This document shows, piece after piece, positions 1 to 64,000 of a stretch of 64,000 nucleotides of DNA. Under the pieces are notes generated by a model. That model did not search any database. It worked only from the letters and a program-made list of their open reading frames with translations, and was not told the DNA's origin. The translations under genes and the position numbers were made by a program. How positions within the stretch are numbered: position 1 is the first letter of the stretch; each line of letters starts with the position of its first letter. Source of the DNA: Thermococcus sp. AM4 (GTDB taxonomy: Archaea; Methanobacteriota_B; Thermococci; Thermococcales; Thermococcaceae); contig NC_016051.1 of NCBI RefSeq assembly GCF_000151205.2, positions 496,001 through 560,000 of the forward strand, in the 5' to 3' direction.

Positions 1-656
1 GCGATCGATGAGTTACGAAGTACCTTCATTGAGCTTGGCCGTTCAATCGACAGGAGATAGGGGATAAGGGGAACGAGCATGAGTCCAAAGGTGACCACGA
101 GGGTGTGGTGGCTGAGCAGGACAGAAGCTAGGAAAACCCCTCCGATGAGGGCCTTTGGACGATCCCCCCTCCAGACGTAGAGCACCGCTAGGAGGAGAAG
201 GGGGGCGAGGTTTATTCCCACGAACCTGGGGAAGTTGCCCTCCGGCGAGAGGATTCGGAGGTGATAGGGCGCGAGGATGTACGCTATGGACACGGCGTAC
301 GATGTCACGTCGGAGAAGCCGAGGTTGCGGAGGAGGATTCTCATCGAAACCGCTCCGAGGAGCATCGCGATAACGATCGTTATCTTGTAACCCATGAGTG
401 CTGAGCCGCTTACCATGCCAAAGAATGCTCCAATGTAGTAGGAGAGGGGCGGGTAGAAGCGAAGGAAAGGATAACCCCCGTACCAGTCCTCGATCCAGGA
501 GGAATACCCGGGCATGAGCTTCCAGATTTTGAAAAGGTGGCCGTAGGCGTCGCCGCCCCATGACGGAGGATAACCGTGTCCAAGAAAGTCCCGGAGAACA
601 AAGAGAACCGCAACAAGAACCAGCAAGAAGAATACAAACTCCCTTTTGAGCCTCAT
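1..656 (-). CDS. Multipass membrane protein, PTPS-related/GT-C-like, partial
   Basis: Read leftward from ATG at 656; 218 codons stay open to the window edge, so the C-terminal part is missing. The protein starts with a basic tip and a membrane helix (about residues 7-22), followed by an outside-loop-like segment with WGGDAYGHLFKIWKL and YPFLRFYPPLSYYIGAFF, then more hydrophobic helices. A first loop with G-D-x3-H and many aromatics is what I associate with the membrane family called 6-pyruvoyl-tetrahydropterin synthase-related (PF10131), which resembles GT-C transferases. It lies downstream of the secreted protein and archaeosortase on the same strand, which suggests a cell-surface glycan or lipid role. 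Family assignment is from memory; substrate unknown. Confidence 0.6.
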   Translation of the reverse strand, partial: MRLKREFVFFLLVLVAVLFVLRDFLGHGYPPSWGGDAYGHLFKIWKLMPGYSSWIEDWYGGYPFLRFYPPLSYYIGAFFGMVSGSALMGYKITIVIAMLLGAVSMRILLRNLGFSDVTSYAVSIAYILAPYHLRILSPEGNFPRFVGINLAPLLLLAVLYVWRGDRPKALIGGVFLASVLLSHHTLVVTFGLMLVPLIPYLLSIERPSSMKVLRNSSI

Positions 657-693
657 GATTATAACCTCCCTTATTCCAGGGGGCCTGATTTTA

Positions 694-1404
694 TCAGCCG
701 ATGAGATTTGAGAGGTATTCGATGACGTCCTTCAGGAAGGGGAACTCCGGGACTTCCTCACTTGAGATTATCTCCTCACCGCTGTCGCCGCGGCCCCTGA
801 AGACGTCGTCGGTGTAGAAGTTGTCCTGCCCATCTTCGAAGTCCTCGCTTGCAATGAGCTGGCCGTTCCAGTACTCCTTAACGTTGTCTATGTACAGATC
901 GTAGGTGCTTCTCTTGTTCCATCTGCCCGCGTTGATCTGCTCGACTTTGCTCACGTCAGCGTTCAGGGTTACCTTGGTGCTCCCTCCGTCTATCAAAAAG
1001 GTAACACTGTTCCGGGCTACCTCAATCCGGTATGTGTGGGGGACGCTCATATCGAGGCTGATCGTCTGGGAACCTGAGGGCGAGTCTATCACTACTTCGT
1101 CCTTTCCGTACCAGTAAAACGAATACCAGCAAGTTTTTCCTTTGCTGTTCTTGGCCTGGATCTCAAGGAGGACGACTCCCGCGCTGCCACTGTAGTTCGC
1201 CGCCATAACGACCTGTTCTATCGCGTAGACATCACCGGAACCAAGTACGCGGTTTACGTTGTGGATCTCAATGTATGAACTTTTTCGATCGTGACTCCAT
1301 GCGTGGAGGACGGTGCCGCTGAGGGGGGAGCCGTAGGCGTTGGGAATCCCGGCTATTATCATGATTATAGACAGGCTGATTATTGCACCCCTCATGAATT
1401 TCAC
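694..1404 (-). CDS. Secreted beta-sandwich (LamG/ConA-like) protein
   Basis: 236 residues. I use GTG at 1404 because GGGAGGTGAG lies 7 bases upstream; an ATG at 1425 would put that site inside the gene. A signal peptide spans about residues 1-26 (hydrophobic core IISLSIIMIIAGI, ending NAYGS). The rest alternates beta-strands and polar loops (HTYRIEVARNSVTFLIDGG, YDLYIDNVKEY), as in laminin-G/concanavalin-like folds; no catalytic motif is visible. The last 40 residues are acidic, then contain EVPEFPFLKDVIEYLSNLIG. VPEFP resembles the start of PEF-CTERM sorting signals, but there is no following membrane helix or basic tail. Encoded beside the archaeosortase; could be its partner or only a neighbour. 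Confidence 0.6.
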   Translation of the reverse strand: MKFMRGAIISLSIIMIIAGIPNAYGSPLSGTVLHAWSHDRKSSYIEIHNVNRVLGSGDVYAIEQVVMAANYSGSAGVVLLEIQAKNSKGKTCWYSFYWYGKDEVVIDSPSGSQTISLDMSVPHTYRIEVARNSVTFLIDGGSTKVTLNADVSKVEQINAGRWNKRSTYDLYIDNVKEYWNGQLIASEDFEDGQDNFYTDDVFRGRGDSGEEIISSEEVPEFPFLKDVIEYLSNLIG

Positions 1405-1522
1405 AACCGGCTCACCTCCCTTCATACGTTACGGCTCTGACGTTTATAATACCTTTAGACGTTACTTCGAACGCGGCTCGCCGGATTATAAGCGTTTCTC
1501 CTCAGAATCATCGAGTCCCTAG

Positions 1523-2023
1523 TCAATTTTGTCGTCTCTCCCTCAGGCTCTTCACCAGAAGATCCCCCAGCAGAAGAACCACTACTCCAAACATCAGCGC
1601 GGGCCCGAGGATGTAATGGAAGAACGAGAACACCTTCTCCCCGAAGTGGTGGTAGAGGAGTATCGAGGTAACGACGCGGAGAAAGTTCGCCAGGTAAAGG
1701 ACCGAGACCCCGAAGAGCCATTCCCAGGGATTTCTTCGTATACCCGGAAAGGTCAGGTAGACGATGGTGTAAAGGCTTATGCTGAACATCCCGCTGCACT
1801 GCCAGGTTATCTCGAAGGAGAGGCGCTCCTCCGGGAGGTACACCATGTTCCCCATGAGGGTGTTTGGAACTCCGAGAACCTTCAGCAGCACGTGGACGTT
1901 CTTTGCCTCAATCCTAACAAGAGGACCGCCGAATTTGGTTCCGATCACGAGTATCAGGATGGAGAACAGGAGGAGATACCCGAGGAGCTGCAGTATTCCA
2001 AAGGCGAGGCTATTCCTCTTCAT
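1523..2023 (-). CDS. Archaeosortase/exosortase family membrane transpeptidase
   Basis: 166 residues with five or six predicted membrane helices. The three conserved positions of the exosortase/archaeosortase family are visible: Cys76 in WQCSGM, Arg116 in ANFLRV (with Asn113) and His136 in FFHYILGP. Known family members cleave C-terminal sorting tails of exported proteins and attach them to a lipid or another acceptor. It starts inside the end of the upstream regulator gene (14-base overlap, GGGGGAGG site), so the two are probably cotranslated. The secreted protein downstream is the nearest candidate substrate, although its tail is atypical. Subfamily not assigned. Confidence 0.8.
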   Translation of the reverse strand: MKRNSLAFGILQLLGYLLLFSILILVIGTKFGGPLVRIEAKNVHVLLKVLGVPNTLMGNMVYLPEERLSFEITWQCSGMFSISLYTIVYLTFPGIRRNPWEWLFGVSVLYLANFLRVVTSILLYHHFGEKVFSFFHYILGPALMFGVVVLLLGDLLVKSLRERRQN

Positions 2024-3170
2024 CTTCCTCCCCCAGCACCCCGTACTCCTTGAGGATCTGGATGTTGTAGTGAACGGTGGACTTGCTCACCCCGAGTATT
2101 CTGGCGATCTCGCTTAAGCTTTTCCCCTTCTGGAGGAGCTCGTATATCTTCCTGCGCGTCGTGTTCTCGAGGAGGAAATCGCGCACGGCCCTCCTGCGGT
2201 TTTCCTGTCCCGGCAGATGGAAGACTATAACCTTACCAACTGAGGTTTCGTCCACTAGCCGGGCCCTTTTGAGAACGCTGAGATGCCAGCGGGCATTGGT
2301 CCTTGAAATGGAAAATGTGGAAGCCACGTCGTCTATTGTTGAGTACCCTTTGGCCTTGATGTAGTTGTATATTGCCGCCCTCGTGCTGTTCTTGAGAACG
2401 TCTTCGGGTGGGGTTATGAACCTTCCGAAGATTATGGGAACGGTCTTTATCCATCTCCTAACCTTCTCAGCCTGGGGGTTGTTGGAGGTGGCGATGTAAG
2501 CCGCTGTCGCTCCCGCTATGCCCAGGGCCACGGCTGTTCCGACGGGAAATCCCCCACCGGTGTAGTGCTTTATGATTGCCACGAGAAAATCGACAACCGC
2601 GGGGTTCTCGGTGTTGAGGTAGTAATCCGCCGGATTTATCGTCAGTATTACAAGCCTTCCCCTCCCAACGGGCGTTTCGATCAGAATTGGATGGCCCTCC
2701 GCCTCCAGCAGTATCTTGCCATTGGAGGCATTTACCTCGGCCAGACCGTAGACGTCGGAATCGTAGCCAAAGGGCTTGAACTTGAAACCGTTTTCAGGGG
2801 CTATCTCAATGATTCCGGCCTTTCTGAACGCAACCGAGAGACCGAGGAGTTTCATGGTCTCGGGAACCTCGAGCTCAAGGCTTCTGAGAGTGTTAAGGCC
2901 GATTATAACGGTCTTACCGGACTTTGCCTCCCGGAGGAGCATTACGAGGTACTCCTTTCCCGTCTCGTTGAGGAAGTTGTAGTTAAGATCCAGGGCGAGG
3001 ATAACGTCTCCCCCTGGCTTCTTGGAGAGGGACACGTCCACCCTCTCGGAAAGGGCCCGATACAGGGGGATGTCTCCCTGGTCCGAGATAACGTAAACGA
3101 CTCCCGCGGCCGTGGCTATTGGAACTATGAGCAGGAGGATGATTAGAAGGGGCAGTAGTCTCTTTACCAA
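2010..3170 (-). CDS. Membrane-tethered winged-helix regulator with extracytoplasmic domain
   Basis: 386 residues from a TTG start that overlaps the end of the glycosyltransferase gene and has GGTGG seven bases upstream. Parts in order: signal/anchor helix 1-22; an outside domain of about 180 residues with alternating strands and helices (VVYVISDQGDI, VGRGRLVILTINPADYY), similar in style to glutamine-amidotransferase/ThuA folds; a membrane helix near 205-225; then two winged helices, about 262-318 (STIDDVASTFSISRTNARWH) and 335-380 (SLSEIARILGVSKSTVHYNI). This order fits a one-component sensor that reads something outside and binds DNA inside. The gene at 4516-5850 has the same plan. Ligand and target genes are unknown. 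Confidence 0.7.
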   Translation of the reverse strand: MVKRLLPLLIILLLIVPIATAAGVVYVISDQGDIPLYRALSERVDVSLSKKPGGDVILALDLNYNFLNETGKEYLVMLLREAKSGKTVIIGLNTLRSLELEVPETMKLLGLSVAFRKAGIIEIAPENGFKFKPFGYDSDVYGLAEVNASNGKILLEAEGHPILIETPVGRGRLVILTINPADYYLNTENPAVVDFLVAIIKHYTGGGFPVGTAVALGIAGATAAYIATSNNPQAEKVRRWIKTVPIIFGRFITPPEDVLKNSTRAAIYNYIKAKGYSTIDDVASTFSISRTNARWHLSVLKRARLVDETSVGKVIVFHLPGQENRRRAVRDFLLENTTRRKIYELLQKGKSLSEIARILGVSKSTVHYNIQILKEYGVLGEEDEEE

Positions 3171-4519
3171 GCCTGAACCACCCCCCTGAGGAATCTCAGC
3201 ATCGCGTCTATCTTCGCCAGGGAGAGGAGAGGGTTGTAGATCGGGTAGTAAAGGAATATCACAGGAAGATACCTGATAGCCGTCCCCGGGCCTCTTTCAA
3301 TGGCCATTGCAACGCCGCTCATCAATACTCCGGGCAGGTACTGGAGAGGGAGGACGAGGAGAAAGACCACGGCCATGAGAATGGGAGGCAAGGTTATGTC
3401 GAGTATACTCAGGCCGAGAACGTTCTGGGCGATCAGTATTATGGGGAACGCCACCATACCGAACACCTGAAGAACCGGAAGGATGTACTCAAGGAGGATC
3501 ATGTGAAAGAACAGGAAAAGGCCCTTCTCCCCGTACTTCCTGTTCATTATCATGTCGTGATACTTGGCCATAACCTGAAGTCCCCCGTAATACCACCTTA
3601 TCCTCTGCCGGTAGAGTTCTCTCCACGAGCCAGCTGGCTCCGTGTAAACGGCGGCCTTCGGCTCGAAGTTTGAGGTCAGCCCCGCGCGGTACGTGATCAT
3701 CGCGAGCTCAAAGTCTTCCGCCAGCGTGTCCTTGGGTATTGCGGGAAGTGACTTTATGAAGTATCCCTTGAAGGCTGAAAACGCTCCTGGAACCACGAGA
3801 AGCCAGTCAAGATAGCCCTGAACCCTTCGTCCCACCTCGAAGGAATGGAGGTACTCGATGACCTGGAACTTCTCTATCAGCTTTCCGCCCCTGACGTCGA
3901 TCCTGATTGTGCCGGTGGAGATGCCCACGAAGGGCCGGCTGAACAGGTTCTCCACGATGTTCCTCAGTGATGAGCCGTCGGCGAAGTAGGAATCGGCATC
4001 CAGGGTTATTATCACGTCACCCTTAGCAGCCCGTATCCCCGTTTCCAGTGCGCGAGCCTTTCCGAGGTTTTTCTCGTGCCGGATCACCTTAACCCCGTAC
4101 CTTTCGGCTATCTCCGCCGTCCCGTCAACGCTGCCGTCGTCCACGAGTATGACCTCGTAGCACTCGAAGGGATAGTCCTGGTACTGAATGCTCTCGATCA
4201 GACGCTCGATGTTCATGGCCTCGTTGTGGGCGGGTATAACCAGCGAGACCTTCGGGAAGAAGCGGGGAACAGGTTTAGAGCCCTCGTTCCCCCTGAAATG
4301 GAGGTAGAAAATGAAGTAGGCCGAATATATCAGGATGACGAAGGCCCCTGTCAGGTAGAAGAGGTATCGAACGAACGCGTAGACCGGGTATCTGGGGGTT
4401 CCGGGAAAGAGAACCGAGACAACTTTCCATACAGTTCCCTGGACGAAGAGGTAGTCGAGGTACACGAGATAACTCGCAACTACGAGGGCTGAGAAATAGG
4501 ACAGCAGTTTTCGTTTCAT
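3164..4519 (-). CDS. GT2 family processive-type membrane glycosyltransferase
   Basis: 451 residues from ATG at 4519, which overlaps the previous stop as ATGA and has GAGGTG nine bases upstream; a GTG at 4531 is an alternative. Two N-terminal membrane helices, then a GT-A domain with VDDGSVDGT, LDADSY (the metal-binding D-x-D region), EDFELA and QRIRWYYGG (the Q-x2-R-W motif of cellulose/hyaluronan synthase-like enzymes), then four or so C-terminal membrane helices. Such enzymes move a sugar from a nucleotide donor to a polymer or lipid acceptor on the cytoplasmic face. Its overlap with both regulators points to one operon for a surface glycan. Donor and product cannot be read from sequence. 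Confidence 0.85.
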   Translation of the reverse strand: MKRKLLSYFSALVVASYLVYLDYLFVQGTVWKVVSVLFPGTPRYPVYAFVRYLFYLTGAFVILIYSAYFIFYLHFRGNEGSKPVPRFFPKVSLVIPAHNEAMNIERLIESIQYQDYPFECYEVILVDDGSVDGTAEIAERYGVKVIRHEKNLGKARALETGIRAAKGDVIITLDADSYFADGSSLRNIVENLFSRPFVGISTGTIRIDVRGGKLIEKFQVIEYLHSFEVGRRVQGYLDWLLVVPGAFSAFKGYFIKSLPAIPKDTLAEDFELAMITYRAGLTSNFEPKAAVYTEPAGSWRELYRQRIRWYYGGLQVMAKYHDMIMNRKYGEKGLFLFFHMILLEYILPVLQVFGMVAFPIILIAQNVLGLSILDITLPPILMAVVFLLVLPLQYLPGVLMSGVAMAIERGPGTAIRYLPVIFLYYPIYNPLLSLAKIDAMLRFLRGVVQAW

Positions 4520-5850
4520 ACCTCGAACCACCTCAATAGGGGCCTCATCGGGTAGACCTCGTAATCGACGACTATTTTCCTGAGCTCGACCACTCCGTAG
4601 CGCGAGAGCTCCCTGAGGAGCCTGAGAACGTCGTAGGGCGGCATGTTAACCTGACGGGCGAGGTCTATCACGCCGATCCCGGGGTTGCTGGCTATGATCT
4701 CCATCATCCTGGGGTAGACCTCAATAGCCCAGGCGGCAACGCCATCCCCCTCAAGGCCCCGGAGGACAACGAGGACATCTTTGAAACCGAAGGGGGAGAG
4801 ATCAATGACACTGATCTGCTTTTTGAGGAAGAGAAGCGCCAGGGGAAACTTAAGCCTTCGGGGGGACCTTCCTATTTCATCTGCCAGGTTCCCGAGGGTT
4901 ACGCCCCTGAGCATTCTCACTATCTCAAGGATCGCTGAGTAGGGCGCCCTCCCCAGCAAAAACCTGGAGAAAGGCAATAAGGGAACGGCGAAGAGGACGG
5001 TAACGCTGAAGGGAAGAAAACCAAGATAAGCCATTATCTCAAGAAGCACGAAGACCAGAACTCCAAGAAAGACCGGATGGAGGAGAACCCTCTCCAGTTT
5101 TAGAAGAACGGCCTCTCCTGCCGGAATTTCAGGCTTTCCGGAGCGCTCCGAAAGGGCGATGTTGGCCACGTGGACGTAAACGTCAATGATTTCAGGATTG
5201 TACTCAACCAGCTCCTTCACGGGGTTGAACGTCATTAGAACACCAACTCCCCTGCCGTAGCGGGAGAGCGTTACAGCGGGAAGGCCGTTGGAGTACCTGG
5301 CAAGGACCTGGGCTCTGTACGGGGTCACAACGGCGACTTGGTATGTGGCGTTGTAGGGGTAAACCCTGCCCTCAAACACCAGGTTCCACTCATCGCTCGC
5401 CTCTTCCGGCTTTTCAATGCGCATGAGCCTGGTTCCCGTTATCCTCTCCAGGGTTCTGCTCCAGCTCTGGGTGTAGGTGTTCAGCCCGAGGACAAGAACG
5501 CCCCCTCTCCTCACGTACTCTGCGAGGGCCGACGTTTCCTCCCGGTTCAGTCTTCCCCCTTCAGTTAGTCCGGCGTTCAAATCTGGGATCCATATTTCGT
5601 CGTATTTAATCAGGTACAGCTCGTTGGAGAGAAGGGAACGGTCGTCGGGAAGATCCCTGCCGAGGTAGAGGACATCAACGGTGAAGTTGCCTTCGGCCCC
5701 AAGGGTGTTTGCGAACATAACGTCCTCGGGATCGCTGCAGACGACCAGTATTCTGGCCTTCTCGTTCGGTGAGGCGTAATTGGGGGGAAGATGGAACAGA
5801 AGGGCAAAGAAAAGAAAGACCACCAGCAGCTTGGAGCCAAGTCTCGTCAT
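4516..5850 (-). CDS. Membrane-tethered regulator with extracytoplasmic domain and winged helix
   Basis: 444 residues. A signal/anchor helix (about 7-26) precedes an outside domain to about 230 containing GGVLVLGLNTY and GRGVGVLMTFNP, again amidotransferase-like in pattern. Two membrane helices lie at about 255-300 (VFLGVLVFVLLEIMAYLGF), then a cytoplasmic part with one winged-helix-like segment near 318-370 and a second at 395-430 (GIGVIDLARQVNMPPYDVLR). The plan parallels the 386-residue protein two genes downstream, though sequences have diverged. GGGTGA lies eight bases before the ATG. It starts 15 bases after the mscS stop, so readthrough from that gene is possible. Confidence 0.65.
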   Translation of the reverse strand: MTRLGSKLLVVFLFFALLFHLPPNYASPNEKARILVVCSDPEDVMFANTLGAEGNFTVDVLYLGRDLPDDRSLLSNELYLIKYDEIWIPDLNAGLTEGGRLNREETSALAEYVRRGGVLVLGLNTYTQSWSRTLERITGTRLMRIEKPEEASDEWNLVFEGRVYPYNATYQVAVVTPYRAQVLARYSNGLPAVTLSRYGRGVGVLMTFNPVKELVEYNPEIIDVYVHVANIALSERSGKPEIPAGEAVLLKLERVLLHPVFLGVLVFVLLEIMAYLGFLPFSVTVLFAVPLLPFSRFLLGRAPYSAILEIVRMLRGVTLGNLADEIGRSPRRLKFPLALLFLKKQISVIDLSPFGFKDVLVVLRGLEGDGVAAWAIEVYPRMMEIIASNPGIGVIDLARQVNMPPYDVLRLLRELSRYGVVELRKIVVDYEVYPMRPLLRWFEV

Positions 5851-5864
5851 TCGAAAGTCACCCT

Positions 5865-6674
5865 TCAGCTTGGCATTTCCTTTATGTGGACGTCCATCTG
5901 CGGGAACGGGATCTCAATGCCCTCCATTGTGTAGGCCTCGTAGATGGCCCTCGTGAGATCGCCCTTAACGGCCCAGTAATCCTCAGTCTTGGCCCACGCC
6001 CTGAGCTGGAGGTTTATCGAGGAATCGGCGAGGGCGGTTATGACGACGCTCGGCTCCGGATCGCTCAGGACCTTCGGGTGGCTCTTCATGATGTCCATCG
6101 CGATCTTTATCGCTTTGTCGAGATCTGTTCCATATGCAACGCCAACGTCCACGTCAACCCTCCTCGTTGGCATCCTGGTGTAGTTGGTTATAACGCTTCC
6201 CCAGACGAGCTTGTTGGGGACCGTTACGAAGGTGTTGTCCGGTGTCAGGAGTTCGGTGCTCATTATACCAACGGCGTTGACCTTTCCAACCTTGCCGGCT
6301 ACCTCAACGACTTCGCCAACGTCTATCGGCCTAAGCGCGGCTATCCACACTCCCGCGGCCAGATTGGTCAGGGTGTCCTGCATTCCAAAGCCCAGGATGA
6401 GGCCGATCACCGCCGAGAGGCCCAGGACGACCGAGCCAACGCCGATTCCCAGCGCGCTGACAGCGAGGAGGATCACCGCAACGTACAGGAGCGCGCTCAG
6501 GAACCGGCCGAGGAACTCCACGACGAGCTCTGGAAGTTTGGTCTTCTTCAGTCCCTTCTTGAAGGCACCGACGACTATCTTGGTCACTATCCAGCCTACC
6601 ACTAGAATCGCTACCGCGGTCGCTATCTGAAGGGGGGTCACCCCTACGTAGGGCAGGGGTTTGTCTATTTTCAC
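5865..6674 (-). CDS. MscS-family mechanosensitive channel
   Basis: About 269 residues. I prefer the GTG near 6674 because GGAGGTGG lies six bases before it; the upstream GTG (6683) would sit on that site. Three N-terminal membrane helices are followed by the glycine/alanine-rich pore helix GLSAVIGLILGFGMQDTLTN, then the beta domain (VGEVVEVAGKVGKVNAVGIM, TFVTVPNKLVWGSVITNYTR) and the C-terminal alpha/beta part ending with PFPQMDVHI. This is the standard MscS layout and length. Such channels open on membrane tension to release solutes during hypo-osmotic shock. It may be the first gene of the leftward surface operon. Confidence 0.9.
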   Translation of the reverse strand: MKIDKPLPYVGVTPLQIATAVAILVVGWIVTKIVVGAFKKGLKKTKLPELVVEFLGRFLSALLYVAVILLAVSALGIGVGSVVLGLSAVIGLILGFGMQDTLTNLAAGVWIAALRPIDVGEVVEVAGKVGKVNAVGIMSTELLTPDNTFVTVPNKLVWGSVITNYTRMPTRRVDVDVGVAYGTDLDKAIKIAMDIMKSHPKVLSDPEPSVVITALADSSINLQLRAWAKTEDYWAVKGDLTRAIYEAYTMEGIEIPFPQMDVHIKEMPS

Positions 6675-6802
6675 AGCTTCCACCTCCTAAGAGTTTTGAG
6701 TGCATGGCTTTAAGGGTTTCCTAATTTATAACATCATTAGCCGGACCATCGAACACCGGAAGCCTAATTAACGGGAGCGTGGAAGCGGGGATGGTGGTGT
6801 GG

Positions 6803-7303
6803 ATGGATCCCCTCGACGTTGCCATCGAACGGCTGAGAAAGCTCGACAAGGAATCGCTCATAGCCTACTGGATAAAGGGCGAGCTTGAGGAGGCCGAGCT
6901 GTACGAGGAGCTGGCGAGGAGGGCGAAAAACCTTGGACTGCCCGATTCGCTCGTGGAAACTTTCTGGACCCTCTCCAAGGAGTCAAGGGAGCACGGCGAG
7001 AGGCTGAAGGAGATCTACAGAAAGACCTACGGCAGGGAGCCAAAACCGCCGGAGATCCCGCCGATAGAGGTTTACCCTATCCTTGACAGGTTTGAAAGGG
7101 CAGAGGACGCGGTAGAAGCTCTTCAAGCTGCTATGGAGAGCGAGAAGCTGGCCATGGAGGTCTACAACCGCCTGGCAGAGGAAACGGATGATCCGGAGCT
7201 CAAGGAACTCTTCCAGTCTCTGGTGAAGGTAGAAAAAGGCCACTACGAGCGCCTGGAAGGCGAGCTCAAGCTCCTCAAAAAGTTGATGGAGGGGAAAGAC
7301 TGA
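6803..7303 (+). CDS. Ferritin-like di-iron protein
   Basis: 166 residues from ATG 6803; GTG 6779 and ATG 6791 are in-frame alternatives and the ribosome site does not decide clearly. The chain is four long helices with paired carboxylate/histidine motifs: E..ELYEEL and ESREHGE in the first half, ESEKLAMEVY and KVEKGHYERLEG in the second. This E...ExxH twice-repeated pattern is that of the rubrerythrin/ferritin-like family without a rubredoxin domain. A TATA-like AATTTATAAC lies near 6722-6731. Function would be iron oxidation/storage or peroxide reduction; which one cannot be told. It ends exactly against the convergent ribH. Confidence 0.75.
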   Translation: MDPLDVAIERLRKLDKESLIAYWIKGELEEAELYEELARRAKNLGLPDSLVETFWTLSKESREHGERLKEIYRKTYGREPKPPEIPPIEVYPILDRFERAEDAVEALQAAMESEKLAMEVYNRLAEETDDPELKELFQSLVKVEKGHYERLEGELKLLKKLMEGKD

Positions 7304-7768
7304 TCACTTCCCCATCTTTTTCATGAGGTTCGCCATCTCGAGCGCGGCCATCGCGTACTCGAAGCCCTTGTTGCTCTTCACTCCCGCCCTGTTGAAGCCC
7401 TGAAGTTCGTCCTCGACTGTTATGACACCAAAAATCACCGGAACGCCGGTGTCGAGAGAGACCTTCGCGACACCCTTCGCGACTTCGCTGGCAACCAGGT
7501 CGAAGTGCTTGGTCTCGCCCCTCACGACAGCCCCCAGGGCTAAAACCGCGTCGTAGTTTCCGCTCTCGGCCATTTTCTTGGCTACCAGTGGAATCTCGAA
7601 GGAACCCGGAACCCTGACGACGTCAACCCTCTCAACGCCGTGCCTCTCGAAGCAGTCGAGTGCTCCCTTAAGGAGCTCCTCCGTGAGCAAATCGTTGAAG
7701 CGGGCAACCACTATTCCCATTCTCAGGCCGGTTCCGATAAAACCGCCCTCAACCGTCCTTACCTCCAT
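7304..7768 (-). CDS. ribH: 6,7-dimethyl-8-ribityllumazine synthase
   Basis: 154 residues from ATG 7768 (a GTG at 7774 is also possible). It condenses 5-amino-6-ribitylaminouracil with 3,4-dihydroxy-2-butanone 4-phosphate, the step before riboflavin synthase. Family motifs visible: VVARFND at the N-terminus, [28 protein letters not shown] with the catalytic histidine, and GVITVED. Length is typical. It is the last gene of the ribD-ribE-ribBA-ribH operon, five bases after ribBA. Confidence 0.97.
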
Positions 7769-7779
7769 CACCACACCCC

Positions 7780-8940
7780 CTAAACCTCGAAGGGAAGCTT
7801 GTGGCCGAGCTTCTCGACCTTAACCTTGAGGTACGTCCTGTTGTGCTCCGTGATCTCGGGAGGGGCCGGAACGATCTCCACCACCTCAATCCCGAACTCC
7901 TCCAGGGCTTTGGCCTTCGCCGGGTTGTTCGTTATGAGCTTTATCCTTGAAACGCCCAGCGCGCGAAGCATCTGGAAGGCGGCCTCGTAGGTCCTCTCGT
8001 CTGCCTTATGACCGAGGGCCTCGTTGGCCTCAACGGTATCTAAGCCCTTATCCTGGAGCTCGTAGGCCTTAATCTTTTCCTTTAAGCCAATTCCCCTCCC
8101 CTCCTGATCCATGTAGAGCAGTATTCCGCCCTCCTGCGCTATCATTCTCAGCGAATTGGCAAGCTGACTGCCACAGTCGCACTTGAGGGAGGCTAACGTG
8201 TCGCCGGTTAGGCACTTCGAGTGCACCCTGACGAGAGGAACCTTGCCGTAGGGTTCCTTGACTATCGCGACGTGCTCCTTGAAGTCCAGCTCGTTCTCGA
8301 AGGCGATTATCCTGAACTCCCCGTACCTTGTCGGCAGTCTCGCGTTGGCGTAAACTCTAATCAGCTGCTTCCTTTTCACGAACTCCTTCCAGACGTCGTC
8401 CGTCGTGATAACCGGCAGGCCGTGCTCCTCCGCAAACTTGAGGGCGTACTCGCGGTTGTGGGAGTCGCCCTTCTCGTCGAGAATCTCGATTATCAGGGCG
8501 TAGCGCCTGAACCCGAGGAACTCCATGAGCTCGAGCGAGCTCTCCGTGTGCCCACGACGCCTGTTGAGTCCAATTCCGCCGAGGAGGTGCAGATGCCCGG
8601 GGTAGCGGAAGGCCTCAACCCCCAGCCCCTCGGCGAGCTTTTTAGCTGTTAAAGCCCTCTCCTCGGCGGTTATGCCCGTAAAGGTCTCCCGGTAATCGAC
8701 CGGAATCAAAAAGTTCGTCTCGCCCTCCTTGCTCGGCAGGCGGAAGAAGCCCTTCTTTAAGGCCTCGTCCATGTCCATCGTGAGGCAGAGAAGGCCCTTA
8801 GCGGAAAGCATGAAGTTCACAACCTCAGCCGAGGCAATCTCGGCCGGATAAATCAAATCGGCCTCGAACTCCCTCCTGTCGTCTATAAGAACCACGGGTT
8901 TTCCCTCAAGGATTGCCCTCCGGATTTCTTCAAGGTTCAT
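7780..8940 (-). CDS. ribBA: Bifunctional 3,4-dihydroxy-2-butanone 4-phosphate synthase / GTP cyclohydrolase II
   Basis: 386 residues. The N-terminal half (1-195) is the dihydroxybutanone phosphate synthase: [24 protein letters not shown] and RRRGHTESS carry the acidic and His active-site motifs. The C-terminal half (200-386) is GTP cyclohydrolase II with the zinc site [18 protein letters not shown] and the nucleotide loop DQEGRGIGL. The fused enzyme feeds both branches of riboflavin synthesis from ribulose 5-phosphate and GTP. This bacterial-type fusion differs from the separate ArfA/ArfB route of many archaea. It overlaps ribE by four bases. Confidence 0.97.
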
Positions 8941-9494
8941 ACTCCCGCCTCCATGATGCGCTTTACGTACCTCGCCAGAACGTCAATCTCGTAGTTCACC
9001 CTGTCTCCAGGCTTAAGATGGCCGAGGTTCGTCACCTCGAGCGTGTAGGGGATAACCTGAATCCAGAAGCGGTTCGCCTCGACCCTCGCGACGGTTAGAG
9101 AAACGCCGTTGAGCGCTATCGAGCCCTTCTCGGCAACTCCCCACCTCTCGCGGGGCATCTCAAAGGCCAGCCAGGTCGTGTTCCCGCTCCTCCGCGCGGT
9201 GATGAAGCGAACCGTCCCGTCCACGTGGCCCGTAACTACGTGGCCGTCGAGCCTGTCCCCAAGCTTCAAGGCCCTCTCGAGGTTCACCAGCTTTGCCTCG
9301 CGCAGGTTGGTCCTCCTCAGGGTCTCCTCGCCGACGTCGAAGACCGCTCTCTTTCCATCGAACTCGACGACGGTTAAGCATGCCCCGTTCACCGCGACGC
9401 TGTCGCCCGGTTTGACCTCGAACGGGAGCTCAACGTACAGCTTTCCCGCCGAGTAGCGGGCTTTGCCCGTTCCCTCAACGATTCCGCTGAACAT
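8937..9494 (-). CDS. ribE: Riboflavin synthase, alpha-chain type
   Basis: 185 residues from ATG 9494, which gives the family N-terminus MFSGIVEGTG and has GGTGGTGA just upstream. Two homologous lumazine-binding beta-barrels are visible: residues 1-90 with VNGACLTVV and 95-180 with LNGVSLTVARVE, joined by VTGHVDGTVRF. It dismutates two molecules of ribityllumazine into riboflavin and the pyrimidine precursor. This trimeric bacterial-type enzyme is unrelated to the archaeal RibC found in methanogens. It starts within the end of ribD. Confidence 0.96.
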   Translation of the reverse strand: MFSGIVEGTGKARYSAGKLYVELPFEVKPGDSVAVNGACLTVVEFDGKRAVFDVGEETLRRTNLREAKLVNLERALKLGDRLDGHVVTGHVDGTVRFITARRSGNTTWLAFEMPRERWGVAEKGSIALNGVSLTVARVEANRFWIQVIPYTLEVTNLGHLKPGDRVNYEIDVLARYVKRIMEAGV

Positions 9495-10557
9495 CTTCAC
9501 CACCAGGGTAAGCGGTTACGAGGAAGCTCTCGCCGAGCCTCTCGATTGAGTCAATCCTCAGCAGCGGGGCCTCGTTCGCGTCCCTAACGTTTAAGCACTC
9601 GAAGGGCTTGATTCCCCTCCCGAAGAGCTTCGGTCCGTAGAAGAGGTAGAACTTGTCCGCGTAGCTTAAAAACTGGCAGGCTATCCTTCCACCCTCAATC
9701 AGGACGCTGTCGATGCCGAGTTCACCGAGCTTCCTGAGGATTTCCTCCGGCCCGGTTATAGGGTAGGCTTCCGCTATTCCCTCGAAGAGCTCGGGCCTCT
9801 CGGTGAAGAAGATGACCCTGCCGTCCTCAAAAAGCCGGAACTTCCTCCCCGACCTTATCGCCTCGGCAACCCTGCCGGAGCGGTCGAGGATTACCTTGAC
9901 CTTCTCGGGGCAGTTCTCCAGTCTGCAATTGAGCCTCGGGTTGTCAGCTAAAACGGTTCCCGCGCCGACCATTATCGCCATGTGCCTCCTCCTGAGCTCC
10001 TGAACTTTGAGTCTCGCCTTCTCGCCGGTAATCCACTGGGAGGATCCGGTCTCCGTCGCGATGAAGCCGTCCAAGGTTAGGGCGAGCTTGATTGAAACGA
10101 AGGGCATCTTTGTAGTCACGTACTTGATGAAAATTTCGTTGAGCCTTCTTGCCTCGTCTTCAAGAACGCCGACTTCGACCTCGATTCCAGCCTTCCTCAT
10201 CTTCTCGATTCCCCTTCCCGAGACGAGGGGATTGGGATCGACCATCGCGACGACGACACGCTTGAAGCCCTCTTTAATTATCCTGTCGGCGCAAGGCGGC
10301 TGCTTCCCCCAGTGGGAGCAGGGCTCGAGAGTCACGTACATGGTTGCACCCCTTACGTCGTGCCCCCTGCTCTTCGCGTCCTCTATGGCGTTAACCTCCG
10401 CGTGCTTCTCGCCGAAGCGCCGGTGCCAGCCGACGCCTATTACCTCCCCGTCCTTGACAATAACCGCGCCTACCATTGGGTTTGGATTGACCCACCCCTC
10501 ACCGCGCTTCGCAAGTTCCAATGCAAGGCGCATGAACCTCTCATCTTCGCTGCTCAT
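9475..10557 (-). CDS. ribD: Bifunctional pyrimidine deaminase / reductase
   Basis: 360 residues. The N-terminal deaminase domain (1-145) has the zinc motifs HAEVNAIE and PCSHWGKQPPCADRII. The C-terminal reductase (150-355) resembles dihydrofolate reductase: SIKLALTLDGFIA, SQWITG and VLIEGGRIA. It performs two consecutive steps after GTP cyclohydrolase II. It is the first gene of the operon. The TATA-like element at 10578-10585 lies about 24 bases before the ATG, so the message may be leaderless. Confidence 0.96.
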   Translation of the reverse strand: MSSEDERFMRLALELAKRGEGWVNPNPMVGAVIVKDGEVIGVGWHRRFGEKHAEVNAIEDAKSRGHDVRGATMYVTLEPCSHWGKQPPCADRIIKEGFKRVVVAMVDPNPLVSGRGIEKMRKAGIEVEVGVLEDEARRLNEIFIKYVTTKMPFVSIKLALTLDGFIATETGSSQWITGEKARLKVQELRRRHMAIMVGAGTVLADNPRLNCRLENCPEKVKVILDRSGRVAEAIRSGRKFRLFEDGRVIFFTERPELFEGIAEAYPITGPEEILRKLGELGIDSVLIEGGRIACQFLSYADKFYLFYGPKLFGRGIKPFECLNVRDANEAPLLRIDSIERLGESFLVTAYPGGEDVQRNR

Positions 10558-10577
10558 GGTTGAACCTTTGTTCCAAA

Positions 10578-10608
10578 TTTTAAAAGAATTTGTTCCGTTT
10601 TTGGAACA
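10578..10608. promoter_or_regulatory. rib operon promoter with TGTTCC-n6-GGAACA palindrome
   Basis: On the minus strand the ribD TATA (TTTTAAAA, 10578-10585) is preceded by a perfect inverted repeat, TGTTCC at 10591-10596 and GGAACA at 10603-10608, with a six-base spacer overlapping the BRE position. A further half-like TTGTTCC occurs near 10568. The divergent oxidoreductase gene has its own TATA (CTTATAT, 10617-10623). An inverted repeat here fits a dimeric regulator. RbkR, the archaeal riboflavin kinase/regulator, is one candidate from general knowledge; I cannot confirm its motif in this genus. Confidence 0.55.
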
Positions 10609-10655
10609 CCCTAAGGCTTATATCGCCTTGATCCCATCTTCCGCGGGAGGTATCG

Positions 10656-12575
10656 ATGCCCTTCTCCGTCTGCATGCGGGACTGCTACGACACCTGCTCG
10701 ATGGTGAGCGAGCTCAAGGACGGAAGGCTCGGGGTTAGGGGCAATCCGGAGCACCCGATAACGGCCGGCTTTCTCTGTCCCAAAGGTGCCTTGCTCCCGA
10801 AGTGGTTTCATTCAACGGACAGACTGAGAAAGCCTCTCATCAGGACGGGCGAGAGGGGGAGCGGTTCCTTCAGGGAGGCGAGCTGGGAAGAGGCGATAAG
10901 CCTCGTAGCGAAGAGGCTGAAGGAGACCATCGAGAAACACGGGAGCGAGAGCGTTCTCGTTTACCAGTACGCCGGTGACAGGGGAGTTGTGAACTACGCG
11001 TTCCCGCTGAGGCTCTTCCACTACCTCAACACCGCCATGCTCGACTACGGAATCTGCGACAGGGCCGGGCAGGAGGCACTCAAGGACGTCTATGGAACCG
11101 CCGTCGGTCTCGACCCTGAGGAGATTAAAAACCAGCGATTAATCGTCTACTGGGGGATAAACGCCTTCTGGACGAACCTTCACGGCTTCGCCCTCGCCAA
11201 AAGGCACGGCCTTGAAATCTGGACGGTTGACGTCGTCAGGACAGAAACTGCCAAGCGCTCTCACCGGTTCTTCCAGATAAAGCCTGACACGGACGTTCTT
11301 TTGGCTTTGGGCGTTGCAAAAGTTATAATCGAGGAGGGACTTTACGATAGGGCCTTCGTCCGCGAGAACGTTTACGGCTTTGAAGAATTCAGGAATTATG
11401 TAAAAACGCTATCGCTTGATTATGTAAGCAGGGAAACCGGGCTGAGCGTCGAGGAGATAGAGACCTTCGCGCGGGAGTTCGCCGAGAAGAGAGGAGTAAT
11501 CCACATCGGCTACGGCTTTCAGCGCTCCCTTGCTGGTGGGGAGGCGGTTAGGGCGATAGCAATCCTTCCCGCCCTCGTCGGCCACCGCTTCGGCTTCATC
11601 TACGACATGAAAACGATAGACAAGTCCTACGCAGAAGGCGCCTTCCTGAGGACGAAGCCGGCAAAGAGAATCCCCCAGATGAAGCTGGCGGAATACATCG
11701 AGCGGGGCGAGGTTAAGTTCCTCTACGTCTACAACTCCAACCCCCTCGCGAGCCTTCCGAACCAGAACCGGCTGAGAACAGCCCTAAGCGAGAGCGACGT
11801 CTTCGTCGTTACGCACGACATCTTTCTCACCGACACGGCCCTCTACTCCGACGTCGTTTTGCCGGCAAACACCTTCTTCGAGAGGCTTGACATAGCGGAT
11901 TCCTACTACCACCACTATGTTGCTCTGAACGAGCCGGTCGCGAGGCTGTACGGCAGGAGCAACAGCGAGGTAACGAGACTGCTCGCAAGAGCGCTGGGCA
12001 TTAAAAATCCCCACCTCTACGAGAGCGATGAAGAGGTAATTCGAAAGGTCCTTGAACTCAACGGCCTGAGCTGGGAGGAGCTGAATGCGAAGGGCTTCGT
12101 CAAAATTCCGGAAAAGCCGAGGAAATGGGAAACCCTGAGCGGAAAAATCGAGTTCCTCTCGCGGAGGGCCGTTGAGAGGGGATTAGGGCCGTTTCCAGAA
12201 TACAGGAAGTTTGAAGGAAAGTATCCGCTCCGCCTGCTCACGCCAACCTACAGAATGACGATAACGAGCCAGTATCACAACACCTACGGAATGGTTGATC
12301 CCCATCTCTACATCAATCCTGCGGACGCCGGTGAGCGGGGAATCAGGGATGGCGAGACGGTCGAGGTCTTCAACGACTATGGCCGAGTAAAAACCCTCGC
12401 AAAGCTCAGCGATGACGTCCCAAGGGGTGTTGTCCTGCTCTACAAGGCCTTCTGGGTCAGGCTCCTCGGCTGGAACGCCAACTTCCTGACGACGGATGAG
12501 ACGGTTGAGGATTACGGGAACGGCTCGGCGTACCATTCAACGTGGGTCGAGGTTAGGAAGCTTAGCGGCAAATAA
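10656..12575 (+). CDS. Single-subunit tungsto/molybdopterin oxidoreductase (DMSO reductase superfamily)
   Basis: 639 residues; ATG has GGGAGG six bases upstream. The N-terminal [4Fe-4S] site is C6-x3-C10-x3-C14-x26-C41 (CMRDCYDTC ... FLCPKG). The central part has the bis-pterin fold motifs (VYQYAGDRG, GYGFQRSLAGGEAVRA, VYNSNPLASLPN, LPANTFFERLD) and the C-terminus the cap domain (GRVKTLAKLSDDVPRG). DYGICDRAG is where the family carries its metal ligand, so Cys may bind W or Mo, as in polysulfide/formate-type enzymes. No electron-transfer FeS or membrane subunit is adjacent. Substrate unknown; an orphan enzyme partnered elsewhere is possible. Confidence 0.85.
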   Translation: MPFSVCMRDCYDTCSMVSELKDGRLGVRGNPEHPITAGFLCPKGALLPKWFHSTDRLRKPLIRTGERGSGSFREASWEEAISLVAKRLKETIEKHGSESVLVYQYAGDRGVVNYAFPLRLFHYLNTAMLDYGICDRAGQEALKDVYGTAVGLDPEEIKNQRLIVYWGINAFWTNLHGFALAKRHGLEIWTVDVVRTETAKRSHRFFQIKPDTDVLLALGVAKVIIEEGLYDRAFVRENVYGFEEFRNYVKTLSLDYVSRETGLSVEEIETFAREFAEKRGVIHIGYGFQRSLAGGEAVRAIAILPALVGHRFGFIYDMKTIDKSYAEGAFLRTKPAKRIPQMKLAEYIERGEVKFLYVYNSNPLASLPNQNRLRTALSESDVFVVTHDIFLTDTALYSDVVLPANTFFERLDIADSYYHHYVALNEPVARLYGRSNSEVTRLLARALGIKNPHLYESDEEVIRKVLELNGLSWEELNAKGFVKIPEKPRKWETLSGKIEFLSRRAVERGLGPFPEYRKFEGKYPLRLLTPTYRMTITSQYHNTYGMVDPHLYINPADAGERGIRDGETVEVFNDYGRVKTLAKLSDDVPRGVVLLYKAFWVRLLGWNANFLTTDETVEDYGNGSAYHSTWVEVRKLSGK

Positions 12576-12723
12576 ACATTTTTGTTCACTGATTTTCGAC
12601 AACAGGAGTTTGGGCTATTTTACACAATGCCAATCAAAGATGGGCATGGCTGTACTTCTCCCCGATGGCTTTTAAGGGCCATTGTTTTTTCTCCAAGATT
12701 TCTCCTGAAAACGAACCGAAAAG

Positions 12724-12731
12724 CTTATATA
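12724..12731 (+). promoter_or_regulatory. Promoter of the peroxiredoxin gene
   Basis: CTTATATA with CGAAAAG just upstream is a typical Thermococcales BRE/TATA pair. It predicts transcription from about 12753, leaving a leader of about 36 bases with GAGGTGATGAAAG before the ATG at 12789. The rest of the 213-base gap from 12576 shows no other feature I can support. Confidence 0.6.
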
Positions 12732-12788
12732 TTCGAACCAATGAGGTTTATAGTGAAGACGACACAGGAAAAGAAGAGGTGATGAAAG

Positions 12789-13439
12789 ATGGTCGTCATA
12801 GGAGAAAAGTTCCCAGAGGTTGAGGTCAAGACCACCCACGGAGTGATAAAGCTCCCGGACTACTTCGCCGAGCAGGGCAAGTGGTTCATACTCTTCAGCC
12901 ACCCGGCTGACTTCACCCCGGTCTGTACGACCGAGTTCTACGCCATGCAGAAGAGAGCCGAGGAGTTCAGGAAGCTCGGCGTCGAGCCAATAGGGCTTAG
13001 CGTTGACCAGGTCTTCAGCCACCTCAAGTGGATGGAGTGGATCAAGGAGAACCTCGGCGTTGAGATCGACTTCCCGGTCATCGCCGACGACCGCGGCGAG
13101 CTCGCCGACAAGCTCGGCATGATCCCGAGCGGCGCCACCATAACCGCCAGGGCTGTCTTCATCGTCGATGACAAGGGCGTCATTCGCGCTATAGTCTACT
13201 ACCCGGCCGAGGTCGGCAGGGACTGGGACGAGATACTTCGCCTTGTCAAGGCCCTCAAGGTCAGCGACGAGAAGGGAGTTGCCCTCCCGCACAAGTGGCC
13301 CAACAACGAGCTCATCGGCGACAGGGCCATCGTTCCGCCCGCGGCCAGCGTCGAGGAGATCAAGGCCAGGGAAGAGGCCAAGGCCAAGGGCGAGATCGAG
13401 TGCTACGACTGGTGGTTCTGCCACAAGAAGCTCGAGTGA
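12789..13439 (+). CDS. Peroxiredoxin, archaeal Prx6 type
   Basis: 216 residues, the usual length for hyperthermophilic archaeal peroxiredoxins of the Prx6 group. The peroxidatic cysteine is Cys46 in [10 protein letters not shown]; Cys205 and Cys211 in the C-terminal [14 protein letters not shown] match the extra cysteines of the Aeropyrum and Pyrococcus enzymes. It reduces hydrogen peroxide and organic peroxides in the cytoplasm, normally as a ring of dimers. A strong promoter and favoured codons suggest high expression. A T-rich stretch follows the stop (13441-13480). Confidence 0.95.
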
Positions 13440-13476
13440 GCTTCTTTTCCTGTTCTATGTTTCTTCCGTTTCTCGT

Positions 13477-14553
13477 TTAGATTCTCAGCATCAACACAGC
13501 CAGCACCACGGACACTATAAAATACACAATCGAATGTTTGTGGAAGTCCCTCAGAGAAACCCTCGCTATTCTAACCGCTATGAGGTTGGCGAGAGATCCC
13601 ACAATAGTCCCAGTTCCGCCGGCGTTCACACCCACAGCTAAGGGAAGCCAGCTCGGCTTTGAGCCGAGGAAGACAACCGTCGCCGGAACGTTGCTTATCA
13701 GCTGACTTAACCCTGCAGACACCAGAACGAGGCCGGCTCCTCCGGTTGGGAAGGACAGGCCTGCCTTGATGAGCAACGTCGAGAGCTCGTTGAAGTCTAT
13801 GAAGATGAACGCGAAGGTGAGCACGAGCGCCCAGTCGAAGCTTAGAAGAACGTCCCGCTCGAGGAGAAGAAAGGTGAGCAGAGTGAGCGCAATCGAGAGC
13901 TCGTGCCTCCCGGTTTCACCGAGGTAGACGTTGAGAGCGAGGAGAAGGGCCGAGACAAGAAACAGGTCCTTTCTGAAGGCAACCGGAGGAAGGGAGCGGA
14001 CGGAGAGCGTTTCATCTGGAGTGAGGAAGACGATTGCCAGCAACAGGCCGAGCCAGAGGAGAACGAAGGGGAGCATACCCCTGATGAATGCAAAGAAGCC
14101 CAAACCGTACTCGCGCCAGATTATGATGTTCTGCGGGTTCCCTATCGGCGTCAGGGCGGAACCGACGTTCGCCGCTATCGCCGAGAGTGTTACCGCCTTC
14201 GCCTTGTCCATTCCCGAGAGCTCAGATAGGGCAACAACAAGGGGAATGAAGACGAGCATGGCGGTGTCGTTCATTATCAGGGCCGAGGAGAGGGCTATCG
14301 TCGGAAGCAGGAGGAGGAGCAGTCTCCTGCTCGAACCGTTTGCCCCCACAACGAGTCTCGGCGCGAGCCTGTTGAAGACCCCCGAAAGCTCGAGGCCCTT
14401 CGAGGTTATGATTAAAGCAGTGATGAGGCTTAAACTGCCCCAGTCAACGAGCTCAGGCGTTCTCCCGGGAAGGGAGCGGTCTATCAGAACTAACCCGGCG
14501 TAGAGGAGGAGCAGAAGGCTCAGAAACCACTCCCTTTTCAGGAAGTCTTTCAG
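13477..14553 (-). CDS. ArsB/NhaD/SLC13-like ion permease with no standard start codon
   Basis: The reading frame codes for a multipass permease with MNDTAMLVFIPLVV, ANVGSALTPIGNPQNIIIW and ISNVPATVVFL, as in anion/sodium permeases of the ArsB/NhaD/SLC13 group. The first ATG/GTG/TTG is GTG at 14349, but about 68 residues of clear membrane-protein sequence (KDFLKREWFLSLLLLLYAG onward) precede it in frame, back to the TGA at 14572-14574. I therefore give the start as the CTG at 14553, one base after the upstream stop, reached by coupled re-initiation. The start is uncertain; a sequencing error is also possible. Substrate unknown. Confidence 0.6.
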   Translation of the reverse strand: MKDFLKREWFLSLLLLLYAGLVLIDRSLPGRTPELVDWGSLSLITALIITSKGLELSGVFNRLAPRLVVGANGSSRRLLLLLLPTIALSSALIMNDTAMLVFIPLVVALSELSGMDKAKAVTLSAIAANVGSALTPIGNPQNIIIWREYGLGFFAFIRGMLPFVLLWLGLLLAIVFLTPDETLSVRSLPPVAFRKDLFLVSALLLALNVYLGETGRHELSIALTLLTFLLLERDVLLSFDWALVLTFAFIFIDFNELSTLLIKAGLSFPTGGAGLVLVSAGLSQLISNVPATVVFLGSKPSWLPLAVGVNAGGTGTIVGSLANLIAVRIARVSLRDFHKHSIVYFIVSVVLAVLMLRI

Positions 14554-14554
14554 C

Positions 14555-15016
14555 CTACAGGCCGTGTCGCCTCACCTCTTCGGTTAGATGGTAATCCGGA
14601 ATCAGCTCGCTTCCATCCGCCGAGACGCGGACGTGCAGGATTATAAAGCTTTTCCAGGCAACAGGCACGACCCAGCAATCCTCCGGCTCCCTGAACTCCG
14701 CGCCTTCGAGGACATAAGCCTCTTTGAGAACCTCGTCTATTCTCCCGCGGGCTCCCTCGGCGCAGGGCTCCGCGTGGGGCGGTGCGCCCTTTGGGCTGGG
14801 ATTGCCCGTTCGCGGGTCGTAGTGAACCCTGTCTATCGCGAAATCGAGATAGAGAACCGGAACGTCCACGTGGTCGGGGTGAACTATCGGTTCTCCCGCC
14901 CTGAAGAAGGGCAGTGCCTGCCTGACGAGCTCTATTGCCTTTTCAGCGTCTTCCGGCTTGAGGATTCGGCTCTCCCTTACCGGCACCCTTCTTATCGGGG
15001 GAAACGGCGCGCTCAC
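14555..15016 (-). CDS. Conserved hypothetical protein
   Basis: 153 residues, soluble, rich in proline, acidic residues and His/Tyr (HPDHVDVPVLYLDFAIDRVHYDP). The C-terminus has a predicted beta-sheet (SFIILHVRVSADG). I see no signal peptide, membrane helix or known catalytic motif and do not recognise a family. It overlaps the DUF998 gene start by four bases and is followed after one base by the permease, so the three are probably cotranscribed. Confidence 0.6.
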   Translation of the reverse strand: MSAPFPPIRRVPVRESRILKPEDAEKAIELVRQALPFFRAGEPIVHPDHVDVPVLYLDFAIDRVHYDPRTGNPSPKGAPPHAEPCAEGARGRIDEVLKEAYVLEGAEFREPEDCWVVPVAWKSFIILHVRVSADGSELIPDYHLTEEVRRHGL

Positions 15017-15552
15017 CTTTCACCACCTCCAGAAAGCGCGATGACGAGGGTGAACGCCATGATGAGGATAATCTCGTAGGTTTCTAAGAGGGCCGTTGAG
15101 GGCCACTTGAAGAGGGTTCCGATTACGGCGAGGGCAAAGAGAACGAGCGAGGCAATCTTAACTTTTCTCTCCGAGCCAAGGCCGTAAATCAAAGCCCCCA
15201 GGAAGAACTGGACGAAGAAGTACGTCGAGACGAAGACGTGAGCTTTAGTTCCCTCGTGGAATATCCCTATCAGGGCCAGGAAGATGGCCGAGACGCTTAT
15301 GTAGGCTCCTCCAACGGTCTGGGCCTTATTGACTGCCGTCGAGATTAGATAGACCGCGAAGGCGAGCACGAAGAACGATGTAACCACCAGGCCGGCGTTG
15401 TAAATCCAGGGCGAGTTTGCCTTGGCCCCTCCGAGGTCGCTCAGCGCGTTCCTCCAGAAGGAGAACCAGGGGTTTCGGCTTATGCTCCAGGCAACGAAGA
15501 GCCAGTAGACAAGACCGCCCGCAAAACCTGACCACCTGAGTTTTTCGTTCAT
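15013..15552 (-). CDS. DUF998-like membrane protein
   Basis: 179 residues with six predicted membrane helices. NALSDLGG after the first helix and GIFHEGTKAH between helices 3 and 4 match the conserved positions I associate with DUF998. Its biochemical role is not known. It is the first gene of a leftward trio with the small unknown protein and the permease. Confidence 0.65.
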   Translation of the reverse strand: MNEKLRWSGFAGGLVYWLFVAWSISRNPWFSFWRNALSDLGGAKANSPWIYNAGLVVTSFFVLAFAVYLISTAVNKAQTVGGAYISVSAIFLALIGIFHEGTKAHVFVSTYFFVQFFLGALIYGLGSERKVKIASLVLFALAVIGTLFKWPSTALLETYEIILIMAFTLVIALSGGGER

Positions 15553-15595
15553 TGAACGGCACCGATAAGGGATTAGGAAAAAGGGCGTAAAAATG

Positions 15596-17170
15596 TTAGC
15601 CGAGGGCGGAGAAAGTGGCTTCGGCCAGCCTCTTCACCGCGTCAACGTAACCCTGCCAGTCCATCGCATGAACGGCCGCTGGGTGGAAGAACCTGTCGAT
15701 TATCACCGGGGCGAAGAGTCCGAAAAGGACAACGAGGATTCCAAGGACTAAGTTGACGGCCACGAAGAGCGGGATCTCGTGCCTCTCCGGTTCTTCATGT
15801 TCTCCGTGCTCATGATGCCCCTCGACCGGCTTTCCGCGCCAGAGGGTTATGAAGAGCCCGAAGTAGGCCCACGCGGCTATGGCGCTCGTTATTATCACGA
15901 CGGAAGCCACGAGCGGGCTCACCTGGAGGAGGGCATTGAAAATCAGCATCTTGCTGAAGAAGACGTTAAGCGGGGGAACGCCGACGAGGCTGAGCGTCGC
16001 CAGGCCGAAGAGGAAAGTATTGATGGGCATCTCCCTGCCGACCCCAGCTAAGTCCTCGACCTTCACCGTTCCCCTGCGGTAGATGAAGGCTCCAACCGTG
16101 AAGAACAGGAGGGTCTTCGCTATCGCGTGGTTGACGATGTGGAAGTCGATTGCCATCAGCGCGAGCTGGGTTCCGACGCCGAGGGTCATGAAGAGGTAGC
16201 CCATGTGGAGTATCGTGGAATAGGCAATCAGCCTCTTGACGTTCTTCTGGACGAGCATCATAATCGAGCCGAGGAACGCTGTTGCTGTTCCGAGGACGAG
16301 GAAGACGAGCGAGAGGATTCTCCAGAAGGGGAGCCCGTGGAAGAGCGTGTAGGTGTAGCGCGCGAGCAGGTAGATTCCGACGACCTCGACGAAACTGCTG
16401 AGTATCGCTCCAACGGGAATCGGTGCGCCTGAGTAGGCGCTCGGAAGCCAGTAGTGGCCGGGGAAGATTGCGCTCTTGACTATGACCATAGCCAAAGTCA
16501 GCGCGAAGAAGATGACCAAAGCGAGAGTTGGCTCGCCGAAAAGCTTCGTCGTTACCGGGAAGGAAACCCCGTGGAACTTGGCGCTTAGGTCGGCCATGTT
16601 GAGGGTTCCGAAAGATGCGTAGATGAAGCCGAGAGCCAAGAAGTAGAGGCTCGTCGCGACGGCCCCGCTGATGCCGTACTTGAAGGCCCCTTCAACGGCC
16701 TCGCTCCTGTTGCGGTAGAAGCCGACTATCGCGTAGGCGCTCGCGCCGATGACCTCGAGCATGACGAAGGTGTTGAAGGCATCACCCGTCATGAAGGCCC
16801 CGAGCGTTCCGGCCTCAAGTCCGAGGAGGAAGGTGTAGTAGAACTCGAGGCCGTGCGTCCTTATGAACTTGGCAGAGTAGATTCCCGCGAGGAGGAAGCC
16901 GAACGTGGCCGTTAAAACGAGCGTCGCCGAGAGCTTATCCACTTCAAAGACTATGCCAATGGGCGCTATCCAGTTACCGAAGGCGTAGACGAGGGGTTCA
17001 TTGCTCGAATAGGCCCTATCGAACAGCCAGATTCCAGCGAGGAACGTAACGGTGAGGGCGGTGAGCGAGTAGGCTATTACAATCCCTCTCCTCCTGCCGG
17101 TCATGAAGGCCACGAAGGGCAGGAAGAAGGCGAAGCCGAGCGGAATTACCGGAACGAGTCCAACCTGCAT
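15596..17170 (-). CDS. Mrp antiporter subunit D-like (NuoM/N-type proton channel)
   Basis: 524 residues with about 14 membrane helices. Complex I/Mrp channel motifs are visible: MLEVIGASAYAIVGFYRN with the key glutamate, AFKYGISGAVATS with a lysine, KSAIFPGHYWLPSAYSGAP, and KRLIAYSTILHMGYLF. A histidine/glutamate-rich loop (GHHEHGEHEEPERHE) lies before the last helices. It is the last gene of the nine-gene Mrp operon and should translocate H+ or Na+ with the other two large subunits. Confidence 0.9.
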   Translation of the reverse strand: MQVGLVPVIPLGFAFFLPFVAFMTGRRRGIVIAYSLTALTVTFLAGIWLFDRAYSSNEPLVYAFGNWIAPIGIVFEVDKLSATLVLTATFGFLLAGIYSAKFIRTHGLEFYYTFLLGLEAGTLGAFMTGDAFNTFVMLEVIGASAYAIVGFYRNRSEAVEGAFKYGISGAVATSLYFLALGFIYASFGTLNMADLSAKFHGVSFPVTTKLFGEPTLALVIFFALTLAMVIVKSAIFPGHYWLPSAYSGAPIPVGAILSSFVEVVGIYLLARYTYTLFHGLPFWRILSLVFLVLGTATAFLGSIMMLVQKNVKRLIAYSTILHMGYLFMTLGVGTQLALMAIDFHIVNHAIAKTLLFFTVGAFIYRRGTVKVEDLAGVGREMPINTFLFGLATLSLVGVPPLNVFFSKMLIFNALLQVSPLVASVVIITSAIAAWAYFGLFITLWRGKPVEGHHEHGEHEEPERHEIPLFVAVNLVLGILVVLFGLFAPVIIDRFFHPAAVHAMDWQGYVDAVKRLAEATFSALG

Positions 17171-17179
17171 GCTATCACC

Positions 17180-17677
17180 TCAGTCGAAGATTTTCCTCGC
17201 GTAGTCCTCGAAATAAGCGACGATGTTCTCTTTCACTTCCTTCTCGTCGAGCGTGGAAACGTCAATCCAGTGGACGTACAGCCACTTTCCGTCGTCGCTT
17301 ATGTCCACCACAACCGTTCCGGGTGTGTTGGTTATCGAGTTTGCAACGAGGACCTTTCCGTAGTCGCTCTCGACGTCGAGGGGAATTCGCACTATGCCGG
17401 GGTTGGCCTTGAGCGTAAAGACCCTCTTTGCCACGTCGATGTGCGTCTTGGTTTCCTCGATGAAGAAGTATCGGAGGGCGTAAATGAGGGCATAGAACCA
17501 CCTCCTCGGCGAGAAGAACTTGAGCTCGTTCTCCACCAGCCAGTGGCCGACGATGAAGGAAACTATGAGCGCGACTATCGAGCCCGTTATCATGTCGTAC
17601 TCCGTGGCCGAGCCAGTGTAGAACAGGTACGTTGCCAGGACTATAAAGAACGTCGCCGGTGAAAACCTGAGCCTCAT
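17180..17677 (-). CDS. mnhE: Mrp antiporter subunit E
   Basis: 165 residues. Two N-terminal membrane helices, then a cytoplasmic domain with VANSITNTPGTVVVDISDDG and the C-terminal DYARKIF, which are hallmarks of MnhE/MrpE. The reading frame overlaps mnhC by four bases. It is a structural subunit required for assembly of Mrp complexes. Confidence 0.92.
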   Translation of the reverse strand: MRLRFSPATFFIVLATYLFYTGSATEYDMITGSIVALIVSFIVGHWLVENELKFFSPRRWFYALIYALRYFFIEETKTHIDVAKRVFTLKANPGIVRIPLDVESDYGKVLVANSITNTPGTVVVDISDDGKWLYVHWIDVSTLDEKEVKENIVAYFEDYARKIFD

Positions 17678-18069
17678 TCGTCCTCACCCCCCATTATCTC
17701 GGCCATGTCCCTCGCATCAACCGTCCCGTGGAGGCGGTAGAACTGTATCGCGTAGGTAGCCAGCAGTATGTTCATGGCCATTCCGATGACTATCGCCGTC
17801 AGAACCAAAGCTTGAGGAACCGGGTCGACGGCCCTGCTCAGGAACTCCTCAAAGGTTATGTGCTTCTCGTAAATCGGCGGGAAGACGGGGAAGACGAGGC
17901 GGTAGCCGATTAAGATGAAGAGCATGTTTATGGCATCTCCCATGACGTTGAGCATGATGATTTTCTTAATCAGGTTGGAGCGAGTGGCAACTCCGTAGAT
18001 TCCGAGGAGTATCATGCCGAAGAGCGTCAGCGTGATGTAGGCGAGGAGGAAGCTAATCATCGACCTCAC
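17674..18069 (-). CDS. mnhC: Mrp antiporter subunit C (NuoK-like)
   Basis: 131 residues, three membrane helices, NuoK-like. The motif LIKKIIMLNVMGDAINMLFI follows helix 1, and DPVPQALVLTAIVIGMAMN is the MnhC signature including the P-Q-A-L-V-L-T-A-I-V segment. It overlaps mnhB by 17 bases. Confidence 0.92.
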   Translation of the reverse strand: MRSMISFLLAYITLTLFGMILLGIYGVATRSNLIKKIIMLNVMGDAINMLFILIGYRLVFPVFPPIYEKHITFEEFLSRAVDPVPQALVLTAIVIGMAMNILLATYAIQFYRLHGTVDARDMAEIMGGEDE

Positions 18070-18820
18070 CCCTGAGGACGGTCTTGAATATCCACTCAGA
18101 GACGCCGAGCACGAGGAACACCGTCAGGAAGCCGAAGGTCACCGCTGTATACTCGCCCACGTCGAGGTTGAAGAGGCCGGTTTCTCCGGGCAGGAGGTTT
18201 ATCTCAAGGACTTTGCCGCCGTAGAGGAAAACTGGAGCGAGCACCGTGGCGAGGATTAAGGCCAGGCCGAGGGCATAAGCTGAAATCGTGTGCCTCAGGT
18301 TGAGGCCCTTTCTCTCAAGGGTGAACTTCGAAAACACCGCGAAGAGCAGGAGGGAAGCAACTGCCATCGCCGAACCGCCCTGGAAGCCACCGCCCGGCGT
18401 CAGGTGCCCGTGGAGCGCTATCGAGGCGGAGATGGCGATTATCATTATCACGACGAGCTTGGTAGTTGACCTCGTGATTAGATCCATGTGCCTGTGCGGT
18501 TCCCTCGCCTCGAGCTCCCTTACAATCTTCTCCTGCTCGTCGGTGAGCCTGAGCACGCTGAAGGCCCCCATTATGGCGAGGAAGAAGACGAAGGTCTCGA
18601 AGAGCGTATCGAAGCCACGGTAGTTCCAGACTATGGCCGTAACGACTTCGGGGCTGTGGCTCGTGAGGCCTTCGTGGGCGAATGCATGGCTGAGATAGAA
18701 CTCACCCAGGGGCCTTAGCTCCTCTCCCCCGAGACCAAGGACGTTAACGTAAACTAATGCATAGGCTATGAACAGGAACGCGAGCAGGAAGGAAACCGCG
18801 ACGATAACGTCCCTCTTCAT
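18053..18820 (-). CDS. mnhB: Mrp subunit B-type protein with extra N-terminal membrane domain
   Basis: 255 residues. Residues 1-95 (one membrane helix, a polar stretch, then FETFVFFLAIMGAFSVLRL) resemble the MbhE-like subunit of the archaeal membrane hydrogenase. Residues 115-250 are the MnhB domain: TRSTTKLVVIMIIAISASI, GHLTPGGGFQGGSAMAVASL and a C-terminal GFLTVFLVLGVSEW. The fused form replaces part of bacterial MrpA plus MrpB. Confidence 0.88.
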   Translation of the reverse strand: MKRDVIVAVSFLLAFLFIAYALVYVNVLGLGGEELRPLGEFYLSHAFAHEGLTSHSPEVVTAIVWNYRGFDTLFETFVFFLAIMGAFSVLRLTDEQEKIVRELEAREPHRHMDLITRSTTKLVVIMIIAISASIALHGHLTPGGGFQGGSAMAVASLLLFAVFSKFTLERKGLNLRHTISAYALGLALILATVLAPVFLYGGKVLEINLLPGETGLFNLDVGEYTAVTFGFLTVFLVLGVSEWIFKTVLRGEVDD

Positions 18821-19074
18821 TCTCCCACCTCGTAGCGCTCCGTTTTGCTTATGGCGAGGATTACGAGGGCTGTGTAGGCCCCAACCGCTATGGCGAGGTA
18901 GGCAAGGACTATGTCAGGGGCGGCCAAGATGTAGAAGCCGAGGGCGAAGAACGTTGACTGGACGGAGCTTAAAGCGAGGGCCTTGAGCAGGTCGTGCTCT
19001 TTCATGGCCAAGTAGCTGAAGACGAAGCCAAATGAGACGACTATCGCGAGGATCAGCAGGTGAAGCTCGATCAT
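18817..19074 (-). CDS. DUF4040-type small Mrp subunit (MbhD-like)
   Basis: 85 residues, three membrane helices. It resembles the DUF4040 segment of MrpA and MbhD of archaeal hydrogenases: DLLKALALSSVQSTFFALGF and APDIVLAYLAIAVGAYTAL, where the conserved A-P-D and acidic residue are expected. Start and stop overlap both neighbours. Confidence 0.85.
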   Translation of the reverse strand: MIELHLLILAIVVSFGFVFSYLAMKEHDLLKALALSSVQSTFFALGFYILAAPDIVLAYLAIAVGAYTALVILAISKTERYEVGE

Positions 19075-19529
19075 CTCGCCAGCCTCCTGAAGGTGAACTT
19101 GGGTTCTTCCTCCTCACCGGGCAGCTCTTCGTGCTCGCGGACGAGCTCCGCAACGTCCTCTCTCGTTGGTAGGTCTTCCTCGAGCTGGTCAACCACCAGA
19201 GGAGGCTTCTTCCCGACCCTTCCGAAGTAGACAGCGGAGACTATCGAGTGCGTTCCGGTCGGCGCTATCAGGAGGATTAGAACGCCGACGGTGAAGGCTA
19301 TTCCGGCCATGAAGAACCTCTGGGCCCCGAGGGGGTGGTAGACGAGCGCCACCAGGCCGGCACCGAAGACAGGCAATGCGGCGCCTCCGACGGTTCCAAC
19401 TGTCGCGGCGTGGGTTCTCATGTAGAAGTCTTTGAACCTGAGCAGACCTATCGCCGCTATGAGGTCATAGATGGCCCCGAGGAGTATTGCAATTGAGCCG
19501 ATGACGAAGATTACGTCCTCGATAATCAT
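19071..19529 (-). CDS. mnhG: Mrp antiporter subunit G
   Basis: 152 residues. Three membrane helices in the first 100 residues with IGLLRFKDFYMRTHAATV, the MnhG signature; then an unusually long, charged C-terminal tail (about 45 residues, many Glu/Asp) not found in short bacterial MrpG. Overlaps mnhF by four bases. Confidence 0.9.
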   Translation of the reverse strand: MIIEDVIFVIGSIAILLGAIYDLIAAIGLLRFKDFYMRTHAATVGTVGGAALPVFGAGLVALVYHPLGAQRFFMAGIAFTVGVLILLIAPTGTHSIVSAVYFGRVGKKPPLVVDQLEEDLPTREDVAELVREHEELPGEEEEPKFTFRRLAR

Positions 19530-19810
19530 ACCTCCACCTCCCCGTAGAGGACGTACTTGGTGTAGTAGATGTCCAGCATGAAGGCCCAGAGGGTGAGGAT
19601 TATCGCGCCGCTCGCCAGCATGATGGACTTGAAGTATATTCCTAATATTACCATAAACGCCGCCATATCGAATGACAGGCAGTCAACGGCGAGGATTATG
19701 TCGGCCGTCGTCGGCCCCTTAATCGCGCGGATTCCGTAGAGCACGAACGCGAGGGTGTAGATGACGGCGGCAAAGTAGAGGACCTCGTTGAAGACGACCT
19801 CAAAGTTCAT
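19526..19810 (-). CDS. mnhF: Mrp antiporter subunit F
   Basis: 94 residues with three membrane helices. YGIRAIKGPTTADIILAVD is the MnhF hallmark, with the conserved R-x2-K-G-P and D. It overlaps both neighbouring genes by four bases. Confidence 0.92.
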   Translation of the reverse strand: MNFEVVFNEVLYFAAVIYTLAFVLYGIRAIKGPTTADIILAVDCLSFDMAAFMVILGIYFKSIMLASGAIILTLWAFMLDIYYTKYVLYGEVEV

Positions 19811-21696
19811 GCGAACACCCCCAGGAGGACTATCAAAATCGCCATCGCAATCGCAAAGCCACTTATGAGAGAGTTCATGTCGAGGTTCCTCGCCTTGCCC
19901 CAGCGGGCCAGCCTCTCGACGGCCCTTATGAGCGGCATGAACATGGCCTCGTCAAGGTGCCTTACCGGGTAGTCGAGCGCGTCGTCGTAGTCCTTGATGA
20001 GCGGAACCTCGTGCTTGGGAACCACCTTGATAACAGGCAGGACGTGATGGAGGTAGAAGTTCTTTCCGGCTGTGAGTATGTACTCCGAAGTGTACCTCAG
20101 TATGTCGCCCATGTTGTAGAAGATCAGGAGCAGCTCGCTTGCCCTGTCCGTTGGCATTCTCCCTATCTTCCACCCGGCGATCGCCACGCCAGCGAGGAGG
20201 AGCAGCGAAAGGACGGCGCTCGGATGGGCAAAGAACAGCTCGGCCGGGGTGTTGGGGAGGGGAACCTCCAGCTCTTTAAGGGATCTCGTGAGCCAGGGGA
20301 AGATGACCACAGGAAGCACGGCCACGACCACGCTCGTCAGGGCAACGAAGCCCGTAACCGTCCTTATCGGGAACGGTATCTCCTCCCTCTCCACCTCCCT
20401 CTTGCAGAGGAGCCTGTTTATCCTCCTGACCTGGATTATCGAGGCGAGGGGGAATATTCCAAGGAACGCAACGGCTAAAGCCATCAGCCAGAGGAGAACA
20501 TCATGGCTTCCCATCGAAGCCGTGTAGATCAGCCATTTGCTCACGAAGGCCGAGAGGGGCGGAACCGCCGCCATCGAGAAGACCGAGAGGGTGATGAGGA
20601 GCGCCACGACGTGACCGCGGAGGAGCTTCCTGAGGGAGCAGATGTTCGGCTCCTCTCCGTAGTGCTCTATCGCCCCGAGGCCGAAGAAAGTTGAGCTCTT
20701 GTAGAGGACCTGGTAGAGAACGTGGAGGAGTGCGCCGATTAGAGCGACGGTCCCGAGCAAACTTCCTTTGAGGACGAGCGCGCTCCCGAGGGCGAAGTAG
20801 GCTATCCCGACGTCCATGACGCTGTGGTAGGCGAACTTGCGCTTGAGCCTGATCTCCCTAAAGGAATAGAGCGTTGCGAAGGCGGTAACGATCCCGAGGA
20901 AGGCCAGAGCGTAGCCGAAGGTTGGGCCGGCGGGGAGGACGAAGAAGGAAACCCTCATGAGGATGTAAAGGCCGAGGGCTTCGCCGAGGAGGAAAACCGG
21001 CACGAAGGGACTCGGAAGCGAGCGGTAGACCCTCGGAACCCAGACGTGGAAGGGGAACGCCCCGCTCCTGACGAGGGAAGCCGAGAGGAAGAGGACGAGG
21101 AGAAACGCCGGACTGACCGCGAGGTTTCCAAGGTTCTCGCGGAGGCCGTGGAAGGTCAGGTGGTGCAGATCACCAACGGCGCCGTAGGCCAAGCCGGTCG
21201 CTATGAGGAGGGGGATCATGCCGAAGACCTGGGTGAGGACGAGGTAGCGCCATGTGGCCTTTCTTGAGCCCCTCGTTTCGGATGCTAACACCATCACCGC
21301 CGTGAAGACCGCGAAGAGCTCGTAAAAGAGCGTGAGCCTCTCGATGTTGTCGGTTACGAGGAGGAGAAGCCCCGAGAGCAGGGCGAGGTTGGTTGCCATC
21401 GTGAGGTATCTGGCGTCACCCTTGACCTCGTAGGAGGGCAGGTAGAGCGAGAGGGCGAGCGTTATGAAGGCGAAGACGAGGAGGAAAAGGGACGAGAGGG
21501 AATCGATCTTGACGCTCGTCGGCAGGAAAGGAAGTATCTCCCCGGAGAGGCCCCTGAGGCCCTCGATTGAGGTCCCGAACATTGCGAGTGAAGCCAGGAA
21601 CGTGAAGGCGTAGGCTGCCCTTCTCCCGGTGAAGAGGCCGACGAGTGAGGCAATGAAGAGCAGTCCGAGGGCCAGCTCTAGGAGGTAGAGGCTCAT
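19807..21696 (-). CDS. Mrp/NuoL-type large proton channel subunit
   Basis: 629 residues with about 16 membrane helices. Family motifs: LFYELFAVFTAVMVLASE (glutamate in the fifth helix), KSSTFFGLGAIEHY, RSGAFPFHVWVPRVYRSLPSP, and KRKFAYHSVMDVGIAYFALG. The C-terminal extension includes a long amphipathic region near 470-600. With the 494- and 524-residue paralogues it makes three channel subunits in the operon. Confidence 0.88.
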   Translation of the reverse strand: MSLYLLELALGLLFIASLVGLFTGRRAAYAFTFLASLAMFGTSIEGLRGLSGEILPFLPTSVKIDSLSSLFLLVFAFITLALSLYLPSYEVKGDARYLTMATNLALLSGLLLLVTDNIERLTLFYELFAVFTAVMVLASETRGSRKATWRYLVLTQVFGMIPLLIATGLAYGAVGDLHHLTFHGLRENLGNLAVSPAFLLVLFLSASLVRSGAFPFHVWVPRVYRSLPSPFVPVFLLGEALGLYILMRVSFFVLPAGPTFGYALAFLGIVTAFATLYSFREIRLKRKFAYHSVMDVGIAYFALGSALVLKGSLLGTVALIGALLHVLYQVLYKSSTFFGLGAIEHYGEEPNICSLRKLLRGHVVALLITLSVFSMAAVPPLSAFVSKWLIYTASMGSHDVLLWLMALAVAFLGIFPLASIIQVRRINRLLCKREVEREEIPFPIRTVTGFVALTSVVVAVLPVVIFPWLTRSLKELEVPLPNTPAELFFAHPSAVLSLLLLAGVAIAGWKIGRMPTDRASELLLIFYNMGDILRYTSEYILTAGKNFYLHHVLPVIKVVPKHEVPLIKDYDDALDYPVRHLDEAMFMPLIRAVERLARWGKARNLDMNSLISGFAIAMAILIVLLGVFA

Positions 21697-23177
21697 GGTA
21701 TCACCCCGTAGCCGATCTCCTCAACGAGCGGGTAGGCGAGGTAAGCAGAGACCAGCGTCAGGACGATGAGAATCAAGAGCGACGCGGTTATTATCGGGTG
21801 CGTTGAGGCCCTGATCGCTATCGGCCTGCCGAAGACGTTCTTGGTAATCCACTTGAGGCCGACCCAGAGGAAGACTACCGAATCCGCGAGGAGCATCACT
21901 ATCGGAAGCCATGCCAAAGCGGAAACCCTGACGAGGCTCAGGTTGGTTATCAGCTCGGCCTTGCTGAAGGCTATTCCCATCGGGGGAAGGCCGGCCAATC
22001 CAAGAAGTGCCACCGTCCACGCGAGGCCGTTTATTGGCAGAACCTCCCTGAGCCCGCTTATCTGCCTCAGGTCGAGGGTGCCGAGGGAGTAGGTGAAGCT
22101 TCCCGCGGTGAGAAACGCCAGGCCCTTGACGAAGGCGTGAGTAGTCAGCTGGAACATCGCCGCTTTCAATCCAACGTCGAAGCCTGGAGCTTTGCCCGTG
22201 AGGCCGAGGACGGCGTAGGTTAGGCCGGCGAACATTATTCCCGCCTCGGCAACCGTTGAGTAAGCTAAAAGCCTTTTCGCGTCCTTCTGGACCGGGTAGT
22301 TGAGTATCGGAATGAGGAGCGTGAGGGAGACCATTATTGCCATGAAGTAGAAGACCCAGACCGGGAGGGGCCCGATAAACTGGATAACCCTCGCGACGAG
22401 GTAAACGCCCATCTCAACCATTGCCGCGCCGTGTAGGAAGGCAGAGGCTGGAGTTGGGGCCTCCATAGCATCGGGAATCCACGAGTAGGTCGGGAACTGG
22501 GCGCTCTTGGTGTAGCCCGCTATGAGCAAAGCTAAGAACAGCCAGGGCTTTATATCGGGCGAGACCTTCGAGAGCGAGAACAGGCTCAAATCGTGGAGCT
22601 GGGTGAGGCCGATGTAGATTGCCGTGTAGAAGCCTATCATCGCCCCAACGTTCGGGATTATGAAGGCCTTGAAGCCGGCCCTCCTCGCTTCCCTGGTGTT
22701 GTAGAAGCTCACGACGCCCCAACATGCAAGTCCCATCAGCTCGAAGAAGATGAGCAGGCCGAGGAAGGTGGAGGAGTATATAAAGCCGAGGGTGGCCCCT
22801 TCAAAGAGCGTCATCCAGGCGTAGAAAAGCCCCCTGCCCTTTCCGCCCGGGTGGCCGACGTTCCTCTCGCTCATGTACTCGACGCCGTAGAACATGAATA
22901 TGAAGCCGGCAACCGCAACAACGGTGCCTATCAAAACGCTCATGGGGTCGATTATAATGCCGTAAACCTCGCCGAACTGGGCGCTCTTGAGGTAGGTGAT
23001 GTGGATGAGCTCCTCGTGGCCCCTCAGGTAAAGGAACGCAACGCCGAGCTGTGCCAGCATCGCCGTTATAAAAGATGCGAGCATTAGAACGTCCGCTTTT
23101 CTCTCGTCGAGCCTGAACAGGATTAACCCACCGATGAGCGGGACTGTGAACGCTAACGTCGCGAGAAGGCCTATCAT
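21693..23177 (-). CDS. Mrp/NuoM-type proton channel subunit, first gene of operon
   Basis: 494 residues from ATG 23177, four bases after GGAGGGGG; an in-frame ATG at 23207 would place that site inside the gene. Motifs: IFFELMGLACWGVVSFYNTRE (key glutamate), KAFIIPNVGAMIGFY, KSAQFPTYSWIPDAMEAPTP, and KRLLAYSTVAEAGIMFAGL. It is the promoter-proximal gene of the leftward Mrp operon, which has no hydrogenase or dehydrogenase subunits next to it. Confidence 0.88.
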   Translation of the reverse strand: MIGLLATLAFTVPLIGGLILFRLDERKADVLMLASFITAMLAQLGVAFLYLRGHEELIHITYLKSAQFGEVYGIIIDPMSVLIGTVVAVAGFIFMFYGVEYMSERNVGHPGGKGRGLFYAWMTLFEGATLGFIYSSTFLGLLIFFELMGLACWGVVSFYNTREARRAGFKAFIIPNVGAMIGFYTAIYIGLTQLHDLSLFSLSKVSPDIKPWLFLALLIAGYTKSAQFPTYSWIPDAMEAPTPASAFLHGAAMVEMGVYLVARVIQFIGPLPVWVFYFMAIMVSLTLLIPILNYPVQKDAKRLLAYSTVAEAGIMFAGLTYAVLGLTGKAPGFDVGLKAAMFQLTTHAFVKGLAFLTAGSFTYSLGTLDLRQISGLREVLPINGLAWTVALLGLAGLPPMGIAFSKAELITNLSLVRVSALAWLPIVMLLADSVVFLWVGLKWITKNVFGRPIAIRASTHPIITASLLILIVLTLVSAYLAYPLVEEIGYGVIP

Positions 23178-23227
23178 GGTTCCCCCTCCACACCGGCCAA
23201 AATCCATTAGGTTTGTCTAACAAACCC

Positions 23228-23273
23228 TTTTAAAGTTTTTCGTTTATCCCCGAAAGGCATTTAGCCAAATGCC
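23228..23273 (-). promoter_or_regulatory. Mrp operon promoter and upstream hairpin
   Basis: On the minus strand CTTTAAAA (23228-23235) preceded by CGAAAAA is a good TATA/BRE, predicting a leader of about 30 bases. Just upstream is a perfect inverted repeat, GGCATTT (23256-23262) and AAATGCC (23267-23273) around AGCC. It could be an operator or a hairpin ending the upstream polyprenyl synthase message. Confidence 0.5.
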
Positions 23274-23295
23274 CATTTCCGTGAAACCTGATAGG

Positions 23296-24216
23296 CTAAC
23301 CGCCCTGAACGTTGATCTTTTCGAAGATCCCCTCGAAATAGTCCGAGACGAGGTTCATGACGTCGCTCCCATCAAAGGGCAGGCCATCAACGAGCCCGAG
23401 GGCCTCTTCCACGTAACCCCTCGCCCTCGCAAGGGACTCCTCGAAGACTCCGGCCTTGCTCATCCTCTCGAAGAGCTCGAGCAGGTCATCCTCCTTTGGA
23501 TTCTTCAGGATTCTCTCGACGAGGGAGGAGCCGTAGCGCTCCGTGTAGAGGATTAGCGGGAGGGTCGTTTTTCCGTTGAGCAGGTCCTTGAAGCGGTCCT
23601 TTCCCGTTCCCGGGAAGTAGTCGAGGACATCGTCCACTATCTGAAACGCCCTCCCCACGAGCGTTCCGGCCCTATCGAGCTCTTCCCAGTATGTCTTCCC
23701 GTGGTAATAGGCGGGAAGCGCAAAGGAGGCACCGAAGAGCCGTCCGGTTTTCCCATCTATTATCCTGTAATAAGTTTCAAGGTCGAGGTGGACGCTCCCG
23801 CGCACTGCCTCCTGGAGGATTTCGGCCTTCACCATGTCCTCGACGACCTTCGCAACGTAGTCCACCATCTCGACCTTCTTACCCGCTATAATCCTCAGCG
23901 CGCGGACAAAGAGGAAATCACCGCTGAGAACAGCTAACTCAGGCCCCCAGCGCATGACGACGGTGGGGTTGTTCCTCCTCTTTTCCGCCAAGTCGATGAC
24001 GTCGTCGTGAACTAAACTGGCGGTGTGGATCAGCTCTATCGCGGAGGCGAGGTCGAGGGCATCTTTTTCCTCAAGTCCGAGGCCTTTGGCAACCGCCAGG
24101 GTTATTCTCGGCCTTATTCTCTTTCCCCCGCTCCGGATTATGTACTCCCCGATTTTCTTGGCGAGTTCGACGCTGCCTTCAAGGGCCTCAACGAGCCTCT
24201 CGTCCAGCGATTCCAT
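23296..24216 (-). CDS. Polyprenyl (isoprenyl) diphosphate synthase
   Basis: 306 residues from ATG 24216, six bases after GGAGGTG. Both aspartate-rich motifs are present: HDDVIDLAEKRR and IVDDVLDYFPGTGKDRFKD, with GGKRIRPRIT before the first. The all-helical trans-prenyltransferase adds isopentenyl diphosphate units to make geranylgeranyl or longer chains. Every archaeon needs such an enzyme for lipids, so it is not proof of quinone synthesis; but its place beside hemH, the quinone oxidoreductase-like gene and cydAB makes a side-chain role for a quinone possible. It overlaps the previous gene by 29 bases. Confidence 0.93.
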   Translation of the reverse strand: MESLDERLVEALEGSVELAKKIGEYIIRSGGKRIRPRITLAVAKGLGLEEKDALDLASAIELIHTASLVHDDVIDLAEKRRNNPTVVMRWGPELAVLSGDFLFVRALRIIAGKKVEMVDYVAKVVEDMVKAEILQEAVRGSVHLDLETYYRIIDGKTGRLFGASFALPAYYHGKTYWEELDRAGTLVGRAFQIVDDVLDYFPGTGKDRFKDLLNGKTTLPLILYTERYGSSLVERILKNPKEDDLLELFERMSKAGVFEESLARARGYVEEALGLVDGLPFDGSDVMNLVSDYFEGIFEKINVQGG

Positions 24217-25189
24217 CGATGACACCTCCGAACCTGATTCCGAAGGCAACTCCTATGAGACCAAGGAGCAGGGAGATCCCCACGTGAAAGGCCGTTGAAC
24301 CGAGTGCCAGCCCCTCGATGAGGACGAAAAGGCCCAGAAGCCTGATGTCGCGGAGCTTTGAATACGTCTCGGCCGAAAGCGCGTGGAAGGCGGTGAATAT
24401 GGCCGCGTCGAGGAAGGCCCAGTAGATCGGTCCCGTGAAGGAAACCGGTAGCTGCATTATGAAGTTCGTCGCCACGAAGGTGCCGATGGAGAGGAGGATG
24501 TACTGGCCGATGCCGAGCCCGAGGCCGAGGGAAAGGCCGTCCCTGTTCCGGGAGAAGTAGAACTTAACTGCCTCGACAGTTATCGCGGTTGTAAAGGCCG
24601 TGAACAGGGCGCGCGCAACCGTTGAGTATGCCACGATGAGGGAGATTATCCCGTAGAAGGGGATTATAACCGAGAGGCCGAGCGCAATTCCAGCACCGAG
24701 GACGAGGTCCGGAATTGAGGGCTTCCTGATGAGGTAAAACGCCCCCAGAACGAGCAGAGAGCCGATAATCATCGCGACCATTCCGGCCGGGTTCGGCTTT
24801 GCCCTCACCCCGAGGCCGATTCCAACGAGCTCGCCGTTTTCATACGTCAGGGCAACCGGAAAGCTTCCTTTCTCGGCTCTGACCTCGTATTCCAGCTTCA
24901 CCATGTCCCCTTCACGACTCTCGTTGACGAAGCTGAAGGACAGCAACTTTCCGTAGTTGGTAAGGGTGAACTCCCTCAGCTGGGCGAACTCCCTTTCCCC
25001 GAGTTCCTTCTTGAGCCTCTCGCTCATGTATGGCTCTATTAGGGAGTAGTTGCCGGTGTTCATGGCCTTTATGAAGTCCTCCATGAAGGCGTTTCCCTTC
25101 TCGGTGAACTCGTCGGCAAGAACTGACGGCTGAAGGAGCAGAATAACCGCGAGGAGCAGGGCGATGGAGGTTAGTCTTCTCATCTTCAT
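24188..25189 (-). CDS. Exported-domain plus multipass membrane protein (DUF3887-like/YhfC-like)
   Basis: 333 residues. A signal peptide (1-25) precedes an outside domain of about 105 residues (MEDFIKAMNTGNYSLIEPYM, MVKLEYEVRAEKGSFPVAL) that resembles DUF3887. Residues 135-330 hold seven or so helices with VEAVKFYFSRNRDGLSLGLG and IFTAFHALSAET, reminiscent of YhfC/PrsW-type glutamic intramembrane proteases, where Glu and His would be active. Function is unknown; the protease idea is a weak inference. It lies in the leftward hemH operon. Confidence 0.6.
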   Translation of the reverse strand: MKMRRLTSIALLLAVILLLQPSVLADEFTEKGNAFMEDFIKAMNTGNYSLIEPYMSERLKKELGEREFAQLREFTLTNYGKLLSFSFVNESREGDMVKLEYEVRAEKGSFPVALTYENGELVGIGLGVRAKPNPAGMVAMIIGSLLVLGAFYLIRKPSIPDLVLGAGIALGLSVIIPFYGIISLIVAYSTVARALFTAFTTAITVEAVKFYFSRNRDGLSLGLGLGIGQYILLSIGTFVATNFIMQLPVSFTGPIYWAFLDAAIFTAFHALSAETYSKLRDIRLLGLFVLIEGLALGSTAFHVGISLLLGLIGVAFGIRFGGVIDGIAGREAR

Positions 25190-25192
25190 CCC

Positions 25193-25522
25193 TCACACAG
25201 CTGGGGATATGGCCTTAATGAGCTTTTTGGCCAGTCCCTCGATGCCGGGAATCCTGTAGGTTTCTCCCCTCAGCATCTTCCACATCCCGAAGGCCGCGTA
25301 GACGTACCAGAGGGCCAAGACGTAGAGCGACCAGCCGAACTCGGGGTAGCCGGGGTACATGTGCCAGGCCCCCATGAAGGCAATCCAGAAGAAAAAGCCC
25401 ACCACGCTGGAGTAGGCCGCGTGGGTCTTCGTTAGCTCGTCAGTATCTTTCATGAGGAGCAGGGGAATTCCCCCGACAAAGCCGAAGACGTAGGCTATGA
25501 AAGCGTCGCTAAGCCTTCCCAT
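25193..25522 (-). CDS. Small membrane protein, Tic20/DUF4870-like
   Basis: 109 residues, three membrane helices plus a reentrant N-terminal segment (YVFGFVGGIPLLLM). HAAYSSVVGFFFWIAF and VYAAFGMWKMLRGETYRIPG recall DUF4870-type proteins. Role unknown. Its start overlaps the end of hemH by 14 bases, so it is translated with it. Confidence 0.6.
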   Translation of the reverse strand: MGRLSDAFIAYVFGFVGGIPLLLMKDTDELTKTHAAYSSVVGFFFWIAFMGAWHMYPGYPEFGWSLYVLALWYVYAAFGMWKMLRGETYRIPGIEGLAKKLIKAISPAV

Positions 25523-26405
25523 CTTCCCACCTCCTAAGCTCCTGGACTATCGCCGAGATGAGGTAATCGTGCCTGTGGTCGAGCTTCGCCCGGTAAAACC
25601 TAAGCCCGAGCTTTTCAGCAAATTCCCGGTATTCAACGTCGAGCTCGTAAAGCGTCTCGACGTTCTCAACGAGGAAGCTGAGCGGGTAAACCAGAACCTC
25701 CTCGACGCCCTCCTCCTTAAGTCTCTCCAGGACCTCCGGAACCTCCGGCCCGAGCCAGTCGCCTTTGCCGAACCTGCTCTGGAAGGCCATTTCCCACTCG
25801 AGGTCAAAGGCCTTCATGACCCTCTTAGCCAGCTCGGTGTGGCTTTTCAGGTAGGGGTCGCCCCTCTCGATGACCTTCCTCGGCAGGCTGTGGACGCTCA
25901 GGACGACGTAGGGGTTCTCAAAACCGCTCTCAGCTAAGCCCTTCTCGATGTTGTGCCTGACCCAGGCGATGAACCTCTCGTTGCCCCACCACTCCCTGAC
26001 GTAGGGCCTATCGCCGAAGAGCTCCCTGACCTTGAGCAGGCACCTTTCGGTCGTCGAGCTGGAGTATACGTGGTAGAGGGGGAAGACAAGGTCGAAGCCG
26101 TCGCTCAGCTCCTCGAGGAGGGGTTTAGAATAGCACATGCCGAGCGCCATCTCGTGACCGGTTCTCTCGCCTACCAGTTCGGCTATCTCGCGCATGTAAT
26201 CCACGAGGGGGCTTTTCCCGCCCATAACCGCGTAGTGGCCCCTAACTGCCCGGGCGCGGGCCTTGGCTATGCCCCGGATTATCGCCTTTGCCCCGGGCAC
26301 GTCGAGGCCAATATCCCTTCTCACGTCGTAGAGAAAGCGGAATATGAAGTCCTCAACTTCATCGGGCGTCGTCGGTGCCCCCATGTATGTGAAGAGAACC
26401 CTCAA
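25509..26405 (-). CDS. hemH: Ferrochelatase (protoporphyrin or coproporphyrin type)
   Basis: 298 residues, close to the usual 300-320. Key features: active-site His172 in VLSVHSLPRKVIERGDPY, Glu250 in SFLVENVETLYELDVEY, and FQSRFGKGDWLGP, a conserved ferrochelatase strand-loop. It inserts ferrous iron into a porphyrin. Protoporphyrin versus coproporphyrin specificity cannot be decided by eye. No genes for early tetrapyrrole synthesis are in the window. It is followed by two membrane proteins and preceded by the DUF1641 and quinone oxidoreductase-like genes in one leftward operon divergent from cydAB, which would use its product. Confidence 0.93.
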   Translation of the reverse strand: MRVLFTYMGAPTTPDEVEDFIFRFLYDVRRDIGLDVPGAKAIIRGIAKARARAVRGHYAVMGGKSPLVDYMREIAELVGERTGHEMALGMCYSKPLLEELSDGFDLVFPLYHVYSSSTTERCLLKVRELFGDRPYVREWWGNERFIAWVRHNIEKGLAESGFENPYVVLSVHSLPRKVIERGDPYLKSHTELAKRVMKAFDLEWEMAFQSRFGKGDWLGPEVPEVLERLKEEGVEEVLVYPLSFLVENVETLYELDVEYREFAEKLGLRFYRAKLDHRHDYLISAIVQELRRWEDGKA

Positions 26406-26434
26406 GGTTTCACCTCCGAAAAGAAAGGAAAGAA

Positions 26435-26854
26435 TTACTTCTCGTTCAACGCCGCTCCGAGGTTCTTGGCCAGAGTTAGTAGGAAGCCGAGACCCTTCTG
26501 AACGTCCTCGTCGCGGAGGTAGCCGAGAGCGGCTGTCATTCCGACCTTCGGAACCTCCTTGGGGTTGGTCTCCGCGAGGGCCTTGAGCAGCGCTTTGACG
26601 AGTTCCTCCGTGTTCCAGCTGAGCTTTCTGACGTCCTCAACCTCGAGCTCCCTGACCGGTTTGAGGGCAGAATTCCCTATCGCGGTGAGCCTCAGTATCG
26701 CCTTCTCCTCGGCTATGGTCTCAAGCAACTTATCACCGTTCTCTGTCATGGCCCTGAGGATTCCGAGTGTTCCGCTCTTCTTCAAAGCCACGGCAACCTC
26801 AACCAGCTCCTTAACGGCGGCAATCTCTTCGGGGGTGAAATTGAGCTCGCTCAT
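26435..26854 (-). CDS. DUF1641 family protein
   Basis: 139 residues from ATG 26854 (GAGGTGAGGAAG directly before it). All helical and acidic, with VEVAVALKKSGTLGILRAM and VGMTAALGYLRDEDVQKGLGFLL. These match my memory of DUF1641, a family often encoded beside sulfide:quinone or flavocytochrome c-type oxidoreductases and formate dehydrogenases. It starts ten bases after the oxidoreductase stop, so the two are likely cotranslated and may be partners. Confidence 0.75.
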   Translation of the reverse strand: MSELNFTPEEIAAVKELVEVAVALKKSGTLGILRAMTENGDKLLETIAEEKAILRLTAIGNSALKPVRELEVEDVRKLSWNTEELVKALLKALAETNPKEVPKVGMTAALGYLRDEDVQKGLGFLLTLAKNLGAALNEK

Positions 26855-26864
26855 CTTCCTCACC

Positions 26865-28013
26865 TCACAGCCTCAAACTGTCGAGCCAGCCCCTGTAGAA
26901 GGAGTCCTTCATCATCCTGACCAGCGGGCTCTTGAAGAGCAGGTAGCACTCGCGCCTGTACTTGCTTCCGGTCCACTCGTACTCACAGTTGCCGACGAAG
27001 CCGGTGTTGTAGCCGTGGCCGACGCACATCGTCGGGGCGTACTCCGCGACCGGGAACCCGCCGTGTATCTGGTGGAGTATGCTCGTCGCGGAAACTATCG
27101 AGGCGTTGTGGAGCGGAACGCCCGCTGTCAAGAGTCCAAGCGGTGGCATGCTCGCTTCGCTGACGACGTAGACCTCATCGTAGCCGGGGTAGCGGAAGTC
27201 CGGTCCCTTAACCTTGGCCCAGCGCGGGTCCTTCTCGTCGGCCATGAAGGCCATGACGTCGGGAATCGCTATGGGTGGCACTTTGATTAGGAGGTCGTAC
27301 TCAACCTCGGCGTTCTTGGTGATGACCTTGTTCGGCGTTATCTCAACGTGCCCCTCGTTCCTGATGAAGTTCACCCTCGCCTTCTCCATTTCCCTCTTGA
27401 AGAACCTGACGAGGTCCGGACCGAGTCCGATGGCCGGCTCCTTGTCCGGGTGAACGACGGTAATCTCGACGTCGTCAATTCCGCGGTGCTCAAAGTACAT
27501 CCTGAGGTTGAGGCCCATCTCGTATGGATAGATGCCACAGCGGTGCGGTGCCTCGGGGGTGTAGATGACTATTCTCTTCCCCTTGAACTCGTAGAGGGCC
27601 TTTCTCAGCTCAAGGGCCCCTTCAAGGGTGAAGTTGTGGTAGCCGTGCTCGGCCAGTCCCTTGTACTTGTCCCAGACGTACTTGACGCCGAGGCCGAGGA
27701 CGAGGTAGTCGTAGTCGTAAACCTTTCCTCCCTCTGTCTTTACCTGTCTGTTATCGAGGTCAATCTCGGTAACCCTATCGATGTCAACCTTGAAGCCGTA
27801 GACCTTCTCGGCGTTCTTTATCGGCGCCCAGGTCTCGTGCCCCTCGGCGGAACCGAGCGCAACCTCCATGAAGAGCGGTGGCATGTAGTGCCTCTCGCTC
27901 GCGGTCACCATCGTTACGTCAACGTCAAGCTTGAGTCTGTCCGCTTCCGCCTTCAGATAGCGCGCCGCCACGAGACCGGCGGTGCCTCCTCCGAGAACCA
28001 AAACCCTGGCCAT
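26865..28013 (-). CDS. Sulfide:quinone oxidoreductase / NDH-2-like flavoprotein
   Basis: 382 residues. N-terminal FAD site VLVLGGGTAGLVAARYL (residues 4-20) and the second nucleotide fold near 145-190. Four cysteines, C159 (APHRCGIYPYE), C330 (PTMCVGHG), C343 and C356, sit where sulfide:quinone oxidoreductases carry their sulfide-oxidising cysteines; NDH-2 enzymes lack this set. The C-terminal amphipathic region (residues 360-382) could bind the membrane. The reaction would move electrons from sulfide or NAD(P)H to a quinone. It is divergent from cydAB and cotranscribed with the DUF1641 protein and hemH, implying an electron donor for the oxidase. Confidence 0.82.
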   Translation of the reverse strand: MARVLVLGGGTAGLVAARYLKAEADRLKLDVDVTMVTASERHYMPPLFMEVALGSAEGHETWAPIKNAEKVYGFKVDIDRVTEIDLDNRQVKTEGGKVYDYDYLVLGLGVKYVWDKYKGLAEHGYHNFTLEGALELRKALYEFKGKRIVIYTPEAPHRCGIYPYEMGLNLRMYFEHRGIDDVEITVVHPDKEPAIGLGPDLVRFFKREMEKARVNFIRNEGHVEITPNKVITKNAEVEYDLLIKVPPIAIPDVMAFMADEKDPRWAKVKGPDFRYPGYDEVYVVSEASMPPLGLLTAGVPLHNASIVSATSILHQIHGGFPVAEYAPTMCVGHGYNTGFVGNCEYEWTGSKYRRECYLLFKSPLVRMMKDSFYRGWLDSLRL

Positions 28014-28060
28014 AAAAGTGCACCTCCGTGTAGTACCTCTGGTGGATATGGTGTGTGGGA

Positions 28061-28070
28061 GTATTTAACC
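28061..28070 (-). promoter_or_regulatory. Promoter of the quinone oxidoreductase-hemH operon
   Basis: On the minus strand GGTTAAATAC (28061-28070), preceded by TCGAAAG, forms a BRE/TATA pair about 50 bases before the ATG at 28013, leaving room for the GGAGGTG site. Confidence 0.55.
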
Positions 28071-28157
28071 CTTTCGATTTTCATACCTTAAAGGTTTGAG
28101 TCCCGGAGACGAAAACCCTTTAAGAAGAAGTTCCCAAATCATACTTCGGTGGTTCCC

Positions 28158-28361
28158 ATGGCGGTGAAGGCTGAAACCGGAACTGAGGTGAAGGCGGGAT
28201 TAACGGCGATAGTGCTTGCCCTGCTGTTCGTTTTGGTGGCGTTCCTGCTCCACAACGTCGTTTGGGTTGTTCCGGGGATGATTTTCGGCATAGGATTTCT
28301 CATCTGGGTTCTGGAGAAGAACGGACTGGGCTTTTTCACGAAGCCGAAAGCCGGCAGCTGA
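28158..28361 (+). CDS. Small two-helix membrane protein upstream of cydA
   Basis: 67 residues from ATG 28158 (GGTGG five bases upstream; GTG 28149 is the alternative). Two membrane helices, about 14-33 and 36-55, then a short basic tail (EKNGLGFFTKPKAGS). No known motif. It has its own promoter-like CGAAAACCCTTTAAG near 28110-28124. Its position before cydAB suggests an accessory subunit like CydX/CydS, but it has no sequence similarity to them that I can see. Confidence 0.55.
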   Translation: MAVKAETGTEVKAGLTAIVLALLFVLVAFLLHNVVWVVPGMIFGIGFLIWVLEKNGLGFFTKPKAGS

Positions 28362-28363
28362 TG

Positions 28364-28378
28364 TTTTTCGTTATTTTT
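28364..28378 (+). terminator. T-rich terminator after the small membrane protein
   Basis: Two runs of five T separated by CGTTA directly follow the stop codon; archaeal termination commonly uses such U-rich ends. Confidence 0.4.
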
Positions 28379-28386
28379 AGTCAAAC

Positions 28387-28446
28387 GTCGAAAACCAAAA
28401 GTTGCCAAGTCGAAAACGTTATAAGTTTGGACATCGGTGTTTTCGA
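28387..28446 (+). promoter_or_regulatory. cydAB promoter with repeated TCGAAAAC elements
   Basis: TTATAAG (28419-28425) is the TATA and the CGAAAAC before it the BRE. The nonamer GTCGAAAAC occurs at 28387-28395 and again at 28409-28417, 22 bases apart (two helical turns), and its inverse GTTTTCGA lies at 28439-28446, at the predicted start of transcription. One copy must serve as the BRE, so only the outer two are operator candidates. Confidence 0.45.
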
Positions 28447-28478
28447 TTTGAGGAGCAAACTTTGGGAGGTGAAATGGT

Positions 28479-30002
28479 ATGGATCCCATACTGCTTTCAA
28501 GGATACAGTTTGCCCTGACCGCGGGCTACCATTGGATTTTCGTGCCCGCGAGCATAGGAATGGCCTTCATGGTCTTCCTGCTATGGACCATGGCAGCGAT
28601 AACGAACGAGGAGCAGTGGCACAAGGCGGCGAAGTTCTTCAGCAAGTGGCTTGGGGTTTTCTTCGTCCTCGGTGTCCCCACTGGAATCGTCATGGAGTTC
28701 GAGTTCGGTGCTAACTGGGCCAACTACTCGGTCTTCGTCGGCTCGATCTTCGGGCCGCCGCTGATGCTTGAGGGTCTCTTCGCCTTCGCCCTCGAGTCGA
28801 CGTTCCTCGGTGTGCTTCTCTTCGGTATGGACAGGCTCCCGAGGGCCATAACTTGGATTTCGTCGTTCTTCGTGTTCATCGGTTCGAGTCTCTCCGGCCT
28901 GTGGATTCTCATCGCCAACAGCTGGCAACAGACGCCGACAGCCTACATCATCAGGGACACGCCTCTTGGCCCCAGGGCCGAGCTGACCGACTTCATGAAG
29001 GCAGTTTTCAACCCTCTCCTGGTCAGCCAGTACACCCACACAATAAACTCCGCAATCCTCACCGGCGCCTACATAGTCGTCGCGGTCAGCGCCTACTACC
29101 TGCTCAAGAAGAGGCACGTCCAGGTCGCGAGGAGCGCGCTCGCCCTGGGCATAGTCGTTCTCGCGATAAGCTCTATAATCCAGCTCTATCCAACGGGCCA
29201 CGAGGAGGGCATGGTCATAGCCAAGTACCAGCCCACGAAGCTCGCCGCAGACGAGGGCCTCTTCAAGACCGAGAAGGGTGCGCCCATGGTCATATTCGGA
29301 ATAGTGGACGAGAAGAACCAGGAGGTTAAGGCTGCCATAGGAATTCCAAAGCTCCTCAGCTGGCTTGCCTTTGGCGACTGGAACGCTGAAGTTATGGGGC
29401 TCCACGACGCGGCCAGATACGTATGGTACGAGCAGGTTCTCAACAACCCGAACTTCGAGAACGAGAAGGTGAAGAAGCAGGTCATAGAGGGTATAATGAA
29501 GGCCCACGGCGTTGATCCCAACGCTCCAGACGCCAACGAGCAGATGGTGAAGGTCCTTGAAGATGCCGTGCCGGTTGCCTTCATGTTCTACGCCTACCGC
29601 GTCATGGTCGGCCTTGGAACGCTCTTCATACTGATCGGCCTCGTGGGCGTTCTGCTCCTCCTGCTCGGCAAGCTCTACGACGCCAGATGGTTCCTCAAGG
29701 TGCTCGTCGTGACGATACCGCTTCCGTGGCTCGCGGGCGAGGCGGGCTGGTTCACCCACGAGGTCGGCAGGATGCCATGGATGGTCTGGGGCCTCGTCAC
29801 AACGAACACGGGTGTATCCTCCAACGTCTCGGCAACCCACGTGCTGATAACCCTCATAGGCTTCGTCGTGGTCTACAGCATACTGTTCTACATCTGGCTC
29901 CACTTCGTCAGGAAGCTCATCAGAGAGGGCCCCGAGCCGGTTGAGGGTGACCTCACCTCAAAGCCAACCCCTGCCGTTAGCGCCGCGGGAGGTGGTCAGT
30001 GA
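28479..30002 (+). CDS. cydA: Cytochrome bd oxidase subunit I
   Basis: 507 residues; ATG 28479 follows GGAGGTG by seven bases. It oxidises quinol and reduces oxygen with three hemes. Expected ligands are present: the b595 histidine in TAGYHWIFVPASIGM, the b558 histidine in SQYTHTINSAILTGA and the b558 methionine in YRVMVGLG. The quinol loop has KYQPTKLAADEG, and the oxygen-site region has GRMPW in place of the usual GRQPW. The short Q-loop form and 9 helices are normal. Finding it in Thermococcales is unusual, since the order has no established quinone or heme respiration. Confidence 0.97.
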   Translation: MDPILLSRIQFALTAGYHWIFVPASIGMAFMVFLLWTMAAITNEEQWHKAAKFFSKWLGVFFVLGVPTGIVMEFEFGANWANYSVFVGSIFGPPLMLEGLFAFALESTFLGVLLFGMDRLPRAITWISSFFVFIGSSLSGLWILIANSWQQTPTAYIIRDTPLGPRAELTDFMKAVFNPLLVSQYTHTINSAILTGAYIVVAVSAYYLLKKRHVQVARSALALGIVVLAISSIIQLYPTGHEEGMVIAKYQPTKLAADEGLFKTEKGAPMVIFGIVDEKNQEVKAAIGIPKLLSWLAFGDWNAEVMGLHDAARYVWYEQVLNNPNFENEKVKKQVIEGIMKAHGVDPNAPDANEQMVKVLEDAVPVAFMFYAYRVMVGLGTLFILIGLVGVLLLLLGKLYDARWFLKVLVVTIPLPWLAGEAGWFTHEVGRMPWMVWGLVTTNTGVSSNVSATHVLITLIGFVVVYSILFYIWLHFVRKLIREGPEPVEGDLTSKPTPAVSAAGGGQ

Positions 30003-30997
30003 TGGACTACGCGAGTGCCTGGTTTTACTTTTCCGCCTTCCTCCTTGGAATGTACCTAGCGTTTGACGGCTTCGACCTCGGCATAGGCGCGTTGCTCGCC
30101 CTGATCAAGGACCAGAGGGAGCGCGACATACTCGTGAACACCATCGCGCCGGTCTGGGACGGCAACGAGGTCTGGTTCATCACCTGGGGAGCCGGGCTCT
30201 TCGCGATGTGGCCGGCGCTCTACGCGACGCTCTTCAGCACGTTCTACCTCGCGGTCTGGCTGCTCGCGTTCCTGTTCATATTCAGGGCTGTCGGCTTTGA
30301 GTTCAGAAACAAGAACAAAGAGCTATGGGACAAGCTCTTCGCCCTCGTCAGCGCATTAATCCCGCTCGTCATCGGCGTCATCGTTGGCAACCTCATCATG
30401 GGAATCCCCATCGACGCCAAGGGCTTCCACGGCTCACTGCTGACGCTCTTCAGGCCGTACCCGCTCATAGTCGGCCTCTTCGTGCTCTTCGCGGTGACCT
30501 GGCACGGGGCCAATTGGGGCGTCTACAAGACCACAGGAAAGCTCCAGGAGAAGATGAGGGACTTTGCTTTCAAGGCCTGGCTCCTGACCGTCGTCTTCCT
30601 CCTGCTCACGGTCATCGGCATGAAGATCTGGGCCCCGCTGAGGTTCGAGAGGCTCATGACCCCACTCGGACTCTTCCTGACGGTCGTAATCCTCGTGGCA
30701 GGGCTGCTCGACGGCTACCTCATCAAGAAGGGCGAGGAGAAACTAACATTTTACATCAGCTGGCTGGCCTTCCCGCTCGTGGTGTTCCTCGTCTACTACA
30801 CGATGTACCCCTACTGGGTCATCTCGACCACCGACCCGAACTTCAAGCTCAGCATACACGACCTCGCGGCATCTCCACTGACCCTCAAGGCCGTCCTGGG
30901 AATCTCGCTGATCCTGGCGGTCATCATCATGGCCTACACCCTCTACGTATACAGGGCCTTCGGCGGAAAGGTCACCGAGGCGGAGGGCTACTACTGA
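30002..30997 (+). CDS. cydB: Cytochrome bd oxidase subunit II
   Basis: 331 residues from ATG 30002, which overlaps the cydA stop (TGATG) with GGAGGTGG seven bases upstream. Eight or nine membrane helices. N-terminal LAFDGFDLGIGALLAL and WDGNEVWFITWGAG are CydB hallmarks. It pairs with CydA but binds no heme itself in known enzymes. No cydCD-type heme/thiol exporter is in the window. Confidence 0.97.
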   Translation: MDYASAWFYFSAFLLGMYLAFDGFDLGIGALLALIKDQRERDILVNTIAPVWDGNEVWFITWGAGLFAMWPALYATLFSTFYLAVWLLAFLFIFRAVGFEFRNKNKELWDKLFALVSALIPLVIGVIVGNLIMGIPIDAKGFHGSLLTLFRPYPLIVGLFVLFAVTWHGANWGVYKTTGKLQEKMRDFAFKAWLLTVVFLLLTVIGMKIWAPLRFERLMTPLGLFLTVVILVAGLLDGYLIKKGEEKLTFYISWLAFPLVVFLVYYTMYPYWVISTTDPNFKLSIHDLAASPLTLKAVLGISLILAVIIMAYTLYVYRAFGGKVTEAEGYY

Positions 30998-31047
30998 GTT
31001 CCCCTTTCCTTTTTCGATATTCGAACTTTTTTAGGGAAAAGTTTATA
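30998..31047 (+). promoter_or_regulatory. T-rich cydB end and promoter of the radical SAM gene
   Basis: TTTCCTTTTTCGATATTCGAACTTTTTT would allow some termination after cydB; within it TTCGA and TCGAA form a short inverted repeat around TAT. TTTATAAT at about 31040-31047 with AAAAG before it is a TATA, so the following genes can be read from their own start as well as by readthrough. Confidence 0.45.
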
Positions 31048-31096
31048 ATTCGAGTCACCTAAGTTCCTTCTGGAAACCTAAAAAACGGTGGTCGAA

Positions 31097-32299
31097 ATGC
31101 ACAGAGGCAGATCTACCGGCTGGCCCTACGACCGGAAGCCGGTCCTCGTCTTCTGGGAGACGACGAAGGCCTGCCAGCTCAAGTGCAAGCACTGCAGAGC
31201 GGAGGCGATACTCCAGGCACTGCCGGGCGAGCTGAGTACCGAGGAGGGAAAGGCCCTCATCGATTCCCTCACCGACTTCGGAAGGCCCTACCCGATACTC
31301 ATTCTCACCGGTGGCGACCCGCTCATGAGGAAGGACATCTTCGAGCTTATTGACTACGCTGTTGAGAAGGGCGTAAGGGTAGGCCTCGCCCCTGCCGTGA
31401 CACCTCTCCTGACCGAGGAAACAATCGAGAGAATCGCGAGGAGCGGAGTTAAGGCGGTAAGCATAAGCCTCGACAGCCCGTTTCCAGATGTCCACGACGC
31501 AATCAGAGGCATAGAAGGGACGTGGGAGAAAACCGTCTGGGCCATCAAGGAGTTCCTGAAACACGGCCTAAGCGTTCAGGTGAACACGGTTGTGATGCGC
31601 GAGACCGTTGAGGGTTTGCCCGAGATGGTGAAGCTCCTCAAAGACCTCGGCGTCGAAATCTGGGAGGTCTTCTACCTCGTCCCGACCGGGAGGGGCAACT
31701 TCGAGAGCGATCTAAGGCCGGAGGAGTGGGAGGACGTCACGCACTTCCTTTACGAGGCCTCGAAGCACCTCCTCGTGAGGACCACCGAGGGCCCGATGTT
31801 CAGAAGGGTAGCGATAATGAGGAAAGCCCTTGAGGAGAGGGGACTCGACCCCGACGAGGTTCTCAAGCCAGGGGAACTCTACTTCCGGCTGAAGAAGAGG
31901 CTCGTTGAGCTTCTCGGCGGAGGTGGAGAGGCGAGGGCGCAGACGATGGGGACGCGCGACGGAAAGGGAATCGTTTTCATCGCCTACAACGGCAACGTCT
32001 ACCCGAGCGGTTTCCTGCCCTTCAGCGTCGGCAACGTCCGCGAGAAAAGTTTGGTCGAGATTTACAGGGAGAGTGAACTTATGAAAAAGCTCCGCTCGGC
32101 CGAGTTCGAGGGGCGCTGTGGGAAGTGCGAGTTCAGGGAAATCTGCGGGGGAAGCCGGGCGAGGGCCTACGCCTATAGCTTAAACCCTCTCGCCGAAGAC
32201 CCGGCCTGCCCGTACGAGCCCGGCTCATACCTCAGGCTCGCCGGCGAACTCGGGCTGAACCTTCCAATCGGAACCTTCGGAGGGCAAAAGCCGATTTGA
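31097..32299 (+). CDS. Radical SAM/SPASM protein, AhbD/NirJ/TIGR04053-like
   Basis: 400 residues from ATG 31097 (GGTGG six bases upstream). The radical SAM cluster is C26-x3-C30-x2-C33 (KACQLKCKHC), followed by LTGGDPL. The C-terminal SPASM region has CGKCEFREICGGSRARAYAY and a later DPACPY, a pattern shared by AhbC, AhbD and NirJ. AhbD turns iron-coproporphyrin III into heme by two oxidative decarboxylations. The gene sits between cytochrome bd and a tetrapyrrole/iron-type importer, with ferrochelatase nearby, so a heme-related reaction is likely. Exact reaction is inference. Confidence 0.8.
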   Translation: MHRGRSTGWPYDRKPVLVFWETTKACQLKCKHCRAEAILQALPGELSTEEGKALIDSLTDFGRPYPILILTGGDPLMRKDIFELIDYAVEKGVRVGLAPAVTPLLTEETIERIARSGVKAVSISLDSPFPDVHDAIRGIEGTWEKTVWAIKEFLKHGLSVQVNTVVMRETVEGLPEMVKLLKDLGVEIWEVFYLVPTGRGNFESDLRPEEWEDVTHFLYEASKHLLVRTTEGPMFRRVAIMRKALEERGLDPDEVLKPGELYFRLKKRLVELLGGGGEARAQTMGTRDGKGIVFIAYNGNVYPSGFLPFSVGNVREKSLVEIYRESELMKKLRSAEFEGRCGKCEFREICGGSRARAYAYSLNPLAEDPACPYEPGSYLRLAGELGLNLPIGTFGGQKPI

Positions 32300-32309
32300 G
32301 GTGGTGGAG

Positions 32310-33368
32310 ATGAGGTGGAGCGGTCTAATCCTGTCGGTCGTTCTCCTCCTCGCGGTCGTTTCGGCCGGTTGCGTGGGCAACTCAACCGGAACCTCAAGCG
32401 AGGCAACGGCAAAGGAAGTAACCGTGAAGGACTTCTCGGGAAGGAGCGTCACGGTTAAAGTTCCGGTTCAGCGGGCGGTCGTTCTCTCGACTTCCGCCCT
32501 CGAAATAATCCAGCTCCTCAACGCGAGCGACCAGGTCGTCGGGATTCCCAAGGAAGCCCAGTACGACGCTTTACTGAGCGAAAGCCTGAAGAACAAGACC
32601 GTCGTCGGCGCGAGGCTCAAGATTACCGACTGGGAGAAGGTTTTAGCTCTGAAGCCCGACCTAATCATCGACCTCGACCTGAAGAAGTTCTACAACGTTG
32701 ACGAGCTCCTCAACCGCTCCGCCAGCTACGGAATTCCGGTTGTTCTTCTGAGGGAGGATAACCTCGAGGACATACCCAGGGCCGTTTCGCTCCTCGGCGA
32801 GCTCTTCGGAAGGGAGAAAGAGGCCAAAGCCTTCGACAACTACTTCAACGAGCAGGTGAAGGGAGTTCAGGCCATAGCCTCAAAGGTTCCGGCCAACGAG
32901 AGGAAGAAGGTCGTAATGATACAGCCGATAATGGGCAAGCTCTACCTCGTCAACGGCAACGACGTCCTTGCTCAGGCCGTCAGGCTTGTGGGGGCGAACT
33001 ACCTCGTGAACCTGACCTTCAACGGCTACACACCGGTTAGGGTCCCGATGGACGGGGAGAAGATAATAGCGAGCTACCGCGACGCCGACGTCGTAATCCT
33101 CCTCACGAGCGCAATAACGCCTTACGAGAAGGTCGAGAAGCTCAGGGAGGAGATGCTCAGCGATGAGGCCTGGAAGGGCATTAAGGCCGTCGGGGAGGGC
33201 AACGTAGTAATCCTCAGGGCGGACATGGGCAAGGACTCCTTCCTCCGCTGGAGCCCGCGCTTGGCAGTGGGAATCTGGGTCATTGGAAAGGCAATCTACC
33301 CGGACTACTACCCCGCCTGGAATGACAAGGCCAAGGACTTTCTGAAGAGGTTCTACGGCCTCTCCTGA
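32310..33368 (+). CDS. Substrate-binding lipoprotein of a FecB/BtuF-type importer
   Basis: 352 residues from ATG 32310. Lipoprotein signal ending VVSAGC, with the lipid-anchored Cys20, then a Thr/Ser linker. Two Rossmann-like lobes joined by a long helix follow the cluster-A-2 family pattern: AVVLSTSALEIIQLLNAS, LKPDLIIDLD, and SFLRWSPRLAVGIWVIGK at the end. The family binds siderophores, cobalamin or heme outside the cell. Being next to heme-related enzymes, porphyrin or heme is the best guess. Confidence 0.85.
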   Translation: MRWSGLILSVVLLLAVVSAGCVGNSTGTSSEATAKEVTVKDFSGRSVTVKVPVQRAVVLSTSALEIIQLLNASDQVVGIPKEAQYDALLSESLKNKTVVGARLKITDWEKVLALKPDLIIDLDLKKFYNVDELLNRSASYGIPVVLLREDNLEDIPRAVSLLGELFGREKEAKAFDNYFNEQVKGVQAIASKVPANERKKVVMIQPIMGKLYLVNGNDVLAQAVRLVGANYLVNLTFNGYTPVRVPMDGEKIIASYRDADVVILLTSAITPYEKVEKLREEMLSDEAWKGIKAVGEGNVVILRADMGKDSFLRWSPRLAVGIWVIGKAIYPDYYPAWNDKAKDFLKRFYGLS

Positions 33369-33389
33369 TTTTCCTTTTGGGGTGGGACG

Positions 33390-34259
33390 ATGATAGCGGT
33401 CTTTCCAGCGAGTCTCGCGGAAATCGTCAAACTCGTCGGGAAAGCCGGGGAGATAGCCGGGGTGAACGAGGAAATCAGGCTTGACCCCTGCCTTCCCGAG
33501 CTGAAGGATAAGCCTGTCATCGGGAAGTACCTCAAGAGGAGCAAGAAGACCTACTGGGACGTTCTGGAGGAGCTTAGGCCGGACCTTATCCTCGACTTCG
33601 AGGTTGAGAACCTGCACTCAGGGAACGAGCTGAGGGCCTTTGGGGAGCGTATAGGGGCAAGGGTCGAGCTGATTGACTTCGAGACTGTTGAAGGCCTCGT
33701 CGAGGCGAGCAGGAGGATAGCCGAACTGACGAACGGCGATTTTTCAAGGCTCGGTGAATTCTATGAGAAGCACCTGACGAGGCTGGGTGAGATAACTGAA
33801 GCCATCGAGGAGAGGCCTAAAGCCCTGCTCACCTACCGGAACTTCAACGTCGTAACGAGGACCAACGTTCTGAGCGACGCGGTTAGAAAAGCAGGGGCGA
33901 TGAACCTCGGCGAGAGGATACAGACAAGGCGGAAGGTCTATCCGGTAAAGAAGGAGCGCTTCTTCAGGGCCTTCGGCGATGCGGAGCACCTCTTCCTGCT
34001 CACGAGCATAATGACGGACAGGGAGAAGATGGAAGAGATAAGGGACGAAATCCTTGACTCGGCCGAGTGGAGGGCAATCGAAGCCGTTCAGCTCGGAAAC
34101 GCGCACATAGTCGGCTCGGCCCTCGACCTTGAGAGCTTCATGCGCTGGAGTCCCCGCATAATCCCGGGAATCTACCAGCTCGGAAGGTTTGTTCACGGAA
34201 GGGCCTTTCCGAAGTGGAAAAGAGTCGCGGGGGAACTCTACTCGCTCTGCGGTGTTTGA
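33390..34259 (+). CDS. Leaderless FecB/BtuF-fold protein
   Basis: 289 residues; GGGGTGGGACG lies just before the ATG. Sequence is homologous to the lipoprotein upstream (FPASLAEIVKLVGKAGEIAG, LRPDLILDFE, SFMRWSPRIIPGIYQLGR) but begins directly with the fold: there is no signal peptide, lipobox or membrane helix. It is therefore predicted to be cytoplasmic. A ligand carrier or chaperone for the imported molecule is possible; a start missed upstream is unlikely because only 21 bases separate it from the previous stop. Confidence 0.75.
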   Translation: MIAVFPASLAEIVKLVGKAGEIAGVNEEIRLDPCLPELKDKPVIGKYLKRSKKTYWDVLEELRPDLILDFEVENLHSGNELRAFGERIGARVELIDFETVEGLVEASRRIAELTNGDFSRLGEFYEKHLTRLGEITEAIEERPKALLTYRNFNVVTRTNVLSDAVRKAGAMNLGERIQTRRKVYPVKKERFFRAFGDAEHLFLLTSIMTDREKMEEIRDEILDSAEWRAIEAVQLGNAHIVGSALDLESFMRWSPRIIPGIYQLGRFVHGRAFPKWKRVAGELYSLCGV

Positions 34260-34260
34260 G

Positions 34261-35199
34261 ATGAAGAGAGAACTGACTCTGGTAATCCTTCCGGTGGTGG
34301 CGGTGCTCCTCGGGGTCTTCGTGGGTAGCTACCCGACCAACCCGCTCCACCTCGATAGCTTAGCCAAGGCCATAATCTGGAAATTCAGACTTCCGAGGAC
34401 GCTTATGGGTGTCTCGGCCGGAATAGCCCTGAGCTTAGGCGGAATGACCCTTCAGGCAGTTTTCAGAAACCCTCTCGTTGATACCTACATTCTGGGCGTG
34501 GCATCGGGAGTGGCCTTTGGCGCAGCACTGGCCGTCGCTTTCCTCCCCTTCATCGGCCTCGCACCGCTCGCGCTCCCCTTCGGCCTCTTGGCGGTTTTCT
34601 TAGCCTATTACCTCGCGCGCGTCAACGGCAGGGTCTCTACCGTCTCGCTAATCCTCGGCGGAATAATCGTTACTGCCCTTTTCTCCGCCCTGCTTTACCT
34701 CCTCGAACTGCTCCTTCCGAGCGAGAGCTTATCCGGTTTAGTCGTCTGGCTGATGGGAAGCTTGGCGAACTCAACGTGGAAGACGGTGGTTTATTCCCTC
34801 CCCGGAGTCGTCCTCATAGCCGTGCTCCTCTACCTCCTCCGCTGGAACCTGAACGCAATGAGCCTCGGCGACGAGGCAGAAATCCTCGGCCTGAACGTCT
34901 CCTTCTGGAGAGGGATTTTCGTGTTCCTGTCTGCCCTCCTAACGGCGCTCGTGATTTCCTTCACGGGCATAATCGGATGGGTCGGGCTGATAGTCCCGCA
35001 CACGGCGAGAATGCTCGTCGGGCCCGAGCACTCGAAGCTGATTCCTGCAACAATCTCGATTGGAATAACCGTTATGGTCTTGGCGGATGTGATAGTCCGC
35101 CTTCTTCCGGGGGACATCCCCGTTGGGATAATAACGACCCTCGTGGGAGTTCCCTTCTTCGCGTATCTCCTCAGAAAAACCGGAGGTGGTTGGAGTTGA
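34261..35199 (+). CDS. FecCD-type importer permease
   Basis: 312 residues, starting one base after the previous stop. About nine or ten membrane helices. Motifs: WKFRLPRTLMGVSAGIALS, TLQAVFRNPLVDTYILGVAS and GIIGWVGLIVPHTARMLVG, which are the standard marks of BtuC/FecCD permeases. It should form a homodimer with two copies of the ATPase at 35806-36576. Confidence 0.93.
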   Translation: MKRELTLVILPVVAVLLGVFVGSYPTNPLHLDSLAKAIIWKFRLPRTLMGVSAGIALSLGGMTLQAVFRNPLVDTYILGVASGVAFGAALAVAFLPFIGLAPLALPFGLLAVFLAYYLARVNGRVSTVSLILGGIIVTALFSALLYLLELLLPSESLSGLVVWLMGSLANSTWKTVVYSLPGVVLIAVLLYLLRWNLNAMSLGDEAEILGLNVSFWRGIFVFLSALLTALVISFTGIIGWVGLIVPHTARMLVGPEHSKLIPATISIGITVMVLADVIVRLLPGDIPVGIITTLVGVPFFAYLLRKTGGGWS

Positions 35200-35819
35200 G
35201 GATTCTCATCGTTTACACGACCCGCTACGGAACGACCGAAAGGGCCGTAAAATTGGCTAAGAAGCTCTTCGAGGAGGAAGGCCACGAAGTGGAGGTCAGG
35301 GAGGTTAAGGAGAACCCCTCGCTAAGGGGCTACGACCTGGTCGTCATGAGTGCCCCCGTTTACCGCGACGGCCCCCACTGGGATTTGACGGACTGGATAA
35401 GCGAGCACCGGGAGGAGCTTGAAGACGTTCCAAAGGCGTTCTTTCTGGTGGCGATGCATTTGGCCGGCTCGGTCTTCATGGGGAAGCTCCACGGTGGAAT
35501 AGCCTACTCCCAGCCACTGATAGAGGCCTTTGAAGTTCCGCCCTTCTACGGGACGCTCATCGGGGGCGAGATTGACGTTGAAAGGCTCAGCGACGAGGAC
35601 AGGAGGAAGATGAAGCGCTTCTATGCGGTCCTCGGTGAGAGGCTCGAAAGCAAGAGCCTTTACAGGGAGGAGGACGTTAAAGCGTTCGTGAGGAGGACTC
35701 TATTGTATTACGACTGGTTCGGGAAGCACTTCAGGCGGGGCGAGGTCAATAAAGCTAAAGACTTCGACTTCATGGAGAAGGTAAGGGAGATGGAGGCAAA
35801 GCTCGATGCTGAGGGCTGA
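35196..35819 (+). CDS. HemG-like flavodoxin domain protein (possible porphyrinogen oxidase)
   Basis: 207 residues from TTG 35196 (overlaps the permease stop; GGAGGTGG seven bases upstream). N-terminal flavin-phosphate loop IVYTTRYGTTERAVKLAK, then MSAPVYRDGPHWDL and VAMHLAGSVFMGKLHG. HemG of gamma-proteobacteria is a flavodoxin that oxidises protoporphyrinogen IX using quinone. The location inside an importer operon, before the ATPase gene, supports a redox step on an imported tetrapyrrole, but a general flavodoxin is an alternative. Confidence 0.7.
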   Translation: MRILIVYTTRYGTTERAVKLAKKLFEEEGHEVEVREVKENPSLRGYDLVVMSAPVYRDGPHWDLTDWISEHREELEDVPKAFFLVAMHLAGSVFMGKLHGGIAYSQPLIEAFEVPPFYGTLIGGEIDVERLSDEDRRKMKRFYAVLGERLESKSLYREEDVKAFVRRTLLYYDWFGKHFRRGEVNKAKDFDFMEKVREMEAKLDAEG

Positions 35820-36576
35820 TAACCTCTCGTACTCCTACGGGGACTTCGGAATCGAGGGGGTTAGCCTGGAGGTTGAGACGGGTGAGTTCGTCGCCCTAAT
35901 CGGGCCGAACGGCGCGGGGAAGAGCACCCTCCTGAGGCTAATATACGGCCTGTTGAAGCCCGAAAAGGGGCGCGTCTTCGCCGACGGAAGGGACGTTCTG
36001 AGACTCTCCTCTAAGGAGAGGGCAAAACTGCTCGGCTACGTTCCCCAGAACCACGTTCCGACCTTCCCCTTCATGGTTCTCGACTTCGTCCTCCTCGGGG
36101 CAACCCCTGAACTCGGGACCTTCGGCTCGCCAGGGAAGGAGCACAGGGAAAGGGCTGAAAGGTTGCTCAAGCACTTCGGCCTCGATGCTTATCGGGAAAA
36201 GCCCTACACCGCCCTGAGCGGGGGGCAGAAAAGGCTTCTCCTCCTCGCGAGGGCGATGATGACGTCGCCCAAATATCTCCTCCTCGACGAGCCGACGAGC
36301 GAGCTCGACCTCAAGAACGCCCTCCTCGTCCTCGGAACCGTTAAGAGGCTCGCGAGAAATGGTGTGGGTGTTCTGGCGGTTCTCCACGACCCCAACTTAG
36401 CCTACCTTTTCGCCGACAGGGTCGTCCTCATGAGGAACGGGAGGATAGTGGCTGAAGGAAAGCCCTCGGAGGTCCTGTCTGAGGAACTTTTGAGCGGGCT
36501 TTATGGGGTTAAGCTTAAGGTGATGGAGTGCAACGGGGAAAGGGTTTTGAGGGTTCTCCCGGAGGTGCTCCCATGA
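35806..36576 (+). CDS. FecE/BtuD-type importer ATPase
   Basis: 256 residues, start overlapping the flavodoxin gene by 14 bases. Walker A ALIGPNGAGKST, Q-loop VPQNHVPTF, signature YTALSGGQKRLLLLARAM, Walker B YLLLDEPTSELD and the switch histidine in VLHDPNLAY. It completes the FecBCD-like importer with 32310-33368 and 34261-35199. Confidence 0.95.
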   Translation: MLRADNLSYSYGDFGIEGVSLEVETGEFVALIGPNGAGKSTLLRLIYGLLKPEKGRVFADGRDVLRLSSKERAKLLGYVPQNHVPTFPFMVLDFVLLGATPELGTFGSPGKEHRERAERLLKHFGLDAYREKPYTALSGGQKRLLLLARAMMTSPKYLLLDEPTSELDLKNALLVLGTVKRLARNGVGVLAVLHDPNLAYLFADRVVLMRNGRIVAEGKPSEVLSEELLSGLYGVKLKVMECNGERVLRVLPEVLP

Positions 36577-38030
36577 GGGACATGCGCGACTATCTGGAAT
36601 GGCTTGAAGCGAGAGGCGAGCTGATTAGAGTTAGTGAGGAGCTTTCGCCCGAGCTTGAAATTCCCGCGTTTCTGAGGAGGGCGATGTATCAAAAGGCAGG
36701 CGCGGTTCTCTTTGAGCGCGTTAAAGGCCACCCGGAGTGGAAGGTAGCGGGAAACCTCTTCACGAGCGTTGAGACCGTTAGGGAAGCCCTCGGCGTTGAA
36801 AGGCTTGAGGAAATCGGCGAGAGACCGCTAAAGCTAATGGAAAGCCTGCCCCTTGGATTGTCCGACAAGCTGGCCTCCATCTCAAGGCTCAGGGAGCTAA
36901 GCAACTACCTGCCGAAGCTCGTGAGAAAAGCGGAGTTCACGAGGAACGTGGTGGAAGACGAGCCCCTGAACTTCGTTCCGGCCTTTAAAACGTGGCCGAA
37001 GGACGGTTCACGCTACCTCACCTACCCGCTCGTCTGCTTCTCGGACCCGAGAGGAATTAACTCCATCAGCGTCTACCGCGTCATGCTCCTCGACGGTGAA
37101 AGGGGTGTAATCCACTGGCAGGTTCACAAGCGCGGAAGTCAGGCCTGGATGGACTACCTCGAGAGGAACGACGGCAGAATGTCGGTCGCGATAGCGATTG
37201 GCTCCGATATAGGCACTCTCCTGACGGCAGTTTCTCCCGTTCCCTATCCTATGGACAAGCTCCTTTTCGCGGGCTTCGTTCGCGGTTCGGGTTTGGAGCT
37301 CTACCGCCTGCCCAACGGTGTCCTCGTTCCGGCAAACGCGGAAGCGGTCATAGAGGGCTACGTTCAGGTTGACGAGCTGAGCGAGGAGGGTCCCTTCGGC
37401 GACCACTTCGGCTTCTACGATAAGCCGAGCGAGAGGAACGAGCTCTACCCCGTTTTCCACGCAGAGAGGGTTTACTACCGCGACAACCCGATTTACTACG
37501 GCTCGGTCGTTGGGAAACCGCCGTTGGAAGATGCCGTAATCGGAAAGGCCATCGAGAGGATTTTCCTCCCGTTGATGAGGGTCGTTTTGCCCGAGGTCGT
37601 CGATGTGAACTTCCCCGAATACGGCGTCTTTCAGGGCGTCGCGATAGTCTCGATAAAGAAGCGCTACCCTGGGCAGGGGAAGAAGGTTCTCAACGCGCTC
37701 TGGGGAATGGGGCAGATGGCGCTGACGAAGGTCATAGTGGTTGTCAGCGACGATATCAACCCCCACGACATAAACCAGGTGATATGGGCGATAGCTTCCT
37801 TCGTGAACCCCGAGCGGGACGTTTTAATAATCCCGCACGCCCACACAGACGCGCTCGACCCGGCCGTTCCGAGGCCTCCGCTCGGGAGCAAGCTCGGCAT
37901 AGACGCTACCAGAAAGCTCCCTGAGGAGATGGACGGCAGGGTCGTTGAGGAGGTTAAAGAAGACCCCGAAGTCCTTGAAAGGCTTGAAGACCTATTCATG
38001 GAATACCTCGGTGGTAGCGATGGCCTTTGA
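36573..38030 (+). CDS. ubiD: UbiD-family prenylated-FMN decarboxylase (UbiD/MqnL-like)
   Basis: 485 residues from ATG 36573, overlapping the ATPase stop as ATGA. Family motifs include FVPAFKTWPKDGSRYLT, IHWQVHKRGSQAW, EGPFGDHFGFYDKPSERNEL and the C-terminal RPPLGSKLGIDATRK. UbiD enzymes remove a carboxyl group from aromatic acids with prenylated FMN; in quinone pathways they act on prenylated hydroxybenzoate or naphthoate. A UbiX/MqnM-type flavin prenyltransferase would be needed and is not in the window. Direct overlap with the UbiA gene ties it to quinone assembly. Confidence 0.9.
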   Translation: MRDMRDYLEWLEARGELIRVSEELSPELEIPAFLRRAMYQKAGAVLFERVKGHPEWKVAGNLFTSVETVREALGVERLEEIGERPLKLMESLPLGLSDKLASISRLRELSNYLPKLVRKAEFTRNVVEDEPLNFVPAFKTWPKDGSRYLTYPLVCFSDPRGINSISVYRVMLLDGERGVIHWQVHKRGSQAWMDYLERNDGRMSVAIAIGSDIGTLLTAVSPVPYPMDKLLFAGFVRGSGLELYRLPNGVLVPANAEAVIEGYVQVDELSEEGPFGDHFGFYDKPSERNELYPVFHAERVYYRDNPIYYGSVVGKPPLEDAVIGKAIERIFLPLMRVVLPEVVDVNFPEYGVFQGVAIVSIKKRYPGQGKKVLNALWGMGQMALTKVIVVVSDDINPHDINQVIWAIASFVNPERDVLIIPHAHTDALDPAVPRPPLGSKLGIDATRKLPEEMDGRVVEEVKEDPEVLERLEDLFMEYLGGSDGL

Positions 38031-38916
38031 CCCCGGAGAGGTTAGGGAAGCCAACAGGTTTCACGCGCTGATGAGGCTCGTCAGAATAGAGCACACCCTC
38101 TTCAGCCTGCCCTACGCTTACGTCGGCGCTTTCCTCAGCGGTTTCCCGGTAACCCTGAGGGAGCTAATCCTGATGAGCCTTGCCCTGCTCGGACTCAGGA
38201 CTTCTGCTTTAGCCTACAACAACATAGCCGACCTCGACATAGACAGCCAGAACCCGAGGACGTGGAATAGACCGCTGATTAAGGGAACCGTGAAGGTGAG
38301 CGACGCCTGGTGGCTCGTCGTCGTTGGCTCGGTAATCTACTTCGTCTCGGCAGTCCTTCTCAACCGCTGGACAGCTCTGCTCAGTCCGATTCCCTGGTTA
38401 ATAGCGATGAGCTACTCCGGGGCAAAGAGGAAGCACAGCTTCCCCCATCTCCACCTCGGATTAACGCTCGCCCTGGCCGTTGCGGGCGGAACGATAGCCG
38501 TCGCTGACAACGCTCCTTTCATAGAAGTCCTCGCGCGGATTCCCTGGGCGTTCTTCTTCGGCGTCCTCTTCTGGGTGGCTGGCTTCGACACGATATACAC
38601 GATAATGGACTACGAGTTCGACGTTAAGCACGGCGTTGGAAGCATCCCCGCGAGGTTTGGCATAGAGAAGGCCCTCAAGATTGCCCTCGCCTTCCATCTT
38701 CTCGCTATAGCCCTCTTCGGCCTGGCTGGATTCCTCTACGGCCTCGGCCGGGTTTATTTAACCGGTTGGCTCGTCGCGAGCGCCCTAATCCTCTACGAGA
38801 ACGCAATCGTCTGGAAGAGCCTTGACAACGTTCCAAAAGCGTTTAACCTCAACATTCCAATCGGTTTAATCCTCACGCTTTCGGCCATAGCGGACAAGCT
38901 TTTAGGAGGGGTTTGA
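38020..38916 (+). CDS. ubiA: UbiA-family aromatic prenyltransferase (UbiA/MqnP-like)
   Basis: 298 residues from ATG 38020 after GGTGGTAGCG, overlapping ubiD by 11 bases. Eight or nine helices. First metal motif AYNNIADLDIDSQNPRTWNRP and second DTIYTIMDYEFDVKHGVGSI are those of the 4-hydroxybenzoate/naphthoate polyprenyltransferases, distinct from archaeal geranylgeranylglyceryl phosphate synthases. It joins a polyprenyl chain to an aromatic carboxylate in the membrane. The acceptor is unknown. Confidence 0.9.
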   Translation: MAFDPGEVREANRFHALMRLVRIEHTLFSLPYAYVGAFLSGFPVTLRELILMSLALLGLRTSALAYNNIADLDIDSQNPRTWNRPLIKGTVKVSDAWWLVVVGSVIYFVSAVLLNRWTALLSPIPWLIAMSYSGAKRKHSFPHLHLGLTLALAVAGGTIAVADNAPFIEVLARIPWAFFFGVLFWVAGFDTIYTIMDYEFDVKHGVGSIPARFGIEKALKIALAFHLLAIALFGLAGFLYGLGRVYLTGWLVASALILYENAIVWKSLDNVPKAFNLNIPIGLILTLSAIADKLLGGV

Positions 38917-39882
38917 ATGAGAAAAGCTTTGGCGTTGCTCCTAATCGGGCTGATTGTGATGGTTTCGGGTTGCATAAGCTCGAACTCGACGAAACCAACG
39001 AACACCAACGAGCTTCCCACCGTTAAAGCCGCGACCCTGCTTGGAGGAATCAGCACGCTCGACATAATGGGGGCCAAGGGTTTTGACAGAAAGAACGGCT
39101 TCAAGGTCGAGGTTCTCAGGCTCGGCAAGACCCCCGACATAATAGCGGCCCTCGAAAAGGGCGAGACAGACTTCGCGGTAATTCCCGCTGAGATGGCGGC
39201 GAAGCTGGCGCAGAGCGGTGTAAGGATTAAAATCATCGGCGTTGATATGTTCCAGAACCAGGCGATAATCGGAAAGGAGAAGATGAAGCCTGAAGAGATG
39301 AGGGGCAAGAAAATCGGCGCCGTCGTCGCCTCGGGAACCTTCAAGCTCTTTCAAGCTTACATGAAGGTCCTCTACAACCTCACTCCAGAGGATTACACAG
39401 TCGTGAACGTCCCGCCCGGCTCGGTTGAGGACTCGCTCAAAAGCGTTGACGCCGTCGTAATCTGGGAGCCGATTGTGAGCCAGCTTATGGCCAAGAACTA
39501 CACGGTAATAGCGACGTTTTCAGAGCTCTGGAACGAGGCCAGGGAGCGTGGCATAGTTCAGGGACCGCCGGTAATGCTCGTCTGGGTCGTCAGGGAGGAC
39601 TTCCTTGAAAAGCACGGGGATTTGGTCAATGCCTTCATAAAGGCCCAGATTGAGAGCGCCAAGTTCTGGAAGGAGAATCCGGCCGAGACGAAGGAAATCC
39701 TCGGAAAGCTCTACCACCTCGACAACAAAACGCTTGATATTCTCTACAACAGAACGGAGGTCAACGACGAGAGGCTCAACGATGAGCTGATAAGGGGCAT
39801 CAAGAGCGAGTGGAAGTTAGCTTACCTCGGGGGCTACCTCAAGGAGAACCCCAAGAACCTCGACATCTTCTACAGGGGTTGA
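38917..39882 (+). CDS. NMT1/TauA-type substrate-binding lipoprotein
   Basis: 321 residues, starting right after the ubiA stop. Lipoprotein signal with VMVSGC (Cys19) and a Thr/Asn-rich linker. The fold is that of SsuA/TauA/THI5 binding proteins: RKNGFKVEVLRLG, ALEKGETDFAVIPAEMAAKL, GKKIGAVVASGTF, VDAVVIWEP. Such proteins bind small organic anions, aromatics or thiamine precursors. It forms an importer with the next two genes. The futalosine enzymes MqnA and MqnD share this fold, but they are cytoplasmic and this one is exported. Confidence 0.85.
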   Translation: MRKALALLLIGLIVMVSGCISSNSTKPTNTNELPTVKAATLLGGISTLDIMGAKGFDRKNGFKVEVLRLGKTPDIIAALEKGETDFAVIPAEMAAKLAQSGVRIKIIGVDMFQNQAIIGKEKMKPEEMRGKKIGAVVASGTFKLFQAYMKVLYNLTPEDYTVVNVPPGSVEDSLKSVDAVVIWEPIVSQLMAKNYTVIATFSELWNEARERGIVQGPPVMLVWVVREDFLEKHGDLVNAFIKAQIESAKFWKENPAETKEILGKLYHLDNKTLDILYNRTEVNDERLNDELIRGIKSEWKLAYLGGYLKENPKNLDIFYRG

Positions 39883-39884
39883 GC

Positions 39885-40613
39885 ATGAGGGGCTGGCTCT
39901 ACCTTTTCCTCTTTGCACTGGCCTCGTGGCTTGCACTCTCCTACCTGTACCCAGCCCTAATCCCCATCCCAGCGGAGACTTTAGCGTTCTACCGCGAGGT
40001 CGGACTTTCCCTAATCTTCTCCTCGCTTCTGCTGACGCTCTACCACAGCTTCTCCGGCTTTCTGGTCGCTTCCCTTCTGACGGGCCTCGCGATGCTTCTG
40101 GCGCTCTACTCAGGGGCCTTCAGGGACTTTCTGAACGCTTTAAACGTCTTCCTCCAGAGCGTCTCGGTTCTCGTCTGGACGATAGTCTTCATAATGCTCT
40201 TCGGCGTTACGAGTTCAATCGCGACGATACTGGTCACCGCGATGGCGTCCTTCCCGGCACTGCTTTCGGCTGGAGTGAGCTCAAGCGAAAAGGTGGTAGA
40301 AAAATACCGCCCGCTGATAGTTCTCCTCAAACCCTCAAAGCTTCAGCTCTACCGGCACTTCATCGTCCCGGGAACGCTCCCCGAGATGGTCTCGGCAGGC
40401 AGAGTTGCTTTGGGAATAGCGCTCAGGATAAGCGTCGTTGCCGAGGCCTTTGGCTCCGCTGGCGGAATCGGCTACCAGCTCGTCTACTCCTACGATTTGG
40501 GAATTAAAGCCGGTGTTTTTGCCTGGGCACTGCTCCTCATAGCGCTTATGATAGCCCTCGACCAGCTACTCCTGAGGAGGCTCGAGGAATGGGTGAAAGG
40601 CTGGTACTGGTGA
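39885..40613 (+). CDS. ABC importer permease (SsuC/TauC type)
   Basis: 242 residues from ATG 39885, with six membrane helices. The coupling-helix region VVEKYRPLIVLLKPSKLQLYRHFIVPGTLPEM holds the conserved EAA-type loop, followed by ALGIALRISVVAEAFGSAGGIG, typical of nitrate/sulfonate/aromatic importers. Operon partner of 38917-39882 and 40589-41221. Confidence 0.9.
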   Translation: MRGWLYLFLFALASWLALSYLYPALIPIPAETLAFYREVGLSLIFSSLLLTLYHSFSGFLVASLLTGLAMLLALYSGAFRDFLNALNVFLQSVSVLVWTIVFIMLFGVTSSIATILVTAMASFPALLSAGVSSSEKVVEKYRPLIVLLKPSKLQLYRHFIVPGTLPEMVSAGRVALGIALRISVVAEAFGSAGGIGYQLVYSYDLGIKAGVFAWALLLIALMIALDQLLLRRLEEWVKGWYW

Positions 40614-41221
40614 GGAACCTTAGAAAGTCCTTCAGCGAGCTCATACTCGACGGGGTTAGCCTTGAGGTTAGGGCCGGCGAGGTGGTTGGCCTTATCGGGC
40701 CGAACGGGACGGGAAAGAGCACCCTCGTGAAGATTTTGGCCGGAGTTGAGAACCCCGACTCGGGCGAGGTCTTTGTAAAGAATCCCTCCGTCCTCTATCA
40801 GGAGGACTACCTTCTGCCGTGGAAGAGGCTGAGGGACAACGTCTGCCTGCCCGCTCGCTTCAGGGGAGGGGAGTGCAGGCTCGAATACGTGGAGAGACTC
40901 GGCCTGGAGAACTACCTCGACCTCTATCCAAAGGAAGTGAGCGGGGGGACGAGGAGAAAAACTTCTCTCCTGCGTGCCCTGCTCATGGACTTCGACGTCC
41001 TGATTCTGGACGAGCCCTTTACCGGCCTCGACGCGCGCTCCAAAGAAGAACTTCTTTCCATAATTCGGGAATTAGCCAATTCTGGAAAAGGCGTTCTGGT
41101 CGTCTCGCACCAGCTCGAGGAGCTCTTCAAGGTCGCCGACAGGGTCTACCTCATAGGCGGAAGGCCCGCGAAGATAAAGAAAACGCTTGGGAGGGAGGAG
41201 CTTGGTAAAGGAGCTCTTTGA
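40589..41221 (+). CDS. ABC importer ATPase (SsuB/TauB type)
   Basis: 210 residues from ATG 40589, seven bases after GGAGG and overlapping the permease by 25 bases. Walker A GLIGPNGTGKST, Q-loop LYQEDYLLPW, signature VSGGTRRKTSLLRALL, Walker B VLILDEPFTGLD and switch histidine VSHQLEEL. It is shorter than most SsuB-type ATPases (240-260), lacking a C-terminal extension. Confidence 0.93.
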   Translation: MGERLVLVRNLRKSFSELILDGVSLEVRAGEVVGLIGPNGTGKSTLVKILAGVENPDSGEVFVKNPSVLYQEDYLLPWKRLRDNVCLPARFRGGECRLEYVERLGLENYLDLYPKEVSGGTRRKTSLLRALLMDFDVLILDEPFTGLDARSKEELLSIIRELANSGKGVLVVSHQLEELFKVADRVYLIGGRPAKIKKTLGREELGKGAL

Positions 41222-41891
41222 CAGCATCGCGGAGCGCTACGATTTAACCAACAGGCTGATAAGCCTCGGTCTCGACAGGTTGTGGAGGAAAAAGGCCTGC
41301 GAGGAGGTTTTAAAGTCCCTTGAGGTCCGCGAAGGGCCGTTAAAAATCCTCGACGTGGCCTGCGGAACCGGGGACATGATGCTCTGCATGAGGAAGAGGC
41401 TTGAAAAGCGGAATTTGTCGGGCGAGTTCTACGGCCTCGACTGCAGTGAGGAGATGCTCAGGATAGCGAGGAGGAAGGTCCCCTTCGCGAGGCTGAGCGT
41501 CGGAACTGCCGAGGAGATGCCTTACTCGGACGGAAGCTTCGACATTGTCAGCGTCGCCTTCGGCCTCAGGAACTTCTCCGACAGGGAGCGGGCAATCGAG
41601 GAACTCCACCGCATTCTGAAGCCTGGCGGAAGGCTCGTAATCCTTGAGTTCTCAAAAAGCCCATCGCTCCTCGGAAGAATGACATGGCTATACACGAGAA
41701 CGGTTGTTCCCATCATCGGGAAGCTGACCACCGGTAACGGAAAAGCCTACGAACACCTTGTCAACTCGATAGATGCCTTCCCCTCGCCGGAGGAACTTAG
41801 GGGAGAGTTCGAGAAGAGGGGTTTTAGGGCAAAAAGCCTTCGCTGGCTCTTCCCGAGGATAGCGTTCATTCTCGTTATGGAGAGGCCCTGA
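41202..41891 (+). CDS. ubiE: UbiE/MenG-type quinone C-methyltransferase
   Basis: About 229 residues from TTG 41202 (GGGAGGAG just upstream; TTG 41187 also possible). True UbiE features are present in order: LFDSIAERYDLTNRLISLGLDRLWR, the SAM motif LDVACGTGDM, GLDCSEEML, SVAFGLRNFSDRERAIEEL, LKPGGRLVILEFSKSP and YEHLVNSIDAFPSPEEL. The family methylates demethylmenaquinone or the ubiquinone ring. It closes the rightward respiratory operon, and its 3' end overlaps a convergent methyltransferase gene by 17 bases. Confidence 0.9.
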   Translation: MVKELFDSIAERYDLTNRLISLGLDRLWRKKACEEVLKSLEVREGPLKILDVACGTGDMMLCMRKRLEKRNLSGEFYGLDCSEEMLRIARRKVPFARLSVGTAEEMPYSDGSFDIVSVAFGLRNFSDRERAIEELHRILKPGGRLVILEFSKSPSLLGRMTWLYTRTVVPIIGKLTTGNGKAYEHLVNSIDAFPSPEELRGEFEKRGFRAKSLRWLFPRIAFILVMERP

Positions 41892-42456
41892 TGAGCCTCA
41901 CGGCACCGTTGACGAGCCTTTCCTCCTCAACGTCAAAGTCCTCCCCCCGAAGGAGTGCCGGAAGGTCTGTTCTGAAGTCCGTTCCCGTGAGCCGTGAGGT
42001 TAAAACACTTATCCCGGAGAGCAACGCCCTGAAAGCCCTGTTTTCAGGAGGGGAACACTCCATAGCGAGGAGAGAACCGTTGGGTTTTAAAACGCGCTTT
42101 ATCTCCCGAATAACCCTTTCCTTCTCCGGAACGACGCAGAGGAAGAACGTCGAGACGACGGTGTCGAAGCTCTTATTCGGAAATGGGAGACTTCTTGCGT
42201 CCGCTTGAATCAGCTTAACCGGGACCTCGGTCCTTTTCCTTCTCGCTTTTTCAAGCATTTTTCTGCTGATGTCGACTCCAATGACTTCCTCCACGTTTCT
42301 GTAGAGAGGAAGGTTCAGGCCCGTTCCCACGCCAAGCTCGAGAACCCTGCCTTTGGCCTGAGAAATCAGTCTTTTTCGAGCTTTCCTTATTCCGGTCGGC
42401 CTTTCGAGGAGGCCGTTGATGGGCTCGTAAACGTAGCTCGCCAGGTCGTACCTCAA
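41875..42456 (-). CDS. SAM-dependent methyltransferase, UbiE-like clade
   Basis: About 193 residues from TTG 42456, which overlaps the SDR stop as TTGA and follows GGAGGGG by five bases. SAM site VLELGVGTGLNLPLY, GVDISRKMLEKA, DARSLPFPNKSFDTVVSTF and LKPNGSLLAMECSPP. Similar to phosphatidylethanolamine/quinone methyltransferases (COG2226), with a short N-terminus. Cotranscribed with the SDR protein; could modify a quinone or lipid. Confidence 0.8.
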   Translation of the reverse strand: MRYDLASYVYEPINGLLERPTGIRKARKRLISQAKGRVLELGVGTGLNLPLYRNVEEVIGVDISRKMLEKARRKRTEVPVKLIQADARSLPFPNKSFDTVVSTFFLCVVPEKERVIREIKRVLKPNGSLLAMECSPPENRAFRALLSGISVLTSRLTGTDFRTDLPALLRGEDFDVEEERLVNGAVRLIRASP

Positions 42457-43247
42457 CCCAACCCCTCCGCCGTCCACTTAATTGAGTCATCGAGTTCCCT
42501 AAGCACTCCTAAAAGCTCAAGGGCGTCGTTTCTCTCGCAGGTGTTCTCGGTTAAGGCCATGAGGAGAGAACCGTCAAGCCTTCCGAGGAGCCTTATGATT
42601 GACTCCGGAGCCGGAAGAAGGAGCACCCTCCTCCCGGCCTCTCTCATAACTTTCCTCACGAGCTCGCCGAGCGAAATGACTTTTCCTCCGCAGGCGTTGA
42701 ACTCGCCGTTTTTGCCTTCCACGAGCTTTAGGTAAAGCCCGGCCAAATCCCTCAAATCAATCGGCTGAACTCTTGTTTTCAGGTTGGAGAAGACCTTAAA
42801 TCGTAGGGTGTCGCGAAAGAGCCTCTGCCCCGGACCAAGGACGAGCGAGGGTCTCACTATCGCGTGCTTTCTAACCTCCCTTACTGTCTTCTCGCCGAGG
42901 GCCTTGGTCCTGAAGTAAGGAATCCTTGAGTTCTCGTCCGCTCCAAGGGCGCTCGTGTGAATCAACCGCGAGCCGGTTCTTCTCGCGCCTTCAGCGATAA
43001 GCCTTGGAATCTCAACGTGAGCCACCCAATAATCGCCCCTGAGGACTCCTATGAAGTTGACCACCACATCGGGGTTCAGCCCTTCGATTAAGGCAGGTAT
43101 CTCGGCAGGATTGGAAAAGCGGACGGTTTTAAAGCTCTTAACTGGCCTTCTGACGGCGAGAACTACTTCGTCAACCTTGGAAAGGCGGGAAGAAACGAAA
43201 GAGCCGATGAAGCCCGTCCCGCCGAAGACGAGAATCAACTCACCCAC
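42453..43247 (-). CDS. Atypical SDR, NDUFA9/Coq11-like NAD(P)-binding protein
   Basis: 264 residues from GTG 43247 (TTG 43238 also fits). N-terminal nucleotide motif [17 protein letters not shown], then [35 protein letters not shown] and [11 protein letters not shown]. The tyrosine-lysine pair is replaced by the Y-x3-K arrangement within YFRTK, as in complex I NDUFA9 and yeast Coq11 relatives. Those proteins bind NADPH and are linked to quinone metabolism, which fits the adjacent quinone genes; function here is inference. Confidence 0.75.
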
Positions 43248-43761
43248 CCTGGGCTAAGAGCGTTCTCAGCTGGGCCTTCCTCGCGCCCAGCTCCCTGTCG
43301 AGCATGAAGAGGCCGTGCGGATTGTCGCCGATTATCCTAAGCTTGTCCACTATCGCCTTTGTGCTCGCTTCCTCCTCGACCTGCTCCTCGACGAACCACT
43401 GGAGGAACTGATAGGTCGCTCTGTCCTTCTCCTGCTCGGCCAAATCAACGAGCTTGAAGATGGACTGCGTAACGCCGACCTCGTGGAGGTAGACCGCCTC
43501 GAAGGCCTTGAGCGGGCTCTCGAAGTCCTGCTTGGGCTTCTCAATCCTCTCAAGCTCAACTCTTCCGCCTCTGTTGAAGATGTAGTCGTAGAACTTCATC
43601 GCGTGCCCGAGTTCTTCCTCGGCCTGCGCCTCCATCCAGCTGGCAAAACCGTCGAGGCCCCTCTCCTTGAAGTAGGCCGCGATTCCGAGGTAGAAGTAGG
43701 CAGAGAAGAGCTCCTTGTTGAGCTGTTCGTTCAAAGCTTTGAGCATCCTTTCGCTCAGCAT
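43240..43761 (-). CDS. Ferritin
   Basis: 173 residues, standard non-heme ferritin length. Ferroxidase residues are seen in [36 protein letters not shown], and [11 protein letters not shown] / [13 protein letters not shown]. It stores iron as a 24-mer shell. GAGGTGATATC precedes the ATG. It ends inside the start of the SDR gene, so the two may be cotranscribed. Confidence 0.95.
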
Positions 43762-44061
43762 GATATCACCTCACTTTTTCTTGTTTTCGAACCTTATAAG
43801 TTTATCTATCGAACCTTTGAATTGGACTGTCAGAGTGAATGTATTTGGGCGTTTCATTGGCAGTTCTCCAAAAACCCACCTTTGTGTAATCAAAATGATG
43901 AGTTTTCCCTGAAAATTCGGGGAAATTTTGTCGTTCTGCCAGAGATGTTTTAGATTAGCCCACCAAAAGTTCATTAGGTAAACCGAAAAAGTTATATCTC
44001 AGAACATCACTGGTCAGTATCGAGAACAAACCCACATAAGTGGGTAGGGAGGTGATTGGAA
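43762..44061. other. 300-base divergent intergenic region
   Basis: It holds ferritin promoter elements on the minus strand (CTTATAAG near 43785-43792) and, for the rightward gene, CGAAAAA plus GTTATATC near 43984-43998. CCCAC and GTGGG around ATAA (about 44031-44044) form a small hairpin directly before the GGGAGGTGA site. TTTCCC and GGGGAAA near 43907-43927 form a weak inverted repeat. I see no reading frame or RNA gene here that I can support. Confidence 0.5.
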
Positions 44062-44673
44062 ATGGCGAAGACGAGCTTTGAGGAGGAGATTTACCTGAGA
44101 GCTTTGACCGGAAGGCTCGTTGGGAAGGCCTTAGCTGACCTTGGACTCAACAAGGTTGCCGTCGTGGCAAGTAAGAACATCATCTGCTCCAGCATAGCGA
44201 CCGCGACCGAGGCGACCTTCATAACCCTCAGCGGGGGCGTTACCTACCACTTCCTTGCCGAGAAGGGCAAGGAGGCCGAGCTTGCCGAGCGCGTCAAGGA
44301 GTTCGCCCCTCAGGTTACCGTTCTCCAGTTCGGCGGTGAGACTCCGATAGAGGAGACCAAGGAGATATTCGTCGAGACCCTCAGACAGTTCGCCGAGAAG
44401 GACGTTCCCGGAGCGTTCGTAGTCCACGTCAGGATATTCGCGGCTGGAGGACTCAGCGAAGCGCTCAAGGACGAGAAGATTAAGGAGTACCTGAGCAGGA
44501 AAGACCTCTTCGTCTACACCGTCGGCTTCGACGAGGGCAAGGTCTACGTCAACAAGATAATCCTCAATGGCGAGGAGCTCAGGCTCGAGAAGCTCGCCGA
44601 GTACCAGGTTACCCTCGAGCACGCCGACCTGCTCAACCGCTCGCTGAAGGACAGGAGCGTTACCTTCGCCTGA
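44062..44673 (+). CDS. Conserved hypothetical soluble protein
   Basis: About 203 residues from the ATG following GGGAGGTGATTGGAA; a TTG two codons upstream also fits. Mixed alpha/beta, no signal peptide or helix. Two halves are visible: residues 1-75 with VAVVASKNIICSSIATATEA and SGGVTYHFLAEK, and 80-200 with ETPIEETKEIFVETLRQFAEK and VVHVRIFAAGGLSEAL. The C-terminus ends with a helix (LEHADLLNRSLKDRS). I do not recognise the family. A strong BRE/TATA and good codon use suggest substantial expression. It sits divergent from ferritin. Confidence 0.65.
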   Translation: MAKTSFEEEIYLRALTGRLVGKALADLGLNKVAVVASKNIICSSIATATEATFITLSGGVTYHFLAEKGKEAELAERVKEFAPQVTVLQFGGETPIEETKEIFVETLRQFAEKDVPGAFVVHVRIFAAGGLSEALKDEKIKEYLSRKDLFVYTVGFDEGKVYVNKIILNGEELRLEKLAEYQVTLEHADLLNRSLKDRSVTFA

Positions 44674-44748
44674 TTTCCCGGCTTTTTGTTCCCCATTTTT
44701 GTCCCATAAGGTCTTTAAACGCATAACGGTACTCTTCTCGGTGTTGCT

Positions 44749-45294
44749 ATGAAGGTTAAGATAATACTCGGAACGGGGAGAGAGGGCAGGGAAAGCGAGA
44801 GGGTTGCGAGGTATCTCCTCAGGAAAGCGAAGGAGCGCTTCGACGCCGAGCTCATAGACGTTCGAGACTACAAACTCTGCCACACCCATCGCTGGAAGGT
44901 TCCACCCGAGGTTGAGGACTACCGGCGGAAGATAATCGAGGCCGACGCCCTAATCATCGTCGCTCCCGAGTACAACGGCGGTTTTCCCGGAGAGCTGAAA
45001 GTTCTGCTCGATACCCTCTTCGAGGAGTACGAGGGGTTGCCCGTTGGAATCGTCACCGTTTCGAGCGTTACCGGCGGGGCAAGGCTCCTGCAGGAGCTCA
45101 AGCTCCTCGCAACGAACTACCGTATGCTACCCGTCTCGTGGGTGCTCTTCTACAATGTAGGCGAGCTTTTCGAGGGAGACGAGCTAAAGGGCGAGAAATA
45201 CCGCGAGAGGGTTGAGAGGTTTTTCGAGAGGCTTGAAAAGTACGCAAAAGCCCTGAAGCCGATTAAGGACGAGGTCAGGAGGGAGCTGAGATGA
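44749..45294 (+). CDS. NADPH-dependent FMN/quinone reductase family flavoprotein
   Basis: 181 residues. Flavodoxin-like fold with LGTGREGRESERVARYL as the phosphate loop and VAPEYNGGFPGELKVLLDTL, the usual FMN reductase motif, then TVSSVTGGARLLQELK. It would reduce flavin, quinone or metal with NAD(P)H in the cytoplasm. It overlaps the YwiC-like gene by four bases and starts a three-gene operon. Confidence 0.88.
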   Translation: MKVKIILGTGREGRESERVARYLLRKAKERFDAELIDVRDYKLCHTHRWKVPPEVEDYRRKIIEADALIIVAPEYNGGFPGELKVLLDTLFEEYEGLPVGIVTVSSVTGGARLLQELKLLATNYRMLPVSWVLFYNVGELFEGDELKGEKYRERVERFFERLEKYAKALKPIKDEVRRELR

Positions 45295-46022
45295 GAATCT
45301 TTAGGGTTCCGAGGGAGCCCGGGGCTGGAGGAACGATAATCCTCGCCATGATTGGTGGCTTACTCCTCAGTGGTGCCGACCTGAGGGGCTGGCTAATCGG
45401 CCTCGCCGTCGCTTTAGTTACTTTCTTCACCTTTGACTACGCCTTCGACTCCTACCGCGCGTGGAAGCTCAGAGATATGGCCGTCGCGCTGGGGCTCAAC
45501 GGTCTGGCGTATCTCCTCCCTGCTTTCTACTGGGGAACGGTGGACGAACTCGTCGTTCCCCTCGCCATCGTCGGAGTTATCTTCGCCCTTCATTTCGCCT
45601 TCTCCCGGGCAAAGGGCTGGAAGGACCCGGTAACGTATGCGCTCGGCAACCTACTACCTGCTGTCCCGGCCCTCTTTGCTCCGGCCGTGGCCGGTAAGCC
45701 CTTTACGGACAAGGTTCTCGTCTTCTGGTTCCTCCTGGCTTACTACGAGGCCATCGGAGCGGCCTACGTCGAGACGAAGCTCGCCTTCAGGAAGTTCCCG
45801 CGGAAGTACCCGCTGATAGCCTGGATTCCCGCTTTCATTGTGGTTCTCTACAACCCCTACCTTGCAATAGCTCTCATTGAGCCAACAATTAGACTCGTGA
45901 GAAACCTGAAGGACGCCACCTACGTGGCCAAGATAGAGGACATCAAAAAGCTCGGCTGGAGCGTCTTCAGGAGCGTGATGCTCCTCTACCTCCTAACGCT
46001 GGCGATACTCTACCTGACGTGA
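45291..46022 (+). CDS. YwiC-like membrane protein
   Basis: 243 residues with seven or eight membrane helices. The N-terminal RVPREPGAGGTIILAMIGGLLLSG and later FDSYRAWKLRDMAVALGLN resemble YwiC-like proteins, which in Bacillus lie near respiratory genes. No function is established. It overlaps both neighbours by four bases. Confidence 0.7.
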   Translation: MRIFRVPREPGAGGTIILAMIGGLLLSGADLRGWLIGLAVALVTFFTFDYAFDSYRAWKLRDMAVALGLNGLAYLLPAFYWGTVDELVVPLAIVGVIFALHFAFSRAKGWKDPVTYALGNLLPAVPALFAPAVAGKPFTDKVLVFWFLLAYYEAIGAAYVETKLAFRKFPRKYPLIAWIPAFIVVLYNPYLAIALIEPTIRLVRNLKDATYVAKIEDIKKLGWSVFRSVMLLYLLTLAILYLT

Positions 46023-46570
46023 TGGCCATGCCGTTCAATCCCGCCTTCGCGGACGCTCTCGACAACCCCGAGCGCAGGAGGGCGCTTCCGATAAAGGAGA
46101 TACTGCGCTATCTACTGGCCCTGAAGATGGAGAGAAAGGTAGCCGTTGACATCGGAGCCGGAACCGGCTACCTCACCGTCCCGCTCTCGTGGGCCTTTGA
46201 GAGGGTTTACGCGGTCGAGGCCAACTCGAAGATGGCAGAGCTACTGCGGGAGAACATCGAGGGCCGGGGCATCGCGAACGTTGAGATAATTCTCTCCGAG
46301 AAACCGCCCGAGCTTCCGGAGAGGCCAAACCTCGTCGCTTTTTCCCTCTCGCTCCACGAGGTCGGTGACTGGCGGGGCTATCTGAGATGGGCGTCTATGG
46401 CGGACTACGTTCTCGTAATCGAGTGGTGCCCCGAATCGGAGCGAGGTCCACCGAGGGAGGAGAAGATTCCGCGAGAGGAGCTGATTGAGCTTGAGGACTT
46501 TGAGGTCGTCCTCTCGAGGGTGCGGTTTCCCTACTACCTCGTGATTCTGAGGCCTGTGCGAAGGGGTTAA
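46019..46570 (+). CDS. Class I SAM-dependent methyltransferase
   Basis: 183 residues. SAM motif I AVDIGAGTGYLTVPLSWAF, motif II VYAVEANSKMAELL, and LVAFSLSLHEVGDWRGYLRW at motif IV. Substrate unknown. It ends just before the toxin-antitoxin island, whose first promoter overlaps its stop codon. Confidence 0.8.
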   Translation: MMAMPFNPAFADALDNPERRRALPIKEILRYLLALKMERKVAVDIGAGTGYLTVPLSWAFERVYAVEANSKMAELLRENIEGRGIANVEIILSEKPPELPERPNLVAFSLSLHEVGDWRGYLRWASMADYVLVIEWCPESERGPPREEKIPREELIELEDFEVVLSRVRFPYYLVILRPVRRG

Positions 46571-46603
46571 ATAGTTCTGGAACAAGACGAGAGTGGTGGG
46601 AGG

Positions 46604-46855
46604 ATGGGAAAGAGAATAGTTGTCGAGCTTCCTGAGATAGTAAAACTACCCGAGGACGAGACAGAGGAGAGAATCAAGATTGAATTGGCTATAAGGCTTT
46701 ACGAGAGGGGAATACTCTCTTTCGGCCAGGCGAGGAAGCTCGCTGGGCTGAGCAAGTGGGAATTTCTTGAGATTCTCGCGAGGGAAGGCAAGGGAATTCC
46801 TTACGACGAGGAGGAGCTTGAGAACGACCTCAAAGTCGTGGAGGAGCTATCATGA
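46604..46855 (+). CDS. UPF0175 family antitoxin-like protein
   Basis: 83 residues. VELPEIVKLPEDETEERIKI followed by ELAIRLYERGILSFGQARKLAGLSKWEFLEIL is the UPF0175 pattern, a predicted helix-turn-helix antitoxin of DUF3368 PIN toxins. Its end overlaps the PIN gene (ATGA). The promoter GCGAAGGGGTTAAATA overlaps the end of the previous gene and is shared with the third module of the island. Confidence 0.85.
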   Translation: MGKRIVVELPEIVKLPEDETEERIKIELAIRLYERGILSFGQARKLAGLSKWEFLEILAREGKGIPYDEEELENDLKVVEELS

Positions 46856-47342
46856 GAGTTGCCGTAAACTCATCGCCACTCATATTTCTCGCCAAGCTTG
46901 GACTGCTTCACGTTCTTGATGGGCTCTTTGACGAGGTCTACTTACCGATGCAGTCTACTACGAAACCGTTGTGGAAGGAGTTGCGCATGAGGAGGCCGTG
47001 GATATAGCAAAGGCAGACTTTTTGAGAAAGGTCTCTCCTCAGAATCAGAAGCTTGTTAAGTTCCTGCTTGAGCTGGTTGATTACGGGGAGGCCGAGACGA
47101 TAGCGTTCGCCATTGAAAAGGACATTGATTTGGTCGTTCTTGACGACAGGGAAGCGAGGAAAGTCGCAAGGAGTTTCGGACTGAGAGTAACCGGAACGCT
47201 TGGAATCCTGCTTCTTGCCAAGAGGAAAGGCCTGCTTAACGAGGTTGGGCCTTATGTAGAAGAGCTGAGAAAGCATGGATTCAGAATCTCCGATGAAATC
47301 GTGCAAAAAATATTGAAAAGCGCTGGAGAGCTTAAATCTTGA
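46852..47342 (+). pseudogene. DUF3368 PIN-domain toxin, frameshifted
   Basis: The first part (ATG 46852) reads MRVAVNSSPLIFLAKLGLL, with the N-terminal acidic/polar PIN motif, up to EVYLP near 46946. The frame then continues into unrelated codons and stops near 47007. One base later the second frame gives DAVYYETVVEGVAHEEA and the remaining PIN sequence (YGEAETIAFAIEKD, LVVLDDREARKVA) to the stop at 47342. A single missing base at about 46945-46948 would restore one protein of about 163 residues. Either the toxin has been inactivated or there is a sequencing error or programmed shift. Confidence 0.8.
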
Positions 47343-47928
47343 TTGAGATTTCAGCCTTGTCGCTCTTCTTGAGTTGAATGGCGAAGAGGGCTTTTTCGAT
47401 GGAGCGCTTGCGGAGGTAGGAGATTATCGTTAGAACAAACCCGACAAAAGAGGCTATCGAGCATATACCAAGCACAGCCCAAAGATACGACCAGTTCTTA
47501 ACGACCAAGTTGTCAGCAACGAGCGCCAGCTCCACGAGTCCAATGTAGACTCCAAGGCCAAGCCATGCGGTAAGTGCGTCTTTGAATGCTTTGTTCTGGT
47601 ATTCGTGGGCTTTTTTGTATCCTGATTCAAGGAGATTAATTTCTGGTTCCTTGGGATAGTCTCTTTTATAAGCCTCCACGAACTCTTGGGCGTCTGCTTG
47701 AACTTCATATATTGCCATCAAAACTGAGAAGATTCCAAGAGGAATGAATGCCATACTGGCCATTACTGCAATAAAACTAATAACCCCTCCTGAAGAGTTA
47801 TCTAAGTCAAAGGCAACCCATGGAGTTGCCAACCCAAGAACAAAGGAGCCGATAAAAAATACTATTAATAATCCTTTATCGTAATCTCCTTTTAGCTTCT
47901 TCTCAAGCCTATCGACGGAGTAGCCCAT
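47332..47928 (-). CDS. Island membrane protein 1 (conserved C-terminal tail family)
   Basis: 198 residues with four membrane helices (about 20-40, 48-72, 118-140, 150-174) and a cytoplasmic middle segment GYKKAHEYQNKAFKDALTAW. The C-terminal 28 residues, ending KKSDKAEISIKI, are identical to those of the protein at 49986-50540 and similar to 48857-49342. The ATG directly follows GGGAGGAGGGAA. Codon use is more AT-rich than in flanking genes. It overlaps the end of the convergent PIN pseudogene by 11 bases. I do not recognise the family. Confidence 0.75.
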   Translation of the reverse strand: MGYSVDRLEKKLKGDYDKGLLIVFFIGSFVLGLATPWVAFDLDNSSGGVISFIAVMASMAFIPLGIFSVLMAIYEVQADAQEFVEAYKRDYPKEPEINLLESGYKKAHEYQNKAFKDALTAWLGLGVYIGLVELALVADNLVVKNWSYLWAVLGICSIASFVGFVLTIISYLRKRSIEKALFAIQLKKSDKAEISIKI

Positions 47929-48000
47929 TTCCCTCCTCCCTCCGGGTATTTATGTATTTCCCTCCTCCCGGAGGGTATAACACTGGCCGAAGGCGTTAAA
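47927..48000. promoter_or_regulatory. Shared leader repeat and divergent promoter, copy 1
   Basis: One 29-base unit (ATTTCCCTCCTCCCTCCGGG then TATTTATGT) is followed by a terminal unit ATTTCCCTCCTCCCGGAGGG then TATAACACTGG. Read on the minus strand each unit supplies the GGAGGGAGGAGGG ribosome site just before ATG. On the plus strand CGAAGGCGTTAAATACCG (to about 48004) is the HEPN/MNT promoter. The same arrangement recurs at 49341 and 50539. Confidence 0.65.
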
Positions 48001-48023
48001 TACCGCCTACCGTATCTTCCCAC

Positions 48024-48440
48024 ATGATGATAAAGCGGAGCGAGTACGAGCGGTGGATGAAGCAGGCCGAGAGAACCCTTGCCTCAGCCCGAAGGGATTT
48101 GGAGGAAGGCTACTACGAGTGGGCCAGCTTTAAGGCCCAGCAGGCAACGGAGCTGGCAGTTAAAGCGTTACTGCGCGGTCTTGGCTACGCTCCAATCGGC
48201 CACTCAATCACGCGCCTTCTCCGAGAGCTCAGGGCTGAAGGTTTTAGAGTTCCGCGGGAAATTCTCAGTATGGCAATGGAGCTTGACAGGAACTACATAG
48301 CCCCCCGCTACCCGGACGCTTATCCCGAAGGCGCACCTTTTGAGTACTACTCCGAGGACGTTGCAAGGGAGCTTATTTCCTACGCGGAGGAAATTATGAA
48401 ATTCGTGAGGGGGTTTGTTCGTGATTCCCAGAGAGCTTGA
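48024..48440 (+). CDS. HEPN domain protein (toxin of HEPN/MNT pair)
   Basis: 138 residues. WMKQAERTLASARRDLEEGYYEWASFKAQQATELAVKALL is the HEPN core (given here only as a region, residues 10-50), followed by GHSITRLLREL and NYIAPRYPDAYPEG with the conserved Arg-Tyr-Pro. HEPN proteins of this kind pair with MNT nucleotidyltransferases; in studied cases HEPN is an RNase toxin and MNT neutralises it by AMPylation. It overlaps the MNT gene. Confidence 0.88.
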   Translation: MMIKRSEYERWMKQAERTLASARRDLEEGYYEWASFKAQQATELAVKALLRGLGYAPIGHSITRLLRELRAEGFRVPREILSMAMELDRNYIAPRYPDAYPEGAPFEYYSEDVARELISYAEEIMKFVRGFVRDSQRA

Positions 48441-48843
48441 GAGGTTTGTGCGAAGGCTTGTCAAATACTTCGGCGGGGACGTCACGATAATTCTCTTCGG
48501 GTCGCGGGCAAGGGGAGACTTTAACAGGGCCAGCGACTACGACCTCATTGTGGTCTCCAAGCGGCTGAAGGGGAATCCCCTGAGGAGAACGCGCCCCCTC
48601 TACGCTCTGAACGAGGACTTTCTGGAGGTTGACATACTCGCCTACACCCCATCGGAGTTCCTCCGGGCGATGGAGAACCTCTCGCCTTCCGTTCTCGACG
48701 CGATGAAGGAAGGAATCCTGCTCCACGACAATGGGTTTTACAAAATCGCCAAGAGACACTTTGAGGAGCTGAAAAGAAAAGGGCTCAAGAAAGATAGATA
48801 TTGGAGAATAAGGATAGTTTCCAAGGAGAACGAGCATGTTTAG
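48415..48843 (+). CDS. MNT-type nucleotidyltransferase (antitoxin of HEPN/MNT pair)
   Basis: About 140 residues. The minimal nucleotidyltransferase motif GSRARGDFNRASDYDLIVV contains the G-S-x(n)-D-x-D signature, with a third acidic residue in FLEVDILAYT. Start may be TTG 48415 or GTG 48421; both lie inside the HEPN gene. It ends 13 bases from the convergent membrane-protein gene. Confidence 0.88.
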   Translation: MFVIPRELERFVRRLVKYFGGDVTIILFGSRARGDFNRASDYDLIVVSKRLKGNPLRRTRPLYALNEDFLEVDILAYTPSEFLRAMENLSPSVLDAMKEGILLHDNGFYKIAKRHFEELKRKGLKKDRYWRIRIVSKENEHV

Positions 48844-48856
48844 TGAGGATTAATCT

Positions 48857-49342
48857 CTAAACCTTAATTGAGATTTCCGCGTTCTCAGAGCCCTTAAGTC
48901 TGATTGCTAGAAGCTCCCTCTCGTAGTTTCTCACCCGCAGGTAGGAGAGTATCACCATTATAAAGGCAAGCCCCGAGATTATGAAACCAATATCAATGAT
49001 GTATCCTGTGGTCTTTACATCGGGAACGTTCTTCATGAGTTCTTCGCTCCACGTTGTGAGGTATTCGCCGTTCAGCATGGCATACCAGCCAAGCAGAGCC
49101 CCGGCACCGCTCAAGAGCCACCCTCCGACTATTTCGTGGAAACCCTTCGTTGCAGTGGCGAGGACATCTTTGTAGGCTCGCTGAAGATGTTGAAGCTCGG
49201 ATTCGTCTCTGTAGATAGAACTCGAACGGTAGTAGGAGAGTGCTTTTTCCAAGGCCCCGTGACCGCTGTCAAGGAAGTTCATGACGCCGTACGCAAAACT
49301 TGCTCCACCAACGACAATCAAAAATACAGCCCAGCCTATCAT
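48857..49342 (-). CDS. Island membrane protein 2 (conserved C-terminal tail family)
   Basis: 161 residues from ATG 49342, chosen because it stands directly after GAAGGGAAATG exactly as in the two paralogues; an upstream in-frame start at 49399 would disregard this. Four predicted helices; ends ERELLAIRLKGSENAEISIKV, clearly related to the tails of proteins 1 and 3 but more diverged. The middle (LQRAYKDVLATATKGFHEIVGGW) aligns with their K-x-A-x-E-Y region. Function unknown. Confidence 0.7.
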   Translation of the reverse strand: MIGWAVFLIVVGGASFAYGVMNFLDSGHGALEKALSYYRSSSIYRDESELQHLQRAYKDVLATATKGFHEIVGGWLLSGAGALLGWYAMLNGEYLTTWSEELMKNVPDVKTTGYIIDIGFIISGLAFIMVILSYLRVRNYERELLAIRLKGSENAEISIKV

Positions 49343-49388
49343 TTCCCTTCTCCCGAAGGGTATAATACTGGGCGAAGGGGTTAAATAC
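49341..49388. promoter_or_regulatory. Shared leader and divergent promoter, copy 2
   Basis: ATTTCCCTTCTCCCGAAGGG then TATAATACTGGGCGAAGGGGTTAAATACC. It is the terminal unit only, without the 29-base repeat, and serves membrane protein 2 to the left and the DUF104-like/PIN pair to the right. GGCGAAGGGGTTAAATA is nearly identical to the promoter before the UPF0175 gene. Confidence 0.6.
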
Positions 49389-49418
49389 CGGGAAGTCAAA
49401 CATGGTCTGGTGAGAGGT

Positions 49419-49592
49419 ATGGGAATAATTGTTGAGGCCGTCTATGAGAACGGCGTTTTTAAGCCCCTCAAGAAGGTTAACATTCCCGAGCGGGCGAGGG
49501 TTAGGATTAGGGTCGAGATTTTCGGCCTGCTGAAGGACTGGAGTGTGGACGCTCAACAGCTAAAGGACGAGCTGAGGGAAGTTCATGGCTGA
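49419..49592 (+). CDS. DUF104/AF2212-like antitoxin
   Basis: 57 residues from ATG 49419 after GAGAGGT. MGIIVEAVYENGVFKPLKKV followed by NIPERARVRIRVE is the AF2212/DUF104 beta-hairpin pattern, predicted to act as antitoxin and autoregulator. Overlaps the PIN gene by eight bases. Confidence 0.85.
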   Translation: MGIIVEAVYENGVFKPLKKVNIPERARVRIRVEIFGLLKDWSVDAQQLKDELREVHG

Positions 49593-49962
49593 GTACTTCG
49601 CCGACACCTACGCTCTCGTCGAAATTCTAAAGGGAAATCCAAATTATGAGAAGTACTCTTCGGCGGAGCTTTACACGACAGAATTCAACCTTTTGGAGCT
49701 GTCCTATGCCCTCGTTAGAGACTTTGGAGTTGAGAAGGCTGAGGAGATACTGGAAATCATGAAAAGCTCAGTTACAGTCGTTATTCCGGAGGTTCACCAC
49801 TACGTTCTCGCCTCCGAAATTCGAATAAGAGAGAGGAAGAACGGAAAAAAACTGTCTCTCATAGACTGTCTCGGCTACGTGATGGCCAAGAGCCTGGGCG
49901 TGAAGTTCCTGACTGGAGATAGGGGATTCAGGGAAATGGAGAACGTGGAGTTCGTGAAGTAA
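49585..49962 (+). CDS. PIN-domain VapC-type toxin
   Basis: 125 residues. Acidic PIN residues appear in YFADTYALVEIL, TEFNLLELSYALVRD, LSLIDCLGYVMAKSLGVKFLTGDRGF. This is a full-length VapC-like ribonuclease with all expected motifs. It ends 23 bases from the convergent membrane protein 3 gene. Confidence 0.9.
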   Translation: MAEYFADTYALVEILKGNPNYEKYSSAELYTTEFNLLELSYALVRDFGVEKAEEILEIMKSSVTVVIPEVHHYVLASEIRIRERKNGKKLSLIDCLGYVMAKSLGVKFLTGDRGFREMENVEFVK

Positions 49963-49985
49963 CAAACGCTTGAAAAATTGAAAAG

Positions 49986-50540
49986 CTAAATCTTGATTGA
50001 GATTTCGGCCTTGTCGCTCTTCTTGAGCTGGATTGCGAAGAGGGCTTTCTCGATGGAGCGCTTGCGGAGGTAAAAGACTATTATAAAAACGAAGTCAATG
50101 GTTCCAAAAAGTGACACGAGGAGTAGAGCTATCAAATTGGGGGTTACTAAATGTAGCCAGCCCTTCCACAGAGCTATCTCTGCGAATGCTAAAACTAACC
50201 CCGAATAAATCCATCCCTCAAGAGAGTACTTAAAGGCATTTTCTGTATACTCTAAGGCTTTTTTGTGAGCAAGTTCAAGCTTTTCCAGTTCCGTCTCTGT
50301 CTTTACACCCCACTCTTTGAGACAGGGTATAAGTAGCTGGGGATTTGATACAGACAAGTAATAAAATCCAACGGGTATTGCAAATGCAGGGGAATAAGGG
50401 AAGAAAGTTGAGATAATACCATCGATTCCTGAGGTCTCTGGTAGTGAGTACATTGCCCACCACATGAATATAAACCCGATTAAGAGAACGCCATAAAAGA
50501 GATTCTCTGATTCCTTTTCGGGTGAAGGACAGTCTACCAT
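49986..50540 (-). CDS. Island membrane protein 3 (conserved C-terminal tail family)
   Basis: 184 residues with four predicted helices. The middle LAHKKALEYTENAFKYSLEGW aligns with proteins 1 and 2, and the last 28 residues are identical to protein 1. The last 80 or so bases of the two genes are nearly identical as DNA too, which suggests recent copying or conversion, while the N-terminal two-thirds differ. Starts right after tandem leader repeats. Function unknown. Confidence 0.75.
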   Translation of the reverse strand: MVDCPSPEKESENLFYGVLLIGFIFMWWAMYSLPETSGIDGIISTFFPYSPAFAIPVGFYYLSVSNPQLLIPCLKEWGVKTETELEKLELAHKKALEYTENAFKYSLEGWIYSGLVLAFAEIALWKGWLHLVTPNLIALLLVSLFGTIDFVFIIVFYLRKRSIEKALFAIQLKKSDKAEISIKI

Positions 50541-50628
50541 TTCCCTCCTCCCTCCGGGTACTTATAGATTTCCCTCCTCCCTCCGGGTACTTATAGATTT
50601 CCCTCCTCCCGGAGGGTATAATATCTGG
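50539..50628. repeat. Tandem 29-base leader repeats upstream of membrane protein 3
   Basis: Two identical 29-base units (50539-50567 and 50568-50596; each begins ATTTCCCTCCTCCCTCCGGG and ends TACTTATAG) and a terminal unit ATTTCCCTCCTCCCGGAGGG then TATAATATCTGG. In the minus-strand direction each unit holds CTATAAGTA (TATA-like) and GGAGGGAGGAGGG (ribosome site), so duplication multiplies promoter or leader elements. Confidence 0.75.
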
Positions 50629-50714
50629 GAGAAAGCCGTTCCGAAAACCAAAGCTCTCTCATCTCGCGTGAAAACCTTTTTATTCGGAAAACCGAACTAA
50701 AACCGGTGATAGTC

Positions 50715-51944
50715 ATGGTGAAGGCCAGAGTTGAGAAGCTCTGCACCGACCCGGAGCTCTACATCATCAGGATTGACGATGACGAGATTAAGTACTTCGA
50801 GGCAACCTGGTACATCCCCGAGGGGATAACCTACAACGCATACCTGATGAAGCTGAAGGACGCGGTTGTGCTCTTCGACACGACCAAGGCGGACTACGCC
50901 GACCTGTTTCTCGAAAAGCTGAGGGAACTCGTGAACCCGGAGGAAATAACGCACATCATCGTCCACCACACCGAGCCGGACCACAGCGGGGCTCTGCCAA
51001 AGGTCCTCGAGGCCAACGGCTACAGAGCCCAGGTCATCGGAACGGCCTTCGCGAGGAACCTGCTCGAGGGCTTCTACGGAAAAGACGTCGTTAGGAACTT
51101 CAAGGTCGTCAAGGACGGCGAGGAGATGAGCATCGGCGGAAAGACCTTCCGCTTTATCACCGTCCCCTGGCTCCACTGGCCGGACACGATGATAACCTAC
51201 GTCGTCGAGGACAGGCTGATATTCAGCTGTGACGCCGGCGGTGGCTACTCGATTCCAGAGACGATAGACGACAGCGACGAGGAGGTCGTTCAGCGCTATC
51301 TGCCTTACGTCACCAAGTACATCGTCACCGTTATCGGCCACTACCACAAGTACATCGTCCAGAACATCAAGAAGCTCAAGAACCTCGGAATCGTCGAAGA
51401 CGCCAAGATGATCCTGCCCGGGCACGGAATAGCGTGGTGCCACAATCCAAGGAGAATCTTCGAGTTCTACGAGCGCGTCGGGGCTGGCGTTCCCGAGAAG
51501 GACAAGGTTCTCGTGGTCTACGACTCGATGTACGGCTTCGTTGAGCGGAGAATGGAGATAGTGCTCGACGAGCTTAAGAAGCTCGGAAAGAAGCCGGTAG
51601 TTTACCGCTTCACCGACAGGGAGGCTCCAGCAGTTAGCGACATCCTCGGCGAGGTTCCAAGCGCGGAAGCCATAATCATCGGCGCCTCAACCTTCGAGGC
51701 CGAGATACACCCGCGCATACGCTACACACTCTTCGAGATACTCGATAAGGCCAACTACGAGAAGCCCGTCCTAATCGTCGGAGCGTACGGCTGGGGCGGG
51801 GTTGCGGGGAGGAAGATAGAGACGCTGATAACGAGGAGCAAGTTCGACCACGTGGCAACGGTCGAGAGCAAGGGAATGCCAAGCGAAGAGGACGAGGCCA
51901 AACTGAGGGAGGCCGTCAGGAAGCTCGTCGAGTGGGCTTCGTGA
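50715..51944 (+). CDS. fprA: Flavodiiron protein (A-type flavoprotein, FprA)
   Basis: 409 residues from ATG 50715 (GGTGAT just upstream). The N-terminal beta-lactamase-like di-iron domain has VHHTEPDHSGALP (H-x-E-x-D-H), SCDAGGGYS and IGHYHKYIV as further ligands. The C-terminal flavodoxin domain starts near 260 with LVVYDSMYGFVERRMEI and has GAYGWGGVAGRK. The enzyme reduces oxygen to water or nitric oxide to nitrous oxide with electrons from rubredoxin or similar donors. It heads the oxidative-defence region. Confidence 0.96.
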   Translation: MVKARVEKLCTDPELYIIRIDDDEIKYFEATWYIPEGITYNAYLMKLKDAVVLFDTTKADYADLFLEKLRELVNPEEITHIIVHHTEPDHSGALPKVLEANGYRAQVIGTAFARNLLEGFYGKDVVRNFKVVKDGEEMSIGGKTFRFITVPWLHWPDTMITYVVEDRLIFSCDAGGGYSIPETIDDSDEEVVQRYLPYVTKYIVTVIGHYHKYIVQNIKKLKNLGIVEDAKMILPGHGIAWCHNPRRIFEFYERVGAGVPEKDKVLVVYDSMYGFVERRMEIVLDELKKLGKKPVVYRFTDREAPAVSDILGEVPSAEAIIIGASTFEAEIHPRIRYTLFEILDKANYEKPVLIVGAYGWGGVAGRKIETLITRSKFDHVATVESKGMPSEEDEAKLREAVRKLVEWAS

Positions 51945-51990
51945 TTTCCGCTTCTCTTTCTCTTCTCAATAGCTTTACTCCCCCTTGGTT

Positions 51991-52007
51991 CGAAAAGTGT
52001 TATATAC
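51991..52007 (+). promoter_or_regulatory. Rubrerythrin promoter
   Basis: CGAAAAG (51991-51997) then GTTATATAC (51999-52007) are BRE and TATA; they predict a start near 52028 and a very short leader with GGTG. Confidence 0.6.
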
Positions 52008-52037
52008 TTTCGCTTCCATCTCAGTACGGTGTTTTCC

Positions 52038-52553
52038 ATGCCCGTGGAGAGAGCCATGACCAGGAAGTTTTTGGAGGACGCCTTCGCCGGCGAGAGCATG
52101 GCCCACATGAAGTACCTGGTTTTTGCCGAGCAGGCCGAGAAGGAGGGCTTTCCAAAGGTTGCCAAGCTTTTTAGAGCGATAGCCTACGCGGAGTTCGTCC
52201 ACGCTAAGAACCACTTCATAGCCCTGGGCAAGCTCGGGAAAACCGAGGAGAACCTAAAGGAAGCCATAGCGGGCGAGACATTCGAGGTCGAGGAGATGTA
52301 CCCCGTTTACAAGAACTCCGCCGAGTTCCAGGGTGAGAATGAGGCCGTCAGGAGCACTCACTACGCCCTCGAGGCCGAGAAGCTCCACGCCGAGCTTTAC
52401 GAGAAGGCCAAGGAGACGGTTGCGAAGGGCGAGGACATCGAGGTGAAGAAGGTCTACATCTGCCCGGTCTGTGGCTACACCGCCGTGGACGAAGCCCCTG
52501 AGCGCTGTCCCGTGTGCGGTCTGCCGGGCGAAAAGTTCGTGGTCTTCGAATGA
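52038..52553 (+). CDS. rbr: Rubrerythrin
   Basis: 171 residues from ATG 52038. N-terminal four-helix di-iron domain (FLEDAFAGESMAHMKYL, AIAYAEFVHAKNHF, EAVRSTHYALEAEKLHAELY) and a C-terminal rubredoxin domain with CPVCGYTAVDEAPERCPVCG (two C-x2-C). It closely resembles P. furiosus rubrerythrin. It reduces hydrogen peroxide using electrons from rubredoxin/NAD(P)H. Confidence 0.97.
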   Translation: MPVERAMTRKFLEDAFAGESMAHMKYLVFAEQAEKEGFPKVAKLFRAIAYAEFVHAKNHFIALGKLGKTEENLKEAIAGETFEVEEMYPVYKNSAEFQGENEAVRSTHYALEAEKLHAELYEKAKETVAKGEDIEVKKVYICPVCGYTAVDEAPERCPVCGLPGEKFVVFE

Positions 52554-52598
52554 AAATTGTTTTTAACTCTTCTTTCGATCTAATTTTTGGTGATCGAA

Positions 52599-53123
52599 AT
52601 GGCTCCGCCCGAACTCGACGAGGGGCTTCCCCTCGAAAGGATTAAGGAATTCTCGCTTGAGGAACTCCTTGGAATGGCCATAAAGGCCGAAATCGGCGCG
52701 AGGAAGTTCTACGAGAGCCTGGCTGAGAGAGTAAACATCGAAGAGCTGAAGGAGAAGGTGAGCTGGCTCGCGGGCGAGGAGAAGAAGCACGAGGAACTGC
52801 TGAGGAAGATTTACGCCGAGTTCTTCCCGGGAAAGGAAGTGGTCTTTCCAAAGGAGCACATCGGGCCGGAGCTTCAGCCCGTTGCCAGGAAGCTCGATAA
52901 GGTGGAGGACATAATCGACCTAATACGGTGGGCGATGAAGGCCGAGGAGATAGCGGCTAAGTTCTACGCCGAGCTTGAGAACATGGTCGAGGACGAGAGG
53001 AAGAAGAGACTCATGCGCTACCTCAGCGACATGGAGTGGGGCCACTACTATAACCTCAAAGCCGAGTACGAGCTCCTCCTCGACTGGGCGATGTACGACC
53101 AGATGATGCACGTTGGGCCTTAA
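52599..53123 (+). CDS. Ferritin-like di-iron protein
   Basis: 174 residues from ATG 52599. Two E...ExxH helix pairs: AIKAEIGARKFYESLA with GEEKKHEELLRKIY, and MKAEEIAAKFYAELEN with MEWGHYYNLKAEYELL. No rubredoxin domain. Similar in plan to 6803-7303 and 54525-55001. Downstream of rubrerythrin in the same direction, so peroxide or iron handling is likely; precise role unknown. Confidence 0.8.
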   Translation: MAPPELDEGLPLERIKEFSLEELLGMAIKAEIGARKFYESLAERVNIEELKEKVSWLAGEEKKHEELLRKIYAEFFPGKEVVFPKEHIGPELQPVARKLDKVEDIIDLIRWAMKAEEIAAKFYAELENMVEDERKKRLMRYLSDMEWGHYYNLKAEYELLLDWAMYDQMMHVGP

Positions 53124-53152
53124 TTCGAGCTAAATAGTAGAAAGGAGCGAAA

Positions 53153-53455
53153 TTAAAGCTCCACCTTTATTCCCGTCTCCTCTTCAACCTCCTCAAAGCC
53201 CTCCTTCATGTACTTCGCGAGCTCCTCGTCAACGGCGAAGAGAACCGCCAGGAACTCTCCAAAGTGCTCCTTCTCCTCGTTGGCGACGTCGAGGAAGACG
53301 TGCCTAATCTTCTCGTCCTCGATATGCTCCGCCAGCTGCTCGTAGAAGCTTATCGCGTCGAGCTCGGCCTCGATGGCCCAGCGCAGGGCCTGGGCGATTT
53401 CCCTCTTCGTTAGGGGCCGGCCCTTCGGCAACTCAAACGGGTATTTCGCGAGCAT
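53153..53455 (-). CDS. Encapsulin-cargo-type ferritin-like protein, stand-alone
   Basis: 100 residues. LRWAIEAELDAISFYEQLAEHIEDE and LDVANEEKEHFGEFLAVLF carry the single E...ExxH pair of EncFtn-type half-ferritins. The sequence closely parallels the N-terminal ferritin-like domain that in P. furiosus is fused to the encapsulin shell protein, down to the tail (FEEVEEETGIKVEL here). Here the gene stops at that point and no shell gene follows. Beside it is the DPSL gene, as in P. furiosus. Confidence 0.8.
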   Translation of the reverse strand: MLAKYPFELPKGRPLTKREIAQALRWAIEAELDAISFYEQLAEHIEDEKIRHVFLDVANEEKEHFGEFLAVLFAVDEELAKYMKEGFEEVEEETGIKVEL

Positions 53456-53495
53456 GGTATCACCACCTCAAATTCACTTTCAATCCTAATAACCT

Positions 53496-54047
53496 TCACC
53501 TCAGGAACTTCGAGACGAAGGGACTCTCTCCGGGGACGCCCCTCCTAAAGTGGCCGCTCGGTTTGCCCGTCAGGAGCTCCTCGAACCAGGCCTCGTGCTC
53601 AATCTCCTCGTGGAGTATTGCCAGAGCCAAATCGTAGGTTCTCGGGTCCTTTCCGAAGGTGTAGCTGCATATCTCCGTGTAGACGCCGACGGCACAGCGC
53701 TCCGCCTGGAGGAGAACCTCGAGGATTTTCTCAACGGTCGGCTCCTCCGGAAGGTAGGCGTCGCTGCACCAGGCCATCTCCACGAAGTCCCGTATGTCCC
53801 TTGGCAACTCGCCTCCAAGCTCGTAAATCCTCGGCACCAAGGCCTCGAAGTGGTTTCTGTCCTCGATGCGGGCGTCTTCGACTATCTCCTTTATCGCCTC
53901 GCCTTCCAGACCGGCGGAATGGTTCCGCAGGAGGGTGTAGTAGTAATAGGTCGTGAACTCGGCCGCGGCCGCTTTCAAGAGCATCTCCAGAAGCTTGTTT
54001 ACGTCCAGCCCAGCCCTTTCAACGAGTCTTCTGTTGTGTTCCGACAT
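53496..54047 (-). CDS. Dps-like protein (DPSL/thioferritin)
   Basis: 183 residues from ATG 54047 (GGTGAA just upstream). [43 protein letters not shown] and [15 protein letters not shown] hold a bacterioferritin-like di-iron site in a Dps-like fold; the two central cysteines (MAWCSDAY and ICSYTFG) match the thiol pair of P. furiosus DPSL. Such 12-mers oxidise iron with peroxide. Divergent from the Fur/PerR-like gene with a palindrome between. Confidence 0.92.
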
Positions 54048-54091
54048 GGGTTTCACCGATAACAGTTGGTGCTTCTACTTAATAAACTTTT

Positions 54092-54116
54092 CTATTTAGA
54101 AGTTACTTCTAAATAG
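54092..54116. promoter_or_regulatory. Perfect palindrome between dpsL and the Fur/PerR-like gene
   Basis: Arms CTATTTAGAAG (54092-54102) and CTTCTAAATAG (54106-54116) around TTA. It lies between the minus-strand TATA of dpsL (about 54078-54087) and the plus-strand TATA TTTATAAG (54122-54129) of the regulator, the expected place for a shared and autoregulatory operator. Confidence 0.75.
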
Positions 54117-54150
54117 GTAGCTTTATAAGTTGGGAATCAAAGCCCCTACC

Positions 54151-54528
54151 ATGTGGAAGGAAAAAGCCATCGAAGAGCTCAGGAGATGGGGATACAAACT
54201 GACACCTCAGAGGCTTAAACTCCTTGAGGTTCTCGAGGAACTCGGGTCAAAGCATCCGGCGATGACCGAGGTGCTCGCAAGAATCCGGGAAGAATTTCCA
54301 ACGGTCAGTTTTTCGACGCTTTACTCCAACCTGCTCACTCTCAGGGAGCTCGGCCTCGTTGAGCTGTTCTCCCTTGATGGGGAGACGAGGGTCGAACTGA
54401 ACACAAAGCCCCACCTCAACCTTATCCACGGCGAGGAAGTTACGGACCTCGACGATGAAGAAATCATCGAGGCCATCAAAAGAAAAGTGGGAAGGAACGT
54501 TCGCCTCGTCAACGTCGTCCTTGACTAA
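54151..54528 (+). CDS. Fur/PerR-family metal- or peroxide-responsive repressor
   Basis: About 125 residues from ATG 54151. Winged helix with RRWGYKLTPQRLKLLEVLEEL, KHPAMTEVLARIREEFPTVSFSTLYSNLLTLRELGLVEL, then the dimer domain with LNLIHGEEVTDLDDEEI. The C-x2-C zinc pairs of bacterial Fur are absent; His/Asp/Glu residues could bind Fe or Mn. The TATA is about 26 bases before the ATG, so the message is probably leaderless. It likely controls dpsL and itself, perhaps more of the region. Confidence 0.85.
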   Translation: MWKEKAIEELRRWGYKLTPQRLKLLEVLEELGSKHPAMTEVLARIREEFPTVSFSTLYSNLLTLRELGLVELFSLDGETRVELNTKPHLNLIHGEEVTDLDDEEIIEAIKRKVGRNVRLVNVVLD

Positions 54529-55001
54529 TCAACCTCAAGGCTGAAGTCCTGGTAGTCCATCCAGATGCCTGTCTTCATAACCGCGTCGTACTGGGCTTTG
54601 AGCAGCTCGTAGTGGGCCTTCTCTATCCTCGCCAGCTCCTCGAAGAGCCTTTTAACTGAGTCATGCCTTGCTTCCTTCGCGGCCTTCTCGTAGAACTCCC
54701 AGGTGAGCTTTTCCTGCTCCATCCCAATCCTCACGGCATCGACTTCGCTTTCAATCTCCCCGGCTTTGACGAGAAGCTTTTCAAGGAGCTCTTCGCTTAC
54801 TGCCGGCAACTTGCACTCCTCGGCAACGCGCTCAAGGAACCTCTCCTCGAACTCCGCCCAGTGGTCGGCCTCCTCCTTGGCCAGGAAAAGGAACATCTTC
54901 TTAGCTTTCTCGTCCTTCGTCTTCCTCGCGAGGTCGAGGTAAAAGCGCATCTCGGCCTTCTCAACCTCCAGGGCCAGAGCTAAAGCCTCAAGCTCGTCCA
55001 T
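54525..55001 (-). CDS. Ferritin-like di-iron protein
   Basis: 158 residues. E...ExxH pairs in LEVEKAEMRFYLDLA with AKEEADHWAEFEE, and GMEQEKLTWEFYEKAA with ARIEKAHYELLKAQY. Rubrerythrin-like without a rubredoxin domain. Ends overlapping the regulator gene by four bases, convergent. Lies after bcp in the same direction (13-base gap), so cotranscription is likely. Confidence 0.82.
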   Translation of the reverse strand: MDELEALALALEVEKAEMRFYLDLARKTKDEKAKKMFLFLAKEEADHWAEFEERFLERVAEECKLPAVSEELLEKLLVKAGEIESEVDAVRIGMEQEKLTWEFYEKAAKEARHDSVKRLFEELARIEKAHYELLKAQYDAVMKTGIWMDYQDFSLEVD

Positions 55002-55014
55002 AAAACCACCCCCG

Positions 55015-55476
55015 CTATTCTTTGCCGATTAGGCCTTTGGCCACTTCCAAAACCTTCGCCGCGTGGCCCTTCGCGCGGACGTTGCGCTTCTCCCAGACTA
55101 TTTTCCCCTCGGGGTTCAGTATGAAGGTGCTCCTAATCGCTCCCTCGTACTCCCGTCCATAGCGCTTCTTCTTGCCCCACGCTCCCAAAGCCCTGTGGAG
55201 TTCAGCGTTCGGGTCACTGATTAGCCTGACCCTCAGGCTGTGCCTCTCCTTGAAGCGGGCGTGGCTCTTCGGCGAGTCCCTTGAGACGCCAATCACCTGA
55301 AAGCCGAGCTTTTCGAACTCGTCTATGAGCTCGGTGAACTCCTTTGCCTCTGTCGTACAGCCGGGTGTGTTGTCCTTGGGGTAGAAGTAGAGAACCGTCC
55401 ACCTGCCGAGAACCAGATCCCTCAGGGGCTTCTCGGTTCCATCTTCGTCGAGAACAACGATGTCCAGATAGTCCAT
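55015..55476 (-). CDS. bcp: Peroxiredoxin, Bcp/PrxQ type
   Basis: 153 residues. Peroxidatic Cys40 in YPKDNTPGCTTEAKEF; no cysteine five residues later, so it is of the one-Cys form. GVSRDSPKSHARFKERH and IRSTFILNPEGKIVWEK are typical. Reduces peroxides with a thiol partner, possibly the CPYC protein at 56097-56441. A palindrome overlaps its promoter. Confidence 0.94.
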   Translation of the reverse strand: MDYLDIVVLDEDGTEKPLRDLVLGRWTVLYFYPKDNTPGCTTEAKEFTELIDEFEKLGFQVIGVSRDSPKSHARFKERHSLRVRLISDPNAELHRALGAWGKKKRYGREYEGAIRSTFILNPEGKIVWEKRNVRAKGHAAKVLEVAKGLIGKE

Positions 55477-55490
55477 CCGATCACCGTTTT

Positions 55491-55508
55491 AATTAGGTCA
55501 CCCTAATT
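55491..55508 (-). promoter_or_regulatory. Palindrome in the bcp promoter
   Basis: AATTAGG (55491-55497) and CCTAATT (55502-55508) around TCAC, next to a minus-strand TATA-like TTTATCAA. Its position fits an operator for bcp; the GNAT gene on the other strand starts 60 bases away. Confidence 0.5.
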
Positions 55509-55569
55509 GATAAACCTTTCGCCGCAAGCGTTAAAATCCCGATTCATTATCGGATGGCAGGGGAAGAGC

Positions 55570-56100
55570 ATGAGGATTGAGAGGGTCCCCAACCCACCGG
55601 ATGTGGAGGATGAGCTTTTGGAATTCGTTTTCAGAGTTTACAGGGGGACTGGAGGAGCGTATCCAGCGTTGGAATGGGTCGAGGAGAAACCCTCGCCGGG
55701 CGATTTCGAGGGTTTTGAGCGGGTTTACCGGCCGTTTCTTCGCTTCAGACTTGGGGAGGAATTCGACGAACTCTACGTTCTGAGGGACGACGAAGGGAGA
55801 ATCGCCGGCACGGTGGCGCTGGTTTACAATCTCAGGGGAAAGAAAGTTTGGTGGGTCCCGGAGGAGATAATCGACTCCAAGTCCGGCCTGGTGGAGTTCT
55901 TCATGGTTGATCCCGAACACAGGGGAAAGGGTTACGGGTCGAAACTCCTCAACTTCGCCCTCAAGAGGCTTGGAGAGATGGAAAAAGTGCCCTATGTGAT
56001 AACATTCCCCGAACTGGAGGCCTATTCCTACTACCTTCGGAGGGGGTTTCGCAGGGTTATGGACTACGGGAGGTTCGTCGTTCTGCGGTTTGAGCCCTAA
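55570..56100 (+). CDS. GNAT-family N-acetyltransferase
   Basis: 176 residues from ATG 55570 (GGGGAAGAGC before it). FMVDPEHRGKGYGSKLLNFAL is the acetyl-CoA motif (R-x2-G-x-G), followed by YYLRRGFRRVMDYGRFVVL. Acceptor unknown. Its stop overlaps the convergent CPYC gene by four bases. Confidence 0.85.
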   Translation: MRIERVPNPPDVEDELLEFVFRVYRGTGGAYPALEWVEEKPSPGDFEGFERVYRPFLRFRLGEEFDELYVLRDDEGRIAGTVALVYNLRGKKVWWVPEEIIDSKSGLVEFFMVDPEHRGKGYGSKLLNFALKRLGEMEKVPYVITFPELEAYSYYLRRGFRRVMDYGRFVVLRFEP

Positions 56101-56441
56101 AGACCAAGTTTCCTTCTAACCCTCTTCTCGAACTCCGCGAAGTTCGGAACTCCTATAAACTCCACCCTGTTGTCGATGAGTATCGTCGGCGTTCCGAGGA
56201 TGTTATGCTCCACGGCCTTTCTCTGTCCCTCTGGCGTGGCAACGCTGAGTTCTCTCGCCACGACACCCTCATATTTCCGTTCGAGCTCTTTGGCCATCTG
56301 GACGGCAATCGGACAGTATGGACACCCCGGGGCCGTTATGACCTCGATGACGACCTTACGTTTCGGCTTTACCTCAATCATGCCCGCTCGCTTCATGAGT
56401 TCCAGCATCCTCTTTCTCCTTATCATCTCCAGCTCGTCCAT
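56097..56441 (-). CDS. Thioredoxin/glutaredoxin-like protein with CPYC
   Basis: 114 residues. A helical N-terminal extension of about 28 residues precedes a thioredoxin fold: IEVITAPGCPYCPIAVQMA (Cys40, Cys43) and the cis-proline region LGTPTILIDNRVEF. It resembles one domain of Pyrococcus protein disulfide oxidoreductase. It could supply electrons to Bcp or Prx. Confidence 0.85.
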   Translation of the reverse strand: MDELEMIRRKRMLELMKRAGMIEVKPKRKVVIEVITAPGCPYCPIAVQMAKELERKYEGVVARELSVATPEGQRKAVEHNILGTPTILIDNRVEFIGVPNFAEFEKRVRRKLGL

Positions 56442-56507
56442 GCCATCACCCGGGAGAAGAATCCTCAGAAAAATTAAAACGCTAACGGCGGAAATCCACA
56501 GAACTCT

Positions 56508-57095
56508 TCAATCAACGGCATTCAGGTGAATCGCGAGCAGGACGGCGAAGAGCACCGCGAGCGCTATGTGGGCCTTCTTCCAGCGCTGGTACATCTTCAC
56601 GTATCTGGCAACCTCTTCCTTCCGTCCGGCCTTTGCAAGGGCGAGTATCTTTCTGTTTATCGCCCTGCCAATGAAGCCAAGGGCGTTGAGGGCAATGAGA
56701 GTTATCCCCATAGCAAGACCCGCTATACCACCGATTCCCGCGTAGTTCCCGCAGGAGAGGAAGTGGACGAAGACCAGAACCGTTCCCGTTATCGTCAGGG
56801 CGTGGTGAATCGTCATTGGCGATACGGGACCTATGAAGGTCACGTACGGGTGCTCGGGCTGGATCTCAAAGCCCCACCTGTCGCCTCTCCTGTGTCTTAT
56901 CAGGAGCTTCCGCTTTGTGAGGGCATAGTAGGCAACGCCCGCGCCAATCAGCACAACGCCGAGCACTGCGAACGCTGTATAGCCGGCATCGTACTCGTTC
57001 TCGTCCTCTTTTTCGTTTTCATCCGCGAGAACTAAGGGCACGAGCAGAAGGAACAGGAACAACACGGCGATTAGCTTCTTGCCATTATTTTTCAT
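56508..57095 (-). CDS. Exported four-histidine b-type cytochrome-like membrane protein
   Basis: 195 residues from ATG 57095 (GAGGTG six bases upstream). Signal/anchor helix, an acidic outside stretch (EKEDENEYDAG), then four membrane helices. Two helices hold paired histidines at heme-ligand spacing: HHALTITGTVLVFVH (13 and 14 residues) and HIALAVLFAVLLAIH (14). This is the bis-histidine pattern of cytochrome b/b561/ferric reductase-type domains. A heme-binding quinol or iron reductase role is possible and would rely on the heme genes at 25-36 kb; heme binding is not proven. Confidence 0.65.
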   Translation of the reverse strand: MKNNGKKLIAVLFLFLLLVPLVLADENEKEDENEYDAGYTAFAVLGVVLIGAGVAYYALTKRKLLIRHRRGDRWGFEIQPEHPYVTFIGPVSPMTIHHALTITGTVLVFVHFLSCGNYAGIGGIAGLAMGITLIALNALGFIGRAINRKILALAKAGRKEEVARYVKMYQRWKKAHIALAVLFAVLLAIHLNAVD

Positions 57096-57121
57096 ACCAA
57101 ACACCTCAAAAGTTTTCACAC

Positions 57122-57508
57122 TCAGCCGAACAGCTCTATGCAGACCCTGCACTCCCTGGGATTCACCTCGGGGTCAATCTTTGAGTGGAAGGTGCACGCG
57201 TAGCCCTTCCCCAGGAAATCGAGTGAAATCCTGACGAGCTCGGCGTGAATTCTGTACTCTCCAGGCCTCTGAGAAACTATCCGTTCGGCGAGTTCCGCTA
57301 TTTCCCCGTCGATGTCCTCGAACCTGGAAACGTCTATCAGAGCCCCCCTGTCCATCCTGAGATACCTCGAAACCGCCGACTGAGTTATGTGGAGCAACTC
57401 CGCTATCTCGGTCTGCTTTAATCCTTTCTCCCTGAGGTGTTCCACGAGGCGTCTCCTCAGGGAAGGATAAACGTAGCGCGAGGCAACTTCGAAGGCGCTG
57501 ACCTTCAT
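57122..57508 (-). CDS. HTH regulator with C-terminal cysteines (COG2522-like)
   Basis: 128 residues from ATG 57508. HTH in LKQTEIAELLHITQSAVSRYL (residues 30-50). The C-terminal domain ends with three cysteines, C105 (YACTFHSK), C120 and C123 (ECRVCIELFG), suggesting a zinc or iron-sulfur site that may sense redox state. The TATA GGTTATATATTCC lies 25 bases before the ATG, so the message is probably leaderless. Divergent from the DUF438/PAS gene and followed by the cytochrome-like gene 27 bases on. Confidence 0.75.
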   Translation of the reverse strand: MKVSAFEVASRYVYPSLRRRLVEHLREKGLKQTEIAELLHITQSAVSRYLRMDRGALIDVSRFEDIDGEIAELAERIVSQRPGEYRIHAELVRISLDFLGKGYACTFHSKIDPEVNPRECRVCIELFG

Positions 57509-57526
57509 GCTCGTGAAATGACGTGT

Positions 57527-57595
57527 GGAATATATAACCTTTGTTGGACAGTTCTGCCCAGAAATCCTTAAAAGTGCTGATATGACACTTGTCAT
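57527..57595. promoter_or_regulatory. Divergent promoters with ATGACA-CT-TGTCAT palindrome
   Basis: Minus-strand TATA at 57527-57539 serves the HTH gene; plus-strand CTTAAAAG (57567-57574) serves the sensor gene. ATGACA (57582-57587) and TGTCAT (57590-57595) form a perfect palindrome between the plus TATA and its ribosome site. A related ATGACGTGT lies near 57518-57526 in the HTH gene leader. Confidence 0.6.
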
Positions 57596-57607
57596 GAAGG
57601 TGGTATC

Positions 57608-58948
57608 ATGACCGAATTGCTCTCAAACCGCGAGCAGAAGAAGGAGGCCCTGAAGGCCCTTCTCCTCAGGATTCACAGGGGAGAGGATGTGAGTAAACTC
57701 AAGGAGGAATTCCGGGCAGTTCTAAGCTCGATATCTCCCCTTGAAATTCCAATCATCGAGCAGGAGCTCGTGAAGGAGGGCGTTTCCGCCAAGGACATCG
57801 CTAAGATGTGCGATCTTCACGTCGAGCTCTTCAGGGAGGCGGTAAAGGGAACGGACGAGGTGGAGGAGAAGGAACTTCCCGAGGGGCATCCCCTCTGGGT
57901 TCGCTACATGGAAAACAGGGAAATCCTCAAGGACGCTGAGATGCTGAACCTCTACGCCAGAACCCTCGCAACGACGAGAGATGAGCGCATGAGGGAGGAA
58001 ATCCTCGGAGTTCTGGAGGAGATAGTTGGAAACCTCCGGAAGGTCGGCTTCACCCACTACAACCGCGACGAGATGCTGACGTTTCCCTACATTGAGAGGA
58101 GGGGTTTGACGGCAATAGCAACCGTCCTCTGGACGAAACACGACGAGATAAGGTTCATGCTAAAGCACCTTTACGGACTTCTGGCCCGGAGGGATGAGAT
58201 GCCCTGGAAGGAGTTCGTGGAGCGCTTCAAAGCGAAAGCGGGCGAGGCATCCTTTGCGCTGAGCGATATGGTCTTCAGGGAGAACAACATCTACTATCCA
58301 ACCCTCAAGGCCCTCCTCAGCGACGGCGAGTGGAAGGCAGTAAGAATGCAGGACGATGAGATTGGCTACTACAAGGTGAACCCGCCTGCTTGGGACCCAG
58401 GGGAGGACGTTAAACCGCTCCAGCCCTGGCAAATTAACCCGGAGCTGAGCGCGGAGGAACTGCTAAGCCTTCCAAAGGAGGTCCAGCAGGCCCTTAGGGG
58501 CCAGCCCCTGGAGTTTGACAAAGGCCAGCTGAGGCGCGAGGGGGACATCGACCTCGGCACGGGCTTCGTGAGCGTCGAGGAGCTTAAGGCCATATTTGAG
58601 GTCCTCCCCGTTGACGTTACCTTCATAGACAAGGATGACCGCGTTCGGTTCTTTTCCCCGGGCGAGAGGATATTCACAAGGACGCCGTCGATTCTCGGAC
58701 GGCCGGTCCAGCTCTGCCACCCTCCGAAGAGCGTTCACATCGTTAACAAAATCCTGAGGGCCTTCAAGGAGGGCAGAAAAAGGGAGGCAACGTTCTGGCT
58801 CAGGCTTGGCCCGAAGTACGTCTACATCAAGTACGTGCCCCTCTTTGACAGGAACGGGAACTACCTGGGAACCCTTGAGATTACGATGGACATCGGAGAG
58901 TATAAGAGGATAGAGGGCGAGAAGAGACTGCTCGACTGGAGGGATTGA
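57608..58948 (+). CDS. DUF438 / hemerythrin-like / PAS sensor protein
   Basis: 446 residues after GAAGGTGGTATC. Residues 1-75 are DUF438 (LRIHRGEDVSKLKEEFRAVL, EIPIIEQELVKEGV, MCDLHVELF). Residues 90-260 are a helical HHE-like domain (NRDEMLTFPYIERRGL, WTKHDEIRFMLKHL, FRENNIYYP), which may hold a di-iron site, though one usual histidine is not evident. Residues 310-440 are a PAS domain with LPVDVTFIDKDDRVRFFSPG and RPVQLCHPPKSVHIV. No output kinase domain. It probably senses oxygen, NO or redox; how it signals is unknown. One base separates it from the next gene. Confidence 0.85.
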   Translation: MTELLSNREQKKEALKALLLRIHRGEDVSKLKEEFRAVLSSISPLEIPIIEQELVKEGVSAKDIAKMCDLHVELFREAVKGTDEVEEKELPEGHPLWVRYMENREILKDAEMLNLYARTLATTRDERMREEILGVLEEIVGNLRKVGFTHYNRDEMLTFPYIERRGLTAIATVLWTKHDEIRFMLKHLYGLLARRDEMPWKEFVERFKAKAGEASFALSDMVFRENNIYYPTLKALLSDGEWKAVRMQDDEIGYYKVNPPAWDPGEDVKPLQPWQINPELSAEELLSLPKEVQQALRGQPLEFDKGQLRREGDIDLGTGFVSVEELKAIFEVLPVDVTFIDKDDRVRFFSPGERIFTRTPSILGRPVQLCHPPKSVHIVNKILRAFKEGRKREATFWLRLGPKYVYIKYVPLFDRNGNYLGTLEITMDIGEYKRIEGEKRLLDWRD

Positions 58949-58949
58949 G

Positions 58950-60026
58950 ATGCGCGGGGATGAGGGAATCTTTAAAAAACGGGTTGAGCGCTTTCAGGAG
59001 CTTTTGAGAGAGAACGAGATAGACGGTGCCATCATCAGGACGCTGTCCAGCTTCATATACTTCACCGGAACCAAGTGGCTCAGGCCGAGCCTGTTCATAC
59101 CCGCTGATGGGGAACCCCTTGTTTTTGTTGTTAAGGGTGAGGCTGAGCTTTTCAGAGAGAGGAGCTGGATTGAGAACGTTGTTGAGTACCAGCGCGTTGA
59201 AGACCTCATGGCCGGTGTCGTCAGCTGGGTCCACAGGAACGGTATGGAGAGGGTCGGCCTCGAGTTCGGGGTCGAGAGGGACGCCTACCTGATATTCCTG
59301 AAGATATTTGAACGCCTAAACCCGACTGTGGAGATAGTGGACGTGCTCGACCTCACGATGAGCCTGAGGATGATAAAGGACGAGTGGGAGCTGGAGAACA
59401 TCAGGAAGGCGGGAAAGATAGCGCGGAAGGGAATGAAGGTCGCCGGGGAAGTCATAAAGCCCGGTGTCAGCGAGCTGGAGATAGTGGCAGAGATAACGAG
59501 GGAACTCATGCTCAGCGGGAGCGAAGAGCCTAAAGTGTACGTCTCAACGACTCCAAGGGCCCACGCCGAGCCTTTCCGCGACCTGAAGGTTCCCGAAAAC
59601 GGCGTCGTTACCGTCGTCATCGGAACCGACTGGAACCACTACTACGCCAACACCGCGAGGACTTTCATCGTTGGTAAGCCCGGCGAGAGAGTTAAGAAGG
59701 CGATGGAAGTCAAGAGAGAAGCTTACGAACTCGCCCTCAGAGAAACGAGGGTGGGGGTTTCTTTGAACGCCGTTGAGAAGAAGCTCTTCACATTTTTCCA
59801 GGAGAGGGGCTTTGAGGGCTCTTACATAGCCGGTTACACCCACGGTGTTGGTTTGCTCATCGAGGAACTTCCCATGCCGACGATAGTCGTTCCCACGAGG
59901 GCCGAAAGGGTTCGCGAGAATATGGTCCTGAGCGTTATCCATTCCCCGCTCATGATTCCTGAAGGGGCAATAAAGCACGAGGACACCTACATCGTCAAAA
60001 AGGATGGGCTGGAGAAGGTGACCTAG
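58950..60026 (+). CDS. M24 creatinase/prolidase-fold protein lacking metal ligands
   Basis: 358 residues. N-terminal creatinase-type domain (1-130) and pita-bread domain (135-355). Compared with Pyrococcus prolidase, the two metal aspartates are replaced (about V223 and N234 in IGTDWNHYYANTARTF) and the first glutamate by His331 (SVIHSPLMIP). His298 (THGVGL) and Glu344 (KHEDTYIV) remain. Three of five ligands are gone, so it is unlikely to be a normal metallopeptidase. Cotranscribed with the DUF438/PAS sensor. It may be a non-metal hydrolase or a binding protein. Confidence 0.8.
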   Translation: MRGDEGIFKKRVERFQELLRENEIDGAIIRTLSSFIYFTGTKWLRPSLFIPADGEPLVFVVKGEAELFRERSWIENVVEYQRVEDLMAGVVSWVHRNGMERVGLEFGVERDAYLIFLKIFERLNPTVEIVDVLDLTMSLRMIKDEWELENIRKAGKIARKGMKVAGEVIKPGVSELEIVAEITRELMLSGSEEPKVYVSTTPRAHAEPFRDLKVPENGVVTVVIGTDWNHYYANTARTFIVGKPGERVKKAMEVKREAYELALRETRVGVSLNAVEKKLFTFFQERGFEGSYIAGYTHGVGLLIEELPMPTIVVPTRAERVRENMVLSVIHSPLMIPEGAIKHEDTYIVKKDGLEKVT

Positions 60027-60071
60027 CACAAAAGCTTTAGGAGAGAACGCCAACCTTCCACGGTGGTGGTC

Positions 60072-60863
60072 ATGATAGGTATAGACCTCTCGGGCAGGCT
60101 GGCCTTCACAACCGCCTCCAGCAAGGGAATCGGCTTCGGGGTCGCGAGGGTTCTGGCGAGGGCAGGCGCGGACGTTGTGCTGCTCTCGCGCAGCGAGGAG
60201 AACCTCAAAAAGGCGCGGGAGAAGATACTCAGCGAGAGCGGCGTTGACGTGAGCTACATCGTGGCCGATCTGACCAAGAGAGAAGACCTTGAGCGAACGG
60301 TGAGGGAACTCTCCGAGATAGGCGAGCCGGACGTGTTCTTCTTCTCCACCGGCGGACCGAGACCTGGCTACTTCATGGAGATGGACATGGGCGACTGGGA
60401 GAACGCGGTTAAGCTGCTTCTGTATCCCGCCGTTTACCTGACCAGGGCTTTGGTTCCGGCCATGGAGAGAAAGGGCTTTGGAAGGATAGTCTACTCCACG
60501 AGCGTCGCGATAAAGGAACCGATCCCGAACATAGCCCTCAGCAACGTAGTTAGGATCTCGATGGCCGGCTTAGTAAGAACCCTCGCCAAAGAGCTCGGTC
60601 CGAAGGGCATAACTGTGAACGGCATAATGCCCGGCATAATCAGGACGGACAGGATGATCCAGCTCGCGGAGGACAGGGCGAGGAGGGAAGGAAAAACCGT
60701 CGAGGAGGCCCTGGCGGAGTACGCGAAGCCCATTCCCCTCGGCAGGCTTGGGGAGCCGGAGGAGATAGGCTACCTCGTTGCCTTCCTCGCCAGCGACCTC
60801 GGCTCTTACATCAACGGGGCCATGATCCCCGTGGACGGTGGAAGGCTGAACTCCGTCTTCTGA
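60072..60863 (+). CDS. SDR-family oxidoreductase with altered active site
   Basis: 263 residues from ATG 60072 after GGTGGTGGTC. Nucleotide motif TTASSKGIGFGVARVLARAG, FFFSTGGPRPGYF, and C-terminal NGAMIPVDGGRLNSVF. At the catalytic site YSTSVAIKEPIPNIALSNVV the usual Tyr-x3-Lys is missing, as in a sub-group of SDR proteins with LSN-V-R. Substrate unknown. Confidence 0.8.
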   Translation: MIGIDLSGRLAFTTASSKGIGFGVARVLARAGADVVLLSRSEENLKKAREKILSESGVDVSYIVADLTKREDLERTVRELSEIGEPDVFFFSTGGPRPGYFMEMDMGDWENAVKLLLYPAVYLTRALVPAMERKGFGRIVYSTSVAIKEPIPNIALSNVVRISMAGLVRTLAKELGPKGITVNGIMPGIIRTDRMIQLAEDRARREGKTVEEALAEYAKPIPLGRLGEPEEIGYLVAFLASDLGSYINGAMIPVDGGRLNSVF

Positions 60864-60940
60864 ACTTTCTATTTTGAACAAAAACCTTTTAAGTTCCAAC
60901 CTCAAACTTTAAAGTGGAAGAATAGAACTGAGGTGAGGAC

Positions 60941-61219
60941 ATGCCATACGCGGGGTTTGCGAGAACCACCGAGGGTCCGCTGAAAACCTTTGAGAGAATA
61001 ATGGAGGAACTGAAAAAGCGGGGCTTTGAGGTGACCTTTGCCAAGCATCACTGGGCCGGTGACATGCCCTTCGGCCTCATAATAGCCGAGACGGATAAGG
61101 GGCCTCTGGCGATCAGGTGGAGCCTCGGAAAGGAGTTCGAGCTCAGGATCGAGGAGATCGATGAAGACGCCTTCGAGGATCTCGTCGAGGAGACCCTCGA
61201 CTACATCGGCGGCGACTGA
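60941..61219 (+). CDS. Conserved hypothetical small protein
   Basis: 92 residues after GAGGTGAGGAC. Alpha/beta pattern: an amphipathic helix (PLKTFERIMEELKKRG), strands (FEVTFAKHHWAGDMPFG, LIIAETDKGPLAIRWSL) and an acidic C-terminal helix. No family recognised. CTTTTAAG near 60886-60893 could be its TATA. Confidence 0.55.
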   Translation: MPYAGFARTTEGPLKTFERIMEELKKRGFEVTFAKHHWAGDMPFGLIIAETDKGPLAIRWSLGKEFELRIEEIDEDAFEDLVEETLDYIGGD

Positions 61220-61314
61220 AGAATTGAGCAAAACCATAAAAAGCTAATTGTTCAATTACATAATGCTGCGATTAAAGGTTTCGTTTTTCCATTTCACAGG
61301 TTTGAACCGCAAAC

Positions 61315-61322
61315 CTTATAAG
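61315..61322 (+). promoter_or_regulatory. Rubredoxin-superoxide reductase promoter
   Basis: CTTATAAG preceded by CCGCAAAC; it predicts a start near 61343, immediately before GGTGAAAGGA and the TTG start codon. A small inverted repeat, TAATTG and CAATTA around TT, lies at 61245-61258; I see nothing else in the 61220-61353 gap. Confidence 0.55.
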
Positions 61323-61353
61323 TGCTCAATCCTACCCAATACCGGTGAAAGGA

Positions 61354-61515
61354 TTGGCAAAGTGGAGATGTCTCATCTGCGGTTACATATACGATGAGGA
61401 CGAGGGCGATCCCGAGGATGGGATAGAGCCCGGAACCAGGTTTGAAGACCTTCCCGAGGACTGGGTCTGCCCGCTCTGCGGTGCGCCCAAGGACCAGTTT
61501 GAAAAGATAGAGTGA
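61354..61515 (+). CDS. rub: Rubredoxin
   Basis: 53 residues from TTG 61354, with GGTGAAAGGA just upstream; the same length as P. furiosus rubredoxin. The iron site is CLICGY and CPLCGA (two C-x2-C), in [18 protein letters not shown] and [18 protein letters not shown]. It carries single electrons from NAD(P)H:rubredoxin reductase to superoxide reductase, rubrerythrin and flavodiiron protein. It lies ten bases before sor. Confidence 0.95.
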
Positions 61516-61525
61516 GGTGGTTGAG

Positions 61526-61873
61526 ATGCTGAGCGAAACCATAAAGAGTGGAGACTGGAAGGGGGAGAAGCACGTCCCCGTTATAGAGTACGAGAAGGAG
61601 GGCGACCTCGTCAGGGTCGAGGTCTCCGTTGGAAAGGAGATACCGCACCCGAACACCCCGGAGCACCACATCGCTTGGATTGAGCTCTACTTCCACCCCG
61701 AGGGGGAGAACTTCCCGATTCTCGTCGGCAGGGTTGCCTTCACCAACCACAGCGACCCGCTGACCGAGCCGAGGGCGGTGTTCTTCTTCAGGACGAGCAA
61801 GAAGGGCAAGCTCTACGCGCTCAGCTACTGCAACATCCACGGCCTCTGGGAGAACGAGGTCGCGCTGGAGTGA
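61526..61873 (+). CDS. sorA: Superoxide reductase (neelaredoxin type)
   Basis: 115 residues from ATG 61526 (GAGGTGGTTGAG before it). The iron centre ligands are visible: the glutamate and histidine in WKGEKHVPVIEY, the histidines in EIPHPNTPEHHIAW and the Cys-His pair in SYCNIHGLW. One-iron enzyme without an N-terminal desulforedoxin domain, as in Pyrococcus. It reduces superoxide to peroxide using rubredoxin, without making oxygen. Confidence 0.97.
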   Translation: MLSETIKSGDWKGEKHVPVIEYEKEGDLVRVEVSVGKEIPHPNTPEHHIAWIELYFHPEGENFPILVGRVAFTNHSDPLTEPRAVFFFRTSKKGKLYALSYCNIHGLWENEVALE

Positions 61874-61915
61874 GGTTTAAAACCTTTCTTCTTTTTGCGT
61901 TTTGCGTTATTTCTG
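61874..61915 (+). terminator. T-rich end of the rubredoxin-sor message
   Basis: Several T-runs (CCTTTCTTCTTTTTGCGTTTT) directly follow the sor stop, the usual form of archaeal intrinsic terminators. Confidence 0.4.
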
Positions 61916-61963
61916 TGGAAAGGTTTAAATCCACAACACCGTTTGTTTTAGAGATGAGCGCTT

Positions 61964-62572
61964 ATGCTGGAATACAATCTGCTGATGTCTATAATGGGCC
62001 CGCTGGTGCTGGCTGGAATAATTCTCATGTGGGACCTAACCCGAAAGGTGGAAAAGCTCAGGCTGGGAACTCGAAGGCTGTCCTTCCTCATTTTAATCGG
62101 CGGCATCCTGACGGCTGTGGGTTTCATCACGTACTCACGGAGCGTTGATCACACGTGGGAGGCCTTTCTCGTAATGTTCGGCCCCGTTCTCATAGCGTAC
62201 AGCCTCTCGGAGAGCGGTCTGGTCCAGCCCAAGCTTGAGATGCTCGCCCAGGTGGCAATAATGCTGGGCTCAATCGGGATTAGTGCCCACAAGGCGTTCT
62301 ACACCATGCTCATGTTCTCGGCCCTCTCAATCCTGCTGATGATAGACGCGGTCGCCTTTTACAGGTACGTCCCGCAGCCTTACGGAAAGATAGCGAGGCT
62401 CTCAGCGTGGCTCTTCGTGGCCTTTACGGTCGTCAACGCAATAAGCTACGGCAGTCCGCTCGCCTTCGCCATCTACTTTCTCTCCATTGTCCTCTGGATC
62501 GGGACTCTGATCTGCCTTGAGCTCTACCTCAGCCGGATTGATGTGGACAGATGTGGCCAAAAAGCCTTATAA
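61964..62572 (+). CDS. Conserved multipass membrane protein
   Basis: 202 residues, six or seven membrane helices, with a basic loop after helix 1 (DLTRKVEKLRLGTRRL). No catalytic motif or known family. A TATA-like GGTTTAAAT lies about 40 bases upstream of the ATG (61921-61929), so it has its own promoter. Confidence 0.55.
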   Translation: MLEYNLLMSIMGPLVLAGIILMWDLTRKVEKLRLGTRRLSFLILIGGILTAVGFITYSRSVDHTWEAFLVMFGPVLIAYSLSESGLVQPKLEMLAQVAIMLGSIGISAHKAFYTMLMFSALSILLMIDAVAFYRYVPQPYGKIARLSAWLFVAFTVVNAISYGSPLAFAIYFLSIVLWIGTLICLELYLSRIDVDRCGQKAL

Positions 62573-62602
62573 CTGCCCTTTCAAACCCCCTCCGGTGAGA
62601 AC

Positions 62603-62962
62603 ATGAAGATCTATATGCCAGACAGGAAATGGCCCGAGCCATATAGGGCGGTCATCGAGGAGCTGAGAAAGATAACCGATCCCGTTACCGGTGGGGATAT
62701 CCTTGACTCAGGCGTCGTGGCCGGTCTTGAGGTGAGCGAGGACACGCTTAAGATCTGGCTCCGATTCGAGAGCCACGCCGAGTACAACATCATCGGCGAG
62801 AGCCCGATAGCTTACTCCAAGATAATCGGCGACATAATGGAGCGCTTCGCCCTCGTCAAGTTCGACAACGTCTACGTCTACGACCTGGCCAACCACGTCG
62901 TCGGAAAGTTCGAGAACAGAAAGGGCTACAAGCCGGAGGATCTGAGCGAGGGGCGTGTGTAG
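62603..62962 (+). CDS. MIP18/DUF59 family protein (iron-sulfur assembly-like)
   Basis: 119 residues after GGTGAGAAC. IEELRKITDPVTGGDILDSGVVAGLEV is the DUF59 N-terminal motif (D-P-x-T/E-x3-D-I-L/V). This family includes SufT and MIP18, helpers in iron-sulfur protein maturation. No CP[D/E]C cysteine motif is present in this copy. Followed by a second DUF59-like gene. Confidence 0.8.
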   Translation: MKIYMPDRKWPEPYRAVIEELRKITDPVTGGDILDSGVVAGLEVSEDTLKIWLRFESHAEYNIIGESPIAYSKIIGDIMERFALVKFDNVYVYDLANHVVGKFENRKGYKPEDLSEGRV

Positions 62963-62963
62963 A

Positions 62964-63314
62964 TTGTCCCTCCTGGCTTTTCTTAAACCGAAGGCCCGAC
63001 CCAGGCGGGGTCCCCGAGGGGATCTTCCGGATGATGTCAAAGCGGTCGTCCGAATCTTAGAGGATGTCAAAGACCCCGAGACCGGTCTGAACGTGGTCGA
63101 GGAGGGGCTCGTTTACGGCCTCACCGTGAAAGAGAGGAGCGTGGACGTTTTCATGCTCATGGCCCACTCCACCCCGGAATGCCACTTCTGCCAGATGCTC
63201 GCCATAAGCGTCCAGAACAGGATCCTGAAGGATGTTGTGGAGGCACTGAAAAGAAAAGGCTTTGAGAGGGTTAAGGTGTACAACGAGCTGGGCCTCCTGC
63301 TCGCGGAGGGCTGA
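62964..63314 (+). CDS. Second MIP18/DUF59-like protein with cysteine motif
   Basis: About 116 residues from TTG 62964 (ten bases after GAGGGG); GTG 62955 is the alternative. A basic N-terminal stretch, then VVRILEDVKDPETGLNVVEEGLVYG (DUF59) and HSTPECHFCQMLAISVQNRI, with C-x2-C where other family members have their conserved cysteine. Overlaps or abuts the previous gene; probably a hetero-pair in iron-sulfur maturation. Confidence 0.75.
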   Translation: MSLLAFLKPKARPRRGPRGDLPDDVKAVVRILEDVKDPETGLNVVEEGLVYGLTVKERSVDVFMLMAHSTPECHFCQMLAISVQNRILKDVVEALKRKGFERVKVYNELGLLLAEG

Positions 63315-63608
63315 TCACCCCTCAAGGTAGGGAATGCGCGGCTTTCTGAACAGCTCGTCGAGTTCGGCCCTTCTCCTCCTGACCCTCTCGTAGAGCTCCC
63401 CAACCCGGGGATCGTCGTGCCTCGTCTTCAGGGTGAGCAGGATCCCCTCCAGAAAGCCCAGTATTGAGACCTCTATGAACTCCTTCCCCTTTTTGCTCTC
63501 AAGCCCCTCGTTGAGCATAACGAACGAGTCCACTGCCCTCACGAGGCCGGACTCGCCGAGCTCCTCCAGGAGGGCCTTAACTTCTTCCACCTCGGGGACC
63601 TTCACCAT
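63315..63608 (-). CDS. Conserved hypothetical helical protein
   Basis: 97 residues from ATG 63608 (GAGGTG six bases upstream). All alpha-helical and charged: VEEVKALLEELGESGLVRAVDSF, FIEVSILGFLEGILLTL, ELYERVRRRRAELDEL. It resembles small proteins found only in Thermococcales (possibly DUF3216). Function unknown. Its upstream region overlaps the tatD stop. Confidence 0.55.
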   Translation of the reverse strand: MVKVPEVEEVKALLEELGESGLVRAVDSFVMLNEGLESKKGKEFIEVSILGFLEGILLTLKTRHDDPRVGELYERVRRRRAELDELFRKPRIPYLEG

Positions 63609-63613
63609 CTCCA

Positions 63614-64000
63614 TCACCTCAACTCGAAGAACCTGAGGACGTTTTCCTCCGTTGCCCCCTCAACCTCCTCAAAAGTTAAGCCCCTCAGCTCGGCTATTCG
63701 TTTGATCGCGTATTCCACGTTCCAGGGGTAGTTTTTCTGCCCCTTGTAGGGGCTCATGTACGGCGAGTCGGTCTCGACGAGAACGTTCTCAAGCGGAACG
63801 AGTTCGGCGGCGTTCCTGACCTCGGGGATGAAGTCTATGCCAGTGTTTATGCCGACGACGTGCCCTGCCCGGGCGATCTCAACGGCCAGGTCACCGGGCC
63901 CGCTGTAGGAGTGGAAGTAGGCTTTAACGCCCGCCTTTTCGATTGCCTCGAAAACCTCCCGCTCGGCGTCCCTTGCGTGCAGAACAACCGGCAGATCCAG
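63614..64000 (-). CDS. TatD-family metal-dependent hydrolase, partial
   Basis: The C-terminal 128 residues are in the window; the start lies beyond 64000. Visible motifs: LPVVLHARDAE and AYFHSYSG with metal-binding histidines, and VLVETDSPYMSP with the conserved aspartate. TatD proteins are TIM-barrel 3'-5' exonucleases of single-stranded DNA. The stop overlaps the ribosome site of the next gene. Confidence 0.9.
   Translation of the reverse strand: MDLPVVLHARDAEREVFEAIEKAGVKAYFHSYSGPGDLAVEIARAGHVVGINTGIDFIPEVRNAAELVPLENVLVETDSPYMSPYKGQKNYPWNVEYAIKRIAELRGLTFEEVEGATEENVLRFFELR

Follow-up and report, generated by a model that had tools for sequence, protein, structure and literature searches.

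A cytochrome bd oxidase island of Thermococcus and its proposed use of scavenged heme and quinone precursors

In Thermococcus sp. AM4, the genes of the cytochrome bd quinol oxidase CydAB lie in a ~20-kb island that also encodes an SQR-like flavoprotein, late enzymes of heme and quinone synthesis, and two ABC importers. We propose that the island is a respiratory kit in which CydAB would run on scavenged heme and quinone precursors with sulfide as the donor, a reading to which we assign an even chance. Thermococcus, a hyperthermophilic archaeon, is a textbook obligate anaerobe in which heme synthesis is not known and no quinone is established; CydAB function would depend on external precursors of both cofactors. 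The observations comprise gene content, catalytic residues, synteny, co-occurrence, purifying selection, and the absence of HemB, MqnA, MqnD, and MenD in the searches described below. Throughout, the window is the whole 64,000-nt stretch of AM4 DNA analyzed.

The oxidase itself is already known, and the headline claim of a first-pass annotation of this DNA is not new: CydAB of T. gammatolerans was reported in 2009 (tg1232-1233; PMC2718504), and a 2012 paper reports it for both T. gammatolerans and T. sp. AM4 (PMC3512248). The passages available from these two papers make no mention of a ferrochelatase, the importers, an SQR-like gene, HemB/Mqn absence, or loss scars; in those of the 2012 paper, archaeal SQR is listed only for Thermoplasmatales and Sulfolobales (PMC3512248). 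As far as the searchable literature goes, the cofactor-salvage island is undescribed.

Island layout, oxidase, and SQR-like donor

The island core spans 23296-41891, from the polyprenyl diphosphate synthase gene at its left end to ubiE at its right (Table 1); its flanks carry a hyfD-like gene on the left (21693-23207) and, on the right, a ferritin gene (43240-43761). Eleven other cyd-positive regions share the gene order, allowing for contig-end gaps and for a segment that one genome lacks (G019, below). All island genes are under purifying selection, with pairwise dN/dS values mostly of 0.02-0.25 and one of 0.27. The SDR/epimerase-like gene at the right edge belongs to most islands, with no match in the G019, G059, and G067 regions. 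Mrp/HyfD/NuoN-like genes at 15.6-23.2 kb were considered as kit members and rejected, being present in relatives without the island. The first-pass annotation treated the oxidase without this surrounding island—SQR-like donor, late heme and quinone enzymes, importers—and without the 67-aa protein encoded upstream of cydA.

Table 1. Features of the island and its right edge (window coordinates)
Feature	Coordinates	Strand	Basis and remarks
Polyprenyl diphosphate synthase	23296..24249	-	HepT best, 151 bits, under its cut-off
Membrane protein, 333 aa	24188..25189	-	Weak DUF3887 match, sub-cut-off; syntenic
Membrane protein, 109 aa	25193..25522	-	Weak sub-cut-off Pfam match (2TM); syntenic
hemH, ferrochelatase	25509..26405	-	298 aa; start codon uncertain
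DUF1641 protein, adjoins SQR-like gene	26435..26863	-	PF07849, 46 bits, cut-off 21
SQR-like flavoprotein	26865..28013	-	382 aa; divergent from cydA, common intergenic region
Conserved hydrophobic protein, 67 aa	28158..28361	+	Upstream of cydA
Putative archaeal-type promoter core of cydA	28411..28429	+	CGAAAAC.TTATAAGTTTG
cydA, cytochrome bd oxidase subunit I	28479..30002	+	507 aa; PF01654
cydB, cytochrome bd oxidase subunit II	29999..30997	+	332 aa; 4-base overlap with cydA
Radical SAM/SPASM protein, AhbD relative	31088..32299	+	TIGR04053, 522 bits, cut-off 395
Binding lipoprotein, ABC importer 1 (Peripla_BP_2)	32301..33368	+	PF01497; IsdE best named model
Second Peripla_BP_2-like binding protein	33390..34259	+	PF01497, 25.5 bits, just under cut-off
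BtuC/FecCD-type ABC permease (importer 1)	34261..35199	+	Model matches
HemG-like flavodoxin-fold protein (protoporphyrinogen dehydrogenase-like)	35190..35819	+	PF12724, 59.9 bits; start uncertain
ABC ATPase, importer 1	35806..36576	+	Best model: heme ABC transporter ATP-binding protein
UbiD-family decarboxylase, MqnL-type nearest	36573..38030	+	UbiD Pfam domains
UbiA-family prenyltransferase, MqnP-like	38020..38916	+	PF01040
NMT1/TauA-type binding lipoprotein, importer 2	38917..39882	+	PF09084
Permease, importer 2	39885..40613	+	Sub-cut-off matches: SaoP, NtrB, SsuC models
ATPase, importer 2	40589..41221	+	ABC ATPase models
UbiE/MenG methyltransferase, right end of core	41187..41891	+	TIGR01934, 218 bits, cut-off 158
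SDR/epimerase-like protein, right edge	42453..43247	-	PF01370; in most, not all islands

Both oxidase subunits are recognized clearly in profile searches: CydA aligns over all 418 positions of PF01654 (494.9 bits; cut-off 26.2), and CydB exceeds the TIGR00203 cut-off (187.2 vs. 117.3 bits), in line with its first-pass description as intact. In the PDB, CydA is nearest to E. coli bd-I (E 3e-87) and bd-II (E 9e-86). That it retains the heme histidines, the methionine, and the quinol loop, as first claimed, is confirmed by a residue map to E. coli CydA: the heme ligands H19, H186, M393, and E445 correspond to H18, H187, M376, and E428; E99, E107, and R391 to E98, E106, and R374; the quinol-loop residues K252 and E257 to K254 and E259; and R448 and W451 to R431 and W434. 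The sole change among the mapped residues is Q449 to M432, correctly noted earlier as GRMPW in place of GRQPW. Among 16 full-length Thermococcus CydA sequences, 10 read E(V/I)GRMPW and six EVGRQPW, so by this comparison the substitution is ordinary variation within the genus, and GRMPW was dropped as a functional marker. With these residues conserved, the oxidase looks functional, as had been suggested, and its dN/dS of 0.05-0.14 indicates purifying selection.

The 90 bases 3' of cydB hold no CydX-like ORF. The 67-aa protein upstream of cydA is encoded in all 11 of the cyd-positive regions checked, with no real match in six cyd-negative relatives. It matches no Pfam family over cut-off, probably has two membrane helices, and is a candidate accessory subunit of the oxidase. 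The putative cydA promoter core is near-invariant in 11 aligned upstream regions, and TATA-type elements are conserved before the 67-aa gene and the divergent SQR-like gene; the remaining spacer varies.

The SQR-like flavoprotein exceeds the PF07992 cut-off, and its best PDB relatives are human SQOR (E 5e-18) and flavocytochrome c sulfide dehydrogenase. The redox-active cysteine pair expected of an SQR is represented by C159 and C330, which match up with cysteines of human SQOR and do not vary among eight sequences; conservation is also good over the C-terminal stretch. We name it SQR-like rather than SQR because its score lies below the curated cut-off (116 vs. 525 bits for the type III SQR model). 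Its structure model was poor (pLDDT 53) and was set aside. It is a probable electron donor to quinone. Our literature search for DUF1641, the product of the adjoining gene, together with SQR found none.

The first-pass annotation had also placed O2 removal by the oxidase alongside a rubredoxin-based system at 50-62 kb of the window. The genes there are roughly as it described—a flavodiiron protein, rubrerythrins, a peroxiredoxin, and a Fur-family regulator—and the O2-removal role is plausible.

Finishing enzymes and two importers

The heme side of the island centers on a ferrochelatase. HemH exceeds the TIGR00109 cut-off (165.7 vs. 124.6 bits), keeps its catalytic His and Glu in HSLP and ETLYELD segments, and is nearest in the PDB to human protoporphyrin ferrochelatases. 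HemB (PF00490) was detected in none of 61 Thermococcus genomes, with positive controls detected; de novo tetrapyrrole synthesis is therefore impossible by any known route. The radical SAM protein scores 306.6 bits against the profile of the heme b synthase AhbD, under its cut-off of 500, and by its profile matches belongs to TIGR04053, a sister family of AhbD on which our literature search found nothing. The HemG-like protein reaches 33.6 bits against HemG, its best NCBIfam model (cut-off 142), and just its N-terminal 85 residues (4-89) align to E. coli HemG. In importer 1, the binding lipoprotein matches heme-binding IsdE at 53 bits, a sub-cut-off score; the ATPase matches the heme ABC transporter ATP-binding model at 218 bits (cut-off 261); and the permease scores highest against cobalamin and iron-chelate models. 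The IsdE, heme ATPase, HemG, AhbD, and SQR assignments are thus all sub-cut-off against curated models.

One genome separates these components. G019, which is probably T. gammatolerans given that its cydAB-ubiD adjacency fits the published gene numbers, lacks everything from the radical SAM gene through the first ATPase and retains CydAB, HemH, and the quinone genes. There is no relaxed selection on its cydA, cydB, or hemH despite loss of the heme-import segment, so the radical SAM-to-ATPase segment is not strictly required; this is the principal evidence against our proposal. G019 may have lost the segment recently; otherwise, porphyrin would have to come in by a different route, with HemH sufficient on its own.

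The quinone side has the same composition of late enzymes and an importer. The polyprenyl diphosphate synthase is a possible quinone side-chain enzyme. UbiD scores 411 bits against TIGR03701 (cut-off 496) and 303 bits against E. coli-type UbiD; UbiA scores 173-202 bits against MqnP models and 118 bits against proteobacterial UbiA; and UbiE/MenG is also over cut-off for NF001244. UbiD activity needs a UbiX-type flavoprotein, and one is encoded elsewhere in the genome. The UbiA, UbiD, and UbiE steps would, from what is known of the pathway, convert a carboxylated dihydroxynaphthalene to menaquinone without hydroxylases; these three enzymes act only on a ring made by others. MqnA/MqnD (PF02621) were found in none of the 61 Thermococcus genomes, and MenD had no match in the AM4 genome. 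With HemB, MqnA/MqnD, and MenD not found, the genome thus has finishing enzymes for heme and quinone without the early ones tested, and known routes would give it neither cofactor from scratch.

Importer 2 is proposed to import the quinone ring. The structure model of its NMT1-type binding protein (pLDDT 86.8) finds PqqT as the closest PDB fold, followed by TauA and Thi5. PqqT binds the quinone PQQ; the match is at 17% identity in a widespread fold that says little about the ligand. Among the other fold matches are proteins that we take to be MqnA-like.

A different assignment would make importer 1 an iron, siderophore, or cobalamin transporter and importer 2 a transporter of sulfonate or a thiamine precursor, both mere neighbors of the respiratory genes, with the cofactors entering otherwise, for example by passive uptake. 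The permease scores of importer 1, the best PDB sequence match of the importer 2 binding protein—taurine-binding TauA—and the ability of G019 to manage without importer 1 all point in that direction. We nevertheless judge it unlikely: importer 2 is confined to CydA-positive genomes and, in the regions checked, is flanked by UbiA and UbiE, and importer 1 is linked to the HemG-like and AhbD-like genes.

The same evidence bears on the conventional interpretation, in which CydAB is a laterally acquired, O2-detoxifying quinol oxidase, the neighboring Ubi genes make its quinone, the heme source is left unspecified, and nothing is scavenged. T. gammatolerans has been interpreted in this way in the passages available, and G019, with CydAB, HemH, and quinone genes and no heme-import segment, fits the interpretation. 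Against it, no known route makes tetrapyrroles de novo in genomes that lack HemB, and UbiA, UbiD, and UbiE need a ready-made ring where MqnA/MqnD and MenD were not found; both importers, moreover, lie inside the syntenic island. We regard it as rather unlikely.

Distribution and loss within the genus

The comparison covered 61 genomes from the genus, 94 from the family, and a sample of 115 from the phylum. CydA occurs in 18 at every level (18/61, 18/94, and 18/115), all of them Thermococcus. Other island proteins follow it closely: 19 of 61 genomes encode HemH and the same 19 encode the SQR-like protein, namely all 18 CydA-positive ones plus G066. The NMT1-type binding protein occurs in 17 of 18 CydA-positive genomes and in none of the 43 others, the exception being G057, where a contig end cuts the island. 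TIGR04053, over cut-off or split across two contigs, occurs in 16 of 18 and again in none of the 43; its exceptions are G067, where a contig end cuts the island, and G019, which is truly without the gene. Fisher P values for co-occurrence of 1e-14 to 8e-13 ignore relatedness and are descriptive. The G066 genome is incomplete, and its HemH and SQR-like genes are borne on a short contig.

Relatives without the oxidase show either an empty site or traces of the island. In G025, whose flanks are 89-94% identical, the hyfD-like and ferritin genes are adjacent, leaving a clean empty site. A broken polyprenyl synthase is fused in G062 to the last 142 residues of UbiE; in G028 the polyprenyl synthase is truncated and runs into the end of the second ATPase, beyond which UbiE is intact and the SDR gene broken; and G020 retains just the polyprenyl synthase and SDR genes. 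These differing scar end points therefore indicate several independent losses from an ancestral island.

Such scars and empty sites, together with the 43 of 61 genomes that have no CydA, are also what one would cite for a decaying relic, that is, a once-functional island now being lost, with CydAB inactive for want of cofactors. Where the island is present, all genes are intact, dN/dS is low, and promoters are conserved, which makes decay a very improbable account.

Within the genus, island-gene distances track those of flanking genes (Mantel r 0.57-0.98). A CydA phylogeny places Thermococcus in one clade with full support, on a stem so long that it points to no donor; in a scan confined to two peptide patterns, the closest non-Thermococcus matches are ~40% identical. 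Recent lateral transfer into two species, the view of the 2012 paper, was rejected on the strength of 18 species, flank-like distances, and loss scars; an older transfer into the genus is likely. We accordingly view the island as a vertically inherited, often lost respiratory kit of Thermococcus, a view whose evenly balanced weighting is held jointly with the salvage-respiration mechanism. More generally, the scars show that a respiratory module of this kind can be ancestral and repeatedly lost, so that a patchy distribution is not in itself a sign of recent lateral transfer.

Proposed mechanism and known systems

In the mechanism we propose, porphyrin (or heme) would be taken up through the Peripla_BP_2/FecCD/FecE importer and porphyrin finished by the HemG-like flavodoxin and HemH, with a possible contribution from the AhbD-like radical SAM enzyme. 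A carboxylated naphthalene-type ring would enter through the NMT1-type importer and be converted to a menaquinone-like quinone by the polyprenyl synthase, UbiA, UbiD, and UbiE. Electrons from sulfide would then pass through the SQR-like flavoprotein to quinol and on to CydAB, where O2 would be reduced to water. Sulfur is the usual electron acceptor of Thermococcus cells; the net effect would be to remove O2, return sulfide to sulfur, and make some proton-motive force. From the genomic evidence we infer the importer substrates, the quinone type, the electron donor, what the radical SAM and HemG-like proteins do, and activity itself. The complete O2-respiring chain—heme and quinone ring both scavenged, sulfide as donor, and O2 used to regenerate elemental sulfur—we place a little short of an even prospect.

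If the chain works, some Thermococcus species could respire traces of O2 when neighbors provide them with porphyrin and quinone precursors. Such respiration would alter the view of how vent organisms meet oxygenated seawater and would account for an activity that pure cultures may fail to show in defined medium. The proposal also predicts ligands for the two importers and a role for the uncharacterized radical SAM family TIGR04053.

Several known systems share parts of this arrangement. The oxidase resembles E. coli CydAB, of the long Q-loop type, in both subunits, in the heme ligands and quinol-loop residues, and in an aligned Q-loop insert; unlike E. coli, Thermococcus has no recognizable CydX after cydB and encodes a different 67-aa protein upstream. 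The CydAB reported for T. gammatolerans and T. sp. AM4 is the product of these same genes, located in the available passages near UbiE, UbiA, and UbiD (PMC2718504, PMC3512248). Compared with the late futalosine pathway (MqnP, MqnL, and a UbiE/MenG-type enzyme), the island UbiA and UbiD are nearer to MqnP and MqnL than to the ubiquinone enzymes, whereas MqnA and MqnD are missing across Thermococcus and an importer stands in the operon instead.

Streptococcus agalactiae and lactic acid bacteria have a respiration that is activated by heme and quinone; it uses a cytochrome bd oxidase, and the quinone or its precursor likewise comes from outside. S. agalactiae respires without making heme, which in the part of the source available is described as scavenged (PMC2858704), much as we propose for Thermococcus. 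Unlike these bacteria, Thermococcus is a hyperthermophilic archaeon, and a single island brings together its importers, an SQR-like donor, and the finishing enzymes for heme and quinone.

Genes in and beside the proposed respiratory island

A conserved small gene 5′ of cydA, missing from the first-pass annotation, encodes a hydrophobic protein that is a candidate accessory subunit of the oxidase. The 205-aa protein adjoining the island is 86-97% conserved beside it in most regions read. Farther right, the HEPN-like and nucleotidyltransferase-like genes possibly form a toxin-antitoxin pair, judged by eye; the C-termini of the membrane proteins flanking them are alike (..AEISIKI/..AEISIKV), and the two are perhaps duplicates.

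Features in and right of the island (window positions)
Feature	Position	Remarks
SQR-like gene	26865-28013 (-)	
67-aa hydrophobic protein	28158-28361	5′ of cydA
205-aa protein	44056-44673	no Pfam family; adjoins island
Membrane protein	47332-47928	flanks pair
HEPN-like + nucleotidyltransferase-like genes	48024-48843	side by side
Membrane protein	48857-49399	flanks pair
Oxygen-defence cluster	50706-58948	flavodiiron protein, rubrerythrins, Fur-family regulator, peroxiredoxin, DUF438/hemerythrin/PAS protein

Divergence and loss among relatives

The SQR-like gene of the window genome shares 98-99% identity with its counterparts in Thermococcus genomes G022/G043 and only 83% with that of G019, and its Mantel correlation with flanking genes (r 0.57) falls below those of other island genes; together, these patterns suggest possible recombination within the genus. 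L053 (G062), L049-L050 (G028), L041-L042 (G025), and L047-L048 (G020) show an empty site or deletion scars of the island; the scars differ from one another, and one joins remnants of polyprenyl synthase and UbiE. In G019 (L021-L022, 1145001-1180000), the segment that carries the radical SAM gene, the binding-protein and permease genes, the HemG-like gene, and the ATPase gene is absent, with ubiD directly after cydB. This absence provides a natural test case for the proposal that porphyrin or heme is imported by the island's first ABC importer.

Follow-up and report, generated by a model that had tools for sequence, protein, structure and literature searches.

The window analysed here is a stretch of 64,000 nucleotides (bases 496001-560000 of the single-contig, 2,086,428-bp genome of Thermococcus sp. 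AM4). It contains an intact EncFtn-type open reading frame, read from 53455 to 53153, whose surroundings are rich in genes of a stress context (rubrerythrins, a peroxiredoxin, a Fur/PerR-like regulator and a flavodiiron protein):

50715-51944, plus strand: flavodiiron-type oxidoreductase with ODP and flavodoxin domains (Pfam and NCBIfam profile matches)
52038-52553, plus strand: rubrerythrin with a rubredoxin-like domain (Pfam and NCBIfam profile matches)
52599-53123, plus strand: FLP2, a ferritin-like protein with a rubrerythrin domain; it runs towards the EncFtn gene and ends 29 bp from its stop
53153-53455, minus strand: standalone EncFtn-type ferritin domain of 100 residues (phmmer, Pfam, alignment, AF2, Foldseek)
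53496-54047, minus strand: DPSL, an archaeal Dps-like protein, upstream gene of a predicted two-gene operon, with a 40-bp gap to the EncFtn gene
54092-54116, no strand assigned: perfect 25-bp palindrome CTATTTAGAAGTTACTTCTAAATAG, predicted operator, between DPSL and the divergent Fur gene
54151-54528, plus strand: Fur-family regulator, divergent from DPSL (FUR PF01475; best NCBIfam match PerR, below cut-off)
54525-55001, minus strand: rubrerythrin-like ferritin-like protein FLP3 (domain match)
55015-55476, minus strand: peroxiredoxin of the AhpC-TSA/PrxQ type, same cluster (Pfam and NCBIfam profile matches)

The DPSL gene, which an earlier note on this DNA had placed next door, is identified by its match to 7stw (E = 4.8e-109) and by the NCBIfam Arch_DPS profile (297.5 bits, cut-off 250). 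The 19-bp core of the palindrome (54095-54113) has its sole exact match in the genome here, and a 22-bp operator consensus is found within 4 mismatches at 39 of 40 DPSL loci vs. 1 of 44 loci lacking DPSL; the reversed control of the consensus never came closer than 5 mismatches. The palindrome is thus likely a local Fur-type operator, and its position and conservation suggest the neighbouring Fur-family protein as its regulator. The same window also holds a ferritin gene (43336-43740; PF00210, E 1.7e-45) 10 kb from the EncFtn gene; ferritin, DPSL and EncFtn are therefore all three present in this genome.

The assignment of the 100-residue protein to the EncFtn family is supported by several lines of evidence. 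Using phmmer against PDB sequences, it matches the EncFtn domain of Pyrococcus furiosus (5n5e, E = 4.9e-25) and the full fused shell protein of the same organism (2e0z, E = 2.2e-24). In the latter, residues 2-98 align to residues 2-98, and hence the stop falls where the P. furiosus protein enters its linker, as the earlier note had proposed; the C-terminus reads ...EEETGIKVEL-stop, at the place where fused relatives run on into the linker. Further phmmer matches are Myxococcus xanthus EncC and, more weakly, Rhodospirillum rubrum EncFtn. The Pfam EncFtn-like profile PF22277 is matched above its cut-off (28.9 bits, cut-off 27), and the Rubrerythrin profile PF02915 scores still higher (32.9 vs. 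28.9 bits). The AF2 monomer model (pLDDT 91.9) contains helices at residues 17-43, 48-75 and 77-94, after which only a 6-residue end follows. Its top Foldseek match is 5n5e_A (TM 0.85, E 3.4e-07), so the predicted fold is that of the 5n5e monomer, followed by EncC, NE0167 and R. rubrum EncFtn. The diiron ligands E31, E61 and H64, accompanied by Y38, match the ferroxidase residues Glu32, Glu62 and His65 described for R. rubrum EncFtn (PMC5012862), and E31, Y38, E60, E61 and H64 are unchanged in 96 of 96 aligned sequences. Compared with ten relatives, the gene shows dN/dS values of 0.01-0.14, indicating strong purifying selection. We considered a sequencing frameshift or split reading frame and rejected it: the corresponding genes of 71 genomes ("window-type" hereafter) all stop at nearly the same point, give or take a few residues, and in the window the convergent gene terminates 29 bp beyond the stop, which also leaves no space for a shell remnant.

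Among known systems, the closest is the P. furiosus fusion-FLP (PFC_05175/PF1192; 5n5e, 2e0z), with the same fold and diiron residues; fused relatives occupy the same locus beside DPSL. The window protein differs from it in lacking the shell domain and in having Glu rather than Ala at position 63, within the EEKxH motif. The encapsulated ferritins R. rubrum Rru_A0973 and M. xanthus EncB/EncC (TIGR04535, NF058679), which bear a targeting peptide, share the EncFtn fold and ferroxidase motif; unlike them, the window protein has no disordered tail or targeting motif, and scores below the NCBIfam cut-offs for encapsulated cargo (TIGR04535, 54.9 bits vs. 125; NF058679, 71.6 bits vs. 90). In sequence, the window protein resembles the s-FLPs of Eren et al. 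(2024), being a short FLP with neither a long C-terminus nor an apparent targeting peptide. Such s-FLPs have been described before; according to PMC11202242, Giessen and Silver (2017) had initially regarded them as non-encapsulated. The s-FLP of Nitrosomonas europaea (NE0167; 3k6c) is likewise about 100 residues long, without C-terminal extension or recognised targeting peptide, and matches our model at TM 0.68 with 20% identity in the structural alignment; NE0167 is bacterial, whereas the window protein is archaeal and lies at a site where relatives have a fused shell.

Absence of a Family 1 shell from the genome

The Family 1 encapsulin profile PF04454 gave 0 matches in the whole genome, window included (among positive controls, 3 of 14 known genomes match), and the shell protein of a relative used as query gave 0 as well. 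The statement of the earlier note that the window holds no shell gene is thus correct, and its suggestion that the shell might lie elsewhere does not stand for Family 1, the family to which this absence refers (a Family 2 search gave no match in any control). The genome-wide search for HK97-fold genes that it had proposed did recover two, both Family 4 A-domain (ENCP4) genes: one at 357.5 kb, some 190 kb from the EncFtn gene, the other at 1577.4 kb, roughly 1 Mb from it. Neither a targeting peptide nor a fusion to an encapsulin shell is present in the window protein. The short C-terminal tail, tentatively read in the earlier note as a targeting peptide, was rejected as such: none of the 74 tails compared, from standalone or freed proteins, matches a published targeting motif (they represent 74 of the 75 Thermococcaceae standalone genes, L089 being left out), and the same tail residues form the end of the domain in fused proteins. 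The gene left out, at the window-type locus L089 of G062, is interrupted by a stop close to the N-terminus.

These results bear on one alternative, namely that the protein is cargo of an unrecognised shell such as one built by Family 4 A-domain proteins. Family 4 encapsulins were present in all Thermococcus and Pyrococcus genomes sequenced at the time of PMC8346489, which also describes archaeal Flp-fusion encapsulins, and two such genes occur here. Nonetheless, their distance from the EncFtn gene, the association of Family 4 in that source with hydrogenase, OsmC, GAPDH and DeoC, and the motif-free tails make this reading highly improbable.

Domain, shell and DPSL across genomes

The EncFtn domain was found in 85 of 94 Thermococcaceae genomes (75 standalone, 10 fused), and in all 74 of those with completeness of at least 90% and contamination of at most 5%. 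PF04454 and the shell-protein search agree on 10 of 94 genomes, and each of these shells is fused to an EncFtn domain; no genome among the 85 combines a fused with a separate copy. A single EncFtn match was obtained in 84 genomes; the two matches in G091 come from different contigs, one covering a complete gene and the other a 35-residue fragment. Standalone EncFtn is thus the norm in this family. In 85 segments FLP3 flanks the domain in 61/71 window-type, 4/4 freed and 10/10 fused cases (at many loci without DPSL-Fur it immediately precedes the EncFtn gene), so fused and free forms sit mostly at one locus.

Alignment of the 85 proteins separates three classes: 71 window-type (EEKEH), 10 fused (EEKAH), and four freed proteins (G002, G079, G084, G093), which are standalone yet carry EEKAH; three of these keep extra linker-like residues and the fourth ends in GEK. 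Position 63 is Glu in 71/71 window-type proteins and 11/11 outgroups, and Ala in 14/14 Thermococcaceae fused or freed ones. The replacement by A or T in archaeal fusion-FLPs was noted in a 2024 review (PMC11202242). The rule is weaker in Thermoproteia, where many standalones have EEKTH or EEKAH.

DPSL occurs in 41 of 94 genomes, and its presence differs between classes (10/10 fused, 31/71 window-type, 0/4 freed; Fisher p 0.0004, kinship not corrected for). Where it precedes a window-type gene it is co-directional, with a median gap of 45 bp in 30 loci. Beside two intact fused encapsulins, L152 (G077) and L154 (G080), DPSL is broken by an internal stop or shortened, and the shell can therefore outlast DPSL. 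Furthermore, 14 genomes at least 90% complete have a standalone gene with no shell and no PF00210 match better than 1e-15; in G017 the PF00210 match is weak and partial. The gene is thus kept where neither ferritin, DPSL nor shell was found, and no known cage is obligatory for it. The earlier suggestion that the domain works without a compartment is very likely right.

Beyond Thermococcaceae, none of 11 genomes carrying a standalone EncFtn (Thermoproteota, Methanomicrobiales, Nitrospirae, Deltaproteobacteria) contains PF04454. The class of a Thermoproteota MAG (G094) comprises 229 genomes, with PF04454 in 84 and the EncFtn domain in 122; no shell similarity lies nearby in 39 of 40 standalone-looking Thermoproteia loci fetched. 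At the remaining one, the Thermoproteota locus L216 (G175), a standalone EncFtn gene has a decayed shell remnant close by, apparently a shell loss in progress.

Fused and standalone states: repeated change, shell loss and possible exchange

The trees comprise 103-104 columns with open roots, identical rows being merged (120 to 115); 7 of 30 Thermoproteia encapsulin loci were dropped, six without an open reading frame and L182 without the motif. In the first tree, the 66 distinct window-type rows cluster together (support 89/82), and the four freed rows sit at three supported places among the fused rows; AU tests rejected neither Thermococcaceae as one clade (p 0.45) nor the fused and four freed rows as one clade (p 0.39). 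A single clade of all fused rows was rejected in the larger tree, with freed rows left out (AU p = 2e-11), and the best larger tree requires no fewer than 13 switches between fused and free; this state has thus flipped repeatedly. In the second tree, which took 23 of the 66 window-type rows, two Thermoproteia standalones (L215, L218) join the window-type group (85/93). Both, from Thermoproteota, come nearest to the Thermococcus type among standalone EncFtn proteins, with EEKEH and EEETGV/EEEVGV ends, a resemblance that possibly reflects transfer.

Among close relatives, the freed locus L142 (G079) and the fused L150 (G075) have flanks 85-92% identical and domains 90% identical. Absent from L142 are the Fur-DPSL block (about 3841-4923 of L150) and the shell (about 5303-6091), about 170 bp standing in place of the latter. 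The freed pair L142-L143 shows dN/dS 0.03 at dS 0.28. Loss of the shell in the four freed genomes is favoured over insertion into L150, because the freed proteins keep fused-type residues. Comparison of G001 (L145) with G068 (L148), of different genera, shows shell and DPSL 97% and the domain 94% identical, vs. only 78-79% for Fur, FLP3 and GNAT, which suggests that a domain-shell-DPSL cassette was exchanged horizontally between both lineages.

The earlier note had regarded the window domain itself as freed from its shell. This description suits the four genomes above; for the window lineage, a domain of 100 residues gives no direction of change, and we claim none. Descent from a fused ancestor, with TGIKVEL as a vestige of the domain/linker tail, is conceivable though rather doubtful. 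It would agree with the ...TGI... end common to the standalone and fused proteins of Thermococcaceae and to most Thermoproteia fused proteins examined, and absent from nine non-Thermoproteota outgroup rows, and with the losses seen elsewhere in the family. However, a search of 716,725 bases surrounding the 75 standalone genes revealed no remnant of a shell (best E 0.85), window-type proteins share Glu63 with the outgroups, and the nearest branch outside Thermococcaceae (L215, L218) is itself standalone. Moreover, some Thermoproteia standalones end in TG(I), so the tail needs no fused past.

Proposed function and its meaning

We consider it probable that the window gene encodes a free-standing cytosolic ferroxidase of the EncFtn family, an archaeal s-FLP belonging to an oxygen-stress/iron locus. 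Two copies would pair into a ferritin-like four-helix bundle, each contributing E31, E61 and H64 to a diiron site at their interface, and such dimers would build an open annular decamer like that of 5n5e. Upon exposure of this anaerobe to oxygen, the ring would oxidise cytosolic Fe(II) with O2 or peroxide. Being neither a cage nor enclosed in a Family 1 shell, it would disarm Fenton chemistry rather than store iron. The gene would share a transcript with DPSL, which precedes it, and the promoter of this transcript would carry the palindrome as an operator for the neighbouring Fur-family protein. Removal of cytosolic Fe(II) and O2 is preferred here over storage because R. rubrum EncFtn without its shell oxidises iron and cannot mineralise it; it also aggregates with iron and showed no peroxidase activity, as reported in PMC5012862. 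From the same behaviour, a free ring may handle iron poorly unless a partner exists, and where acceptors are present, as here, DPSL or ferritin would likely receive the Fe(III), this hand-off being optional.

A stricter version would have the EncFtn protein deliver Fe(III) specifically to DPSL, in a two-component iron system replacing the shell. The adjacency, common direction and short gap of both genes, and their predicted shared operator, are in its favour; DPSL also accompanies all ten fused shells. Nevertheless, 40 of the 71 window-type genomes and all four freed ones lack DPSL, the gene still being under purifying selection; delivery to DPSL therefore cannot be general, and we regard this version as unlikely. 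Returning to the free-standing ferroxidase, a broader proposal may be put forward tentatively, as somewhat on the doubtful side: that the archaeal core of this family is a cage-free cytosolic EncFtn ring, to which the HK97 shell is an exchangeable option, time and again fused on or lost at a single iron/oxygen-stress locus and travelling with DPSL as a cassette; position 63 (Glu in long-standing free proteins, Ala/Thr in fused ones) would then mark adaptation outside or inside a shell.

EncFtn proteins are named for, and explained by, encapsulation. In the best-studied of them, iron storage depends on the shell. In the literature searched, no description of a standalone EncFtn in Thermococcus was found, and the P. 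furiosus EncFtn structure paper may mention homologues of this kind. Shell-less EncFtn is the majority form in an archaeal family, under purifying selection, and is kept in genomes in which none of the known cages for storing iron was found. Close relatives that differ, at a single locus, in the shell and the Fur-DPSL block allow the contribution of encapsulation to be compared in nature, and the shell looks like an optional add-on to EncFtn.
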